DNA from: an uncultured SAR86 cluster bacterium
GTDB taxonomy: Bacteria; Pseudomonadota; Gammaproteobacteria; Magnimaribacterales; D2472
Assembly: GCA_902586925.1 (NCBI GenBank)
Contig: CACIJE010000001.1
Coordinates: 1 to 64,000 of the forward strand
Direction of reading: 5' to 3'
Length of the DNA stretch: 64,000 nucleotides
The stretch's first letter is position 1, and each line of letters starts with the position of its first letter. The translations under genes and the position numbers were made by a program. Below, one piece after another: positions 1 to 64,000 of the stretch. The notes under the pieces were generated by a model. That model worked only from the letters and a program-made list of their open reading frames with translations, searched no databases and was not told the DNA's origin.

Positions 1-2737
1 TTTCTTCAGAGAAAAGTGCGGCATTTAATAAAGTAGTTTCACCCATGTTTACTCTCATCCCAATTTTTTTTGTAAAGCACATTTCAAGTAATGTTGTGAT
101 TAAGCCGCCATCAGAAATATCATGCATTGCCAAAATTTTTTTATTTTTTACTAAATTTTGAATTGTGTTAAACAAATTTTTAAATTTGTCGATATTTTCT
201 ATGTCAGGGGTATGTTTATATGTTGATTGAGTAACCTCAGAAAAAATAGATCCAGCTAATCTATTTTCATCCTCTAGCTTTATCAATACAAGGCATGTAT
301 TTTCATTAGGATTCAATTCAGGTGTAACTGAGTCTGTAACATCTTCAACCGGTGCCATTGCAGTTACAATTCCTGAAAGAGGACTTGATACTTCAAAATC
401 TCTGCTTTTTTCAGACCATTTTGTTCTCATTGATAAAGAATCCTTTCCTACAGGAATAGAAACTTTCAAATCAATCGCCATTTTTGATAAAGCCTCGACG
501 CCAGATCTAAGTGCTAAATCGTCCGAATTTTCTCCAGATGCTGCCATCCAATTTGCAGATACTTGAACGTTATTTAATCCCGTTATAACCACACCAGACA
601 TATTTGTGAGAGCTTCTCCCAAAGCCATTCTCATAGATGCTTCTGGATTAATTAAGGCTAAAGTAGGTTTTTCACCAATAGTAACCGCCTCACCTTTATT
701 TGATGTAAAAGATCTTAGACTAAGAGAATAATCAGAAACAGGAACTTGAAAAGGTCCAACAAATTGATCTCTCGCAACCATGCCACCAACTGATCTGTCG
801 CCAATTGTTATTAAAAAGGATTTTGAAGCTACAGTCGGATGCTGAAGAATCTTTGTGATCGAGCTATCAAGACCAAATTCTTCTGAATTATCTTCATGTA
901 TTTCTGCAGCAACTTCTTCAAAAACCTCCATCTCTGTAATTGGAAGATCTCCAAAAAGCATTGATAGAGGTACATCAACAGGGTAGTTTTCATTTTCGGC
1001 ATCATATAATTTTACAGACATTTCTTTTGTTGTATGTCCGACTATGGCGTATTCACATCTTTCTCTTTTACAAATTTTTTCAAATGACTCTTTATTATTT
1101 TTGTGGATTGCCAAGACGTATCTCTCTTGAGATTCGTTGGACCATATTTCCATGGGTGACATCGATTTGTCAGAATTTGGTATTTTGGATAACTCAATAA
1201 ATACTCCTAAATTAGAATCTTTAGCTAATTCAGGTATTGCATTAGATAAGCCTCCAGCACCGACATCATGAATAAATTCAATTAAACTATTATCTTGTGA
1301 TGAGCACCTATTAATAACTTCTTGGCATCTTCTTTCCATTTCTGCGTTATCTCTTTGAACTGATGCAAAATCTAAGTCTTCGTCACTGTCCCCTGATGAA
1401 ACTGAAGAAGCAGCACCACCACCGAGACCAATTAACATCGCAGGTCCTCCAAGTACAACAACTAAATAATCTTCCTCAATTTGTAATTTAAAATTATTAG
1501 TATCACGAACTTCGCCTATTCCACCTGCCAACATAATTGGTTTGTGATAACCAAAAGCTTTGTTATTTTTAAAATCAGTTTCAAAACATCTGAAATAACC
1601 TAGGGTTGCAGGTCTTCCAAACTCATTATTAAATGCAGCTGCACCAATAGGAGCTTCAATCATAATATCAAGCGGTGATGCAATTCTAGAAGGCTTATGT
1701 TCTGCTTTTTCCCAACTTCTTAGAAAATTTGGAATTCTTAAATTCGAAACATTATAGCCAACTAATCCAATTTTTGGTTTTGCTCCTCTTCCAGTTGCTC
1801 CTTCGTCTCTAATTTCCCCTCCAGAGCCTGTTGAAGCACCAGGGTAGGGAGAAATAGCAGTTGGATGATTATGGGTTTCAACTTTTATAGTTGAATTTAA
1901 ATTATCTTCAATAAGCTCGTATTGATTTGATTCGTTTAGATTTAATCTTTCAGCCTTTGTTCCTTTGATTATTGCTGCATTATCTTTGTATGCTGAAATA
2001 ATTCCGTCTGGCGATGACTTGCTAGTTTCTTTAATCAGATCAAACAGTGTATTGTTTTTTTGCGTGCCATCAATTTTCCATTTTGCATTAAAAATCTTAT
2101 GTCTACAATGCTCAGAATTTGCTTGAGCGAACATCATTAATTCTGCATCTGTAGGATTTCTTTTTTCGCTAAAATAAAAATCATATAAATAATCAATTTC
2201 TTGATTACTCATAGCGAATCCATACAACTTATTGGCTTGTTCTAATTCTGATTTACCCTTATCAAGTATATTAATTTTGTTAAGAGATTTAGCTTTTTCT
2301 GTCTTAAATAGATCTGCAAAGTCTTCATAATTAAAATAAATTGATTGAGTCATTCGGTCATATAACATAGATAAATCTAATTTATCTATTTCAAAATCAG
2401 TTTCGATTTTGAAACCATAAAGTCTTTCTACTCTGAGAATATTTTTAAAACCTACGTTTCGAATAATATCTTCTGTTTTTGAAGACCAAGGTGATATTGT
2501 TCCTAGTCTAGGACCTACATAGAAAGAAAAGTCTGTATCATTTTCTTTTGCAGAAAGAATATCCTTTAATTCATTTTGATTTATTTGTTCAGATTCAGAT
2601 AAAACTAAATATATTTCATTTGAAAAAATTTTAGTATCTAATTCATTTGATTTACAAAATTGGACCTTGATTTGATCAAGTTTTGAACTTGAAAAACTTT
2701 GCTTACCCTTAAATATAAAGTTTTTAGTCTTTGACAC
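1..2737 (-). CDS. purL: Phosphoribosylformylglycinamidine synthase PurL, 3' end beyond the window
   Basis: Minus-strand reading gives MHDISDGG and other PurL-like motifs; apparent GTG start at 2737; absent from ORF track because it is open at the left edge. Confidence 0.9.
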   Translation of the reverse strand, partial: MSKTKNFIFKGKQSFSSSKLDQIKVQFCKSNELDTKIFSNEIYLVLSESEQINQNELKDILSAKENDTDFSFYVGPRLGTISPWSSKTEDIIRNVGFKNILRVERLYGFKIETDFEIDKLDLSMLYDRMTQSIYFNYEDFADLFKTEKAKSLNKINILDKGKSELEQANKLYGFAMSNQEIDYLYDFYFSEKRNPTDAELMMFAQANSEHCRHKIFNAKWKIDGTQKNNTLFDLIKETSKSSPDGIISAYKDNAAIIKGTKAERLNLNESNQYELIEDNLNSTIKVETHNHPTAISPYPGASTGSGGEIRDEGATGRGAKPKIGLVGYNVSNLRIPNFLRSWEKAEHKPSRIASPLDIMIEAPIGAAAFNNEFGRPATLGYFRCFETDFKNNKAFGYHKPIMLAGGIGEVRDTNNFKLQIEEDYLVVVLGGPAMLIGLGGGAASSVSSGDSDEDLDFASVQRDNAEMERRCQEVINRCSSQDNSLIEFIHDVGAGGLSNAIPELAKDSNLGVFIELSKIPNSDKSMSPMEIWSNESQERYVLAIHKNNKESFEKICKRERCEYAIVGHTTKEMSVKLYDAENENYPVDVPLSMLFGDLPITEMEVFEEVAAEIHEDNSEEFGLDSSITKILQHPTVASKSFLITIGDRSVGGMVARDQFVGPFQVPVSDYSLSLRSFTSNKGEAVTIGEKPTLALINPEASMRMALGEALTNMSGVVITGLNNVQVSANWMAASGENSDDLALRSGVEALSKMAIDLKVSIPVGKDSLSMRTKWSEKSRDFEVSSPLSGIVTAMAPVEDVTDSVTPELNPNENTCLVLIKLEDENRLAGSIFSEVTQSTYKHTPDIENIDKFKNLFNTIQNLVKNKKILAMHDISDGGLITTLLEMCFTKKIGMRVNMGETTLLNAALFSEE

Positions 2738-2805
2738 TTCTTTAAGTCTGAAATATTGTATGTAACATAAATATTATAAAGTCTTTATATATTAAATAAT
2801 TAAAA

Positions 2806-3519
2806 ATGGGGAATATCTTTAGATTTTTTTTATTATCAATCACAGCTTTGATTATGATTGGCTGTTCATTCGTAAACAAAGATATGTCTTGTGAGGAAAT
2901 ATTAACCTACTCATATGAAAATTCGTCCCTAAACAATTTTGAAAAAAATAAATTTAAAGATTTACTTTCAAATCGTTATCCTAAATATGATGCAATGTTT
3001 CAAAGTGCTTCAGACGAAACTAAGATTGAAAAAGACCTTTTAGCTGCAATTTCATTTCAAGAATCTCAGTGGGATCCAAAAGCTAAATCTAATATGGGTG
3101 TTAGAGGTATGATGATGGTTACCCTAGAGACTGCTGCTTTGGTTGGGGTTGAAAAAAGATTAAATCCTGAACAAAATATTAAAGGTGGGGCTAAATATTT
3201 TTTAATGCTTCAAGAAAAAAATAAGATTGGTCTCAGTGATGCAGATAAATTATCTATAGTTCTTGCAAGTTATAATTTGGGTCCAACAAATATTCTTAAT
3301 TTGGCTAATCAAATTAATACTGAAGTAGAAAATGTTACGTGGCAGGAAATTAAAGACAAGCTCAAAGTTACAAAAGGTGAAGAACTAAATATGAGTGATT
3401 CAGACAACTACTCAAGAACACAGCAAGCTATCGATTATGTTGATAGAGTTAAAAGTTATTATCAATTAATGAGTGCTCATTCCTGTGTTCAGCCTAAAGA
3501 TCAATTAGCTTTCTTTTAA
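2806..3519 (+). CDS. Lytic murein transglycosylase (SLT domain, MltF-like), probable lipoprotein
   Basis: Lipobox-like IMIGC; SLT motif [27 protein letters not shown]...LASYNLGP. Confidence 0.8.
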
Positions 3520-5506
3520 GAGAATTAATCTTATCTCGACAAACAGCAGCTTTTTCAAATTCCATTTTTTTAGCAAGTGCAAACATTTCGTCTTCTATTT
3601 TTTGTAAAGTATCTGTAATGTTTTCAACGGTATCATCCTTAATCTTAAACGTTACAATTTTTTCTATATCTTCTTTTTTCTTTTTGGTATTTCCTTTAAT
3701 TATTCTTGCGCCTTCCATGATATCTTTTACTTTTGTAGAAATAGATTTTGGTGTGATGTTATTTTTATTATTAAATTTTTCTTGAATAGCCCTTCTTCTA
3801 TCTGTCTCATCCATAGCTCTTTGCATAGAACCCGTAACTTTATCTGCATATAAAATAGCCTTGCCCCTTAAATTTCGAGCTGCCCTTCCAATTGTTTGAA
3901 TTAAGGTCGTATCAGATCTTAAAAAACCCTCTTTGTCTGCATCCAAAATAGCTACTAAGCTTACCTCAGGAATATCAAGTCCCTCTCTCAATAGATTAAT
4001 ACCCACTAACACATCAAACTTGCCTAGTCTTAAATCTCTTATAATTTCAACCCGTTCAACAGTATCAATATCTGAATGCATATATCTTGCGGAAATATTA
4101 TTTTCATTGAGATAGTCTGTAAGATCTTCAGCCATTCTTTTGGTAAGGGTAGTAACCAAAACTCTTTCTTTCATAGTCACTCTTTCATTGCACTCTCCTA
4201 TTACATCATCTATTTGTGTTGAAGCTGGTCTTATTTCTACATCAGGATCTGTAAGCCCAGTGGGTCTTACTAGTAACTCAACTAAATTATCTTGTTTTTC
4301 ATTTTCGTATTTACTGGGAGTTGCAGAAACATAAATTCTTTGAGGTGCTAACATTTCCCATTCTTCAAACTTTAACGGCCTATTGTCTAAAGCTGAGGGA
4401 AGCCTAAATCCGTACTCAACTAAAGTTTCTTTTCTTGATCTATCACCCTTATACATGGCTCCAATTTGTGGAACCGAAACATGAGATTCATCAATAAAAA
4501 CAATTGCATCTTTTGGAATATAGTCAAATAAACAAGGTGGAGATTGTCCTGCTTTTCTTCCACTTAAATATCTTGAGTAGTTTTCAATGCCTTGGCAATA
4601 CCCAAGCTCGCGCATCATTTCAATGTCGTAATTTGTTCTTTCTTCCAAGCGCTGTGCTTCAACAAGCTTATTACTATCTTTTAAAAATTTTAAACGTGTT
4701 TTTAGCTCCTCTTTTATATCAGGTATACAATTGGTCACGGTTTCCTTTGGAGTAACATAATGTGTTTTAGGAAAGATTGTAACCCTTGGGACTTCGCTTA
4801 TTATCTCTCCTGTAAGTGGATCAATCCAAGATAATTTTTCAATCTCATCACCAAAAAATTCAATTCTCAATGCTTCTTTATCAGAGTCTGCTGGATATAC
4901 ATCTACAGTATCTCCTCGAACTCGAAAAGTAGCCCGTCTAAAATCTAAATCATTTCTAGTGTATTGAAGAGCAGACAATCGTAAAACCAAATCACGTTGA
5001 GACACCATATCACCTCGATCTAGATGAACAACCATCTTTAAATATGATTCTGGAGCACCCAAGCCATAAATTGATGAAACAGTTGCAACCACAATAGTAT
5101 CTTTTCTTTCTATTAAGGCCTTTGTAGCTGATAATCTCATTTGTTCAATATGCTCGTTTATTGATGCATCTTTTGCTATATATGTATCCGATGTTGGAAC
5201 ATAAGCTTCTGGCTGGTAATAATCATAATAAGATACAAAATACTCAACAGCATTGTTTGGAAAAAAATCTCTAAATTCACCATAAAGTTGAGCAGCAAGT
5301 GTTTTGTTATGAGCCATTACAATTGCAGGTCTTTGCATTCTCTCAATAACTTTTGCCATTGTGAATGTTTTACCAGAGCCGGTAACGCCTAAAAGGGTTT
5401 GGTGAAGTAATCCGTCTTCCAGCCCAGCTACAAGATTGTCAATAGCTTCTGGCTGGGAACCAGCAGGATCAAAATCTGATTTGACTTCCAGGGTTTTAAC
5501 TTCCAT
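3494..5506 (-). CDS. uvrB: Excinuclease ABC subunit B
   Basis: [15 protein letters not shown] Walker [22 protein letters not shown]-terminal UVR motif; full length. Confidence 0.98.
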
Positions 5507-5553
5507 TAATTAGTTACTCTTTTAAAAAAATTAATTATAATGCTTCTTCGCGT

Positions 5554-5628
5554 TCCTCAGTAGCTCAGCGGTAGAGCAGTTGACTGTTAATCAATTGGTC
5601 GTTGGTTCGATCCCAACCTGAGGAGCCA
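5554..5628 (+). tRNA. tRNA-Asn (anticodon GTT), CCA encoded
   Basis: TCCTCAG...ctGTTaa...ggTTCGATcc...CTGAGGAgCCA; acceptor arms pair 7/7. Confidence 0.95.
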
Positions 5629-5658
5629 GTATTTCATACTAATTTATGCTGACGTATA

Positions 5659-6597
5659 TCACAACCTGAGCTGCCATTTTTCATTAATACGCTCCATTGG
5701 ATTTTTTATTACTCTTCTGCTAAATATTTCTGTTTTTGGAAATTCTATATTCATTTTGTCAATAATCATCTGATTTATTTTTATCCCAAGTTCATTGATT
5801 ATTCCAAAATAATTATTTTGGGTATATTCAAGCATAGATATTTCCTCAGCCTCCACATATTCATCTAAATTACCTGAAAGAATTTCGTCATAAGAATTTT
5901 TTGTTGTTGTTATACATTCTTTCCACATATTCATGAAATCGATATGCAGATTTATATATTTATCAATATCCTTATCAGAAAATTTTTCAATACCAATGAT
6001 TGCACATTCATCCATGATAAAGTCTAGGACGTTAGGGTCTTTGATACCAGAATCTATTTTATCTATTGCAGTATTTAAATAATTTACTAGATAGTTTCTT
6101 CTATTTCTGAGGTAATGAGAGCTTCTCTTACTGTCCCAATATTGATCTTCGAGGCTCAGCATACCTTTTGAAAAATATAAATATGCAGTTTGAAGGTAAC
6201 ACTCGGGTTCTCTTTTATGTAGAAATCGCAAAAATTTATTAATAAATTTTTCTTGTTGATATGCCAAATTAATCACATCACAATCATCATTTTCATTATC
6301 ATCTTTTTTTCTAAAATCAAGCTCTTTGATTGAATAGGTGACAAAATCTCGCAGTATTTTTATTGCTTTAATGTGATCATCACTCATTTCTAAATTATTC
6401 GTATCAAATTCATTGGCTATTGAAGATGCATTATCAAATTGCTTAACTAACCTTTTATAATCATAAGTATTTATATTATCTTTGCATGTTTGATAATAGT
6501 GTTCTGCATCAGCAGCAATCCAATAAGAAAGATTCAGTTTTGTTTGTAGTTCTAGAAATAATTTATCATCAGCGTTATTTTTTTTGTAAAAGATCAT
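5659..6597 (-). CDS. Hypothetical protein, 312 aa, accessory region
   Basis: Intact ORF following the 102-aa ORF on the same strand; no family recognised. Confidence 0.6.
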   Translation of the reverse strand: MIFYKKNNADDKLFLELQTKLNLSYWIAADAEHYYQTCKDNINTYDYKRLVKQFDNASSIANEFDTNNLEMSDDHIKAIKILRDFVTYSIKELDFRKKDDNENDDCDVINLAYQQEKFINKFLRFLHKREPECYLQTAYLYFSKGMLSLEDQYWDSKRSSHYLRNRRNYLVNYLNTAIDKIDSGIKDPNVLDFIMDECAIIGIEKFSDKDIDKYINLHIDFMNMWKECITTTKNSYDEILSGNLDEYVEAEEISMLEYTQNNYFGIINELGIKINQMIIDKMNIEFPKTEIFSRRVIKNPMERINEKWQLRL

Positions 6598-6617
6598 TTG
6601 CTTATAAGTTTAGTGTT

Positions 6618-6926
6618 TTAGTACTTTTTAATATTAATAGTTTTTTTTCTTATTGTTCTAGCTTCTTTTGCAGGTACAATCTTTTCTGGCTGTTCCTTAT
6701 AGCTTATAAATCCCCACTCAAGATTATAGTTGTTCAACCTTGCAGAAACATGATTTCCCATTGCTTCTTTAAGTTTATCCATACATAAATCTTTATGTAT
6801 TTTTGCATCCTTCATTACTCTGTCGCATTCAAGAATTTGCTCTGCGTATATTTCAAGATCCTTTGCAAGAACTTTTATATCTTCATTTGAGCTAGAAGAT
6901 AGTTTTTTTAATGAGCTCATATTCAT
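6618..6926 (-). CDS. Small protein resembling phage YqaJ-recombinase-associated proteins
   Basis: C-terminal YKEQPEKIVPAKEARTIRKKTINIKK resembles phage YqaJ-neighbour proteins; operator-like palindrome 46 nt upstream. Confidence 0.5.
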   Translation of the reverse strand: MNMSSLKKLSSSSNEDIKVLAKDLEIYAEQILECDRVMKDAKIHKDLCMDKLKEAMGNHVSARLNNYNLEWGFISYKEQPEKIVPAKEARTIRKKTINIKKY

Positions 6927-6971
6927 ATAGTTCTCCGTTTAATTATTGATTTAAAGATTATTAAATAGTTT

Positions 6972-6990
6972 TGCGACATTTTGTGTCGTA
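6972..6990. promoter_or_regulatory. Operator-like palindrome, site A
   Basis: TGCGACA-TTTTG-TGTCGTA, intergenic, upstream of ORF ending at 6926. Confidence 0.7.
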
Positions 6991-7003
6991 TAAAACTAAT
7001 TTT

Positions 7004-7822
7004 TTAAATGAGTTTATTTTCTTTCATTCCATCAAATAGCTCAGCATACTCACATTGTTTATCTCCTTTTGGACCAAAACCAGAGTCCGCATGCCTTGGA
7101 CATTCATTCATTAGAAGACAATTCTTAAGTTCCAAAATAGTATCCTCAACCCATGAATCATCTGCGTCATAAGATATCAATTGAACATCAAACCTCATGT
7201 TTGCTTTGTCAATTTCATCATTTAACATACCGTCTTCGAAATGTTGATCACCATTTACATAAACAAAATAACCAGTTTTACTTACATTGAAGCCTTCTTG
7301 TCTTAAAATCCATTGATACATATCCATTTGTTTTTTGTAAGACTCCTTATATGCACCTACTAAGGTTATTTGGTTTAATGCAGTACCTTCATCATTTTTC
7401 CTTCCAGCAGTACTTTTATAATCAACAACAAAAATTTCATCAGTTTTAAGATCATGCCAAACATCATCCAAGCCACCCCCAATGATCAAATTGGATGGCT
7501 CATGGAAAGTTCTCAATCCAAGTTGAAGTGACTTTGTCCAAAGTTCAAAATTTTCATGTTTAAATGGTACTAGATGACCTAAACCATTTCTTTCCATAAA
7601 TGGATGTGGCTTTTGCATTTCTCGATATCTATCAAAATCTTTTTTTAACAATGTATCAGTTGCAGAATTAAGCAAAAAGCCAGGCATTCCTGGAAATTTA
7701 ATTCCCTTTACCCTATTCATCCAAAAGCAAGCAGGGCAATTCATAAATGATTGAATTTGAGATCTGCTTACCTCATAGGGTTCTGGATGTTCTGGTTTAT
7801 ATGTTCCTCTGTGTCTTGCCAT
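7004..7822 (-). CDS. PD-(D/E)XK nuclease superfamily (RecB/Cas4-like)
   Basis: GGGLDDVW...EIFVVDYKST...YKKQMDMYQWIL; Cys residues in NCPAC and near the C terminus (ECPRH...QCEY). Confidence 0.75.
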   Translation of the reverse strand: MARHRGTYKPEHPEPYEVSRSQIQSFMNCPACFWMNRVKGIKFPGMPGFLLNSATDTLLKKDFDRYREMQKPHPFMERNGLGHLVPFKHENFELWTKSLQLGLRTFHEPSNLIIGGGLDDVWHDLKTDEIFVVDYKSTAGRKNDEGTALNQITLVGAYKESYKKQMDMYQWILRQEGFNVSKTGYFVYVNGDQHFEDGMLNDEIDKANMRFDVQLISYDADDSWVEDTILELKNCLLMNECPRHADSGFGPKGDKQCEYAELFDGMKENKLI

Positions 7823-7841
7823 AACTAATTATAACCACAAA

Positions 7842-8618
7842 TCAAAGCAAGGGTTTTTTTATAGCTTTTGCATCTTTTACGCCAAGGATATCTTTAATAA
7901 ATCGGTATCCCTCTTGCCCCCTCTTCTTGATAAGCGCCTTTTTAAAAATATCTTTTTCCTCACCAGATAGACCATAAATAAAATCAAGCATATGTTTGTT
8001 GGTGCCACCAAAAATAGGCATAGTTATGTAAAAAGCGTTTTTGGTGCAGGCTACAGTTTGTCCCTCTTCATTTTGATTAATGGCGATTTGTTGCCCTCTA
8101 ATATTACTTTTATCAACAATAAGGTGCTTAAAGTCTAGGATATATTTAGCGTTATATAGGATTGAATTATTTTTTTTATTATCGACTTTTTGATTTTTAA
8201 TTATTTTTTTTAATTCAGGAAACTTACCATCTATCGGATTAAAAAAAAATGTATTAATAGCAGCGTTATCAAGACTAATAAAATATTTTCTATACATATT
8301 TTTTGATATGTTTGAACGATATTTAACAATAATTTTTTTCTTTCTATTTGCTGATTTTCTTGAGAGAGTAATTAATTTCTCCAGGCCCTTTTTAGGAATA
8401 ATGATTCCTTTTTTATGAGAACATGAGCCTAACTCGTCATAGAAACATATTATTCTGTGGCCATCTGTGGCAACTATATTTACACCGCCATGTACAGAAG
8501 GATTTATAAAAACACCTTGTAAATTCTGCCTCCAATCAACATTTGGCACAATAAACATTGCATTGCCAAACATTCCAGCATTGAATTCTAATAAAGTATT
8601 CTTATGCATAAGCGTCAC
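7842..8618 (-). CDS. Divergent short DNA polymerase III beta-clamp-like (DnaN-like) protein
   Basis: NIVATDGHRI...GIIIPKKGLEKL...FFNPIDGKFPELKKII match DnaN signatures VATDGHRL / IIPRKG / LIDGEFPDY. Confidence 0.75.
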   Translation of the reverse strand: MTLMHKNTLLEFNAGMFGNAMFIVPNVDWRQNLQGVFINPSVHGGVNIVATDGHRIICFYDELGSCSHKKGIIIPKKGLEKLITLSRKSANRKKKIIVKYRSNISKNMYRKYFISLDNAAINTFFFNPIDGKFPELKKIIKNQKVDNKKNNSILYNAKYILDFKHLIVDKSNIRGQQIAINQNEEGQTVACTKNAFYITMPIFGGTNKHMLDFIYGLSGEEKDIFKKALIKKRGQEGYRFIKDILGVKDAKAIKKPLL

Positions 8619-10776
8619 TTGTTTCTTGTTTGTTAAAACCGAAGTCTCTCTTGTATTTAGCTATTAAAAGAAGATCATCTTCTCCTAGCTTATTGCAGAA
8701 TATTTCAAATAATTTTTTTCTGTCTAATTCAGATTTAAACCATTTTGGCTTAATTTTTTGTAATCTCTTTAATGAAAGCTTTTTGGCTAATGACATATTC
8801 GATTTAAAAGCTGGGACACATATATCTTTATCGGTTTTGATTGTTATGTGTGCTCTTAAAAATTTTTCTTCAGGCTTGTCGTGAAAAATGTTATCAAGTA
8901 ATCTTTTATTTTTTTTAGAAGAAATTGATGCATATTTAAACGATTGTGTATTTTTCATACAAGCAAATTTTAAAACATCAGGGTCTGACTTTATTCTTTC
9001 TGAAGCGTATTTTAAGCTTTGATATGATTTTATAACCGCTTGAATCATAAATTTTTTATTATCAAGTAGATTTGGTGGTATATGATTTTTTTCAAAGCAA
9101 GTAAGTCCTTGTTCTGCAAATAATTTGAAATAAAATTTGCTATTAACAATTTTATTAAATTGCTCGGGTTTGCAAAAAGGTGCATTCCTAGGATCTTTTT
9201 TTTGACCAAATTTAATTTCAGGATCGTATATTAGAAAATTTGGATTTTTTAATAAAAAATATTCCATAATTTCACGAGTTTTGAGTTTATCTGAAATTTT
9301 AAAATAAAATAATTTGCTATAGGATTCATTGTCTGCATGATGACGGTAATCAAAAGTTGATTGATAACTTATGATTTTTTTTAAGAACTCAAAGTCTTTA
9401 TTTGATTCTATATGCTCGATAGTTCTTTTAGTGATATCGTCAAGGAACGTCCTGACAAAACCATCTTCATAATAATTCGATATGTGAAGCATTTTTCTAA
9501 ATTGTATTAAAAAAAGTTTAGAAGATTTAACCCTTTCATCTAAATTGTCGTAAAATTTTTTGATCTCATAAGAATATATAAACTCATCCCCACGATCTCC
9601 ACTTACATGCGGGTGAATATTTAATTTACATGCAATATGATGAATATATTCTGCTGCTTTTTTAGGACTAGCCTCAATATATTTTAAAAATGTGCACTTT
9701 TTTGATTCTATTTTTTTATGCATAAAAAAAAGAGGGTGAGATGGATTATGAAGGCTGATATTTACATGACTATAAATACTATAATCTTGATCTAAAAATC
9801 TACATTCGTAGAGAAATTTGCTTATCTTTGAATCTGTAATTTTATTTATATCAATATTTTCTGAGATTTGTTTGGAGGCGTTAATCGTATTAAAAATTGG
9901 CCAGTTAAAACGAAAATTAACAAGCTTATCTATACTTTTAGTCTTTTTAAAAAAAGCATCTAAAATAGCATTTCGTAACAAAGAAAAATCTATACCAGAA
10001 ATCCTTAATTTTCTCATCATTATTTTTGTCGATTCGTGATATCCATAATAACCTTTACCTTCAAAAGGGAATGGTAAAACATGAGGAGTTGGGGTGCTAA
10101 GTGCATAATCTATGACGATATCCGCGTACTCCTCTAGTGTAATTTCATTATTAAGCATGAATAAATAAGCTGCGCTTGGTGAAAGCTTAAGTGCTTGTTT
10201 TTTAATCTCAAGGTCATCATATGTTTTAGATTTTTTTATTACTTTCCAAGGTGGGCTAAAATATTCCCATGAAGCAACGTGAAATTTGTCAAAAAGTGAA
10301 AGATTTTTAGGGTGACTAGAAGGTATTTTTAGACAATTATCATATTGTTTAGATTTTGGCACTAGTAAATTTTTTGAGTGACCAAAAGATCTTAGAATAT
10401 TTTTTTTTGTTTGAAATGAGTGATCTAGAGACTCTACAAAATTAAATGAGTCATCTTTTTTATTTTCAATAATAAAATTAATTATGAACGGGTCATTAAA
10501 ACATATTTCAGGCAAGTGTCTTGGCATTTTCTTTTGCCTTGTTAACCATTTTAAAACTATTTCTCTATCACTTCTTAACCTCTCAGAAATATGAGCAATA
10601 TTAAAATACTTCTCATGTATATACTCAAGTACGAAGTCTTTATCATCAAAATATTTTGATGAAATAATTTCATCTGGCTTAGTATGCCAGCGATTAGCAA
10701 GTGATTTATAGGCTTCAATAACTGAAGATTTGTTGTTTATCAATGGTTTGTTGAATAAATTTTGACTATTTTTCAT
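8602..10776 (-). CDS. Large DUF4116-like helical-repeat protein (724 aa)
   Basis: Repeats such as DFVLEYIHEKYFNIAHISERLRSDREIVLKWL and KFMIQAVIKSYQSLKYASERIKSDPDVLKFA. Confidence 0.55.
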   Translation of the reverse strand: MKNSQNLFNKPLINNKSSVIEAYKSLANRWHTKPDEIISSKYFDDKDFVLEYIHEKYFNIAHISERLRSDREIVLKWLTRQKKMPRHLPEICFNDPFIINFIIENKKDDSFNFVESLDHSFQTKKNILRSFGHSKNLLVPKSKQYDNCLKIPSSHPKNLSLFDKFHVASWEYFSPPWKVIKKSKTYDDLEIKKQALKLSPSAAYLFMLNNEITLEEYADIVIDYALSTPTPHVLPFPFEGKGYYGYHESTKIMMRKLRISGIDFSLLRNAILDAFFKKTKSIDKLVNFRFNWPIFNTINASKQISENIDINKITDSKISKFLYECRFLDQDYSIYSHVNISLHNPSHPLFFMHKKIESKKCTFLKYIEASPKKAAEYIHHIACKLNIHPHVSGDRGDEFIYSYEIKKFYDNLDERVKSSKLFLIQFRKMLHISNYYEDGFVRTFLDDITKRTIEHIESNKDFEFLKKIISYQSTFDYRHHADNESYSKLFYFKISDKLKTREIMEYFLLKNPNFLIYDPEIKFGQKKDPRNAPFCKPEQFNKIVNSKFYFKLFAEQGLTCFEKNHIPPNLLDNKKFMIQAVIKSYQSLKYASERIKSDPDVLKFACMKNTQSFKYASISSKKNKRLLDNIFHDKPEEKFLRAHITIKTDKDICVPAFKSNMSLAKKLSLKRLQKIKPKWFKSELDRKKLFEIFCNKLGEDDLLLIAKYKRDFGFNKQETSDAYA

Positions 10777-10777
10777 T

Positions 10778-11932
10778 TTAGTGCCAACTTTCAGTAGAAA
10801 TTCTTATTACTTCGCCAAAAGGAAATTCTGAAGTTTCTTCACCATCAGCTGAAACTAACCACATGACAGGATCCTTTGGAACAAATTTTGGAAATTCTTC
10901 GTATCCATCTGTGAGGTAAATAGAAACTTTATGGGAACCCATATGATTTTCGTTGTTTTTTTCAAGGTATTTAAAGAAGGGTACAAAGCTTGTTCCTCCC
11001 CCTCCCTTTAAAACTGGGATTTCTTCAGGAGAGCTTATTTTAAATGGGCCAGACAATTCACAATCACAAAAGAAAAAGTCACATTTCACATGTGGATATG
11101 ATTTTAATATTCCATTTATCTCTGCTACAAATTGATCTATTAGATCTCTTGAGACTGAACCACTTGTATCAACACAAACTGATACTTCCAAAGCCTCGGT
11201 CATAAGACCCTCAAGATAAAGCCCTCTGTACAAGAATCTTCTGTCTAAGTCATCAAAATCTGCTGGTGTTCTTCCTACATATTTCCAAAGTGCATGTCTC
11301 CAATTCACCTCAGGTTCTAAAATATTTTCTACTTCTCTTTCCATTCCATCTGGCAAACCTCCTGTGGTATTACTGCCAAATTTGTCAGAATTATTTACCA
11401 TATCGGAGTTTTTTAAAACTTGTATTTTATCTTTCCAGTAACTTTCTATCTCCAGACCATCTGCTTGACTAGAATTATCATTAGTTCCGCCGTCTTTAAG
11501 ATCCTGAATATATGATTTATGCTTTTTGTATTTATTGTTTTTCAGTAAAGATTCGTAAATAAATTCAACTGACTTATCCCTGTATGTTTTATCAGTAATT
11601 GCTCCTTTTGGCAGTATAAAAGTAGTATTTCTTAAAATTAAATCATTTACGACTATGTCAGCAGCAATATTCCATATTTTTGGATCTCTATTTTGTCGTC
11701 TTGTAACATGCAGCAGTGCCATATGAAGAACTTCGTGCAACATTAAGGCATTTTGCTCTGAAGAATTAAGGCTTTTGAGAAAATTCATGTTGAAATAAAT
11801 ATCTTTTCCATCTGTACAAGCTGTATCATATTTTTTTGTTTCTTTAATCGAGGCAAATAACATCAAGGCTCCAAAGAATTGACATTCTTTTCGGACTTGA
11901 AGCTTGCATTTGCTGATAATTTCTTCAAACAT
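10778..11932 (-). CDS. VWA-like protein with N-terminal putative metallopeptidase domain (DUF2201 type)
   Basis: LMLHEVLHMALLH (HExxH) plus CVDTSGSVS MIDAS motif. Confidence 0.85.
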   Translation of the reverse strand: MFEEIISKCKLQVRKECQFFGALMLFASIKETKKYDTACTDGKDIYFNMNFLKSLNSSEQNALMLHEVLHMALLHVTRRQNRDPKIWNIAADIVVNDLILRNTTFILPKGAITDKTYRDKSVEFIYESLLKNNKYKKHKSYIQDLKDGGTNDNSSQADGLEIESYWKDKIQVLKNSDMVNNSDKFGSNTTGGLPDGMEREVENILEPEVNWRHALWKYVGRTPADFDDLDRRFLYRGLYLEGLMTEALEVSVCVDTSGSVSRDLIDQFVAEINGILKSYPHVKCDFFFCDCELSGPFKISSPEEIPVLKGGGGTSFVPFFKYLEKNNENHMGSHKVSIYLTDGYEEFPKFVPKDPVMWLVSADGEETSEFPFGEVIRISTESWH

Positions 11933-11933
11933 T

Positions 11934-12971
11934 TTATGCTGCTAATAATTTTTGAAGTCTTTCTGCAACCTTCATAAGCTTGTTATTATTTGCAATCATA
12001 TCTACTAACTGGTCCATTTGTTTAGAAGTTTTCCATTTTGCACAGACATCATAAGTACACTGACTAAGCCACTCCATTCCACCTTTATCATCAATATATA
12101 AGAAGGTGTTTTCTACTTCTTTTATGGTCTTAGCTCTTGTTGCAAGAGCGCATGTTAGTGCATACCTAGCAGATAAATCCTTAGGGAAGCTTGGTTTTGC
12201 CTTACCTTTTAATATTGGTTCAATATCTGGTAATGTTTTATAAACTTTGCAAAAACTTCTAAATTCAGCTGCACAACCCTCGCCTATTGCAGGATCTATG
12301 TCTAAATTAGCTTTCAACAAAGAATTGCTAATATCCCAACTTCTTGGTGAAGGCCATGAGGGAGAGTTTTTGTCAATTTTATGGAGATATTTTGGTCTAA
12401 AATTAAGAAATGAAATAATTCTGTCGTCAACATCATTTGTTAAGGCATAGTCCTTAAACTCATCAAGACCTGTTGTAACCTCCAGATGAATAAATCTATT
12501 AGCCAAAGGTGCTGGCATATCAAAAACTGCTGCAAAATCCTCTTTTCTATTTCCAGCTGACCAAATAAACCATCCGTCAGGGACTTTATAGCTACCAACT
12601 TTTCTGTCTAAAATTAATTGTTGAGCAATACCTTGAACAGCAGGTGGTGCCATATTTATTTCGTCTAAGAATAGAATGCCTTTTCCATCTTTTGGTAAAA
12701 ATTCTGGGGGATACCAACAAGCAACATTATCGTTTGGAACAGGGATACCTCGTAAATCTGTTGGAGCTAATTGACTAATCCTTAGATCTATAAGCTCAAG
12801 ATTATTTCTTTTTGCAACCGAACTTACTACAGATGATTTTCCAATACCTGGTGCACCCCAAATCATCAACGAAGATTGGATATTATGTTCAACTATGCTG
12901 CTAAGATAGGATGAAAGTTTTTTTATTGAAAGTTTTTTCATTTTTTTTCCTCTTTGAAATTTAATTATCAT
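11934..12971 (-). CDS. MoxR-type AAA+ ATPase
   Basis: Walker A GAPGIGKSS, Walker B GILFLDEINMAPPAVQ; directly upstream of VWA gene; probable start at an internal ATG giving MKKLSIKKL. Confidence 0.85.
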   Translation of the reverse strand: MIIKFQRGKKMKKLSIKKLSSYLSSIVEHNIQSSLMIWGAPGIGKSSVVSSVAKRNNLELIDLRISQLAPTDLRGIPVPNDNVACWYPPEFLPKDGKGILFLDEINMAPPAVQGIAQQLILDRKVGSYKVPDGWFIWSAGNRKEDFAAVFDMPAPLANRFIHLEVTTGLDEFKDYALTNDVDDRIISFLNFRPKYLHKIDKNSPSWPSPRSWDISNSLLKANLDIDPAIGEGCAAEFRSFCKVYKTLPDIEPILKGKAKPSFPKDLSARYALTCALATRAKTIKEVENTFLYIDDKGGMEWLSQCTYDVCAKWKTSKQMDQLVDMIANNNKLMKVAERLQKLLAA

Positions 12972-12986
12972 AAGATATTATTAAGT

Positions 12987-13005
12987 AACGACATTTTGTG
13001 TCGCA
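12987..13005. promoter_or_regulatory. Operator-like palindrome, site B, in divergent promoter region
   Basis: AACGACA-TTTTG-TGTCGCA between moxR-like and WYL genes. Confidence 0.75.
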
Positions 13006-13023
13006 TTTAAAGATTAAAGTTTG

Positions 13024-14034
13024 ATGAAAAAACCAACTCGTTATGAGGCTATAAGAAGAGGATTTAATATCCTCTCTATGGTCAGTCGAGCTCCATTAGG
13101 ATCTAAAGATGTCCATGATCGAATAAATCGAATTGGTACTGAAGTAAGTAGAAAAACTATTGAAAGAGATTTAAAAGAACTAACTGATCGATTCCCTGAG
13201 ATGATTGAAGTTGATGATTCATCTAAACCATATACCTATAGACAGCCAAAACATGCTAGAAAATATTCTGCAATGAGTGCAGAGGAAGCTATATGTCTTC
13301 AACTTGCGTTCACTTATTTAAATCCTTTGTTGCCGAATAGATCACTCGATGATATCAGGCCTTATTTAAAAGAGGCGGAAGCTGTCCTAGGTGAGCAGTC
13401 TTCTGTAAAAATGAAAAATTGGAAACATAAAGTTTTAACTGTTAATGAGGGTTTACAGCTTGCACAAGCAAAAATTAGAGACAATATTTTAACAAATATA
13501 CACAAAGCTCTCTGGGATGGTAAAGCAATTATTGCAAGCTATCAGTCAAAAAGTAAAGCTTTTCCCTCTGAGTACAAGCTTCACCCTGCTGGGCTTGTTT
13601 ACAGAGGAAGAATTTGTTACTTAGTTTGTTCTTTTGATGATTCACCAGATAACATTATTTATTTAGCAGCACATAGGTTTCACAAAATTAAAATTTCTCT
13701 TGATACCTATAGCAGACATAAAAATCAAAAAGTTAAAGATCTAGCTAAAGACTTATTTGGGTTTAAGCTGAATGACAAAAAAATAAATATTAAACTAAAG
13801 TTTTCTGTTCAAGCAGGATCTCATCTGTATGAAACGCCAATTTCGAGTTCTCAAAAAATAAAGATGTCTAGAGATGGCTATATATTAGTTGAGGATAAAG
13901 TTACTGATAATATGGAACTTAGATTTTGGATAAGAGCTTTTGGAGATTCTGTAGAAGTAATTAAACCAGTCAAACTTCGAGATGAGTTTAAGAAAATATC
14001 AAAAAGAATGGTAAATTTATATAATGAAAATTAA
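13024..14034 (+). CDS. WYL-domain transcriptional regulator with N-terminal HTH
   Basis: HTH-like KDVHDRINRIGTEVSRKTIERDLKELTDRFP; WYL-type HPAGLVYRGRICYLVCSFDDSPDNIIYLAAHRF; ATG at 13024 (ORF track starts TTG 13021). Confidence 0.85.
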   Translation: MKKPTRYEAIRRGFNILSMVSRAPLGSKDVHDRINRIGTEVSRKTIERDLKELTDRFPEMIEVDDSSKPYTYRQPKHARKYSAMSAEEAICLQLAFTYLNPLLPNRSLDDIRPYLKEAEAVLGEQSSVKMKNWKHKVLTVNEGLQLAQAKIRDNILTNIHKALWDGKAIIASYQSKSKAFPSEYKLHPAGLVYRGRICYLVCSFDDSPDNIIYLAAHRFHKIKISLDTYSRHKNQKVKDLAKDLFGFKLNDKKINIKLKFSVQAGSHLYETPISSSQKIKMSRDGYILVEDKVTDNMELRFWIRAFGDSVEVIKPVKLRDEFKKISKRMVNLYNEN

Positions 14035-14422
14035 GCCAAATTCTATTGATGCTGTTATTTTTTTTACATTGTATATTTGCGCTCAAGACGATTTAATTGC
14101 TAAGGAAGAAATTGAACAAATTGATATTGAATTTCCAATGATTCAAAAATTATATTTTGATATATATGGGGAATTCATTAAAGAGGACCTTAAAGAGCTT
14201 ATGAGAAGTGTTTCAAACAAATTATTATCAAGTAACAAATTTATCAAAAAAAGTGTATCAAAACTAGAAAATACTACTTTTTCAACATTAATTACAGATC
14301 CGAAGCTTCAAGACATTTCATTATTATTCGCTAGGCATGCTGCAAGTGCAGACGGTTTACATGCTCTAGAAGAAAACAAGTTTAATTATTGGGCAAAAAA
14401 ATGGGGTCTTTCGAAAGTTTAA
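14024..14422 (+). CDS. TerB-like small protein
   Basis: Acidic helical pattern AQDDLIAKEEIEQID...LLFARHAASADGLHALEENKFNYWAKKWGL; overlaps the WYL gene end. Confidence 0.45.
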   Translation: MKIKPNSIDAVIFFTLYICAQDDLIAKEEIEQIDIEFPMIQKLYFDIYGEFIKEDLKELMRSVSNKLLSSNKFIKKSVSKLENTTFSTLITDPKLQDISLLFARHAASADGLHALEENKFNYWAKKWGLSKV

Positions 14423-15315
14423 TGTTTTGTTATTGATGAAGTGACTACACCTATAATTTGAAAATCACAAGTCTCAAAATCTTTATAAACTTTATCTTTT
14501 TTATCAATTACAAATCCATTTTTTCTATATTCAAGACATCCACATATAAATTCGCCGTCTATCATAGCAACAACAATATCATTAATTTCTGGTTTTTGAG
14601 ATTGATCAACAATCATAATATCTCCGTCGTTAATACCGTGCTCTCGATTAGATTGGCCTTGAGCTCTATATAGGATAGTTGCAGATCTATTTCGAATAAG
14701 ATATTTGTTTAAATCTATAGGACCTTCGATATAATCTGATTCATCACTTGGAAAACTTGGTTTATTTTTCTTATTTAAACATGGGTATATAATTTTTCTC
14801 AAAAATTTGGTATCAATAACCTTTCCACTATATACAGCATCACAAAGTTCTTCTGATTCAAAAAATCTTTTTTCATGGGAACCAAATTTATTAGTTTTAA
14901 TGTTTAAGCTTATCGGGAAGAAAATTGTTCCTGGCTTTGAACGATCTTCTGTTAATAAAGCTCTTAATGGAGACGGTATGGAATATCCATCAAAAATGTA
15001 ATCTGCAAATCGTAATAAATTAAAGAAGATTTTCCAAGCAATGCTTTTTTTTAAATTAGCTTCTTTTTGTAAACACTTTTCTCTTAGATTTTTATATTTT
15101 TGTTCAAGATATTCTTTTTTATTACGTAAATCTGAAATTTCTTTTGCTTTGACAAAAATTTCGTCTCCCTCAGCAGGCAAGCTTTCTCTTATTCTTATGT
15201 CTTTGGAAACTTTTATTATCTCATCAGGCATATACGTTTGATCTATTAATATAGACAAAACATATATTTGATTTATTTTAGTGTTTCCTAATAAACCTTT
15301 AGTAGTGAAAATCAT
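14419..15315 (-). CDS. UmuD/S24-like C-terminal domain fused to ~165 aa N-terminal region; likely inactive protease
   Basis: SDYIEGPIDLNKYLIRNRSATILYRAQGQS aligns with UmuD at 34108; Lys of the Ser-Lys dyad replaced (EFICGCL vs EFVCKRL). Confidence 0.8.
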   Translation of the reverse strand: MIFTTKGLLGNTKINQIYVLSILIDQTYMPDEIIKVSKDIRIRESLPAEGDEIFVKAKEISDLRNKKEYLEQKYKNLREKCLQKEANLKKSIAWKIFFNLLRFADYIFDGYSIPSPLRALLTEDRSKPGTIFFPISLNIKTNKFGSHEKRFFESEELCDAVYSGKVIDTKFLRKIIYPCLNKKNKPSFPSDESDYIEGPIDLNKYLIRNRSATILYRAQGQSNREHGINDGDIMIVDQSQKPEINDIVVAMIDGEFICGCLEYRKNGFVIDKKDKVYKDFETCDFQIIGVVTSSITKH

Positions 15316-15319
15316 TACT

Positions 15320-15508
15320 TTAAAAAATGATTTTTAAACTAAATGAAATTTGACTTGGTTCTTCCTCAACACAGGATTTCGAGGAGAAAATGTGTTTAAT
15401 ATTACTATTTTTTTTATAAACATAGTTTTTTGATAATTCATTGTAAAAATCTGATGACATATTTGGAAGTTCTAGTTGCAATTCTTTTGATTCTGATTCT
15501 GTAGTCAT
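15320..15508 (-). CDS. Hypothetical small protein, 62 aa
   Basis: Intact ORF immediately upstream of the UmuD-like gene, 47 nt after site C. Confidence 0.5.
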   Translation of the reverse strand: MTTESESKELQLELPNMSSDFYNELSKNYVYKKNSNIKHIFSSKSCVEEEPSQISFSLKIIF

Positions 15509-15554
15509 TTTTATTCTCCTATTAATTTTTAATAATAAAATTATTTATCAATCA

Positions 15555-15573
15555 TGCGACAGAATAGGTCGGA
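15555..15573. promoter_or_regulatory. Operator-like palindrome, site C (diverged right arm)
   Basis: TGCGACA-GAATA-GGTCGGA. Confidence 0.6.
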
Positions 15574-15589
15574 AAAAAATATTAGAGTG

Positions 15590-15623
15590 GCGCCCTTGCA
15601 TAATTTTACTCATACCAGGGCGC
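15590..15623 (+). other. Hairpin 1 of the duplicated element
   Basis: GCGCCCT...AGGGCGC, loop contains GCATAATTTTACTCATA. Confidence 0.7.
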
Positions 15624-15638
15624 ATCTATAGTGATCCG

Positions 15639-15734
15639 TTGCATATAGATGCTTTAACAAGCTCACCTAACAAGGCGTCTTTCACTTTGCATATAGATGC
15701 TTTAACAAGCTTAGCTAACAAACGTCCTTGTTCT
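15639..15734. repeat. Imperfect tandem repeat, two units of about 48 bp
   Basis: ttGCATATAGATGCTTTAACAAGCTcAcCTAACAa at 15639 and 15687. Confidence 0.8.
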
Positions 15735-15858
15735 TGATTTTCCGCAAAGCTAATGTGCTTTTGTACTAATAACATAAAATATCGATAAATATTACGGTAA
15801 TAATCAATGTTTAATAAAATATGCCACTCAATCAACTATGAAAATTATTTATCAATCA

Positions 15859-15877
15859 TGCGACATAATAGGTCGGA
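15859..15877. promoter_or_regulatory. Operator-like palindrome, site D
   Basis: TGCGACA-TAATA-GGTCGGA. Confidence 0.6.
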
Positions 15878-15902
15878 CAAAAAGATATACTAGAATTGAA
15901 AT

Positions 15903-15934
15903 CGCCCTCGCATAATTTTACTCATACGAGGGTG
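15903..15934 (+). other. Hairpin 2 of the duplicated element
   Basis: CGCCCTCG...CGAGGGTG with same loop GCATAATTTTACTCATA. Confidence 0.7.
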
Positions 15935-16098
15935 CTTCAATGTAGATCCGTAGCATAAGAAGATTTAACAAGCTCAGCTAAAAAAGCATCCTTGTATTGT
16001 TTTTTCCGCAAAGCTAATGTGCTTTTGTACTAATAACGTAAAATATCGATAAACATTACGGTTAAAAACAAGGTTTAATTAAATATGCCACCAAACCA

Positions 16099-18252
16099 CT
16101 ATGCCACTTCTGCAAGTAGTTGTTTTTTAAATTTCGAATGCTTCAGCATCGACTTATGAACAACTGATCTATAAGCATTATAGACATAGATTTTTTCTTT
16201 TTTATCTAATTCTGAGGTATCTAATTTATAGAAATCATTTTTGTTTAGTAAAAATTTTGCGTATTCTGGATTAATTTTAAAAACACAATTTGAAATTGTT
16301 TTATGAAAACAATGTGTTCTAAGAATTAATTGTAAGATTGATAAATCCTGGTCACGACCTCCAGTCAACATTGGATTATGTAATAAATATTGTGCAATAA
16401 ATAACCTATTTTTAAGCAATTTAGATCCTCGAAGATCATCAGTTGATTCAATGTGTGGTGGAGGCACACTTATGATAAATTTAGAAAATTTATCTCCAGA
16501 AATAATAACTTTATTGAAACAGTTTAAACATTTAAAATTTTTTCTATATACCTGCTTGATTAAACAGTGATTTTTTTTCCATTGAGGATAAATCTTAAGA
16601 ACAGTTTGCATCTGTTTTACTGAATAACTTTCTAAAGTTTCAAGAAAAAGATTTTTTGATTCTTCTGAAGAGTAGTGTTTAGATGCAAAATTCCAAAACT
16701 GAATTAATATATCAAGACTGTGTTTCTGTGAAACATAATATTTATATATTTTTTTTATCAAATCTTTATCTTTGTATGGATCTAAATTTAACTTTGAAAA
16801 TCTATTTCCTCTTGAGGATATGAGATTTTGTGGCATCTTTCTCATGAAATATTTCTTAATATTGTATTGATCATCTCGTAGCATGTGAAAAGTATTTTGT
16901 ATATGGTCATAATCTGCATATATCGATTGCGTTATAAGATACTTTCGTATTTTTGGACAATTTTTAATCATCAGCTTGACTAGGTTGTAATCAAAATCTA
17001 AAAGCTCATGGGATGAAATATTAAATGTAGAGCCATAGAATTTAAATACCCTGATTAGTTCTCTACATATTTTAAAATCGCTTTGCAAAATTGTTGGAAG
17101 CGCTAAATATGACTTTCCAATTTTTCCTGATACATGAGATGCTTTTTCTGTAGAGCCTTGAAATAGATTTACCTGGCTAAATTTTTCATTTGGATTTAAT
17201 TTTAGTTGTTCAAGCTCTTTTTTAATGTTTTGTAATTCCCTATAAAAGTTATCTTTATGTATTTTATAATCTGATAACTTAGCTGTTTCCATTTTATTTA
17301 AATTATTCTTTATCAAACTCAATTCAAAAATATCTATATTTCCATTATTTTTTTTACGGTGATGTGTTTTAGCAGCAAGTAATAAAAAGGCTTTTTTAGC
17401 TTTAGAAAGCTTTATATTTTTTTTAGACAAATCTAGAATTTCTTGATATTTAATTTTAGTTACTTTGCTTTCAGGACAATAATCAAAGTAATACTGAAGA
17501 TCATTATCTGTTAAGTTTTTTAGATTGATATCAATATGTTGAAAACATTTATTTTTTACAATTTTTGTTGTTATTGTATCTATGTTCCTAATTTTTGAAG
17601 GGATGCAGTCGATTTGATTGGGATAGTTATCTATCATGCAAGATGCAATATCTAAATCGTATTGCATATCAGAGGTTAAATCACCATACGTAAAAATAAC
17701 ATCATTAGTATTTCTATTATTTTTTGAAAAGCAGCCGTTATTTAGGGCTTTTAGAAGTTGATTTTTTTTGAGTTTTCTTCCTATTCCTTTATGCAGTGGT
17801 AATCCAAACTCAACCAGCTTTTGAGTTATTTCAGGATCATTTAAGACTTTAAATGATATGACTCTTACAAAAGATGTCGTATTAAAGCTTTTAGAATTTT
17901 TACTTAATAATTTTAATAACAGTCCTTTATCTTCTCTGATGTATGAAGGCATAATCCCCCAGTCAAGCGGATGTTTTGAGTTTGTGATTACTTTTATATA
18001 TAGATTTTTATGAGATATATCTTTTGAAATTTTATATCTATGCAGCCTGCCAAGCCATCCTTGTAAAGACCAGTTATCATATCTTATTATAAAATTTAAT
18101 AGGTCTACATCAGTAAGATATTTAAAAGGAATGGAATTAATATCCATTTTTTTACTTTTAATTTTTCTTAAAACACCTGCTTTGTTAAGCAAATGTTTTG
18201 TCTTAAAATCAAGGTAAACAAACCCTGCAGATGATTTTGTTAAATAGTTCAT
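16099..18252 (-). CDS. Large hypothetical protein, 717 aa, helical-repeat, possibly related to the 724-aa DUF4116-like protein
   Basis: Lys/Ile-rich helical repeat pattern and size resemble 8602-10776. Confidence 0.5.
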   Translation of the reverse strand: MNYLTKSSAGFVYLDFKTKHLLNKAGVLRKIKSKKMDINSIPFKYLTDVDLLNFIIRYDNWSLQGWLGRLHRYKISKDISHKNLYIKVITNSKHPLDWGIMPSYIREDKGLLLKLLSKNSKSFNTTSFVRVISFKVLNDPEITQKLVEFGLPLHKGIGRKLKKNQLLKALNNGCFSKNNRNTNDVIFTYGDLTSDMQYDLDIASCMIDNYPNQIDCIPSKIRNIDTITTKIVKNKCFQHIDINLKNLTDNDLQYYFDYCPESKVTKIKYQEILDLSKKNIKLSKAKKAFLLLAAKTHHRKKNNGNIDIFELSLIKNNLNKMETAKLSDYKIHKDNFYRELQNIKKELEQLKLNPNEKFSQVNLFQGSTEKASHVSGKIGKSYLALPTILQSDFKICRELIRVFKFYGSTFNISSHELLDFDYNLVKLMIKNCPKIRKYLITQSIYADYDHIQNTFHMLRDDQYNIKKYFMRKMPQNLISSRGNRFSKLNLDPYKDKDLIKKIYKYYVSQKHSLDILIQFWNFASKHYSSEESKNLFLETLESYSVKQMQTVLKIYPQWKKNHCLIKQVYRKNFKCLNCFNKVIISGDKFSKFIISVPPPHIESTDDLRGSKLLKNRLFIAQYLLHNPMLTGGRDQDLSILQLILRTHCFHKTISNCVFKINPEYAKFLLNKNDFYKLDTSELDKKEKIYVYNAYRSVVHKSMLKHSKFKKQLLAEVA

Positions 18253-19055
18253 ATGCTTAAAGAGGGTAAAGAGTTTTTGCTGTTTGCTAAATCTAATAAC
18301 CTTTTTTTATGAGTTGCAATAATAAAGGGGTCTGTATCAAACCTTTGACATCTTTTCTTATATTGCTGCCATATTAACTTAAAAATTTTTGGATCTTGCA
18401 TCAAAGAATAGTCGAGCACATCGATTTGAATATTTTTAAGTTTTTTTATAAATTGTAGTCTATTATTTTTCTTTGAAAAAATCGCAGCTTCTATAAAGCA
18501 TAAATATTTTTTTTCAGACTTTTCAAGACAATCAAAATACTTACCATTTTCAATAATTATTTGTCTTTTTATATCTAAATTTGGATGAACATTAGTTAAA
18601 AATTTTATTAGCTCTGGATTAGAGTTGCAACTGTATTCCTTTATATTCTGTGGCATATGATTAACTAAAAATGGAAAGGAGTCAGAAATCTTTTTTCCAA
18701 TCTTATTGTTAAGCTTAGATTTGTAAACTTTATAAAAAATATCTCGAACATCTTTTTTTATCTTATCAATTTTATTTTCGAATATATTTTGAGACATATG
18801 CTCATGGGCATATTTAAAAACATTCCCTCTTTTATCTTTTCCTTGATCAATGATCAATCTTGTTTGCGAAAATTGTGGCCAAATATGATATTTGACCTTC
18901 TTGTTAGATGATTTTCTGTAAAATCCTCCATTGCCGCCAACAGAATCTATAAGCATTTGCATTTTCTCAATGTCATTTTTTAGTCCCATCCAATAGAAGT
19001 TTTCGTTTGCTATATGAGACTCTCCTCTTGCCTCTTCTAATAATTTTATATTCAT
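18249..19055 (-). CDS. Hypothetical protein, 268 aa
   Basis: Stop/start overlap with the 717-aa gene; operator E 66 nt upstream. Confidence 0.55.
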   Translation of the reverse strand: MNIKLLEEARGESHIANENFYWMGLKNDIEKMQMLIDSVGGNGGFYRKSSNKKVKYHIWPQFSQTRLIIDQGKDKRGNVFKYAHEHMSQNIFENKIDKIKKDVRDIFYKVYKSKLNNKIGKKISDSFPFLVNHMPQNIKEYSCNSNPELIKFLTNVHPNLDIKRQIIIENGKYFDCLEKSEKKYLCFIEAAIFSKKNNRLQFIKKLKNIQIDVLDYSLMQDPKIFKLIWQQYKKRCQRFDTDPFIIATHKKRLLDLANSKNSLPSLSI

Positions 19056-19120
19056 TAACAGTATTTCTTATGTTTTGCCATTTACCTTATTGGTAATAGG
19101 AATAAATTTTTACTAAGAGT

Positions 19121-19139
19121 TGCGACATTTAGTGTCGCA
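19121..19139. promoter_or_regulatory. Operator-like palindrome, site E (perfect arms)
   Basis: TGCGACA-TTTAG-TGTCGCA. Confidence 0.75.
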
Positions 19140-19154
19140 TAGAAGAATAAAACT

Positions 19155-19481
19155 TTAGTGATGATTTTCTATATCTGGAGGATCGCTTTTTATTAAATAT
19201 TCAATATCTTCTGATTGTTCTTGTTTATGCCCAACGAGAATTATTATTTTATTGTTGCTTAGGACGCAAGTATAAATTCTTCCCTGATTATCATTTCCAT
19301 TTGATATCTTATGAGTAACTTCTTTCCAGTGCTTAGTTTTTTGTACATTTTTATAAGAGATATAGCTGTCTTTACTATGAATTTTATATATTACATCCTC
19401 CAGCTTCTGAGTATCTTTGAAATGCCTATAAACAGCTTTAAGACCCCTTGGTAATAAATTAATATTCGAGTATCTATCCAT
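19155..19481 (-). CDS. Hypothetical protein, 108 aa
   Basis: Intact ORF with operator F 27 nt upstream. Confidence 0.5.
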   Translation of the reverse strand: MDRYSNINLLPRGLKAVYRHFKDTQKLEDVIYKIHSKDSYISYKNVQKTKHWKEVTHKISNGNDNQGRIYTCVLSNNKIIILVGHKQEQSEDIEYLIKSDPPDIENHH

Positions 19482-19507
19482 GCTTCTCTCAAATTGCGAT
19501 ACTAATA

Positions 19508-19526
19508 TGCGACATTTTAGGTCGCA
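19508..19526. promoter_or_regulatory. Operator-like palindrome, site F
   Basis: TGCGACA-TTTTA-GGTCGCA. Confidence 0.7.
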
Positions 19527-19730
19527 TTGATTACAAATCTAAAAGCTGTCTATATTCTTGAAGCTCATATCTATTTGCAATATTTAAATATGAAAATAAT
19601 GCGAAGGGTTACAGAGAAAAAAATGGTTCGCAGGAATGCGGTTCTTGAGATAAATTTACTTTAGTATTTACTTAAGCATCTTTGTAATTATGATTTATAA
19701 AAATTAAAAGTTATATTTCTATTCTAGGAA

Positions 19731-19991
19731 TTAATTTATAAGCTCCCAAACACCTCTTGGGCTATCCTTTGCTGATTTTAAAATCCCTTTTTGCCTGAGA
19801 TGTGTTGCTGCCCATCTATAATCATATTGCCATGTATAAAATAAGTCGCCAGATGTTTTTAAGTCTGTTTCATGATTTTTCCATATTATTTTGGCTATCT
19901 CTATTACATTTCCACTGCCATTATTTTCGTAAAGAGCTTCTTCAACCCATTTTGAAAGAATAATTTTATTTGATGCTATCGCTTTACCCAT
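19731..19991 (-). CDS. Small winged-helix protein resembling Mrr N-terminal domain
   Basis: WAATHLRQKGILKSAKDSPRGVWELIN. Confidence 0.5.
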   Translation of the reverse strand: MGKAIASNKIILSKWVEEALYENNGSGNVIEIAKIIWKNHETDLKTSGDLFYTWQYDYRWAATHLRQKGILKSAKDSPRGVWELIN

Positions 19992-20148
19992 TAGTACCTC
20001 CCTGAATTAATTTATTGATTAACTATATTATCAAATATTGTTGGTAACATTTATTTCAAAAATATTAATATCGCACCATACAAAATAATAGTATTTATTT
20101 GCACATTTTAATGCTTGGTGTAAATTAATAACTACATGGGGACAAATT

Positions 20149-20493
20149 ATGAAAGAAGTAATTGATGTAATAAAGCTTTCTGCTTGCATTTCTGCACAAG
20201 ATGGTGTGATTTCAAATAGAGAATTAGATACATGTCGTGAGCTTATAAGAGATGAGTACGGAGATCTTAGTGACGATTCATTTGATCAGGCAATTGATGA
20301 TTTTTTTGATGAGAACCTTGATTTAGAGGATTATTTAGAGAAGGTTAAATCACATAAAATGGATAATCATTGCGTTTTAAAGATTAGCTATGAGTCAGCT
20401 ATTAGTGATGGTTTTGATATAAGAGAAAATTTAGCTTTCACAAAAGCATGTAAATTTTTTGACATACCAGAAGAGGAATTTATTGATGCCTGA
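20149..20493 (+). CDS. TerB-like small acidic protein
   Basis: ISAQDGVISNRELDTCRELI...ISYESAISDGFDIRENLAFTKACKFFDI. Confidence 0.45.
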   Translation: MKEVIDVIKLSACISAQDGVISNRELDTCRELIRDEYGDLSDDSFDQAIDDFFDENLDLEDYLEKVKSHKMDNHCVLKISYESAISDGFDIRENLAFTKACKFFDIPEEEFIDA

Positions 20494-21850
20494 GCTTGTT
20501 AACGGAAATCCATCTCCAAAATCTCATATCAAAACGTTAATGAGAATTGGCTACGATTTAAATTCTGCAGTTGCTGATATTATTGACAACTCAATATCTG
20601 CTGAAGCATCTGAAATTGCAGTAGCCTGTCCTCCTGATTCAAGTGAGCCTTATATCTTAATCTCTGATAATGGTATTGGAATGAACGAGGGTGAGCTTAT
20701 TGAAAATATGCGAATCGGATGCAAGGATCCAAGCTTGGAAAGAGATTTAAAAGATTTAGGAAGGTTTGGATCCGGGATGAAGACTGCAAGTTTTTCTCAA
20801 GCTAGAAAGCTAACTGTTATTTCTAAAAAGAAAGGCTCCAATATTTGTGCGGCTTATTGGGATATAGATGAAATAGAGGAAACTGATACGTGGTGTCTAA
20901 AAAAATTAAATACCAATGAAATTAAAGATATACCTCAACTTAGCAATAATCCTATAAGTAAAAATGGAACATTATTAATATGGGAAAAGATTCCAAAATT
21001 TTTTATTAAAGATCATGTTAGCTTAGAAAAAGAGATTGCTTCTAACATGGTAGATTTAGCCAAATACATATCCTTACATTTTCATAAGTTTATGCAAGGT
21101 CCTAATAAAGTATCAATTTCTGTTCAGAATAGAGAATTAAAGCCATTAGATCCATTTCTAAAAGGACAGCCTGGATCGCAGGATGGGCCATCTGAGCCAA
21201 TAAGAACAAAAAAAGGTAAAGTAACTGTAAATACTCATATTCTCCCCCATCCAAAAAGAATTTCAAAAAGTTTGATTGATGAGCATGGTGGAATTGATGA
21301 AATATATAAAAATCAAGGCCTATATATCTATAGAGCTAATAGATTAATTATTGCTGGGGGATGGATGGGGATATCTAATACTAACATCTTGGGCAATCTT
21401 GCTAGAGTTGAAATAAATATTCCTGCCAGTTTAGATGATGAGTGGTCAACGGATGTAAAAAAGTCATCAATGCAGCTACCACCAAAAGTTAAAACTGTTT
21501 TAAAAAGACTTGGTAAAGTTCCTGTTGAAGGCTCTAAAAAAGAACATAATTATAGTGGCAATAAACAAATAGCTAATCAATATTGGGACATAATTGAAGA
21601 TGAAGTTAAAAAAACAGTTAAATACCATATCTATCTTGATAATAATGAATTAAAGAGTTTTACCGAAGAACTTACAAAAGATAAAAAGATCGCTTTAAAA
21701 AAATACTTACAAAATCTTTGTATTAATCTTCCCTATTATCATATTTTTCAAAAACATGCTGCAGACCCTAAAGCAATTGAACAAAATGAAATTGATTTAG
21801 ATACATTTATTAAGGCTCGTAAAGAACTAGACAAAATATGGAACACTTAA
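20486..21850 (+). CDS. GHKL (MutL/MORC/Hsp90-like) ATPase of modification-linked defence systems
   Basis: DIIDNSISAEASEI, DNGIGMNEGEL, GRFGSGMKTASFS; ATG 20486 overlaps preceding stop. Confidence 0.85.
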   Translation: MPELVNGNPSPKSHIKTLMRIGYDLNSAVADIIDNSISAEASEIAVACPPDSSEPYILISDNGIGMNEGELIENMRIGCKDPSLERDLKDLGRFGSGMKTASFSQARKLTVISKKKGSNICAAYWDIDEIEETDTWCLKKLNTNEIKDIPQLSNNPISKNGTLLIWEKIPKFFIKDHVSLEKEIASNMVDLAKYISLHFHKFMQGPNKVSISVQNRELKPLDPFLKGQPGSQDGPSEPIRTKKGKVTVNTHILPHPKRISKSLIDEHGGIDEIYKNQGLYIYRANRLIIAGGWMGISNTNILGNLARVEINIPASLDDEWSTDVKKSSMQLPPKVKTVLKRLGKVPVEGSKKEHNYSGNKQIANQYWDIIEDEVKKTVKYHIYLDNNELKSFTEELTKDKKIALKKYLQNLCINLPYYHIFQKHAADPKAIEQNEIDLDTFIKARKELDKIWNT

Positions 21851-24636
21851 GCGATCAAATAAATGTTGTAAGATCAGAGATCTTGCGACAAGTTAAACAA
21901 GGGCAACTTGTATCTTTAGACCTTGTTGAAAAAACGATAGATATTTTTAATACAGCAGCTTCTTGGAACTTATCTAAAGAAGAGATTGAACATATTGCCT
22001 TTCAAATAGAAAGTACTATGAATATTGGCATAGATAACCAAGCTGTCATTCTCGGAAATTCTGAAAATGGTGTAAAAAGATGGTTTGATGCCTCAAAGAC
22101 AGAATTTAATTGGACTTATTGGGAAGCATATGAGCGATTACTTCAAGAAAGTGGAAGATCTATAGAAGTGCTAAATGAAAACGAGAAGATTATTGATAGC
22201 ATATTAGATCTGTCAGGAGATCCAAGAATAGAAGAGCCATGGAAAAGAGCTGGTCTTGTTATGGGCAATGTTCAATCTGGGAAGACTCAAAATTATTTAG
22301 GGCTCATAAATAAGGCAATGGATTGTGGTTATAAGATAATTATTATTTTAGGTGGGCATCAAAATGAACTCAGGAGGCAGACACAATTAAGGGTAGATGA
22401 AGGAGTCATTGGAAGAGAATCAATTCATTTAGTTCAAGGTTATCAAGATATACCAATTGGAGTTGGAAGCTGGAGACCGGAAAGAGTAAGCACTATGACG
22501 ACATCAGAGTCAGATTTTAATAAACAAACTGCAAATAATCTGCGAATAGATCTGCGTGACTTGAAAGTACCAATTATATTTACAATTAAAAAACTAAAAC
22601 CAATAATGAAGAATCTTTATGAATGGATAGCAGATTTCCATGATCTAAAACCTGACAATGGAAGAAAATTAAACTTGCCAATGTTATTAATTGACGACGA
22701 AGCAGATTATGCCTCTATAAATACTTTAGCACACAGAGACGATATTACAGCTACAAATAAATATATAAGAATGTTAAGGAGTTTATTTAATAGATCAACT
22801 TACGTTGCTTATACTGCTACACCTTTTGCGAATATTTTTATTGATCCTGACTCTAGCGATGAGATGATTAATGATGAAAATCTTTTTCCAAAAGATTTTA
22901 TGATTAAAATTCCAGTTCCTGATAACTATCTTGGTCAAAATTTTTATTTTGAGAGTAGTGATGAAGGGGGAGTTAGAGATCCAATTGTTTTAATTGATGA
23001 CAATGAAGAAATGCTTCCACTGAAACATAATTCAAAAAGCGATGTTGGACCAATATCTGAAAGTTTAAAAGATGCCATCAGAGCATTTATTATTTCAGGT
23101 GCTATAAGAAATCTTAGAGGTGATGAGCACGAGCATAAAACGATGATAGTTAACATTACCGCTTTAAATATTCATCAAAAAGAGTTGACCTTTATGATTG
23201 AAAATTATTTAAAAGAATTAACTAATCAAATATCCTCTAATACTGGATTTCCAATTGAGCAAGCTATTAAAAATTCTACAATTAACACAATTAAGAATAC
23301 CTTTGAAATGAGGTTTAATGTTGAAGAGAGTTTTGCAGAGCTCTATAACCAACTTCATGCTGCTTCAGCTAAGATAAAGGTATTTGGTATTAATAATGAA
23401 TCGGATCAGCTCCTAGACTATTCCCCATATGACAAAGGATTGTCTGCAATTGTTATTGGAGGTCATAAGCTCTCAAGAGGATTAACTTTAGAGGGTCTAA
23501 ATATTTCGTATTTTGCAAGAAATTCAAAAGCTTATGACACCCTTATGCAAATGTGTCGTTGGTTTGGGTATAGACCGAAATATGGTGATCTATGCAAAGT
23601 ATATCTTCCTGTTGAATCTAATGAATGGTATTCCTTTATATCAGAAGCAATAAATGATCTATATAAGCAACTTGAAAGAATGAGCCTTCAAGGTAAAACA
23701 CCATCTGATTTTGGTCTTAAGGTCAGAGCTCATCCAGGGGCGCTTCAAGTAACTGCAAATCATAAAAAAGAAACCGCCGAAGCTACTGTTTTGAAAATTG
23801 ATCTATGGGGTAATAGGCAAAGAAGGTTCAGATTTTATAATGATAATGTTGTTAATGATCAAAACTTTAATACAGCTGAAAAATTTATAAATGAAATACA
23901 AGAACTAAATCCTGATAATGTCACAAAAGATGATCGAACTCCAAGCATTGTGATAGACGATGTATCACATAAAGATATTATTAGTTTTCTAGAAAAAATG
24001 AAATTAAAAGAAGATGATCTGGGAGATATGCCCTTATTAAACCATATAGGTTTTATGGATAAAAATAAGATGCCAAACTTTAAAGTAGTAGTTTTTAATC
24101 AAAACAGTGGTAGAGATTTTTTATGGTCTAAACACGATAAACATAAAGAATTAGCTGATAGTAAAAAAATTAAATTTGCTGGTCATTCAATTAGTCTTGC
24201 AAATAGGACTGTTAAATCTGATGGTGAATTAATTTTCCCACCAAGAGCTGAACTTGGAAGTTCTGTTGATGAAAGCATAGGCTTATCAAATGAAACAATC
24301 AAAAAAATGAAAGAAGATTCCACTAAATCGCTTGGACATTTTGATTATATAAGAGCAGAAGAAAGAGATTATCCTATGCTGATTATTTATCTTTTTAATC
24401 TTGCAGTTGCAGAGCCTTACGAAAAATTTACAGACAAGGATTATGAAAATATAGATGTCACTCTCCCTTTTGAAAAGCCAACTGTTGGATTATCAATTTC
24501 TTTCCCAATTTTAGAGAATCAAAAAGATATGAACAAAAAGGATATTGGTAAAATTAATCGTGACTCTATGCAACTAGCTGAAACTAATAAGGTATTCAGA
24601 CAAATGGAAATGTTTACTACTCCGGAGGATTATTAA
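21838..24636 (+). CDS. Z1 domain-containing superfamily II helicase/endonuclease
   Basis: GNVQSGKTQNYLGLI, LIDDEADYASIN, YTATPFANIFID, GGHKLSRGLTLEGLNISYFARNS. Confidence 0.92.
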   Translation: MEHLSDQINVVRSEILRQVKQGQLVSLDLVEKTIDIFNTAASWNLSKEEIEHIAFQIESTMNIGIDNQAVILGNSENGVKRWFDASKTEFNWTYWEAYERLLQESGRSIEVLNENEKIIDSILDLSGDPRIEEPWKRAGLVMGNVQSGKTQNYLGLINKAMDCGYKIIIILGGHQNELRRQTQLRVDEGVIGRESIHLVQGYQDIPIGVGSWRPERVSTMTTSESDFNKQTANNLRIDLRDLKVPIIFTIKKLKPIMKNLYEWIADFHDLKPDNGRKLNLPMLLIDDEADYASINTLAHRDDITATNKYIRMLRSLFNRSTYVAYTATPFANIFIDPDSSDEMINDENLFPKDFMIKIPVPDNYLGQNFYFESSDEGGVRDPIVLIDDNEEMLPLKHNSKSDVGPISESLKDAIRAFIISGAIRNLRGDEHEHKTMIVNITALNIHQKELTFMIENYLKELTNQISSNTGFPIEQAIKNSTINTIKNTFEMRFNVEESFAELYNQLHAASAKIKVFGINNESDQLLDYSPYDKGLSAIVIGGHKLSRGLTLEGLNISYFARNSKAYDTLMQMCRWFGYRPKYGDLCKVYLPVESNEWYSFISEAINDLYKQLERMSLQGKTPSDFGLKVRAHPGALQVTANHKKETAEATVLKIDLWGNRQRRFRFYNDNVVNDQNFNTAEKFINEIQELNPDNVTKDDRTPSIVIDDVSHKDIISFLEKMKLKEDDLGDMPLLNHIGFMDKNKMPNFKVVVFNQNSGRDFLWSKHDKHKELADSKKIKFAGHSISLANRTVKSDGELIFPPRAELGSSVDESIGLSNETIKKMKEDSTKSLGHFDYIRAEERDYPMLIIYLFNLAVAEPYEKFTDKDYENIDVTLPFEKPTVGLSISFPILENQKDMNKKDIGKINRDSMQLAETNKVFRQMEMFTTPEDY

Positions 24637-24638
24637 TA

Positions 24639-25610
24639 ATGAGCGATATGGAAAATGTTTTTCGAGATGATCCTTGGGAGGGAATTGATAATCCAAATGC
24701 CTCAAGAAGGCTTTATGAAAAAGATAAGCGGTTTTGGGTCAGTATTGACGGCGATGGAAGGCTTGAATTTATTATTATAGAAAATGGTAAATATGAAGTT
24801 AGAAACCTGCCAAGTCTGAGCAGTTTAGAAATATCTGTTGATCTTAATCATGATAATGAAACAAGATTAATTTGCACATTAACAGATGAGGATCTTAAAG
24901 ATAAGTTTGCTATTATTGCAAAGGCTATTGCATATAAAAACACTAATCTAGCTGGGAATATTTTTTTAGATGCATGTAAAAATCAAATTATTTCTTGGGG
25001 TGAATTCTTAAAACCATCTCGAAAAGGTCTTACTCATGCTGAATGGATTGGCTATTGGGGTGAGCTCTACGTACTTCTATTCATGGTGCACCCAACTTAT
25101 AGCTTTCATGATGCTGTAAAGTTTTGGATTGGCCCTTTAGACAAGAAACAGGATTTTGCTATGCATAATATTGCGCTTGAAATAAAGACATCTATGACAG
25201 GAGACTCTTCTCATATAAAAATTAGCTCACTTGATCAGCTACATAAAGTTTCTGACAAATTGTATTTGTTGCACTTGCATATAAGCAAAACTAATGATGA
25301 ATCTGGATATTCTCTTCAAGATTTATATGATTTAGCCATAAGTAAATTTGATGATAATACAGAAACTCAACTTGGTTTTACTGATAAAACTAAAAAACTT
25401 CAAAGTAAGGCAAGCAAAGATCAGTTAGAACAAAAATTTAATTTCGTTACTAATGAAATCTACAGCGTCCCTGATAATGCTCAAGATTTTCCTGCACTCA
25501 CATCTATGAATGTTAATCAAGGTATTAGCTCAGTTAAATATTCGATAAATCCAGCCAGATTAACAAATTTTAACGTAAATGATTCCATTGAAGAAATAAT
25601 AAAACAATAA
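24639..25610 (+). CDS. PD-(D/E)XK motif protein (DUF4420 type)
   Basis: GYWGELYVLL...KKQDFAMHNIALEIKTS; follows Z1 gene. Confidence 0.8.
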   Translation: MSDMENVFRDDPWEGIDNPNASRRLYEKDKRFWVSIDGDGRLEFIIIENGKYEVRNLPSLSSLEISVDLNHDNETRLICTLTDEDLKDKFAIIAKAIAYKNTNLAGNIFLDACKNQIISWGEFLKPSRKGLTHAEWIGYWGELYVLLFMVHPTYSFHDAVKFWIGPLDKKQDFAMHNIALEIKTSMTGDSSHIKISSLDQLHKVSDKLYLLHLHISKTNDESGYSLQDLYDLAISKFDDNTETQLGFTDKTKKLQSKASKDQLEQKFNFVTNEIYSVPDNAQDFPALTSMNVNQGISSVKYSINPARLTNFNVNDSIEEIIKQ

Positions 25611-25625
25611 ACTTTAACTAATTCT

Positions 25626-27764
25626 ATGCCAAAAAAAGCTGAACAAAATCATCTTCAAGATTTCCTTACAGAACTTCTTAACTCACTTCAAATTGATGCA
25701 GAAGTGGCTAGCCCTTTTCAAGAGAGCAATTTTTTTGACTATGCATCTGAGCTTTTGTCTGATGCTGGTATCTATGACAATATTGAGCAAAATGACTTTC
25801 GAGATATTAATAGAGGTATGAAAATTGATGGTTTTAATTGGAATCCCCTTGAAAGAACTTTATCAGGAATAATAGTAAATTTTTCAGGTGAATCTTCGCT
25901 GGGATCAATCAGTAAAAGTGATATAGAGAAACTTGGTCGTAAAACTGCAAAGTTTATATCCAATATTCAAAATGAATCTTTTAAAGATTCTTTGGCAGCA
26001 ACTTCCAAAGGAAGAGAGTTAATTGAAAGTATGTCTATTTATCTTGAAGAAGTGAACAAATATAGAGTGATAATTTTGACAGATCTCGTTATGAGTAACA
26101 GGGTAAAGCTGAAAAAATTAAAAATAGCTGATATTAATGGCAAAGAGGCTTTCTTTGAAATATGGGATCTAGATAGAATTCATACTTTAGCTACAGCTGG
26201 TTCTGAGAGTGAGCCATTCTCAGTAGACTTTAAATCTCTTTGCGGTGGTCTAAAAGCACTACCAGCAAATGTTACTGCAAAAGGTATGAGTTCATATATG
26301 TGTGTTATGCCTGCAACAACACTTAGAGAGCTTTATGATAATTTTGGGCAAAGGCTTTTAGAAAGTAATGTTCGTACTTTTCTGCAATTTAGAGGTAAGG
26401 TAAATAGAGGCATGAAGGAGACTTTACTTAAGAATCCTGAAAATTTCTTTGCTTATAATAATGGCTTAACAGTGACTGCAAGTGGAATAAAAACTGAGCA
26501 AAAATCTGGTCAAACTATCATTACGGAACTTGATAATATGCAAATAGTCAATGGCGGACAAACAACGTCAGCTATATACTTTACGCCATTAGAGAAATCA
26601 ACACAAAAAGAAATAGATTTTAAGAATATTGATTTATCAAAAGTTTTTGTTCAAATGAAACTTACTGTAATTGAAGATCCGGAGGAATCTGAGATTATCA
26701 AATCCAATGTAGCTCAATTTGCAAATACTCAAAACATTATACAAGCTGCTGATTTAGTATCAAATCATCCATTACACAGAAAGATAGAGGAACATTCTAG
26801 AAATCATTCCGTTCCCCCCGGTGATAATCAAATTGCTACAAAATGGTTTTATGAAAGAGCTAGAGGTCAATATGAAACTAAATTAAGAGCCCTATCGACT
26901 CCAAGTAAAAAGAAAAAGTTTGAAGTTGAGAATCCTAAATCACAAAAATTTAGTAAAACTGATATGGCTAAATATATTAATACTTGGCGAATGTCGCCAT
27001 TTGAAGTAAAAAGAGGAGCTCAGAAAAATCTTGAATTATTAGGTGGTACTCTTAAAAAGGAGTGGGATAAGGATCCTGATAATTTTGGCATCGCATTTTA
27101 TAAAGACCTTATTGCCAAAGCTATTCTATTTAAATCAGCCGACCATGCCATTCAGTATAAATCAGGTTGGTATAAATTAGAGCCTGGTTTTAAGGCGGAA
27201 ACCACTACATATACTGTTAGCTTGCTAAGATTCTTATTACAAAAAGATGGCAAGGATATTAATTTAAATAGAATATATTTAAATCAAAAAATATCAGAAT
27301 CTTTGACTAATGAGATTATGAGTTTGGCAAAGGTTGTTAGAAATAAAATACTTGATCTTGAATTTAGAGATGGAGCTGCCAATCCCTCAGAATTCTGCAA
27401 ATCAAAGAAAGGTTGGGATAAATTTAAAGAACTAGATTATAGTTTAGAAATAATAGAACCAAGTGATTATTTAACTCAAGAACAGATTAGAGAGGTTAAT
27501 CAAAAGAACAGAACTGAGAATCAGATCAGTAATGATTTGAGTTTCTATGAACAAACAAAACAATTAAGCATGGAACAGTGGAAAGAAGTATACAACTTGC
27601 TACTCGATCACATACCTAAAACAAATAGTGATATGAGATCTTTAAGAAAATTTACATTTGAATCAGGAGGAATAACAAGCTCAATTCAATTAGAAGATTA
27701 TGAAAAGGCTATGAAAATGTTAGACAAAGCAAGAGAAGAAGGCTATATAGTCACAAAAAAATAA
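25626..27764 (+). CDS. AIPR family protein (abortive infection phage resistance)
   Basis: FLQFRGKVNRGMKETLLKNPENFFAYNNGLTVTAS...MQIVNGGQTTSAIY. Confidence 0.9.
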   Translation: MPKKAEQNHLQDFLTELLNSLQIDAEVASPFQESNFFDYASELLSDAGIYDNIEQNDFRDINRGMKIDGFNWNPLERTLSGIIVNFSGESSLGSISKSDIEKLGRKTAKFISNIQNESFKDSLAATSKGRELIESMSIYLEEVNKYRVIILTDLVMSNRVKLKKLKIADINGKEAFFEIWDLDRIHTLATAGSESEPFSVDFKSLCGGLKALPANVTAKGMSSYMCVMPATTLRELYDNFGQRLLESNVRTFLQFRGKVNRGMKETLLKNPENFFAYNNGLTVTASGIKTEQKSGQTIITELDNMQIVNGGQTTSAIYFTPLEKSTQKEIDFKNIDLSKVFVQMKLTVIEDPEESEIIKSNVAQFANTQNIIQAADLVSNHPLHRKIEEHSRNHSVPPGDNQIATKWFYERARGQYETKLRALSTPSKKKKFEVENPKSQKFSKTDMAKYINTWRMSPFEVKRGAQKNLELLGGTLKKEWDKDPDNFGIAFYKDLIAKAILFKSADHAIQYKSGWYKLEPGFKAETTTYTVSLLRFLLQKDGKDINLNRIYLNQKISESLTNEIMSLAKVVRNKILDLEFRDGAANPSEFCKSKKGWDKFKELDYSLEIIEPSDYLTQEQIREVNQKNRTENQISNDLSFYEQTKQLSMEQWKEVYNLLLDHIPKTNSDMRSLRKFTFESGGITSSIQLEDYEKAMKMLDKAREEGYIVTKK

Positions 27765-27776
27765 GAGATAAAAAAC

Positions 27777-28706
27777 TTATAAATACTTATTTATCTCTCT
27801 TGCTAAGGCACCAATCACTGGAACAGAAACAGCATTTCCAAATTGCTTGTAAGCCTCATTATCACTTTTATTGACTATAAACCAAGATGGAAAACCTTGT
27901 AATCTTTTTGCTTCCTCAGGAGTTAGCTTTCTAGGATTACTTTTATTAGTTTTTTCAATTAATATCTCAGCGCCATCTTTATAATAACGAGCAGAAAGTG
28001 TGTTTGTGTATTGATCAGTGCGTTTTTTGCTGCTGAAACCAAAACCCTTACCATTTGCTTTATTTCTTTCTTTTCTTGCTTGATGACTTGACCATAACCT
28101 ATCTGAAATTGTATATTTATTGGGCACTCTTCCTGGTTCTAAAATATCACTAACTTTGGTTATTATGTTAGTAGGTTTCGGATATTGAAAACTATTTTTC
28201 TTTAAAAATCCTATAATATATATTCTCTCGCGATTTTGAGGAATTCCAAAATCTTTTGAATTTAATATCTCAGGTTCTGGAACAAAATATCCCAGTTTAG
28301 CCCTCAGAACTTCCAAAATTATTCTTAAAGTGTTTCCATCATTATGAGACCTAAGGCCTTTGACGTTTTCTAATAAAAAGGCTTTGGGTTTATGATAGGC
28401 TAGGATTTTTTCAATATCATAAAATAAAGTTCCTCTCGTATCATTAAAACCCTTCCTTTTGCCTGCATTAGAGAATGCTTGGCAAGGAAAACCTGCTAAC
28501 AAAAGGTCATGCTTAGGTATAACAGAAAGATTAGAGCACGTAATTTTCTTTATGTCTCCAAAAGGTCTTTCTTTAAAATTAATCTCGTAGGTATCCTGGC
28601 ATTTCGAATCTATTTCTGATGAGAATACACAATGACCACCAAGCTCATCAAAAGGAATTCTTAAACCACCAATGCCAGCAAAGAGATCAATAAATTTAAA
28701 TTTCAT
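27777..28706 (-). CDS. DNA (cytosine-5) methyltransferase
   Basis: FIDLFAGIGGLR, AGFPCQAFSNAG, FLLENVKGL, PQNRERIYIIGF. Confidence 0.95.
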   Translation of the reverse strand: MKFKFIDLFAGIGGLRIPFDELGGHCVFSSEIDSKCQDTYEINFKERPFGDIKKITCSNLSVIPKHDLLLAGFPCQAFSNAGKRKGFNDTRGTLFYDIEKILAYHKPKAFLLENVKGLRSHNDGNTLRIILEVLRAKLGYFVPEPEILNSKDFGIPQNRERIYIIGFLKKNSFQYPKPTNIITKVSDILEPGRVPNKYTISDRLWSSHQARKERNKANGKGFGFSSKKRTDQYTNTLSARYYKDGAEILIEKTNKSNPRKLTPEEAKRLQGFPSWFIVNKSDNEAYKQFGNAVSVPVIGALAREINKYL

Positions 28707-28711
28707 AAATT

Positions 28712-29272
28712 TTAGATGTCAGGTAAAAATTGTTTGACTTCAAGTAGGGAAAAATCAGTTGAGAGTCTTGCATTAAAAATAGTTCTGCTTGAAGACTGAA
28801 GTTTGATAAATGACAAGTAACTAATTCCTGGTAGTGGTAATTCACGAAGAAATTTATAGCCCAAATCATCAGACTTACCATAAATCCTTGGAGGAGCTAT
28901 TTGCTCCTGTTCATTGAAAGAAAACCATATGATTTCATTTTGATCATTTATCTTTGATAGCCGTTTGTCAAAGAGTTCAGATAGCTCATTCTTTCTTCGG
29001 TATTGTTGTTTTGGATATTTATATTCTAATTTTAGCTCTTGCATAAATTCAAAAAGCTCAGTTCTTTTAAAAAAACATTTTATTCTGAATGGCCTAGGAC
29101 CAAAAAAATTTCTAGTCTTATCAGATTCATTTCCAACATATAGCTTTGCCTCTCCATTACCTTTATTTAGTTTTTGAGGAATAGAGACGAAACTGTCAGG
29201 CAAGGATATTCTTTTTATTGAATTTAATTGTTGGTACACGGTACCCTCTAATTCATAGAATATCTTTTCCAT
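28712..29272 (-). CDS. Hypothetical protein, 186 aa, between two cytosine methyltransferases
   Basis: Overlaps the second methyltransferase gene by 20 bp; no family recognised. Confidence 0.6.
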   Translation of the reverse strand: MEKIFYELEGTVYQQLNSIKRISLPDSFVSIPQKLNKGNGEAKLYVGNESDKTRNFFGPRPFRIKCFFKRTELFEFMQELKLEYKYPKQQYRRKNELSELFDKRLSKINDQNEIIWFSFNEQEQIAPPRIYGKSDDLGYKFLRELPLPGISYLSFIKLQSSSRTIFNARLSTDFSLLEVKQFLPDI

Positions 29273-30467
29273 ACTTAGTTATGTCTATTTTTTTTAATAA
29301 TGCGATTAGAATATCAACCACAATACTGTTACCTGCTTGTCTGTATAGTTGGGTATTACTTACAACAATTTTAAAATCATCCCTAAAACCCATTAATCTT
29401 AAGCATTCTCTTGGAGTAAGTTTTCTTATTCTTCCAGTATGAGTGACATAGTTATCAACTCCTGCTCTATGCATTTTATGCATTGATTGAAGTAATGGTC
29501 TAGCTATCTTTAAATCTGTATCGGTTCTTGTCTTAAAATTCTTAGTTCCTTCTGAAAGAACATATGATGAAACTTTATCAGATAGATAATATTTCTCATC
29601 AACTTCGTTGATTTCGAATAAGTGTTCGTCAAACTTTAATTTTTTCTTTGATTTTTCAAAAACAAAATCACCATGCCAATTAAATTGCTGATTTGCTTTT
29701 TGACACAATGCTACATCTCCATTTATTTGAGTATAGCTTTTTTTTTGATTTTTTAATGATGTTACAAATTTAACTCCCTTTTCTTTAAGGAAATAGTCTG
29801 AATCAGCATAATCCTCAAGATAATCTTGCATAGTTGATTCAAGCGGGATGGGATCAGGAAAGTTAAATTTTTTCATTTTTTTTCTGAAACCAACAACAAA
29901 AATTCTGCTTCGATTCTGAGGAACTCCATAATCTTTGCTGTTTAGTACTTTATGAAAAATAGAGTAGCCTAATTCATCAAAAATCTTTTGCATTATCAAC
30001 CATGTATGACCTTTATCATGTGATAGTAATCCCTTAACATTTTCAAAAATAAAGATTTTTGGTTTTGACTCGTCAACAACTCTTGCAAAGTCATAAAATA
30101 ACGTACCTCTAGCATCTTCTAATCCACCTCTTCTTCCAACCATTGAAAAAGACTGACAAGGAGAGCCTCCAACTAAAAGATCTACTTTATACTTATATTT
30201 TTTTGCTGAAAAATTTGTAATGTCATCATGCCAATTCTTTGAATCTATTTTATAATTTGCAACGTAACTCTCTTTGACACTTGGATCAATATCACCCGCA
30301 AAAACAATTTGATGTTTAAGTTTTAATCTTTTAAAAGCTTGCTCAATTGCGCCAATTCCAGTAAAAAGAGTTGCAAGACGTATCTCTTTTTTTGGAAATT
30401 TAAATTTAAGATTTCTCCAATCCTCTAAAGTATTTTCAAGGGAAATTTCTGCCTGTGGCATTCTCAT
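29253..30467 (-). CDS. DNA (cytosine-5) methyltransferase, second copy
   Basis: LFTGIGAIEQAF, GGSPCQSFSMVGRRGG, FENVKGLLSH, PQNRSRIFVVGF. Confidence 0.95.
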   Translation of the reverse strand: MRMPQAEISLENTLEDWRNLKFKFPKKEIRLATLFTGIGAIEQAFKRLKLKHQIVFAGDIDPSVKESYVANYKIDSKNWHDDITNFSAKKYKYKVDLLVGGSPCQSFSMVGRRGGLEDARGTLFYDFARVVDESKPKIFIFENVKGLLSHDKGHTWLIMQKIFDELGYSIFHKVLNSKDYGVPQNRSRIFVVGFRKKMKKFNFPDPIPLESTMQDYLEDYADSDYFLKEKGVKFVTSLKNQKKSYTQINGDVALCQKANQQFNWHGDFVFEKSKKKLKFDEHLFEINEVDEKYYLSDKVSSYVLSEGTKNFKTRTDTDLKIARPLLQSMHKMHRAGVDNYVTHTGRIRKLTPRECLRLMGFRDDFKIVVSNTQLYRQAGNSIVVDILIALLKKIDITKYGKDIL

Positions 30468-30529
30468 ACTTTATTTTGTTCGTATTCTCTTAATCCTTTA
30501 TGATAATTCATGGTTTCTGAATAAAAGTT

Positions 30530-30997
30530 TCATATCATTTTTTTATCGAAAGACCAAAGCTCGATTTGTATAGGTGTCCTGGCGGCTACTCTTGTTTCAT
30601 CATATACATTTGTCTTCTGCCAGTTTAATAATATTCCTTGTTTAATTGACTTAAGTTCTTTGTAGGAATTTAAAGGAATTGATTTTAAATATTGTCTCAA
30701 TTGAGATCTGTGTCTATCAGATAATTTTGTATCATATTTACATTCTATTATGAGAGGCTCTTTTAAATCGAAGGATTTATTTTTTTGCTTTGGAATCAAG
30801 AAATCTAACTCTCTTAATGCCAACATTTGATTTTTATAAAAGGTTTCTATGTTAGTTTCTCTAAGATAATCTATCTTCTCCCTCCGAAACTCAAAAGCGA
30901 GTCCTCTTTGATATAAATCTTCATCAAATCCGTCTCCAAGCTCTCTATATACTATATTTGAAAGTCTCTCTAAAGTTTTAATAAAATCTTTATGCAT
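30530..30997 (-). CDS. GxxExxY family protein (PD-(D/E)XK-like)
   Basis: GDGFDEDLYQRGLAFEF and LREL-DFLIP...LIIECKYD. Confidence 0.75.
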   Translation of the reverse strand: MHKDFIKTLERLSNIVYRELGDGFDEDLYQRGLAFEFRREKIDYLRETNIETFYKNQMLALRELDFLIPKQKNKSFDLKEPLIIECKYDTKLSDRHRSQLRQYLKSIPLNSYKELKSIKQGILLNWQKTNVYDETRVAARTPIQIELWSFDKKMI

Positions 30998-31084
30998 GTT
31001 TACTTAAAGTTTGTTTACAAATGAATTATAAAGATTATTTTCATTTTGTAACATATTAATATATACGTTTATAGGTATTGAATT

Positions 31085-31513
31085 TCATAAGTTATTTATA
31101 TTCTCTGAAATTAAAAATTTTTTTAATAAATTGAATATATTTTCCCTTGTTTTTACAAATACATTTTTTAATTGAACATCATTTAATGCATCATTATCAG
31201 GATCTTCATTTGGCCAATGAAAAACTTTGGTCGCATTAGGGACTGCGGGGCAAACTTCTTCAGCACATAAGGTTATTACATAGTTTAAGTTATTAAGAAA
31301 ATCGCTCTCTAAAGCATCAATAGACTTTGTTTTACTATTTGAGATATCTATTCCTATCTCATCTAAACACGAAATAGCATGTGGATGAACTTTATCAGAA
31401 GGATTAGAGCCAGCACTAACAATTTCAAATGATTTGGGTAGCATGTCCTTTGCTAATCCCTCGGCAATTTGACTTCTTGCAGAATTTCCAACACATAAAA
31501 AAAGTATATTCAT
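31085..31513 (-). CDS. ArsC-type low-molecular-weight phosphatase / arsenate reductase
   Basis: LFLCVGNSARSQIAEG P-loop; TLCAEEVCP; HWPNEDP. Confidence 0.85.
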   Translation of the reverse strand: MNILFLCVGNSARSQIAEGLAKDMLPKSFEIVSAGSNPSDKVHPHAISCLDEIGIDISNSKTKSIDALESDFLNNLNYVITLCAEEVCPAVPNATKVFHWPNEDPDNDALNDVQLKNVFVKTRENIFNLLKKFLISENINNL

Positions 31514-31576
31514 TGATCAAAATTGTAGATTTTTAAATATAAGGTTATCTTATATCCTTTATAAATAATTTTAAAA

Positions 31577-32695
31577 GTGATTAATAAAATTAGTATACAA
31601 AATATGTTGAGTGGTCTCGAAGGCAAGCTTGGAGAAGATGACTATACTGAACCTCTAGAAATCCTAATAAATTCTGCCAACAAAAATAATGAATTCAATT
31701 TTTTTGGGTCAATTGCTTTTAAAAATCAATTAAAAGATCGTTTAAAAATGAGAAGCAAGCTTTATAGTTTTGTTAAAGATAAAGAATTGTGCTCTCCTGC
31801 TAATCCAGTTTTTGTAACTGGACTTCCTAGATCTGGTACAACATTTCTTTTTAATTTATTAGCGTTAGATGATAGTCATAGATCACCAAGATATTGGGAA
31901 ATAATGTCTCTAATGCCATTGGTTAAAAATAATTGGGATATTAAAAGAAGAGAATGGAAGATAAACGCAGAATTGAAATTTGCTAGAACTATTATTCCTA
32001 AATTAAGGAATATGCACCACATAAGAGCTAATTCTCCTGAAGAATGTGAACTATTAGCTACGATAAATGTAAGAAGTTTTGTATACATGTGTATGGCAAA
32101 TGTACCTGAGTATGTGGAATATTTAAAAGATTGTAGTTTTGAGTCTGTATTCAAATGGCATAAAAGATTCTTTCAAGTACTTGAAATTAACGGTAGGCCA
32201 AAAAGATGGCTATTAAAAGATCCAAGCCATATAGGTCACATCCCAGAAATACTATCTACCTATCCAAATGCAAAATTTATTAATATTCACAGAGACCCAA
32301 TGGAGTCGATTGCATCCTTTTGTAGTCTTGCAAAAAATATAAGAACTGCATTTTCAAAAAATGTTAATCCTATGGAAATTGGAAATGTTATTTTAGATTT
32401 TTGGCAACATAGCCTTCAAAAAGGCATTCAGGCTAAAGAAAATCTTTCCTCAGATCAAATTATCGATATCAGCTATAGCAGCTTTGTAGATGATCCTTTA
32501 AATATTTTGAAAGATATATACCAAAACTTTGAATTTGATATGGATATTGTGACTGAAAATAAAATAAAAAATTATCTAATAAACCAAAATAAATTAAAAA
32601 AAGAAAAACATTCATATTCCATAGAAGAATTTGGATTAAGCGAAGACACAGTTAAAAATCATTTTAAAAACTACATCATGAACTATGAGTTTTGA
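31577..32695 (+). CDS. Sulfotransferase family protein
   Basis: VFVTGLPRSGTTFLFNLLALD; FINIHRDPMESIAS. Confidence 0.9.
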   Translation: MINKISIQNMLSGLEGKLGEDDYTEPLEILINSANKNNEFNFFGSIAFKNQLKDRLKMRSKLYSFVKDKELCSPANPVFVTGLPRSGTTFLFNLLALDDSHRSPRYWEIMSLMPLVKNNWDIKRREWKINAELKFARTIIPKLRNMHHIRANSPEECELLATINVRSFVYMCMANVPEYVEYLKDCSFESVFKWHKRFFQVLEINGRPKRWLLKDPSHIGHIPEILSTYPNAKFINIHRDPMESIASFCSLAKNIRTAFSKNVNPMEIGNVILDFWQHSLQKGIQAKENLSSDQIIDISYSSFVDDPLNILKDIYQNFEFDMDIVTENKIKNYLINQNKLKKEKHSYSIEEFGLSEDTVKNHFKNYIMNYEF

Positions 32696-32729
32696 TGATA
32701 AAATTAACATACATATCTAAGGCGTATCA

Positions 32730-33338
32730 TTGAAAACTAGAAACTTTAAAATCTATATACCACTTTTAATAGCTTTAGCCTCGTGTATGGATGTTATTGA
32801 AAATGATGAAGCTAACAATCTTATGGAGAAGAAAATGACACAAGTAACAATAAAAACATCTGTTGGAGACATTCAACTTGAGCTAAATGACGAAAAAGCA
32901 CCCATAACAGTTGAAAATTTTAAAATTATCGCCTCCAGTGGTTACTATGAAGGAACAATATTTCATAGAGTTATAAATGATTTCATGATTCAAGGCGGTG
33001 GATTAACTGCTGATATGAATAATAAGCCTAGTGGAACTGGTCCTATACAAAATGAAGCTAATAATGGATTGCCAAATAACAGAGGTACTATTGCAATGGC
33101 CAGAACGATGGATCCACACTCAGCTACAAGTCAGTTCTTTATTAATCACAAGGACAATGCATTTCTAAATCATACTGGTGAGACATCTCAAGGATGGGGA
33201 TATGCTGTATTTGGTATGGTTACTGAAGGTATGGATGTTGTTGATCAAATAGCAGAAGTGGCAACTGGATCTTCTGGAGCTTATCAAGACGTTCCTGAAG
33301 AAGTGATAACTATTGAGTCAGTTACTATCTCTGAATGA
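32730..33338 (+). CDS. Cyclophilin-type peptidyl-prolyl cis-trans isomerase, lipoprotein-like N terminus
   Basis: [42 protein letters not shown]. Confidence 0.92.
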
Positions 33339-34048
33339 CATCCTTTTTTATATCGGACATACATTTAAGCGAAAGTAATAATAAACTATCTTCTGCTTTC
33401 ATAAATTTTCTTAAAGATTCTAAAGAATCTTGCTCACAACTTTTTATTCTTGGAGACTTATTTGAAGTTTGGATTGGTGATGATTATGAAACAAGTTTTA
33501 TAAACGACATAAAATCTGAACTTTTAAAATTTACAACTAACGGACCGGATACTTTTCTCATGCATGGCAATAGAGATTTTTTAATAAGTGAGAAATTTTT
33601 GACTGATACTGGTATTAAACTTCTTCCCGATCCATTTGAAATAACTATGCATAATAAAAAAGTTCTCTTAAGTCACGGAGACTTCTTGTGTACTGATGAT
33701 GTTGATTACATTAATTTTAGAAATCAGGTTAGAGATAAAGCTTGGCAAGATAATTTTCTGAGTAAGTCAATTGAAGAAAGAAGTGAAATTGCATCAAAAC
33801 TAAGAAGTGATAGCAATGATGCAACCCAAGATAAATCCTCAGAAATCACCGATGTTAACGAGTCATCGGTCAAAAAAATTATTGACGATTACTCTCCTGA
33901 CATATTTATTCATGGTCATACTCACAGACCTAATATTCATGAATATACATCCTCAAAACGTATTGTTCTTGGCGATTGGAGTGACTTTGGTTGGTATCTA
34001 CATCTTGACGATAAGTCATACAATTTAGAAAAATTTTCTATTACTTAA
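33335..34048 (+). CDS. lpxH: UDP-2,3-diacylglucosamine diphosphatase
   Basis: [36 protein letters not shown]. Confidence 0.92.
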
Positions 34049-34080
34049 TTAAGTACTTTACAAATATTAAGATTTAAATA

Positions 34081-34100
34081 TACTGTATATATATACAGTA
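34081..34100. promoter_or_regulatory. LexA/SOS box upstream of umuD
   Basis: TACTGTATATATATACAGTA matches the E. coli-type consensus. Confidence 0.95.
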
Positions 34101-34107
34101 TTAACCC

Positions 34108-34536
34108 ATGAAAGTTGACTATATCGGAAAAATTTCTGAAGAAAATCTGCCGGCAATATTTGTGCCCTATTTTCTTGAATCAGTCCATGCCGGATTCCCC
34201 AGTCCGGCAAGTGACTATATTGAAAGTCCTATAGATTTAAATAAGCACCTAATAAAAAATGGTGCTGCAACTTTTCTGGTTAGAGCACAAGGACAATCTA
34301 TGGTTGGTTCTGGTATTACTGATCAAGCAGTCTTAATAGTCGATAGAAGTATAAAACCGTCACATAACAGTATTGTGGTTGCAACAATAGACGGCGAATT
34401 TGTGTGTAAAAGATTAAAGCTCAAACCAAGAATGTGTTTAATGCCTGAGAATCCTGAGTATCCTCCTATCTTCATTAATAACGGACAAGAATTAGAGATA
34501 GTAGGAACTGTAACAGCAGCAATTAATAAATTCTAA
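34108..34536 (+). CDS. umuD: Polymerase V subunit UmuD
   Basis: HAGFPSPASDYIE cleavage site, AQGQSM Ser, EFVCKRL Lys. Confidence 0.95.
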   Translation: MKVDYIGKISEENLPAIFVPYFLESVHAGFPSPASDYIESPIDLNKHLIKNGAATFLVRAQGQSMVGSGITDQAVLIVDRSIKPSHNSIVVATIDGEFVCKRLKLKPRMCLMPENPEYPPIFINNGQELEIVGTVTAAINKF

Positions 34537-35798
34537 TGGCTTTTGCTCTTGTCGACTGTGAAAGTTTTTATGCCTCATGTGAAAGAATTTTTCGTCCAGA
34601 CCTAAAAAATGTTCCTATTGTTGTACTTTCTAACAATGATGGTTGTGTTATAGCAAGAAGTGCAGAGGCAAAAAGGATGGGAGTCGCAATGGGCATTCCA
34701 TGGTTTAAGGTTAGAGAATCTTTTCTTAAACAAAATGGAAAAGTGTTTTCATCAAATTTTACATTTTACGGAGATATATCTGCCAGAGTAATGAATATTC
34801 TTGAGGGATTTGTTCCAAGGGTTGAAATATATAGTATCGATGAGGCCTTTTTAGACTTAGATACTTTGAAGCAAAACTATAATCTGTATGATTTCGGTTG
34901 TCATATAAGATCTTTGGTGAGGCAATGGACAGGAATCCCAGTTCGGATAGGAATAGCTCCAAATAAAACTTTAAGCAAAATTGCTATAAACGAAATCAAA
35001 AGAAAAAATATACCAACATCTGTGATTCATTTATCAGATGAAATAAAGATTAAGACTGCATTAAGACATGCTCCAGTAGGCAAGGTATGGGGAGTTGGAA
35101 GAAGACTAAACGAGCATCTAAATAATGCTGGTATCAATACAGCACTAGACCTTGCGAATGTTAGTCCACAAAATATTAGAAAAAAATTTAGTATCGTTTT
35201 AGAGAGGACTGTAAGAGAGCTAAGAGGAGAAAGATGTCTTAATATCGAAGATGATATTTCATCAAAAAAACAAATTGTTGTAAGTAGAAGTTTTGGTGAG
35301 AGAGTATCTAACCTAGAAACATTAAAACCTATAGTCAGTAATTTTGCTGTTAGGGCAGCAGAAAAGTTAAGAAGTGAAAAACAAAAATGTTCTCAAGTTT
35401 CTGTTTATGTAAGAACTAGTCCCTTTAACAAAAATAAACCTCAGCACTCAGATCTAAAAACAATTGGGCTTCTTACTCCTACAAATGATACTAGAGCGAT
35501 TCTTACAGCAGCTAAAAAAGGTTTATTGCCTATCTTTAGATCTGGCTACGATTATGCAAAAGCAGGAATAGTCTTGAATAAATTCACTAATGAGCATATA
35601 AAACAATATTCTTTATTTAAAGACCCTAACGATCCCAAACAAGATACAAAATTGATGAAGTATCTTGATCAAATGAATGCCTACGAAACCCAGATTTACT
35701 ATGCATCTCAAAATACAAAAAAATGGTCTCCAATGAAACAAAATATGACTTCTCCGAAATATACAACTAGTTGGCACGACCTTCCAAAGGTAAATTAA
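34536..35798 (+). CDS. umuC: Polymerase V subunit UmuC (Y-family)
   Basis: FALVDCESFYASCERIFRPDL; YSIDEAFLDL; follows umuD. Confidence 0.97.
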   Translation: MAFALVDCESFYASCERIFRPDLKNVPIVVLSNNDGCVIARSAEAKRMGVAMGIPWFKVRESFLKQNGKVFSSNFTFYGDISARVMNILEGFVPRVEIYSIDEAFLDLDTLKQNYNLYDFGCHIRSLVRQWTGIPVRIGIAPNKTLSKIAINEIKRKNIPTSVIHLSDEIKIKTALRHAPVGKVWGVGRRLNEHLNNAGINTALDLANVSPQNIRKKFSIVLERTVRELRGERCLNIEDDISSKKQIVVSRSFGERVSNLETLKPIVSNFAVRAAEKLRSEKQKCSQVSVYVRTSPFNKNKPQHSDLKTIGLLTPTNDTRAILTAAKKGLLPIFRSGYDYAKAGIVLNKFTNEHIKQYSLFKDPNDPKQDTKLMKYLDQMNAYETQIYYASQNTKKWSPMKQNMTSPKYTTSWHDLPKVN

Positions 35799-36149
35799 AT
35801 GGTAAAAAAATTAAATAAATATCGAGCTTTGAGGGCTAGTATGATCATGCCTACAAAATGGCACAAAAAAAATTCAGAATATACCAAAATATTCCTACAA
35901 ATAACTGATATTCGTCTTATGCTAAATGAATTAAAAAGTAGATTAGAGTTAAGTTCTCTTAGGTTAAAAATTGCAATACGCTTTCATAACTCAAAACAAA
36001 AAAGAGCTGAGTTAAAATTTCAACAAAGAATTTTAAATGAGCACTTAAATCAAGTTGATAAATTATTAGCAAGAAATCATAATTTGCAAAAATGGGCTTA
36101 TGAAAAGGAGTATGGAGAAAGTTATTTTGATTACGATTATTTCAATTAA
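35799..36149 (+). CDS. Hypothetical protein, 116 aa, adjacent to umuC
   Basis: Starts 1 nt after umuC. Confidence 0.6.
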   Translation: MVKKLNKYRALRASMIMPTKWHKKNSEYTKIFLQITDIRLMLNELKSRLELSSLRLKIAIRFHNSKQKRAELKFQQRILNEHLNQVDKLLARNHNLQKWAYEKEYGESYFDYDYFN

Positions 36150-36616
36150 GAATTTTCCCAATAAGAAAGTGTTTTCAGATTAATTTTCGATTTATGAGTT
36201 TCGTCAATAAGTTTAATCAATGATTCGTAAAATAGATCTGCTTCGTCATCTGAAACTAGCAATCTCAATGATTTAATAATTCTAGTTATTCTGAGATAGT
36301 TATGATCATGTTTTCTTTTCCAATGAGAGTTTCTAGCCAAAAATAAAAGAAACCATTTTGATGACTTGACAATATTCTCTTTCACTAATTTGTTAGCTTT
36401 TAAGCTAAAAATAGCTTCATGGGAATCGAGATATATTCCATTGGAAACTGCGTTGCTCTTTTCATCAAGCGGAAATAAGAGTTGGATAAAATCATGAGTA
36501 TGTTCAATTTGCTCATCAGAATAATTCCAAATATCTTGAAGAAACCTATTTTTAAAATCTGGTTCTTTATTGGATAAAAATTTTTCAATATTCATACCAA
36601 AAAGATTATAGTCCAA
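36146..36616 (-). CDS. Hypothetical protein (opioid-growth-factor-receptor-like motif possible)
   Basis: ORF with DIWNYSDEQIEHTHDFIQLLFPLDEKS. Confidence 0.6.
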   Translation of the reverse strand: MDYNLFGMNIEKFLSNKEPDFKNRFLQDIWNYSDEQIEHTHDFIQLLFPLDEKSNAVSNGIYLDSHEAIFSLKANKLVKENIVKSSKWFLLFLARNSHWKRKHDHNYLRITRIIKSLRLLVSDDEADLFYESLIKLIDETHKSKINLKTLSYWENS

Positions 36617-36620
36617 TAGA

Positions 36621-37307
36621 TTAGACTCTTACGTCCTCAACATCAGATTCATTTAATGGATATTCACTGAAACATATTCTTTCAGATTGTTTCATAGCAT
36701 TTCGCATACCTTTTGTATTGAAAATCATGTCATCAAGTTCAATATCTTGTGCAAACTTTATCTTTATGATTTCAGCATATCTAAGAGATGGATAATATTT
36801 TGGTTTTAGGAGGTAATCTCCATCGTCAAATATATTTTTAACTTCAAATACAACTTTCTTAGGCTTGTAGTCATCTACTGTAATAACAGCTTCAATTTTG
36901 TCTCCAAGATTATAATTTGTTGCATTAGATGGAGTTGTTATTATGGGATCTGTACATATACAAAATGGTCTGTCCATTTCAATAAAAAAAGTAGATTGAT
37001 GGTTATCTGATGTTTTCTGAAGAACTAGTGTTTCTTGACCCCATGAGGTAATACCCCAATTGTCTATTGTTCTTAATTCAATGTCGGCAGAGAGGAATGA
37101 AGATGAGACTGCAATAAGAAGAATATGTTTTCGATATGATCGATCTTGGTTCCCTGAAAAAGGACCGTAATGAACCATATCATTATCAAGGATAATCTCA
37201 TCTTCAAATTTGTGTAGATTTTTCTTTTTCGCAGATAATTTTTTGATAGTAAAAAATAGGCCCGTTAATAATAATGCCACTAAACTGAAGCCAATAAATT
37301 CTTCCAT
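36621..37307 (-). CDS. Hypothetical membrane-anchored protein
   Basis: N-terminal hydrophobic segment FSLVALLLTGLFFTI; shared ECF-like promoter with sigma gene. Confidence 0.55.
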   Translation of the reverse strand: MEEFIGFSLVALLLTGLFFTIKKLSAKKKNLHKFEDEIILDNDMVHYGPFSGNQDRSYRKHILLIAVSSSFLSADIELRTIDNWGITSWGQETLVLQKTSDNHQSTFFIEMDRPFCICTDPIITTPSNATNYNLGDKIEAVITVDDYKPKKVVFEVKNIFDDGDYLLKPKYYPSLRYAEIIKIKFAQDIELDDMIFNTKGMRNAMKQSERICFSEYPLNESDVEDVRV

Positions 37308-37341
37308 TCTGTTCTCCTATATGAATTGTTTATATATCTAT

Positions 37342-37367
37342 AACGTGGCAGAAAAGAATTTGTTACA
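37342..37367 (-). promoter_or_regulatory. Candidate ECF-sigma promoter (TGTAAC-N16-CGTT)
   Basis: Minus strand TGTAACAAATTCTTTTCTGCCACGTT, 35 nt upstream of 37307. Confidence 0.6.
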
Positions 37368-37374
37368 AATTAAT

Positions 37375-38037
37375 TTAGCAAGCACAAAAGATATGTCTTT
37401 TTACTTCATCAATTACATAGCTCTTATCAAGATTTTCAATTAAAGATAAATCTACAAAAAAAGTTTCATCTTGTTTAGGCTGATTAATATCATTATTTAT
37501 AAAATTTTTTTTATTAGCTTCATAGACTGCATACATAATTTCATATCTATCAAGTCCAATTTGTTTTGCTAGCTCAGAAGATGGTCCCCATAAACCATTA
37601 GCCATATCTTCACCAGAGATAAATAATGGTTCATCCTCTTCGATCATTAAAGTTTGAGTTTCATTTAATGCAATTTCTTTAGTTTCAGAAATATCTAATG
37701 ATGAGTTAAAGATAACAAAGCCTATGGCTGCCATACTTGCTGCAATAGCTAAACCTACAAAAGGTTTAAAATTAATTGCTAAGACTTTAGAGGGTTTATT
37801 AAACTGCTCATCAATATATGCATCTATCTTATTACTTAGTTCTTTGGACTTATCTCCTCCAAAGAAATCTTTAATAGCTGATTCAGAGACTAAAATGCTT
37901 TCGTAAAAGCTTCTTGTTTCCTCTGAACTATGAACTAGCTCTTTTAGTTCAGGTGAATTATCTAATGTTGCGCCATCATCCATTAAGTTGATAATTTTTA
38001 TTTGCATTTCTTCATTCATAATTTTTTCCCCATGCAA
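37375..38037 (-). CDS. Putative anti-sigma factor, single TM helix
   Basis: Overlaps 3' end of sigma gene; FVGLAIAASMAAIGFVIF TM segment. Confidence 0.6.
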   Translation of the reverse strand: MHGEKIMNEEMQIKIINLMDDGATLDNSPELKELVHSSEETRSFYESILVSESAIKDFFGGDKSKELSNKIDAYIDEQFNKPSKVLAINFKPFVGLAIAASMAAIGFVIFNSSLDISETKEIALNETQTLMIEEDEPLFISGEDMANGLWGPSSELAKQIGLDRYEIMYAVYEANKKNFINNDINQPKQDETFFVDLSLIENLDKSYVIDEVKRHIFCAC

Positions 38038-38594
38038 TTAGCAAGACGTATCCTTGCTCTACTTGCTTTTACTCTTAAATTTGCCATGCTTATGTTTTCG
38101 ACAACTTCTTGAATCTCTTCATAACTGTTACCAGCACCTAGCATGGCAAGGATTGTTTTATCTGTTTCATCAAACTTTTCGAGACAGCTCAACAGCTCTT
38201 GATACATAACTGATTGCTCTTGGAAACCATCATTTGTAATTGGAATATCATTCGCTTCAATGGATATCATTCTTTTCTCTTTGCGATAGTTATCAATAAA
38301 GTTATTTTTTAAAATCCTTTTTGCGTATGACATCGGTTGATCAGAATCCATTAACTTAGCTTTATTATTCATTAATTTTAAAATAGTAGTTTGAATTAAA
38401 TCTTGAGCATCATCGTAATTATTACTGGAAAGGGACATGGCATAACCCTCAAGTTTTTTACTAAGATATGTAATTAATTCCTTAAACGGCATTTCAATTC
38501 TATTCTTACATACTTTTTTTTTAGATTGTTTAATAACAATAGCATTATTAGGCCTAGTCTCAGCCATAGAATTGATTAAGGATACTGTCTCCAT
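38016..38594 (-). CDS. ECF-type RNA polymerase sigma factor
   Basis: DAQDLIQTTILKLM...AKRILKNNFIDNYRKEKR (region 2), region 4-like C terminus. Confidence 0.8.
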   Translation of the reverse strand: METVSLINSMAETRPNNAIVIKQSKKKVCKNRIEMPFKELITYLSKKLEGYAMSLSSNNYDDAQDLIQTTILKLMNNKAKLMDSDQPMSYAKRILKNNFIDNYRKEKRMISIEANDIPITNDGFQEQSVMYQELLSCLEKFDETDKTILAMLGAGNSYEEIQEVVENISMANLRVKASRARIRLANCMGKKL

Positions 38595-38625
38595 ATTTTA
38601 AAATATTTACTTATTTCATTTACTA

Positions 38626-38651
38626 AACGGTGCAGGATTGAAAATGTTACA
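38626..38651 (-). promoter_or_regulatory. Candidate autoregulated ECF-sigma promoter (TGTAAC-N16-CGTT)
   Basis: Minus strand TGTAACATTTTCAATCCTGCACCGTT, 32 nt upstream of 38594. Confidence 0.6.
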
Positions 38652-38656
38652 AATAT

Positions 38657-39025
38657 TTAAGACAAATCTATTGCAAAATCCTTTAAAACTTCCATTTCTA
38701 TGATTTTTAGAGCTTTTTTATTTGTTCTTTTGAGATAAATCTTTGGCGCAAAACCGCATTCGTATGCCTCTTTCCACCTTTCAGCACAAAGACACCAAGA
38801 ATCACCCTCTTTTAGCCCAGGAAAATTAAATTCTGGCCTCGGAGTAGACAAATCATTACCTCTACTTTTAGAAAAATCTAAAAATTCCTCAGTTAATAGT
38901 GCGCACACAGCATGAATGCCTCGGTCAAGATCATCTGTATGGCAAAAACCATCTCTAAAAAATCCAGTGACAGGATTGGAGCAACATTCTTCTATAACTT
39001 CGTCAAAAACATTAGTCTGTTTCAT
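38657..39025 (-). CDS. DUF2237 family protein
   Basis: NPVTGFFRDGFCHTDDLDRGIHAVCALLTEEFLDFSKSRGNDLSTP...GDSWCLCAERW. Confidence 0.85.
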   Translation of the reverse strand: MKQTNVFDEVIEECCSNPVTGFFRDGFCHTDDLDRGIHAVCALLTEEFLDFSKSRGNDLSTPRPEFNFPGLKEGDSWCLCAERWKEAYECGFAPKIYLKRTNKKALKIIEMEVLKDFAIDLS

Positions 39026-39209
39026 TTTTATCTAATTCCTTTTTGTATTTTTCATAATCTTCCCAGTCATGAGGAGTTCCGACATTTTGAATGCCTTTCA
39101 TTGCACGAAATAAACTTTTAGTTCTAAGCGCAGTTGAATCTTCTTCTTTCCCAAAAATTTTATTCCATCCAGATTGAAATGATTTAAAAAAGTTTTTTCT
39201 GTTTTTCAT
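39012..39209 (-). CDS. Hypothetical small protein
   Basis: ORF overlapping the DUF2237 gene start. Confidence 0.5.
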   Translation of the reverse strand: MKNRKNFFKSFQSGWNKIFGKEEDSTALRTKSLFRAMKGIQNVGTPHDWEDYEKYKKELDKNETD

Positions 39210-39463
39210 GTTTTCTTAGATTCAAATTCACAAGACATTTTTGCAATAACTTCACCTTCAACTCTTAAATTAACTTTAGCTCTTCCTTCCATTGTTCCAG
39301 TGACTGTGCATTGTTCGATACTTTCTTCAACAATCATTCGAACAATTTGTTTTAGTTCGTCTATTGATAATTCGCTAACTTTTCTCTCATCCGTGTCTTC
39401 GGTAGAAAACAAAAATGTTGAACTTAAAAAGACTAGTAATAATAATTTCATATTGGTCCTCAT
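39206..39463 (-). CDS. Hypothetical exported small protein
   Basis: MRTNMKLLLLVFLSSTFLFS signal peptide; start moved to 39463 because the longer ORF overlaps the divergent gene. Confidence 0.55.
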   Translation of the reverse strand: MRTNMKLLLLVFLSSTFLFSTEDTDERKVSELSIDELKQIVRMIVEESIEQCTVTGTMEGRAKVNLRVEGEVIAKMSCEFESKKT

Positions 39464-39514
39464 AAAAATATTAAATGTATAATTAGTTTCATTGTATAAA
39501 CTAAATAGAAAAAA

Positions 39515-39835
39515 ATGAATGAATCTAAAATACTTTTTAATGAAAAATGTAGGGTATGTAATTTTGAGATTAAGCACTATAAAAAAAGATCAAAATTAAA
39601 TTTTGTGGATTGTAGTGAAATGGAAGATAAGTATTTAAAAAGATTGCATGTGGTCTTTGATAATGGTGATGAAATTTCTGGTGTGGATGCTTTCATATAT
39701 GTTTGGGAAAGAACAAATGGTTATGCATGGATTGCAAAAATCATTAAGTTGCCGATCGTATACTTTTTGTCAAAAATTGCTTACTCAATTATAGCTTTTA
39801 TATTGTTTTACAAATATAAAATACTAGGTAAATGA
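39515..39835 (+). CDS. DCC-family (DUF393) thiol-disulfide oxidoreductase-like
   Basis: ILFNEKCRVCNFEI near N terminus. Confidence 0.6.
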   Translation: MNESKILFNEKCRVCNFEIKHYKKRSKLNFVDCSEMEDKYLKRLHVVFDNGDEISGVDAFIYVWERTNGYAWIAKIIKLPIVYFLSKIAYSIIAFILFYKYKILGK

Positions 39836-39836
39836 G

Positions 39837-39861
39837 AATGATAATCATATTGATTATCATT
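39837..39861. promoter_or_regulatory. Fur-box-like palindrome
   Basis: AATGATAATCA-TAT-TGATTATCATT, perfect 11-bp arms. Confidence 0.85.
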
Positions 39862-39932
39862 AAAAAAATACCTAATATCAGTAGTTTACAATCAATTTAA
39901 TATTACTATAATAGTATTAAATTTACAATTAC

Positions 39933-40388
39933 ATGGAGTTACTTCTGATGGACAATAATGAAATTAATGCTGAAGAGGTTTGTGATATTCTGAATGAGAT
40001 TATGGAGTATGAGCTAGCTGGTGTTGTTAGGTATACTCACTCTTCTATGATGGTAAGCGGACCCTATAGGTTACCGATAGTTACATTTTTAAAAGAGCAA
40101 GCAGAAGAGTCTTTATTGCATGCTCAACTTGCTGGTGAAAAAATAGCAGGCTTAGATGGTCACCCAAGTCAAAAGATAGCAAAAATAGAGGAAACAAACA
40201 GACATACTATCAAGGATATTCTTGAGGAAAGTTTAGAGCATGAACTCTTTGCATTGGGACTATATAAAAAACTTTTAAGTTGTGTCGAAGATAAATCAGT
40301 ATATTTGGAAGAATATGCAAGAGCTCAAATTGGTGAAGAAGAGCAACACTCTTTAGAGCTAAAAATAATGCTTAAAGATTTTAGTTAG
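39933..40388 (+). CDS. Ferritin-like/bacterioferritin-type protein
   Basis: LNEIMEYELAGVVRYTHSS...EQAEESLLHAQLAGEKI...EHELFALGLYKKLL...GEEEQHSLEL. Confidence 0.85.
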   Translation: MELLLMDNNEINAEEVCDILNEIMEYELAGVVRYTHSSMMVSGPYRLPIVTFLKEQAEESLLHAQLAGEKIAGLDGHPSQKIAKIEETNRHTIKDILEESLEHELFALGLYKKLLSCVEDKSVYLEEYARAQIGEEEQHSLELKIMLKDFS

Positions 40389-40828
40389 CTTTTAAAATAT
40401 CTTTGATGATGAGCTTCCGACAGTTCAAGTAGTTCTGTATTAATTTCATCTTTAATAACTTTGGGATCAAAACTTATCAAACTTTGAATACCATAATTCT
40501 TTAATTCGAATTCTTGAGAACCAGCTGCTCTAAATAAATCAAATATCCAGGTCAGTGGCTCTAATGAATGATTAAAGTTAATTGCTTTTTCCTCCAACTT
40601 AGAAGCGAAAAGTTCTGAATCAAAAATCTTAAATCTATTTTGTAAAATTTTAATTTTAAATTGTTCTAGTCGACCATTGATAATTTCTCTTTCATTTTCT
40701 GAATATTTTGGCCAATTAATTATTTCGTGAGCAAAACGTTTACAACCCTTACATACCTCATCACCAAATGTAGTAGTACAAATTCCTAGACAAGGTGTTG
40801 AGGAACGTTTTTTTTGTAATTTAGGCAT
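40385..40828 (-). CDS. DUF1289 family protein
   Basis: PCLGICTTTFGDEVCKGCKRFAHEIINWPKYSENER. Confidence 0.8.
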   Translation of the reverse strand: MPKLQKKRSSTPCLGICTTTFGDEVCKGCKRFAHEIINWPKYSENEREIINGRLEQFKIKILQNRFKIFDSELFASKLEEKAINFNHSLEPLTWIFDLFRAAGSQEFELKNYGIQSLISFDPKVIKDEINTELLELSEAHHQRYFKS

Positions 40829-40933
40829 ATGAGAAAATAATAACCGATTTTTAATTAAAATTATTGTTAATTTTCCTTATTTAGTGGCTATCTTGAGCTA
40901 TAAGAGTAAAATATTGCCATCGGAGACCAGACG

Positions 40934-43516
40934 ATGTTAGAAGAATATAAAAAACACGTTGCAGAAAGGGCAAAATTAAACATTCCGCCCTTGCCTCTGA
41001 GTGCAGATCAGTCTTCAGAATTAGTTAATCTCTTAAAAAATGATCACGAAGAAGCAGATTATTTATTAAATCTTTTTAAAGAAAGAATTCCAGCAGGTGT
41101 TGATCAAGCTGCATATGTGAAGGCAGCTTTTCTAACAGATATAACAACAGGAAAGACTGAAAGTCCTCATATTTCCAAGGTAGATGCTATAAAAGTTTTA
41201 GGCACCATGTTAGGTGGATACAATATTCAACCTCTTATTAATTGTCTTAAAGATGAAGAGTTAGCTAGTGAGGCTTCGAAAGTTTTAAGTAAAACACTTT
41301 TAATTTTTGATGCGTTTAATGAGATATTTGAATTATCAAAAGAAAATAGTCATGCAAAGAAAGTAATTGAAGAATGGGCTAATGGTTCATGGTTTACTGA
41401 AAAAGAAGATATCAAAGAACAAATTAAACTAACTGTTTTCAAAGTTACCGGAGAAATTAACACTGATGATCTCTCACCTGCTCCAGATGCATGGTCTCGT
41501 CCAGATATCCCACTTCATGCACTAGCTATGTTTAAAATGCCAAGAACTGGACTTGATGATCCACTTGGAACAATTGAAAAGCTTAAAGAAAAAGGAAACC
41601 CACTAGTATTTGTTGGAGATGTGGTTGGGACTGGTTCGTCACGAAAATCTGCTACAAATTCTGTTTTATGGCATATGGGTGATGAAATTCCTTTCATACC
41701 GAATAAAAAAGAAGGTGGATATTGCTTTGGTGGAAAAATTGCGCCAATTTTTTTTAATACACTTGAAGATTCTGGAGCATTTCCAATTGAAATGAATGTT
41801 TCAAAAATGATTACTGGACAGGAAATCATCTTAGAACCATATAAAGGGAGAGTGATTGATGCAAATTCTTTAGAGGTACTCTCAGAATTTAAACTTAAAA
41901 CAGATGTTCTATTAGATGAGGTAAGAGCCAATGGTCGAATACCTTTGATCATTGGAAGACAATTAACCGATAAAAGTAGAGAAGCTCTTGGGCTGGATAC
42001 CTCAAAAGTTTTTAGAAGACCTGATTCAAGTGATAATAGTGATGCTGGATTCACTCTAGCACAGAAAATGGTTGGTAAGGCGTGTGGGGTTGAAGGAGTT
42101 AGACCATGCACATATTGTGAACCAAGAATGACAACAGTTGGTTCTCAAGATACAACAGGCCCAATGACTAGGGATGAACTTAAAGAACTTGCTTGTTTAG
42201 GTTTCTCAGCTGATCTTGTGATGCAGTCTTTTTGTCATACTGCAGCATATCCAAAACCAGTTGATATAGAGACTCAGCATAATCTTCCAGACTTTATAAT
42301 GAATCGAGGCGGAGTCTCACTAAGACCTGGGGACGGCATAATACACTCCTGGATGAATAGAATGTTGCTTCCAGATACAGTTGGCACCGGTGGTGATAGT
42401 CATACAAGGTTTCCTATAGGTATTAGTTTTCCAGCTGGATCGGGACTTGTGGCTTTTGCAGCAACACTTGGGGTAATGCCTTTGGATATGCCAGAGTCTG
42501 TGTTAGTAAAATTTAAAGGAGAAATGCAACCAGGCATTACATTAAGAGATTTAGTAAATGCCATACCATATGCTGCACTTCAAAGAGGATTATTAACAAT
42601 CGATAAAGATGGTAAAAAAAATGTCTTCTCTGGAAGATGCCTAGAAATTGAAGGTCTGCCAAATATGAAGGTCGAGCAAGCTTTTGAATTATCAGATGCC
42701 TCTGCTGAAAGATCTGCATCGGGTTGTACTGTTAAGCTCAATAAAGAACCTATACTAGAATATCTTCAATCAAACATTGTGATGCTTAGATGGATGATTG
42801 CGAGTGGTTATGGTGATCCAAAAACTCTTGAAAGAAGAGCTCAATCAATGGAGGAATGGATTCTTAATCCAAAGCTTCTTGAGGCGGATGATAATGCTGA
42901 ATATGCAGAAGTAATTGAAATTGATCTAAACGAGATTAAAGAGCCCCTTCTTGCGTGTCCTAATGATCCTGATGATATTAAACCTCTCTCAGAAGTTGCC
43001 AACACTAAAATACAAGAAGTTTTTATTGGATCTTGTATGACAAACATAGGTCATTTTAGGGCTGCAGGAACTTTACTTGAAAAATACAAAAATATTAAGG
43101 CAAGACTTTGGGTGGTTCCACCAACAAAAATGGATGAAAAGCAGCTTATTGAAGAAGGTATATATAATATCTTTGGTGTCTCAGGTGCAAGAACTGAAGT
43201 ACCAGGTTGTTCATTATGCATGGGGAATCAGGCAAGAGTTTTAGCAAACTCTACAGTTGTGTCAACCTCAACTAGAAACTTTCCAAATCGCTTAGGTGAT
43301 GGAGCAAATGTCTTTTTAGCTTCCGCTGAATTATCTGCGATTTGTGCAGTATTAGGAAGGATACCTACAGAAGATGAATATCATAAATATATGAATGATA
43401 TTAATCCATTGTCTGATGAAATTTATAGATACTTAAACTTTAATGAAATTGATACCTATGTTGAAAGTGCAAATAATGCTTCAATTCCAGCTGTTAACAT
43501 TGTAAATCCAGCCTAA
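40934..43516 (+). CDS. acnB: Aconitate hydratase B
   Basis: [38 protein letters not shown]; full length 860 aa. Confidence 0.97.
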
Positions 43517-45003
43517 CGCTTTGCTTTAGCTTTTTCTCTTTGCATTTTAAGTTCATCTTTTCTTGCTATCTCAAGTTCTTCAAGATAATTTTCGACCAAA
43601 GGTGTAAAGTATTTACCAGTAAAGATAGATGTTTCAAATTCTTTTATGCCTGGATTTCCCTCTTGAACTGATTCAATGAGATCATCAAGAGTCTGATAAA
43701 TTAACCAATCTGCATTAATTGCAGCTGCAACCTCATCATGTGACTTGTTAGAAGCTATTAATTCAGAGGTAGCAGGCATATCGATTCCATATAAATTTTG
43801 ATATTTAATCGCTGGTGCTGCTGATGCAAAGTAAACATTTTTAGCTCCTGCCTCTCTGGCCATTTGAATTATTTTTTTACTTGTTGTTCCTCTGACAATT
43901 GAATCATCAACCAATAAAACATTTTTACCTTCGAATTCTAAATCTAAGATGTTCAACTTCCTTCTAACTGATTTTTTTCTCTCCTCTTGATAAGGCATGA
44001 TAAACGTTCTTCCAATATATCGGTTCTTTACAAAACCTTCCCTATAAGAGACATCTAAATCAACCGCCAATTGATGAGCTGCGGTAACAGAGCTATCTGG
44101 TATTGGTATAACTACATCTATATCGTGATCGGGTCTTGATTCCTTTATTTGTTTTGCTAACTTAGTGCCCATTCTCATTCTGGCTTTATAAACTGATATT
44201 TCATCAATCTTAGAGTCTGGTCTTGAAAAATACACGTATTCAAATATACATGGTCTTTTTTCAGGATTCTCTGAGCATTGTTGAGAAAATAGTTTTCCAT
44301 TTTTATCTATGAAAATAGCTTCACCAGGATCTACATCTCTAAGTTTTTGAAATCCAAGAGGTGTAAAAAGAGCATCTTCTGAAGAAATAATATACTCATC
44401 TCTTGTTTTAGCTTTTCTGACACCAATTGAAAGTGGTCTTATTCCATTATTATCCCTAAAAGCTAACATTCCATATCCTGATATTAATGCTAAAACTGCA
44501 TAGGCTCCATCACATCTTATATGGGTTTTTGTAACAGCTTTAAATATATGTTCCGCAGTTGGATAAATTTCTCTTTGTTTGCCAAGCTCGTGTGCAAATA
44601 TGTTTAAGAGAACTTCAGAGTCACTATCTGTTTGTAAGTGCCTCATTTCAGCATGAAAAAGTTCGTTAGCAAGCTGTTTTGAATTTGTTAGATTTCCATT
44701 ATGTGCAAGGCTTATTCCGTATGGTGAGTTTACATACATTGGTTGAGCAAATTCTTTACCAGCACCTCCAGCAGTAGGATATCTAACGTGCCCTATTCCA
44801 TAATTTCCAACCAATTGTTCCATATGTCTTTGTTGAAAAACATCCCGAACATAACCCATTGATTTTCTAGAATTTAATTGATCTTCGTTGTTACAAACAG
44901 AAATCCCTGCAGCATCTTGACCTCTATGCTGAAGCATTAGGAGAGAATCATATATTTCAGCCGCTACGTTTGTTTCAGCTGAAATTCCAACTATTCCACA
45001 CAT
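43513..45003 (-). CDS. purF: Amidophosphoribosyltransferase
   Basis: [26 protein letters not shown]. Confidence 0.98.
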
Positions 45004-45587
45004 TAAGAGTCCCCATCTTTTGTGTTTTCGTTAATCGCTTCTGGAATAACTTCTTGCTTTAAAGGTTCAATTATTTCCAGGGCTTCCTCTACAACATTTC
45101 TATTATCTATCAAATCTCTGAAATATGCTTCTATTTGTGGAGCATATTTTTGAATTATTGGCGTAATTTTTGAATTATTTATGACATCTGTTGTCTTAAG
45201 TCCAGATGGGAGAATTAAAAATATTACAAACAAAACAATAAGTCCTCTTATCAATCCAAATATAACGCCTAAAAACCTATCAAAACCTGATGCACCAGAC
45301 CATTTAATAAGTTTACTTACGAATTTTATTATTATTCCACCCAAAAAAATAAAAACTACGAATACAACTATGTAGGATATGATTTTTGAAATTTCCTGAT
45401 TTCCAATAAACTCATTTATTTTTGGTGTAGCTAAATATTCAAGACTTATAGCTGCAACAAATGCTGCTAACCAAAGAAATAATGATAAAAATTCTTTTGT
45501 AAAACCACGAGATAAGGAGATAATCCCTGAGGCAATTAATACAATTAATATAAACCAATCAGCGAGATTTAATCCTAAAGCTTCCAT
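45003..45587 (-). CDS. cvpA: CvpA family protein
   Basis: NLADWFILIVLIASGIISLSRGFTKEFLSL; upstream of purF. Confidence 0.9.
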   Translation of the reverse strand: MEALGLNLADWFILIVLIASGIISLSRGFTKEFLSLFLWLAAFVAAISLEYLATPKINEFIGNQEISKIISYIVVFVVFIFLGGIIIKFVSKLIKWSGASGFDRFLGVIFGLIRGLIVLFVIFLILPSGLKTTDVINNSKITPIIQKYAPQIEAYFRDLIDNRNVVEEALEIIEPLKQEVIPEAINENTKDGDS

Positions 45588-45985
45588 CTTGAAATTTCCC
45601 CATTTTCGGATTCAGATAGCAATTGAATTGATTCCATATTAGTAACGATATCATCTTCTGATAAAAAAGGTCCAACGTATATTGCAAATAAATCTCTATC
45701 GTCTCCAAAAGCCTCAACAAATGAGGGGTAGCCTCCATCGGTTATTTTTTTACTTAATTTAATTGCATTTTTTTCAGATGACAAAATATGAGCTCTATAG
45801 ACGAAGAAATCAAAATCAGATTCTTTAAATTCCTTAAAGTCAGATAAGTTTTGTTTAGGTGACGGCACTATCTCATCTAAAACGTCATCTTTATCAATGT
45901 TTATAGGTTTTGGATAAAAAGTAATAATAAATATAGATAGGGTGCCTATTAAAAATGATAAGCCAATGAATCTTTCAACAGACAT
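45575..45985 (-). CDS. SPOR-domain protein (DedD position)
   Basis: YRAHILSSEKNAIKLSKKITDGGYPSFVEAFGDDRDLFAIYVGPF. Confidence 0.7.
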   Translation of the reverse strand: MSVERFIGLSFLIGTLSIFIITFYPKPINIDKDDVLDEIVPSPKQNLSDFKEFKESDFDFFVYRAHILSSEKNAIKLSKKITDGGYPSFVEAFGDDRDLFAIYVGPFLSEDDIVTNMESIQLLSESENGEISRWKL

Positions 45986-47247
45986 TAAAATTTATATTTT
46001 TTTTTCAACGAATCAATTTTATTTGAAACTGGAACTGCCTTGTTTTTAAAAAAATTCTCATGATTTTCTTCAACAACTTTTAAATCATATAAATAATTTG
46101 CCATAACTCCAAAAGACTGCATCATTCCCTTTTCAGATGTATCTGCATTTAAGTTTATTTTCTCTAAGCTTGCTCCATTACCAATATGAAATCTACTGAC
46201 TGGATCGTTTGGCATTCCATCATTTCTTTCAGATTTTGTAAGATACTTCACAGCATTTTTCATCAACTCTTCATCACCACAATTTTTTTCAGAACATCGC
46301 TCAAAGGATATTGGTGAATACTCCTCCATCCACTTCATAAAACCAGGTAAAGGCGATAACGTCATAAATTGATTTAAATCTGGTAGCTCTCTTTTAAGAT
46401 TACTTGCAACTTTCTTAATTAGAAAGTTGCCAAAAGAAATTCCAAGTAATCCGTTATGGCAATTTGAAATTGAATAAAAAATTGCTGTATTTGCATCTTC
46501 AATATCTATTTCTTCTCTTTCAAGTTTAATAATATTCTGAATTGATTCTGGTAACCCAGTTGTTAACGCAACTTCAACAAATATTAATGGATCATTTGGT
46601 ATAAGAGGATGAAAAAAAGCAAAACACTGTCTGTCTGTAGGAGCAAGTCTTGCCCTGAGGTCATCCCAGGAATTTATTTGATGAACAGCTTCGTATTCGA
46701 TTATTTTTTCAAGAATATTTGCTGGTGTCTCCCAATCAATTTTTTCCAAAACCAAGAAAGAAGGATTAAACCAATACTTAAATAATTTAAGCAGGCCTGA
46801 GTCAAATGCTTTTAACTCTGGCTTATTCATTGCTCTTATTTTTTCTCTTAATTTTACAAGCCTATAAGTTCCATTGGATGTTGAATTTAATCTTCTAAAT
46901 AACTCAATCCACAGTGGTTCAGATGAAATTCTTATTTTTTGTAAATTTTTATCATTTTTTTCACTTGAGTAATTCTTTACATCTTTTGTAAGTTTTTTTG
47001 TGTCAATATCGTAATTTGATAACAAATGATTTAGGAATTTATATAAAGATTTATCGTCTAGCTTCTCTATCAAATTTAATAAATGTTCAGAATAAACTAG
47101 TGACGATACTTCACCGGTTGTTGACATAACAGAATCGACGGCTTTATTAATATTTTTATGAAGCTTACCAAAACTTTTTGAACGCAAACGGTTTAAACGA
47201 CGAGTACCTTTCATTACACTTGATAAAATATTTTGAAATAAGCTCAT
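45985..47247 (-). CDS. Malonyl-CoA decarboxylase
   Basis: RLAPTDRQCFAFFHPLIPNDPLIFVEVALTTGLPESIQ; FYSISNCHNGLLGISFGNFLIKKV. Confidence 0.92.
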   Translation of the reverse strand: MSLFQNILSSVMKGTRRLNRLRSKSFGKLHKNINKAVDSVMSTTGEVSSLVYSEHLLNLIEKLDDKSLYKFLNHLLSNYDIDTKKLTKDVKNYSSEKNDKNLQKIRISSEPLWIELFRRLNSTSNGTYRLVKLREKIRAMNKPELKAFDSGLLKLFKYWFNPSFLVLEKIDWETPANILEKIIEYEAVHQINSWDDLRARLAPTDRQCFAFFHPLIPNDPLIFVEVALTTGLPESIQNIIKLEREEIDIEDANTAIFYSISNCHNGLLGISFGNFLIKKVASNLKRELPDLNQFMTLSPLPGFMKWMEEYSPISFERCSEKNCGDEELMKNAVKYLTKSERNDGMPNDPVSRFHIGNGASLEKINLNADTSEKGMMQSFGVMANYLYDLKVVEENHENFFKNKAVPVSNKIDSLKKKYKF

Positions 47248-48029
47248 GAAATTGCCTTTTTGATTTCGCTAATATAACTACCTATTCTATCAAATTCTTT
47301 TGAACTAGATTCTTCTTCAATCATTTTTACAATTGAAGATCCTATAATTACCCCATCAGAGCAGTCAGACAATAATCTAGCATCTTCTGCAGATTTAATA
47401 CCAAAACCTGCTAAAGTTGGAACTGTTGCATGTTTTTTAATCTCTTCAATATTGCTATTTATTTCATTAACATCTAAATTAGAAGCTCCTGTAACACCTC
47501 TTAAAGTAACGTAATAAACAAATCCCGAGCTATTCTTTGCAATAGATTCAACCCTATCTTTCTTTGTTGTAGGTGAAATTAAAGAAATTGTATTTATATT
47601 AGAATTATAAACTCCGTAGTCCTTGAGGTTTAATTCTCCAGGGATATCAACAACTAATACTGAATCTATAACATTATTTTGATTGTCTTCAATTAGCTTT
47701 TTATTGAAAATAAAAGTGTTTAGATATCCCATTAGTACTAATGGCGTCTCATCATCATATTTTCTGTAGTTTTTAACCATCTCATAAATTTTTTGTAAAG
47801 AAATATTATTATCTAATGCCCTATCATGTGCTCTCTGAATGATTGGTCCTTCTGCAATAGGGTCTGTAAATGGTACACCGATTTCAATAACATCTACGCC
47901 AGCTTCGACAAAAATCTTCATAAGATCTAGGGTAGAATCCAAATCAGGATCACCCGCGACAAGATATGCCACTAAAGCTTTTTTATTATTTTTTTTTAAG
48001 TTATTGAGGGTCTTTGTAAGTCTATTCAA
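47244..48029 (-). CDS. trpA: Tryptophan synthase alpha
   Basis: [27 protein letters not shown]. Confidence 0.97.
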
Positions 48030-49231
48030 ATCTTTATTCCATCAATTTCTGCAACAGTATTAATGTCCTTATCACCTCTTCCAGAAACATTAACAATTAT
48101 ATTTGCATCTTCATCAAATTCTTTCATCAAAGTATCTAAATAAGCAAAAGCATGGGCTGTTTCAAGAGCCGGTATTATTCCTTCTAATTCTGATACCTCA
48201 TGAAATGCTTTTAACGCTGCTTCATCGCTTACTGCAACATACTCTGCTCTTCCTGAATCTTTTAACCAGGAATGTTCTGGACCAACACCTGGATAATCTA
48301 GACCAGCAGAGACAGATTTTGTTCCCTTCACTTGACCACCTTCGTCTTGCATCAGATAACTGAGAGCTCCGTGAAGGACACCTGGTGTTCCATCATTTAA
48401 TGGTGCTGCATGTTCTCCTGTTTCAACACCTTCTCCTCCAGCTTCAACTCCAATTAATCTAGTTTCGTTAAATTTTATAAAAGGATAGAAGGCACCCATA
48501 GCATTTGATCCTCCGCCTACACATGCAACAATTGCATCTGGCATTGATTGAAACATTTCTTTTGACTGCGTTATCAATTCCTCTCCAACAACAGAGTTAA
48601 AATCTCTGACAATCATTGGATATGGATGTGGCCCAGTAACGCTTCCTATGATGTAATAAGTATCATCAACGTTAGTAACCCAATCTCTTAAAGCTTCATT
48701 TAATGCATCTTTTAAAGTAGCAGAGCCTGAATCGACCGCATGAACTTGAGCACCAAGCAGTTTTATTCTATAAACATTTAACGATTGTCTTTGTACATCC
48801 TCTGAACCCATATATATATGACACTCTAAACCCAACCTTGCTGCAACCGTAGCAGTCGCTACTCCATGTTGACCCGCACCTGTTTCAGCGATAATTCTTT
48901 TTTTTCCCATATATTTTGCTAGCAATATTTGTCCAATAGTATTATTAATTTTATGTGCTCCAGTGTGATTCAAATCCTCTCTTTTCAACCAAATAGATCC
49001 TGTTCCATAAAGATTAGTCAATCTTTCCGCAAAATATAATGGTGAGGGTCTTCCAACAAACTCAGAAAGGTCCTTATAGAATTGATTTTTAAACTCAGCG
49101 TCATCTTTTAGTTTTTCGTAAGTAGTTTCAAGTTCCTCAAGAGCATACATAAGCGTCTCTGGAACAAACTTACCGCCATATTCGCCAAAAAAACCATTTT
49201 TATCTGGTAAATTGTTATTATTTGCTTTCAT
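48026..49231 (-). CDS. trpB: Tryptophan synthase beta
   Basis: [26 protein letters not shown]. Confidence 0.98.
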
Positions 49232-49234
49232 ATA

Positions 49235-49846
49235 CTAAATTTTATTCAATATTTCTTTAACCAAATCTAAGCTTTTAACTCCTGGAGAAGATTCAACGCC
49301 TGAATTTATATCTAGGCACCAAGGTTTTATATCTATAGCATTATCAACATTTTCAGAATTAATTCCACCAGAGAGAATCATTTTAATATCTAAATCTTTT
49401 ACACTATTCAAAAGATTCCAATCAAAAGGAACTCCGGTCCCTCCCGGCTTGCCCCTCTCATAATTTTCAAATAAAATTCCGGAAGCATCAGGATAATGAG
49501 ATATTTTGTCAAAGTTAATATTATTATTTATTCTAAAAACTTTCCAAAAGTCTTTTTCAAATGAATTACAAAACTCGTTAGACTCATTTCCATGAAATTG
49601 TAGGATAGGATCTTCAAAGTATGAAGATGTTTCCTCTATATAACTTCGATCAGCATCAACATATACACATACGGGTCTTTTATTTTTGAAGTCGAAACTT
49701 TTAACCTCTTGTAGTAGTTCGAATGAAACATTTCTTGGACTTTTTTCGTAAAAAATAAATCCTAAAAAATTAATCTGATCATATAGAACTAACTCATTAA
49801 GAATTTTTAACTGATTAATGCCACATATTTTAATTAAAGGTTTCAT
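49235..49846 (-). CDS. trpF: Phosphoribosylanthranilate isomerase
   Basis: IKICGIN; LQFHGNE; SGVESSPGVKS. Confidence 0.93.
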   Translation of the reverse strand: MKPLIKICGINQLKILNELVLYDQINFLGFIFYEKSPRNVSFELLQEVKSFDFKNKRPVCVYVDADRSYIEETSSYFEDPILQFHGNESNEFCNSFEKDFWKVFRINNNINFDKISHYPDASGILFENYERGKPGGTGVPFDWNLLNSVKDLDIKMILSGGINSENVDNAIDIKPWCLDINSGVESSPGVKSLDLVKEILNKI

Positions 49847-50631
49847 TATATTTTGAGCCTCTCGATAATACTTTTTTCACATGACTTAATTTTTAACTCA
49901 TCTTTGTAACTTGGACCGAGGAAAAAAAGTCCACATGCTGGAGCAGTCTTGCCTGCAAAACTTCTATTTTTTTTGACAAGGATTTCTTCAATTGACAATG
50001 AATTTTCTTTTTTTGCAATATCAATCAATGTACCAACCATAATTCTTACCATATTTTGTAAAAAAGCATTTGCAACAATTGTGATTATAATAAAGTTGTT
50101 AATAGTTTTGAGGCTTACATCATTTACTGTTTTTATAACATTATTAGAATTACAATTTGAACTTCTAAATGAACTAAAGTCTTTTTTCCCTATAAATTTT
50201 TTAAGTTCTTCTTCCATAAGCACAGTATTTAATTTGTTTGTAATCCAATATGCGTGTTTCTCAAAAAAAAGTGGTTTATTATCTGAGTTATATATCAGAT
50301 AAGCGTATTTTCTCTCAATAGCAGAAAATCTAGAATTAAAATCTGCAGGCACTCTAAAAATATCTTTTACTGCAATTGAGCTTGGTAAATTTGAGTTTAG
50401 TCCATTTAACCAATTTTTTTTATTTCGATCTATATTAGTTTCAAAATCACATACTTGTGACATGGCATGAACACCAGCATCCGTTCTTCCTGAATAATTT
50501 ATTCTTATATCCTCTTTTGTGACTTTCTTGAGTGCATTTTCAATGCAGCCTTGAACCGTTAAAACATTCTTTTGACTTTGAAATCCTGAATATGTTGTCC
50601 CATCATACTCTACGGTAAAGCCAAGCTTCAC
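49846..50631 (-). CDS. truA: tRNA pseudouridine(38-40) synthase
   Basis: YSGRTDAGVHAMSQVCDF; NMVRIMVGTL. Confidence 0.96.
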   Translation of the reverse strand: MKLGFTVEYDGTTYSGFQSQKNVLTVQGCIENALKKVTKEDIRINYSGRTDAGVHAMSQVCDFETNIDRNKKNWLNGLNSNLPSSIAVKDIFRVPADFNSRFSAIERKYAYLIYNSDNKPLFFEKHAYWITNKLNTVLMEEELKKFIGKKDFSSFRSSNCNSNNVIKTVNDVSLKTINNFIIITIVANAFLQNMVRIMVGTLIDIAKKENSLSIEEILVKKNRSFAGKTAPACGLFFLGPSYKDELKIKSCEKSIIERLKI

Positions 50632-51941
50632 AGCTTTTCCACTTTATCTAGAAGATTTTTTGCAGATTTTTTTATCTCATCATTTTGAGTGGTTTGAACT
50701 AAGTTATCAAGAAGAGATTTTGCATTATCTTTATCGTTCATCTCAAAATATGTAACTGCCAAATCAAACTGCTGTTGGTCTATATCATTTTTGATACTAA
50801 GATCAGGTGGTAAACTTGATAGAGAAGAACCATTATCCTCAGCCTCATCAAAATCATAGTTAATTTCTTCAGAGGATCTCATCTTTCTGACCTGTATAAA
50901 AATTAATGCCAATAAAACTCCTGATGCTAATGAAATTAAAGAAATAAAAATTAAATCAAAAATTTCAAATTGGTCTTGATTTTGTTGCGTAACCTCACCA
51001 GGCACTGCAGTGAGCTCATCAAGCATTTGATTGTCAACTGCTAATCTAATTTCTTTAGTGTTTTGTTCAATTAAACTTTTTGGATCTATTGAGTCGCTGA
51101 AATCAATTTGTTTTTTATTTTCATTATTAGGATTCATATCTTGTTTTTCGGTAACATCTTTAATAACTTTGGGTGCGGTAAGAACTAAAAGAGATTTTGA
51201 AGCTGATTTTAATCTATCAGCAAATGAATTATTCATTTCAAATATAGAGTCTCTTGCAATTTGATAAGAGATCTTTTCAATCTCAGCAAATGATGGAATT
51301 AATATATCAATATCCTTTCTAATTAAATTAATATTATCATCGATAAAAGCATCTCTGTTCCCAAGATATATTGACCACATCACTTGATAAATAGATATAT
51401 TTTTATTATTTCCTTTTATTGTTTCAGCCATGCTCCAAACGGTAGTAATGTCACCACTTTTAAAAATTTCTACTGTTTTATTTTTAGATTTAGACTCTTT
51501 GATATTTTCATTATCATCATTTTTAATATTAGCTTTAATTGATGGCGTTTGTTTATTAGGTATTTGTGTGTCGGTAATGACATTTGAACTTCTAACTTTT
51601 GATGGTAAAAAAATAAAAATGTCTTTTGAAAAACTTTCTTTGATAACTATATTAAAACTAAAATAATCTTCTTGATATTCATTGGCTAGCACGATTGAAA
51701 AGGTTTGAAAATTACCAAAATTATTAATTAACGTGTACTCAATAAACGTTTCATTGATAGGATCTTTTGTTTTATATTCATTAATAACTATATCGCCATC
51801 ACGAATAATCTCTTTTTCAATTCTAAATTCTATAATCCTTTGATTTTGATCGTTTACTTTAATTTTTGGTGAAGATAAAAATATATCTGCAATTAGATTG
51901 AATGAGAGTAACGTTGAAAATAAAAAGAAATATCTCAACAC
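50628..51941 (-). CDS. FimV/LysM-TPR-like protein
   Basis: AETIKGNNKNISIYQVMWSIYLGNRDAFIDDNINLIR; C-terminal LDLAVTYFEMNDKDNAKSLLD-like region. Confidence 0.8.
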   Translation of the reverse strand: MLRYFFLFSTLLSFNLIADIFLSSPKIKVNDQNQRIIEFRIEKEIIRDGDIVINEYKTKDPINETFIEYTLINNFGNFQTFSIVLANEYQEDYFSFNIVIKESFSKDIFIFLPSKVRSSNVITDTQIPNKQTPSIKANIKNDDNENIKESKSKNKTVEIFKSGDITTVWSMAETIKGNNKNISIYQVMWSIYLGNRDAFIDDNINLIRKDIDILIPSFAEIEKISYQIARDSIFEMNNSFADRLKSASKSLLVLTAPKVIKDVTEKQDMNPNNENKKQIDFSDSIDPKSLIEQNTKEIRLAVDNQMLDELTAVPGEVTQQNQDQFEIFDLIFISLISLASGVLLALIFIQVRKMRSSEEINYDFDEAEDNGSSLSSLPPDLSIKNDIDQQQFDLAVTYFEMNDKDNAKSLLDNLVQTTQNDEIKKSAKNLLDKVEKL

Positions 51942-52957
51942 AACTTATTCTTCTCAACTAAACTTTCAAGAATTTGAACAGTATTTAAAGCAGCTCCCTT
52001 TCCATAAACATTATCAGCAACTATCCACATTGAAATCCAGTTTTCGTTATTTATTCTTTGAGATCTAATTCTTCCAACATAAACATCCTCAGTATCATTT
52101 GCATTCTCAAGAGGAGTTGGGTATTCAAGAGATTTTGGATTGTCTATGACGTCAATTCCAGGCGCATTACTAAGTAATTCAATTATCTGATTTCGAGAAG
52201 TTTCTTTTTTTGTTCTAAAAAATATTGCTTCAGAGTGACCATTTAATACTGGTACTCTTACGCATGTTGCCTGAACTTCAATGCTAGAATCAAGAATTTT
52301 TTTTGTCTCCCAGACAAGCTTCATTTCTTCTTTTGTAAAATCATTATCTAAAAATATATCGCACTGTGGTATTACATTGAATGCTATTTGTTTTGGATAA
52401 ACCTCTTGTCTACTCGTTTTATCTTTTATTTGATTTTGTAACTCTTGCACCGCCTGTTTGCCAGTTCCTGATACTGCTTGATATGTTGCAACATTCAAAA
52501 AATCTATAACAAATTCTTTATGAATTGGGCTTATAGCCATTAAAAGCTGAGAAGTGGAACAATTAGGGTTTGCTATTAAAGATGGAGCTTGCAAATTGGT
52601 TATGTCATCTCCGTTGATCTCTGGAATTATAAGTGGTACATCTTTTTCATATCTAAATTCAGATGATAAATCTATTACATACACTCCCTTTTTTACAAAA
52701 TCATTTGCATGCTCTTTTGCTACTTTTGATCCTGCAGAAAAGATTGCCAAATTAATTTTTGAATAATCAAAGTTGTCCAAATTTTCAATTTTATGAACTT
52801 TATTATTAAATGAAATTTCATCTCCTACCGAAGATGATCCTAAAGGATAAAAATCGTTTATTTCAATATTTTTGTTTTCTAATAAGGAGATGATTTTCTT
52901 ACCTACCACGCCTGATGCACCAATTAATGCTAAATTTACTAAACTACTCATCTTCAA
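51935..52957 (-). CDS. asd: Aspartate-semialdehyde dehydrogenase
   Basis: ALIGASGVVGKKI; NPNCSTSQL; VRVPVLNGHSEA. Confidence 0.93.
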   Translation of the reverse strand: MKMSSLVNLALIGASGVVGKKIISLLENKNIEINDFYPLGSSSVGDEISFNNKVHKIENLDNFDYSKINLAIFSAGSKVAKEHANDFVKKGVYVIDLSSEFRYEKDVPLIIPEINGDDITNLQAPSLIANPNCSTSQLLMAISPIHKEFVIDFLNVATYQAVSGTGKQAVQELQNQIKDKTSRQEVYPKQIAFNVIPQCDIFLDNDFTKEEMKLVWETKKILDSSIEVQATCVRVPVLNGHSEAIFFRTKKETSRNQIIELLSNAPGIDVIDNPKSLEYPTPLENANDTEDVYVGRIRSQRINNENWISMWIVADNVYGKGAALNTVQILESLVEKNKLC

Positions 52958-54020
52958 TAATTTTTATAATCTTTCCTGCGACTTCTGATGTTTTTAGATA
53001 TTTTTCATCAGTAGCAATATCTTTTGTTCTAAAACCCTTTTGTATAAAGGTTTTAATAGCAGCATCAATTTTATTTGATACAACTTCTTCATCCAGTGAA
53101 TATTTTAATGCCATGGATAGAGATCCAATCATTGCTAGTGGATTAGCAATATCTTGGTTAGCGATATCTGGCGCACTTCCGTGACATGGCTCATACATAC
53201 CTTTAAGAGAACCATCTAAAGATGCTGATGGAAGCATTCCGATAGACCCAGTGAGAGTTGCAGCAATATCAGACAGAATATCTCCAAACAGGTTGCTTGC
53301 GACAATAACATCAAATTGATTTGGATTGAGAACTAACTGCATAGCTGTATTGTCTGCAAGTTGATGAGAAAGCTCAACATCTGGATACTCTGCTGACATT
53401 TCTGTAACAATTGATCTCCAAAACTTAGATACTTCCAAAACATTTGCTTTTTCTACAGAGCATAATCTTCCACTTCTTTTTTGAGCAGATTCAAAAGCTA
53501 TTTTTGCGATTCTTCTTATCTCGTCTTCATTATAAATCATGGTGTTAAAAGCATAATTTGGCGTTTCATCTTCAATAACACCTCTTGGCTCACCGAAATA
53601 TATGCCTCCAGTGAGTTCTCTTACTATCAAAATATCTAATCCTTCAATAATTTTTTCTTTTATTGGTGATGCTTCCGATAATTCATTAAAAAGGAAGGCA
53701 GGTCTTAAATTTGCAAATAAATTTAATTCTTTTCTTAGTGTTAATAATGCATTTTCTGGTCTGTCATCCCAACTTAGATTATCCCACTGAGGTGCTCCGA
53801 CCGCTCCAAACAAAATTGCATCAGCTTCTTTGGCTGCTTGTAACACTTCATGTGGAATTGGTGAACCTGTTTTTTCATAAGCAGTTCCTCCAACATCAAG
53901 AGTATTAATAGAAAAATTTAAATTAAACTTTTTAATTGTAAATTTTAAGATTTGCATAGCAGCATCAGTAACCTCTTGTCCAATTCCATCACCAGGCAAA
54001 ACTAATATTTTCTTACTCAC
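52944..54020 (-). CDS. leuB: 3-isopropylmalate dehydrogenase
   Basis: LPGDGIGQEV; VRELTGGIYFGEPRG; SNLFGDILSD. Confidence 0.98.
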   Translation of the reverse strand: MSKKILVLPGDGIGQEVTDAAMQILKFTIKKFNLNFSINTLDVGGTAYEKTGSPIPHEVLQAAKEADAILFGAVGAPQWDNLSWDDRPENALLTLRKELNLFANLRPAFLFNELSEASPIKEKIIEGLDILIVRELTGGIYFGEPRGVIEDETPNYAFNTMIYNEDEIRRIAKIAFESAQKRSGRLCSVEKANVLEVSKFWRSIVTEMSAEYPDVELSHQLADNTAMQLVLNPNQFDVIVASNLFGDILSDIAATLTGSIGMLPSASLDGSLKGMYEPCHGSAPDIANQDIANPLAMIGSLSMALKYSLDEEVVSNKIDAAIKTFIQKGFRTKDIATDEKYLKTSEVAGKIIKIIEDE

Positions 54021-54658
54021 TTAAACACCCAGGGTTTTTCGATAGCTCGTGCTTTCTCAAAATTAAGAATTTTATTCTTTTCTTTTAAAGTTATATCAAT
54101 GTCATCTAATCCATAAATAATTCGATCAACGAGATGTTGCTCAACACTAAAAAAAATTATCTTATCACCAACTTTAATTTCTTTTTTTTGGAGATCTATT
54201 GAAAGTTCAAGTGTATCTTGATGAGTTTGCTTAAATAAAAAGTCAATTTCCGTTTTATCTAACTTAATTGGTAAGAGGCCATTTTTAAAGGAGTTATTGT
54301 AAAAAATATCACCAAAAGAAGATGCAATAACTGCTTTTATTCCAAAGTCTCTTAGCGCCCAAACAGCATGTTCTCTTGAAGAACCACATCCAAAATTATC
54401 CCTAGATAACAATATTTTTGATTTGTTGTATGGCTCTTGATTGAGAATGAAATTTTCATCTATTATTCTTTCTTCTTTAGTAACACCAAGCTTACCATCA
54501 TCTTTATATCTCCAACCATCAAAAAGATAATCTTCATAGCCAAACTTTTTAATTGATTTTAAATATTCTGTTGGAATGATTTGATCAGTATCAATATTAT
54601 CTCTGTCAAGATATGCAACCATACCATCGATAATTAACCCTTCACTATTTGATTTCAT
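54017..54658 (-). CDS. leuD: 3-isopropylmalate dehydratase small subunit
   Basis: [23 protein letters not shown]. Confidence 0.97.
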
Positions 54659-56052
54659 GATGGATCTCCAATGGTTCCATTTATAGCAGTGTATGCAGCC
54701 ATTAATGGACTCATTAAATGTGTTCTTCCTAAATATCCCTGTCTTCCTTCAAAGTTTCTATTTGAGGTTGATGCACATCTTTCATATGGTTTGAGTTGAT
54801 CTGGATTCATTCCAAGACACATCGAGCACCCAGGATCTCTCCAGATAAAACCTGCATCAGTAAAAACTTTATCTAATCCCTCATTTTCTGCTTGTTCTTT
54901 CACAAGACCAGACCCGGGCACAACAATAGCTTCTGAAATATTTGATGCAATAGTTTTGCCCTTAACTATTTCAGCAGCCTGCCTTAAATCTTCAATTCTA
55001 GAATTAGTACAAGATCCTATGAAAACTTTATCGAATGTTAAATCAGATAGTTTAGTTTCATCTTCGATACCCATATAGTCTCTTGCAAGCTCAATATTCT
55101 TTTTGTTCTCATCAGTGGTATCAAATACTGTTGGAATTGATTCATCATAATTCAATACCATCTCAGGCGAAGTACCCCATGTAACTTGTGGTTTGATTTT
55201 TGATACATCTATAGTTATTTCTTTATCAAATTTTGCATCGTCATCTGACTTGAGTGTTTTCCAATACTCCTTTGCTTGACTAAAAGTGTCTGCATCAAGA
55301 AATGATTTACTTTTAACATACTCAATAGTTTTTTTGTCTGGGGCAATTAATCCAACCTTTGCTCCTGCTTCAATAGCCATGTTACAAATAGTCATTCTTC
55401 CCTCAACAGATATGCTACTTATATAGGATCCTGAAAATTCAATGGCATAGCCAGTTCCACCTGCAGTACCAATTTGTCTTATCAAATATAAGACAATATC
55501 TTTTGAAGAAACATGTCTGTCTACTTCTCCTTCAAATCTAACATTCATATTTTTTAATTTAGAAACTTTTAAGCACTGAGTAGCAAGAACGTGTTCAACT
55601 TCCGAAGTTCCTATACCCATTGCTAAACAACCAAGCGCTCCATGAGTAGAAGTATGAGAGTCACCACAAACAATAGTCATTCCAGGAATAGTAAATCCTA
55701 ATTCAGGTCCTATAACATGAACAATACCCTGTTTATTTGACTCTATATCAAATTGTTTAATGCCAAATTTATTACAATTCTTATCCAATTCAACTACTTG
55801 TATCTTTGAAATTTCATCAGTTATTGATTCAGAATTAAAATTATTACCTCTTGTTGTAGGTACATTATGATCAGGAGTAGCAATGTTGGCATTAAGCCTC
55901 CAAGGCTTTAAATTTTTCTTTATTAGTCCCTCAAATGCCTGAGGGGATGTGACCTCATGCAAATAATGTCTATCAATATATAGAAGTGACTCTCCCGAAT
56001 CGAGTTGGGTGACGTGATGCTCTTCCCAGAGTTTGTCGTATAAAGTCTTCAT
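54655..56052 (-). CDS. leuC: 3-isopropylmalate dehydratase large subunit
   Basis: [25 protein letters not shown]. Confidence 0.98.
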
Positions 56053-56057
56053 TATTT

Positions 56058-57140
56058 TTACTCACTAAAAGGAAGATTTTGTTCAACATCAGCACATTGA
56101 GCTTTATTGATTAATAAATGATCCACTAAAACTAAACTAACCATGGCCTCGGCAATTGGCACAGCTCTGATGCCGACACATGGATCATGTCTTCCAGTAA
56201 CCTCTATATCAACCTCATTACCTTCTTTGTTTACAGTTTTTCCTGTTGTTCTAATACTTGATGTTGGCTTTATGATAAAGCTTAAGGTTATATCATCTCC
56301 GTTAGATATACCGCCTAATATTCCTCCTGAATTATTTGAAATGAAACCTGCTGCTGTTATTTCATCCCTTGCTTCTGAACCTTTAAGGCTTAATAGATCA
56401 TCTGCATTGCCAATTGATACTGACTTTACTGCGTTAATAGTCATTATTGCTTTTGCTAAATTAGCATCTAACTTCTCGAAAACTGGATCTCCCAATCCAA
56501 CTGGACAGTTCTCAACAATAACTCCTAACTTTGCACCTACAGAATTACCCTCTTTGATTAAGTCTTTAAACATTGAATCTAGTTCAGACAATTTTGATTC
56601 ATCACTAAAAAAATATTTATTACTTATGTTTTTATGATTAATTGTATCAGCTTTTACTTTTCCTATTTCTGATACAAAACCATTTACTGAAACACCTTCC
56701 TTTTTAAGAATCTTTTTAGCAATTGCTCCAGCAGCTACCCAATTTGCAGTTTCTCTAGCACTTGCTCTTCCACCACCTCTGTAATCTCTATGACCATATT
56801 TTGCTTGATAAGTAATATCTGCATGATTTGGTCTAAAAACATCTTTTATATTCGAGTAATCTTTAGATTTTTGATCTTTGTTGTAAATAATCATTCCAAT
56901 TGGTGTTCCAAGGGTTTTTCCTTCAAAAACACCAGATAAAATCTCAACAGCATCATCTTCTTTTCTTTGAGTAGTTACATCTGATTGGCCGGGCTTTCTT
57001 CTATTTAATTCATACTGAATATCTTCTTTTTTTATCTCAATTTGAGGTGGGCAACCATCTAAAATACAGCCCATAGCAGTGCCATGACTCTCACCAAAAG
57101 TCGTAATTTTAAATATTTTTCCAAACGTATTGCCTGACAT
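56058..57140 (-). CDS. aroC: Chorismate synthase
   Basis: [20 protein letters not shown]-like motif; [17 protein letters not shown]. Confidence 0.98.
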
Positions 57141-57179
57141 GGCGATAATTATAGTCCAAAAAGCTAAAAAAGCTTTACT

Positions 57180-58631
57180 TTAAGGGATTTTTGAAAATAA
57201 TTTCTGGAAATCGATAACAGAGGTTTCTTCAAGCTTTTCTTGGTTCATACAAAGTCTGAATATTTCTTCAGATACTTCCTCATTAAATGTTATGTCTAAA
57301 TTATTTTTAAATTTCTTCTCTAAAACAGGTATGCCTTCTTTTCTTCTTCGTTTATGACCTATGGGATACTCAACCTCAATCACATCTGTTGAAGTGCCAT
57401 CATTAAAATGAATTTGAATTCTATTTGAGATTGAACGCTTATCTGCTTCAAGATATTCTTTTGAGTATCTTTTATCTTCACTGATTAACATTTTTTCTCT
57501 TAAAGCGTCAATTCTAGGATCTTTTGCTACATCGTCCTCGTAATCCTCTGCAACTAAATCTCCCTTTAATAGGCCAATTGCAACCATATATTGTAAACAG
57601 TGATCTCTATCAGCAGGATTATTTAGCTCGCCTACCTTTGAGATAATTCTAATTGCAGATTCATGCGTAGTAATTTCAATAGATTTAATATCTTCGATTT
57701 TGTACTTAATTTCATCATGCAGTTTTACTGCAGCCTCTACTGCGGTTTGAGCATGGAACTCTGCAGGAAAACTAATCTTAAAAAGTATATTTTCCATAAC
57801 ATAAGTTTCAAAAGGTTGAGGTAAAGAAAGTTTTTCTCCACCAAATGAAACATCTTCAAAACCCCATACAGGTGCAGATAAAACGCCCGGATATCCGATT
57901 TCTCCGGACATAGTAATCATAGCTAGTCTTACAGCCCTGCTAGTTGCATCTCCAGCCGCCCAACTTTTTCTGGAACCAGCATTTGGAGCATGTCTATAAG
58001 TTCTAAGACTTTGACCATCAATCCAAGCTTGACTTACAGCATCTTTAATTTGATCTGCTGAACCACCCAATAATTTTGTAGCAACTGCTGTTGAGGCGAC
58101 TTTTACTAATATGACATGGTCAAGTCCAACTCTATTAAAACTATTTTCAAGTGCTAAAACACCTTGAATTTCATGAGCCATGATCATAGATTCTAAAACA
58201 GTTCGCATGGTTAAAGGTTCTTTTCCATCAGCAATATTTCGTTGTGAAACAAAATCGCATACTGACAGTATTGCACCTAAGTTATCTGAAGGATGGCCCC
58301 ATTCTGCAGCAAGCCAAGTATCGTTATAATCAAGCCATCTAACAATACAACCAATATCGAAAGCTCCTTTTACAGGGTCTAGCTCATAATCTGTTCCAGG
58401 TACTCTAACGCCAAAAGGTACTTTTGTATCTTTTACTATAGGTCCAAGCATTTTGGTACAAGCAGGGAACTGAAGAGCTAGAAGACCACATCCAATGGTA
58501 TCTATAAGACAATTTCTTGCAGTATCTAATGCTAAATCAGATTTAATTTCATAGCTTGAAACGTAATTAGCTATTTTGGAGATAAGTTCATCAAACCCAG
58601 GTCTGATATTCAGATCTACATTTGATGACAT
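57180..58631 (-). CDS. prpD: 2-methylcitrate dehydratase
   Basis: [43 protein letters not shown]. Confidence 0.95.
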
Positions 58632-58634
58632 ATT

Positions 58635-59756
58635 TTATGACCTATCAGAGATATCAATCCATTCAGATGACTCAACACCAATATAGTCAGCGCTCGGTCT
58701 GATAATTCTATTATTTGCTCTTTGCTCCATACAATGAGCTGTCCAACCAGAAACTCTTGACATCACAAATATTGGTGTAAATAGTTTTGTTGGTATTCCC
58801 ATATAAAAATATGCTGGAGCATGAAAAAAGTCTGCGTTAGCAAACATTTTCTTTTCATCAGCCATTACTTTCTCAACCTCTTCTGCTACTTGATATAAAG
58901 TATCGTTTTCAGCTAATTCGGATAACTCTTTTGCATATTCTTTGATAACAGCATTTCTTGGATCTCTAATTGAATAAACAGCATGTCCAAAGCCCATAAT
59001 TTTTTCTTTATTACTCAGCATCTCAATAATTTTTGATTTTGCTTCTTCTTTGGAAGTCCAATTTTCGATTAACTCCATTGCTTTTTCATTAGCGCCACCA
59101 TGAAGTGGTCCTCTCAATGAACCTATAGCAGCTACTACACATGAATGCATATCTGACATAGTCGACGCACAAACTCTTGCCGTAAAAGTTGAAGCATTAA
59201 ATTCATGTTCAGCATATAAAATTAAAGAAACGTCCATTACTTTTCTATGCAAATCTGATGGTGTTTTTCCATGAAGTATGTATAAAAAGTGGCCGGCCAT
59301 ACTATCCTCATCGTTTACAAGATCTATATCTAAACCCTCATGAGAATATTTATACCAATATGTAACAATTGATGGCATTGTTGCTATCATTCTATTTATA
59401 GAATTAAGCTGATTAGAGAATTCTCCTTCAGGTTCTAAATTTCCTAACATAGATGTACCAGTTCGCATTACATCCATTGGATGAGCTGATGATGGAATTT
59501 TTTGCAGAACTTGTTTTAGTGAGTCAGGAAGATCTCTTAAACTTTTGAGTAATTTCTTATACTCTTCTAATTCTTTTTGATTGGGGAGTTTATCGTAAAG
59601 TAGAAGATAAGCCACCTCTTCAAAAGAGGATTTTTCTGCAAGTAATTCAATTTTATGTCCCCTATAAGCTAATCCTTCTATTTGTCCTACTGTGGAAAGT
59701 GATGTTTCTCCAGCAACTTGTCCTCTTAAGCCAGCTCCCTCTAATTTTTTTGTCAT
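58635..59756 (-). CDS. prpC: 2-methylcitrate synthase
   Basis: GLRGQVAGETSLSTVG; GPLHGGANEKAMEL; GFGHAVY. Confidence 0.95.
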   Translation of the reverse strand: MTKKLEGAGLRGQVAGETSLSTVGQIEGLAYRGHKIELLAEKSSFEEVAYLLLYDKLPNQKELEEYKKLLKSLRDLPDSLKQVLQKIPSSAHPMDVMRTGTSMLGNLEPEGEFSNQLNSINRMIATMPSIVTYWYKYSHEGLDIDLVNDEDSMAGHFLYILHGKTPSDLHRKVMDVSLILYAEHEFNASTFTARVCASTMSDMHSCVVAAIGSLRGPLHGGANEKAMELIENWTSKEEAKSKIIEMLSNKEKIMGFGHAVYSIRDPRNAVIKEYAKELSELAENDTLYQVAEEVEKVMADEKKMFANADFFHAPAYFYMGIPTKLFTPIFVMSRVSGWTAHCMEQRANNRIIRPSADYIGVESSEWIDISDRS

Positions 59757-60625
59757 GAACCTTCCTTTTTATTTACAAACTGTTCATCAAGTTCTTTTTC
59801 AAATTTATAATAATCAAGAACTTCATACAACTCTTCCCGGGTTTGCATTATATCTAACAGTGGCTCTTGTGTCCCGTCTTTGATAATTGAATTATAAATT
59901 TTTTCAGCTGAAGCGCTCATTGCTCTAAAAGCCGTCAACGGATACAAAACCATATCAACACCAACATCACAAAGTTCTTTTTGAGAAAATAGTGGTGTTC
60001 TTCCAAATTCTGTAATATTTGCTAACAAAGGAGTTGAAAAATTTTTTTTAAATTCCTTGTAGTCTTCAATTGAAATAGCTGCTTCAAGAAAAATACCATC
60101 AGCACCAACGTCTAAATATTTTCCACATCTTTTGATGGCCTTCTCTATTCCTTCAGATGCAATTGCATCTGTTCTTGCCAAGATAAAGAAAGATTCATCA
60201 ATTTTTGAATCTACTGCTGATTTCAGTCTATCTTGCATCTTTGAAACAGAAACAATTTGTTTATTTGGTCTATGGCCACATCTCTTATCAAAAACTTGAT
60301 CTTCAATATGTACTGCTGCCACACCTGCATTTCCCATTTCAACAACTGTATTTGAAACATCTCCCCATCCAGTATCAATGTCCACCAAAAGTGGTAACGA
60401 AGAAACATTTGTAATTCTTTTAGCATCTATTAAGACATCTTCAAGTGAAGTCAATCCCAGATCTGGAAGACCATAAGAGGCAGCTGCAACACCGCTTCCT
60501 GAGAGATAAATGGCTTTATGATTTGCTGCTTCAGCTAACTTTGCTGAATAAGCATTTATTGCACCAGGTATCACTAAAGGATTATTATTTTTTAAAGCAT
60601 CCCGAAATTTTTTACCAAATGTCAT
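59753..60625 (-). CDS. prpB: 2-methylisocitrate lyase
   Basis: VDIDTGWGDVSNTV; HIEDQVFDKRCGHRP. Confidence 0.95.
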   Translation of the reverse strand: MTFGKKFRDALKNNNPLVIPGAINAYSAKLAEAANHKAIYLSGSGVAAASYGLPDLGLTSLEDVLIDAKRITNVSSLPLLVDIDTGWGDVSNTVVEMGNAGVAAVHIEDQVFDKRCGHRPNKQIVSVSKMQDRLKSAVDSKIDESFFILARTDAIASEGIEKAIKRCGKYLDVGADGIFLEAAISIEDYKEFKKNFSTPLLANITEFGRTPLFSQKELCDVGVDMVLYPLTAFRAMSASAEKIYNSIIKDGTQEPLLDIMQTREELYEVLDYYKFEKELDEQFVNKKEGS

Positions 60626-60626
60626 A

Positions 60627-61286
60627 TTAATAAAATTTAATTCCTCTAATAATTCTATCTTTATTGTTTTTTCTTCTCCATCTATTAGTATCTCTTAAAC
60701 TGTAAACACATCCACAATACTCTTGCTGGTAAAAATGTTCCCTTTTTGAAATTTCTATCATCCTAGATGAGCCACCAAGCTTTCTCCAATTAAAATCCCA
60801 ATATGTAATATTTTCATGTCTTGAAGCTGCTCTATGTCCTGAATTATTTATTTGATCCATATCCTTCCATCTAGAAATTCCTAAAGTTGTTGCATATGTG
60901 TTAAATCCGTTCTCACTTGCAAAAAGAGCTGATCTTTCAAAACGCATATCGAAACATTTCGTGCATCTTTCTCCTCTCTCAGGCTCATCTTCTAATCCCT
61001 TTATTCTTTCAAACCAATTTTCCTTATCATAGTCTCCGTCAATACAATTGAATCCAACTTGATCACAAAATCTTCTATTCTCTTCTTTTCTAATTTCATA
61101 CTCATCAATTGGATGAATATTTGGGTTGTAAAAAAATACTGTTGTTTTTATGTCTGATGCTGCTAATCCTTCTATTATTTCACCAGAACATGGTGCACAA
61201 CAACTATGAAGAAGGAGATTTTTTTCTCCATTTGGCATCTCTAATTTTGGCCTTTCATAGTTTTTCAACTTATATCTATCATTCAT
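60627..61286 (-). CDS. queH: Epoxyqueuosine reductase QueH
   Basis: [42 protein letters not shown]. Confidence 0.92.
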
Positions 61287-61890
61287 TTACAAAAACCGAA
61301 TTACTAATGATTGCTTTCTCAAGTTCATCATAATTATAAAAAGATTCTATTTCTGGATACTTAGACGAAACAGTATCTGGAGCGTTCATAAAAAATCCTT
61401 GATTGGCAACTTCAAACATCTGAATATCATTATGAGAGTCACCAGCTGCAAAACATCTATATCCCATTTCCATAAATGCTGTTATTGCCTGTTTTTTTGC
61501 CTTTGGATGTCTAAGTTTATATGAAACTATCTCATCATCTACTATTTCAAGGTTGTGACAAAGCAAAAATGGATAACCAAGTTTTTTCATCAAAGGTTTA
61601 GCAATATCATGAAATGTATCTGACAAAATCACAACCTGAAAGTTTTTTCTTAAATTAGAAACAAATTCTAATGCTCCTGGTAAAAGATCTACTGATGATG
61701 CTGCTTTTTGAACATCTGAGAGCTTTACACCCTCTTTTGACATTATTTTTAATCGCATATCTAGTAACTCTTCATAGCTTGGTATATCTCTAGTTGTTTT
61801 TCCTAGATCTTCAATTCCAGTATTTAAGGCAACTTTCTCCCATATTTCATCGGTAAGAGTTCCCTCCATATCTAAACAAACTATTTCCAT
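61279..61890 (-). CDS. thrH: Bifunctional phosphoserine phosphatase/homoserine phosphotransferase
   Basis: [37 protein letters not shown]. Confidence 0.88.
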
Positions 61891-61893
61891 AAG

Positions 61894-62790
61894 CTAACTA
61901 TTTTTAATTCCAAACGGCACATGTGCAGACGTGGTTGTTTCTATTGCATTCATAATATGTTTTTTTTGATCATCAAAAAAGATATCTGCATCAAAAGATT
62001 CTAAAAATTTGGTTTTGTCCATTCCTCCTAAAAACAATGACTCATCTATACGAACACCCCATTTTCTGAGAGTTTTTATCACTCTCTTGTCTGATGGAGC
62101 TGACCTAGCAGTTACTAGTGCGGTTCTAATTGGACACTCATTTATTTCAAAATCACTTTGAATTTTGTTTAGTTCAACCAAAAATGATTTAAATGGGCCT
62201 TCTTTTAGAACTGATTTAGCATTTACCTCATTTTTAATAAAAGCATCCAGTCCTTTTTCTTGAAAAACTTTCTCAGATTCATCAGAAAAAATTACAGCAT
62301 CTCCATCAAAAGCAATCTTTAAAATGTCAGAATCATTTTTTTTCATTCTATCAGATGATCTTGACATAATTGTTGCTGCAGCAACATTACTATTAATGGC
62401 TAACCTAACATCTTCTACGCTACTTGATAAAAATAAGTGAACCCCAAAATCCCTCACATACCTATGAGGACTTTCGCCACCACAAAATGCAGCTCTAGAT
62501 ATATTTAAATTATGATCCTCAATAGAGTTTCTTATCCTAAGGCCAGTATCTGAAGTATTTCTTGATAATAAAATTACTTCGACTCTTTCTTTTCCATCAT
62601 AAAGATCATTAATATTCAGAATTTTTTTTACTAGATTGAACGCCTGTCCGGGTTTTAAAGTCTTATCTTCATTTTCTATTTGATAATCTTGATAGGATTT
62701 CAGCCCCCTTTTTTTATAAATCTCATGACTAAAATCAAGGTCAAACAAAGCTCTCGATGATATTCCAATAATTAACTTTGAATTTTGCAT
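61894..62790 (-). CDS. 5'-nucleotidase family protein
   Basis: ISSRALFDLDFSHEIY; VILLSRNTSDTGLRI; HVPFGIKN. Confidence 0.85.
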   Translation of the reverse strand: MQNSKLIIGISSRALFDLDFSHEIYKKRGLKSYQDYQIENEDKTLKPGQAFNLVKKILNINDLYDGKERVEVILLSRNTSDTGLRIRNSIEDHNLNISRAAFCGGESPHRYVRDFGVHLFLSSSVEDVRLAINSNVAAATIMSRSSDRMKKNDSDILKIAFDGDAVIFSDESEKVFQEKGLDAFIKNEVNAKSVLKEGPFKSFLVELNKIQSDFEINECPIRTALVTARSAPSDKRVIKTLRKWGVRIDESLFLGGMDKTKFLESFDADIFFDDQKKHIMNAIETTTSAHVPFGIKNS

Positions 62791-62829
62791 ACTAATCTAA
62801 CTTGTAAAATTATATATAAAATTGTATTA

Positions 62830-62849
62830 TACTGTATATATATTCAGTA
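62830..62849. promoter_or_regulatory. LexA/SOS box, autoregulatory
   Basis: TACTGTATATATATTCAGTA, 11 nt upstream of lexA ATG. Confidence 0.93.
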
Positions 62850-62859
62850 TTTTATTATT

Positions 62860-63474
62860 ATGAGAGAAATAACTTCACAACAACAAAGAGTACTAGATTG
62901 TATTCAAGTTTACATTAAGAAAACAGGTTTTCCACCAACAAGAGCAGATATTTGCAGAGAATTGGGATTCAAATCTCCCAACTCTGCTGAAACTCATCTT
63001 AGAGCTTTAGAAAAAAAAGACTTTATAACCATTGAAAGTGGTGCCTCTCGAGGTATTTCTATTAAGAATAAAGCGGATATTCACAATAGAGATGAATATC
63101 CAGTTATTGGATTGGTTGCAGCTGGCTCACCAACCTTAGCAGAAGAAAATATCGAAAGAACAATAAATTGTCCTAAATCTTTTTTTGATTCCAATTTTGA
63201 TTATTTTTTAAAGGTAAAAGGTCTCAGTATGAAGAATGCTGGGATTATGGAAGACGATCTTATTGCAGTTAAAAAAACATCTGAAGTTAAAAATGGAGAT
63301 ATTGTAATTGCAAGGTTGCAAGACGAAGTTACTGTAAAGTTTTTTAAAAGAAAGTCTTCAAAAATTGTTGAGTTGGAACCAGCAAACGAAGATTTTCAAA
63401 ATATTGTTATCAACCTAGAACAAGATGAGCTTCATATCGAAGGAAAAAGTGTTGGATTATTGAGAAAAAATTAA
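62860..63474 (+). CDS. lexA: SOS repressor LexA
   Basis: ITSQQQRVLDCIQVYIKKTGFPPTRADICRELGF; ATG 62860 preferred since the SOS box lies inside the longer ORF call at 62785. Confidence 0.95.
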   Translation: MREITSQQQRVLDCIQVYIKKTGFPPTRADICRELGFKSPNSAETHLRALEKKDFITIESGASRGISIKNKADIHNRDEYPVIGLVAAGSPTLAEENIERTINCPKSFFDSNFDYFLKVKGLSMKNAGIMEDDLIAVKKTSEVKNGDIVIARLQDEVTVKFFKRKSSKIVELEPANEDFQNIVINLEQDELHIEGKSVGLLRKN

Positions 63475-63728
63475 TGAACTATATTTTCTTTTTTTGAGAA
63501 TCTTTCTCTTTGCTTATCAAAAAATTCATCTAAATCGCTTAAATTACCACTTACGCTCTCTATACCAGCTCTAATCATTTCTTTTGCAACGGACAATTCT
63601 TGTCCTTTCAAAAAATCTTTTGATTCTTTTGAAAATTCTATTTTTACAATAGGATTCTCTTTGTCGTCAGATCTTCTAAGCACGATACTGCCATCTGGTA
63701 ATTGAGCAAGTTCTAAATAATTTGTCAT
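63471..63728 (-). CDS. Hypothetical protein
   Basis: Intact 85-aa ORF abutting lexA. Confidence 0.55.
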   Translation of the reverse strand: MTNYLELAQLPDGSIVLRRSDDKENPIVKIEFSKESKDFLKGQELSVAKEMIRAGIESVSGNLSDLDEFFDKQRERFSKKENIVH

Positions 63729-63749
63729 TTTCCTAATTTAAATTAAAGA

Positions 63750-63965
63750 TTAACATTCATCAAGTGTTTTTCTGATCAACTCGTTGAACGATTTATACTT
63801 ACTTAATATCAAAGTAAATTTTTTCAAGTCATTTGATTTATTCGAAGAAATTATATTTGTATCTGTTGTTAAAAAGATTCTTTTTTTTGAATCACTTATT
63901 GCCGATATTAAGCCATCATCAAAAAGTTTATTCTTAATTATATTTTTAATAACCTCGATCTGCAT
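63750..63965 (-). CDS. Hypothetical small protein
   Basis: 71-aa ORF on the same strand as the previous one. Confidence 0.4.
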   Translation of the reverse strand: MQIEVIKNIIKNKLFDDGLISAISDSKKRIFLTTDTNIISSNKSNDLKKFTLILSKYKSFNELIRKTLDEC

Positions 63966-64000
63966 TAATTTAATCCATTTATAATCGAAATTAAATTCAT

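What the first reader, a model, noticed from the sequence alone, without database searches (positions are those of the whole stretch)
6972..19526. Six-site palindromic operator defines a dedicated regulon across the island
The motif TGCGACA-N5-TGTCGCA (variants) occurs at 6972, 12987, 15555, 15859, 19121 and 19508. All six copies are intergenic, have 5-nt spacers, and lie 16-66 nt upstream of an ORF start. Together they precede essentially every transcript of Part A, including the divergent moxR-like/WYL promoter (site B lies 16 nt from the moxR-side ORF start and about 18 nt from the WYL ATG). I saw no copy in the core genes or in front of the GHKL/Z1/AIPR cassette. Inference: the WYL-domain regulator at 13024 autoregulates and co-represses the whole module. 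WYL regulators such as BrxR and CapW are established palindrome-binding controllers of defence loci.
Basis: partly seen in the sequence, partly recalled or inferred. Interest (0 to 1): 0.87.

Follow-up and report, generated by a model that had tools for sequence, protein, structure and literature searches.

The report
DriD-type switch of a defence island
Six near-identical DNA switches in an ocean bacterium (SAR86) sit in front of the genes of one inserted, defence-like island and nowhere else in its genome; they match the switch of DriD, a DNA-damage sensor that turns genes on, so the island is probably turned on by a stress or phage signal rather than simply held off.

Summary
All six sites are real (0.63 expected), and the exact core CGAC-N7-GTCG occurs six times in the 1.18-Mb genome, only here. 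The WYL protein as reader is strongly supported: 23 of 29 other SAR86 WYL loci carry the same core (or its CGTC variant) at the WYL gene (0.019 expected per locus), even at 28-33% protein identity.

The interpretation needs correcting. Protein, fold and operator match Caulobacter DriD, a WYL activator switched on by single-stranded DNA, not BrxR or CapW: published DriD consensus ATACGAC-N7-GTCGTAT, full-length profile match E=2e-24, top seven fold matches. In the window and in 47 other SAR86 promoters the -10 box stands 9 nt after the operator, with no -35 box. DriD promoters have this geometry; a repressor does not need it.

Best reading: a DriD-type activator switches on the module from five or six operator-promoters and probably dampens its own gene. 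The ligand is unproven: one of two arginines needed for ssDNA binding in PafB is replaced. New: DriD-box control of defence islands, recurring in SAR86 beside Hma, Ssp and Hhe-like genes. Binding, sign and ligand are untested.

The parts
6972..6990 (.). Operator A, in front of hyp102-hyp312; -10 AATAAT at 6957-6962 (minus strand)
   Evidence: same position kept in L066 at 11215
12987..13005 (.). Operator B, shared by the MoxR operon (minus) and WYL (plus); -10 TATCTT at 12972-12977 on minus, TAAAGT at 13015-13020 on plus
   Evidence: left half and spacer invariant in L066 and L067
15555..15573 (.). Operator C, in front of hyp62-S24; -10 AATAAT at 15540-15545 (minus)
15859..15877 (.). Operator D, in a duplicated non-coding unit; -10 AATAAT at 15844-15849 (minus); no credible ORF
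19121..19139 (.). Operator E (perfect match), in front of hyp268-rep717; weak -10 AAAAAT at 19106-19111 (minus)
19508..19526 (.). Operator F, in front of hyp108; poor -10 CGCAAT at 19493-19498 (minus), the weakest promoter of the set
12954..12981 (+). sigma-70-like promoter TTGAAA-N16-TATTAT of the WYL gene; expected start falls in operator B (likely self-repression)
   Evidence: 10 of 12 matches; consensus match only
13021..14034 (+). WYL regulator of DriD type (ATG probably 13024): wHTH, three-helix bundle, WYL, WCX
14024..14422 (+). TerB-like 132-aa protein co-transcribed with WYL; a WYL-TerB pair recurs in SAR86 and on a Vibrio plasmid
   Evidence: no Pfam hit above cut-off
11934..12971 (-). 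MoxR-like AAA ATPase (start probably ATG 12941), first gene of the operon behind operator B
10778..11932 (-). DUF2201 metallopeptidase-like + VWA protein
8602..10776 (-). DUF4116 repeat protein, fast-evolving (31% identity to L066)
7842..8618 (-). DnaN (sliding clamp)-like protein, fast-evolving (27% to L066)
7004..7822 (-). PD-(D/E)XK nuclease, recurrent neighbour of this WYL family
6618..6926 (-). hyp102, first gene behind operator A
5659..6597 (-). hyp312, second gene behind operator A
15320..15508 (-). hyp62, first gene behind operator C
14419..15315 (-). UmuD-like S24 peptidase-domain protein with a long N-terminal extension
18249..19055 (-). hyp268, first gene behind operator E
16099..18252 (-). 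717-aa protein of unknown function, second gene behind operator E
19155..19481 (-). hyp108, gene behind operator F

Best explanation
The WYL protein at 13021-14034 is a DriD-type homodimeric transcription activator, and the six palindromes are DriD-type boxes. Each box replaces the -35 region of a weak promoter whose -10 lies 9 nt downstream. When the WYL domain is loaded with its effector (by analogy single-stranded DNA from phage replication or DNA damage), the protein binds the boxes, recruits RNA polymerase and switches on the MoxR/VWA/DUF4116/DnaN-like/nuclease operon and the other units together. At its own gene the same box covers the expected start site, so it probably limits its own expression. 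Shown here: the boxes, their restriction to the island, their phylogenetic link to WYL, the DriD relationship, the fixed promoter phasing. Inferred: binding, sign of regulation, ssDNA as signal, anti-phage role of the module.
For: Six of six genome-wide core sites are in the island. 23 of 29 SAR86 WYL loci have the core or its CGTC variant at the WYL gene against 0.019 expected per locus. Full-length profile match to DriD orthologues (E=2e-24, 310 columns); the SAR86 WYL profile finds DriD first in PDB (E about 1e-12; BrxR 7qfz 0.2); DriD complexes are the top seven fold matches (E 3e-15 to 3e-13; CapW/BrxR 2e-9 to 1e-6); same domain order (PMC12340889). Published DriD consensus ATACGAC-N7-GTCGTAT, and a DriD orthologue 90% identical over the WYL-WCX region carries TGCGACA-GAAAC-GGTCGTA at its own gene. 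The -10 peaks at a gap of 9 nt in 7 window promoters and in 47 others from SAR86 (score +1.3 against a mean of -2.6 at other gaps; 0 of 2000 rotations); 9 nt is also what I deduce from the DriD promoter sequences and text. -35 matches are at most 3 of 6, fewer than in shuffles. Where a gene separates MoxR from WYL (L067), each keeps a box.
Against: No experiment. Of the two arginines needed for ssDNA binding in PafB (R211/R214), I align only the second (R219) in the SAR86 proteins; the first is P or A, so the effector may differ. Operator F has a poor -10 at the predicted place and E a weak one. The operator-to--10 distance in DriD promoters was read from sequences and text; the figure was not available. 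L068-L070 have WYL relatives at similar modules without this box. The predicted structure has modest confidence (pLDDT 79, pTM 0.52). The cassette most clearly tied to defence (Mza) has no box.
Confidence: 0.72

Rival explanations
1. The WYL protein is a BrxR/CapW-like repressor: it sits on all six boxes in uninfected cells and lets go when an effector binds.
For: WYL repressors of defence islands exist and BrxR uses inverted repeats with 5-nt spacers; CapW sites overlap -10 and the Acinetobacter BrxR site overlaps -35. Operator B covers the expected start of the WYL gene.
Against: BrxR and CapW are more distant by profile and fold; the E. fergusonii BrxR operator has another sequence (aaacctactg-N5-cagtaggttg); promoters without a -35 would be nearly silent when derepressed; the constant 9-nt phasing over some 54 promoters is not needed for repression.
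Confidence: 0.15
2. Dual regulator: activator of the module with effector, repressor without it (MerR-like).
For: The operator lies between -10 boxes on both sides in many divergent promoters; the PafBC paper notes that DriD can bind its promoter without ligand, KD 25 nM.
Against: DriD itself activates and is autoinhibited without ssDNA; nothing here tests basal repression.
Confidence: 0.1
3. The boxes are read by another protein, e.g. the UmuD-like S24 protein or a core regulator such as LexA.
For: The S24 gene lies behind operator C; S24 domains occur in LexA-like repressors (general knowledge).
Against: The S24 protein has no recognised DNA-binding domain; boxes follow WYL genes in loci without S24; no core sites occur elsewhere in the genome; box variants follow the WYL recognition helix.
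Confidence: 0.03

Closest known systems
[quoted passage not shown]
   Same: Full-length homology, domain order, recognition-helix pattern (R/K)-T-x-(E/Q)-R, operator CGAC-N7-GTCG, operator over the -35 with fixed -10, operator shared by regulator gene and divergent operon
   Different: About 18% aligned identity; one arginine position known from PafB for ssDNA binding is not kept; here the targets are clustered in one inserted island instead of dispersed repair genes (didA, bapE, recJ, dnaG)
BrxR (BREX repressor, E. fergusonii and Acinetobacter)
   Same: wHTH-WYL-WCX dimer regulator beside defence genes; inverted repeat with 5-nt spacer upstream of its own gene
   Different: Different half-site sequence, much weaker profile and fold match, repressor
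CapW (CBASS repressor)
   Same: WYL dimer binding one palindrome in a defence promoter; a CapW-ssDNA structure exists (9c5g)
   Different: Repressor with site over the -10; more distant fold match; single operon, not a multi-box island
PafBC and SiwR (mycobacterial WYL activators)
   Same: DNA-damage responsive WYL activators; the SiwR palindrome of 19 bp spans the -35 to -10 region
   Different: PafBC is a heterodimer working by sigma adaptation; both actinobacterial; other targets

Membership tests
DriD-type WYL activators | wHTH - three-helix bundle - WYL - WCX in one protein of about 330 aa | tested here: met
   337 aa; helices 87-103, 106-125, 128-137 between wHTH and WYL in the model; Pfam WYL and WCX
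DriD-type WYL activators | Full-length sequence relationship to DriD closer than to other solved WYL regulators | tested here: met
   (BrxR was compared as a single sequence, which weakens that one contrast)
DriD-type WYL activators | Operator ATACGAC-N7-GTCGTAT | tested here: met
   Core CGAC-N7-GTCG in all six sites; published consensus; DriD orthologues
DriD-type WYL activators | Operator over the -35, at fixed distance from -10, poor -35 | tested here: met
   sites E and F are individually weak
DriD-type WYL activators | Residues that bind ssDNA in the WYL domain | tested here: inconclusive
   Of the PafB pair R211/R214 the second is kept (R219), the first is P/A216; DriD's own contact residues could not be read because the structure papers are not held
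DriD-type WYL activators | Activates transcription with ssDNA | not testable with these tools
   needs in vitro transcription
BrxR/CapW defence repressors | Close sequence/fold relationship | tested here: not met
   Fold E 2e-9 to 1e-6 against 3e-15 for DriD; PDB profile search E=0.2 for BrxR; hhalign to E. fergusonii BrxR 3% probability
BrxR/CapW defence repressors | Palindromic operator at its own promoter, beside defence genes | tested here: met
   Operator B; defence-related neighbours
BrxR/CapW defence repressors | Represses its target promoters | not testable with these tools
   promoter anatomy argues against it

The most novel reading that the evidence does not exclude
DriD-box regulators form a second, LexA-independent damage-response network that evolution has attached to mobile defence islands: a single WYL activator per island senses nucleic acid released by phage attack and switches on every unit through a box that stands in for the -35, and changes in its recognition helix (T46 to M) give islands separate boxes (CGACA or CGTCA) so that islands do not cross-talk.
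Probability: 0.45. Interest if true: 0.75.

Novelty: new variant of a known kind. Interest (0 to 1): 0.62.

Why it matters
WYL regulators of defence islands characterised in the papers read here (BrxR, CapW) are repressors, and how such islands are switched on is an open question. A DriD-type activator with a readable box and a strict promoter grammar (box, 9 nt, -10, no -35) predicts which genes are induced and by what kind of signal, and can be searched for in any genome. It would tie phage defence to the SOS-independent DNA damage response. Cultured relatives with a box exist, for example on plasmids of Vibrio echinoideorum, Marinobacter shengliensis and Sphaerotilus sulfidivorans, so the model can be tested outside uncultured SAR86.

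Tried and rejected
BrxR operator as the source of the motif: the E. fergusonii BrxR site has another sequence. LexA or S24 as reader: see rivals. WYL relatives on viral contigs: none found. Single-sequence phmmer against PDB found nothing; the profile did. Rfam on the duplicated C/D unit: no match; it folds somewhat better than shuffles (z -2.7), unexplained. Left half-site as a -35 (GCGACA-16-AATAAT at operator B): not general, because the -10 score at that gap (4 nt) is low over all sites. A box for the WYL relatives in L068-L070: none convincing. The DriD structure papers (PMC10853764, PMC9186387) are not held.
Full report
What was checked. The window lies in a SAR86-group gammaproteobacterium; a close relative of the locus is titled SAR86, and the genome held has 1,182,387 bases in 9 contigs, 94.6% complete. 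At up to three mismatches there are 19 other places, none with the core on both sides.

Who reads the boxes. WYL relatives were found in 29 of 203 genomes searched in the order, including the window's own. Of 29 WYL loci other than the window's, 23 carry CG[AT]C-N7-G[AT]CG between -260 and +110 of the WYL gene, where 0.019 per locus would be expected from the rest of the same loci. This holds at 28-33% protein identity. In the loci whose recognition helix reads RMIQRDL instead of RTIQRDL (L082-L084, L087, L090) the palindrome is CGTCA-N5-TGACG or close to it, usually twice per island. In L067 a gene has come between MoxR and WYL and each side has its own box. In L066 the boxes equivalent to A and B are at the same places. 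Some WYL relatives elsewhere in the class also have the box, several of them perfect (L098, L102, L114). The simplest reading is that the WYL protein reads this box; binding itself is not shown.

What kind of WYL protein. The SAR86 profile finds DriD first among solved structures (E about 1e-12) and E. fergusonii BrxR only at E=0.2. A full-length profile comparison with DriD orthologues (fetched) gives E=2e-24 over 310 columns. A predicted model (pLDDT 79) has the DriD domain order, and the best seven fold matches in the PDB are DriD complexes. The published DriD consensus is ATACGAC-N7-GTCGTAT (PMC12340889), which is the window's motif with A or G at one position. An orthologue 90% identical to DriD over the WYL-WCX region has TGCGACA-GAAAC-GGTCGTA at its own gene (L125), against TGCGACA-GAATA-GGTCGGA at window site C.

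Promoter anatomy. In DriD promoters the operator overlaps the -35 and stands at a constant distance from a weak -10 (PMC12340889). From the three promoter sequences printed there and the statement that G-14 is conserved, I deduced a gap of 9 nt between the 19-mer and the -10 (the figure itself was not available; 7 nt was the alternative). In the window the -10 score averaged over the promoters peaks at exactly 9 nt. In 47 further operator-to-gene orientations from other SAR86 loci it peaks at 9 nt again, +1.3 against a mean of -2.6 at all other gaps, and none of 2000 rotations reached it. The best -35 at spacers of 16-18 matches TTGACA in at most 3 of 6 positions, less than in shuffled sequence. 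This is the anatomy of activator-dependent promoters. Sites E and F are individually weak.

The WYL gene itself. A sigma-70-like promoter TTGAAA-16-TATTAT (12954-12981) points at WYL, and operator B (12987-13005) covers the expected start. The WYL ATG (13024) is too close to operator B for a normal leader behind the -10 at 9 nt. In Caulobacter DriD activates the operon divergent from driD but not driD itself. I infer self-repression at WYL and activation of the MoxR side. The MoxR start is probably ATG 12941, not the longest-ORF start 12971.

What is controlled. Operator B: MoxR, VWA/DUF2201, DUF4116, DnaN-like, PD-(D/E)XK nuclease. Operator A: hyp102, hyp312. Operator C: hyp62 and a UmuD-like S24 protein. 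Operator E: hyp268 and a 717-aa protein. Operator F: hyp108. Operator D: no credible gene. Several products resemble DNA-repair or phage replication proteins. The neighbouring GHKL/Z1/DUF4420/AIPR cassette matches MzaB-E and has no box, but in L069/L070 the Mza genes, a Dcm, WYL-TerB and MoxR-VWA stand in one block, so the link between the two halves recurs. In other SAR86 loci WYL neighbours include HmaA, SspC, Hhe/PDC-S37-like and RmuC proteins. That the MoxR module is anti-phage is an inference from context.

The signal. DriD and PafBC are activated by single-stranded DNA, and a CapW-ssDNA structure exists. Of the arginine pair required in PafB (R211/R214) only the second aligns with an arginine here; the first is P or A. 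So ssDNA is the best guess, not a result.

Setting. The island is inserted at tRNA-Asn (5554-5628) beside uvrB. In two genomes of the same genus (G094, G109) the same tRNA region is followed directly by the gene at 31085-31513 of the window, i.e. the site is empty. G134, G042 and G143 carry other versions of the island at the same place.

Verdict. Observation confirmed. Interpretation half right: one regulon, one reader, one island, but of DriD type and most likely switched on, not held off. New variant of a known kind.

Noticed in passing
window 5554-31085: The island sits between tRNA-Asn/uvrB and the gene at 31085; two genomes of the same genus have an empty site, others carry different islands there: an integration hotspot.
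   Followed up: partly
window 20149-28706: TerB, GHKL, Z1, DUF4420, AIPR and Dcm genes: four of them match MzaB-E of PADLOC; in L069/L070 the same set adjoins WYL-TerB and MoxR-VWA.
   Followed up: partly
window 7842-10776: DnaN-like and DUF4116 proteins are only 27-31% identical to their L066 counterparts while MoxR, VWA and nuclease beside them are 71-84% identical: possible fast-evolving recognition parts.
   Followed up: no
window 15537-16098: Two copies of a non-coding unit, each with an operator and a strong hairpin (GCGCCCTGGTATGAGTAAAATTATGCAAGGGCGC in one copy); no Rfam match, folds better than shuffles (z -2.7).
   Followed up: partly
L085:3678-5503, L089:5705-7531, L072:12341-13150, L167:4007-6224: A PD-(D/E)XK nuclease is a recurrent neighbour of this WYL family, in L085 and L089 divergent with a shared box, and also near WYL on a Methylomonas plasmid without a box.
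   Followed up: partly
L168:3816-5312, L169:5475-5493, L172:5088-5106: Plasmid WYL loci of Vibrio echinoideorum (WYL-TerB, box with TATAGT at 9 nt), Marinobacter shengliensis and Sphaerotilus sulfidivorans (perfect boxes, the latter before an ATPase-Sir2 pair): cultured test cases.
   Followed up: partly
window 15320-15508, L067:11963-12088, L071:16132-16272: Small ORFs beside boxes share a motif like (Q/N)(L/V)ELP followed at some distance by FYN; possibly a family of small box-controlled proteins.
   Followed up: no
L068:18457-19485: WYL relative (48%) with recognition helix SEKTVTRDL and another palindrome (TTATACA-N6-TGTATAA) upstream, beside a reverse transcriptase gene; it lacks the DriD box.
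   Followed up: no
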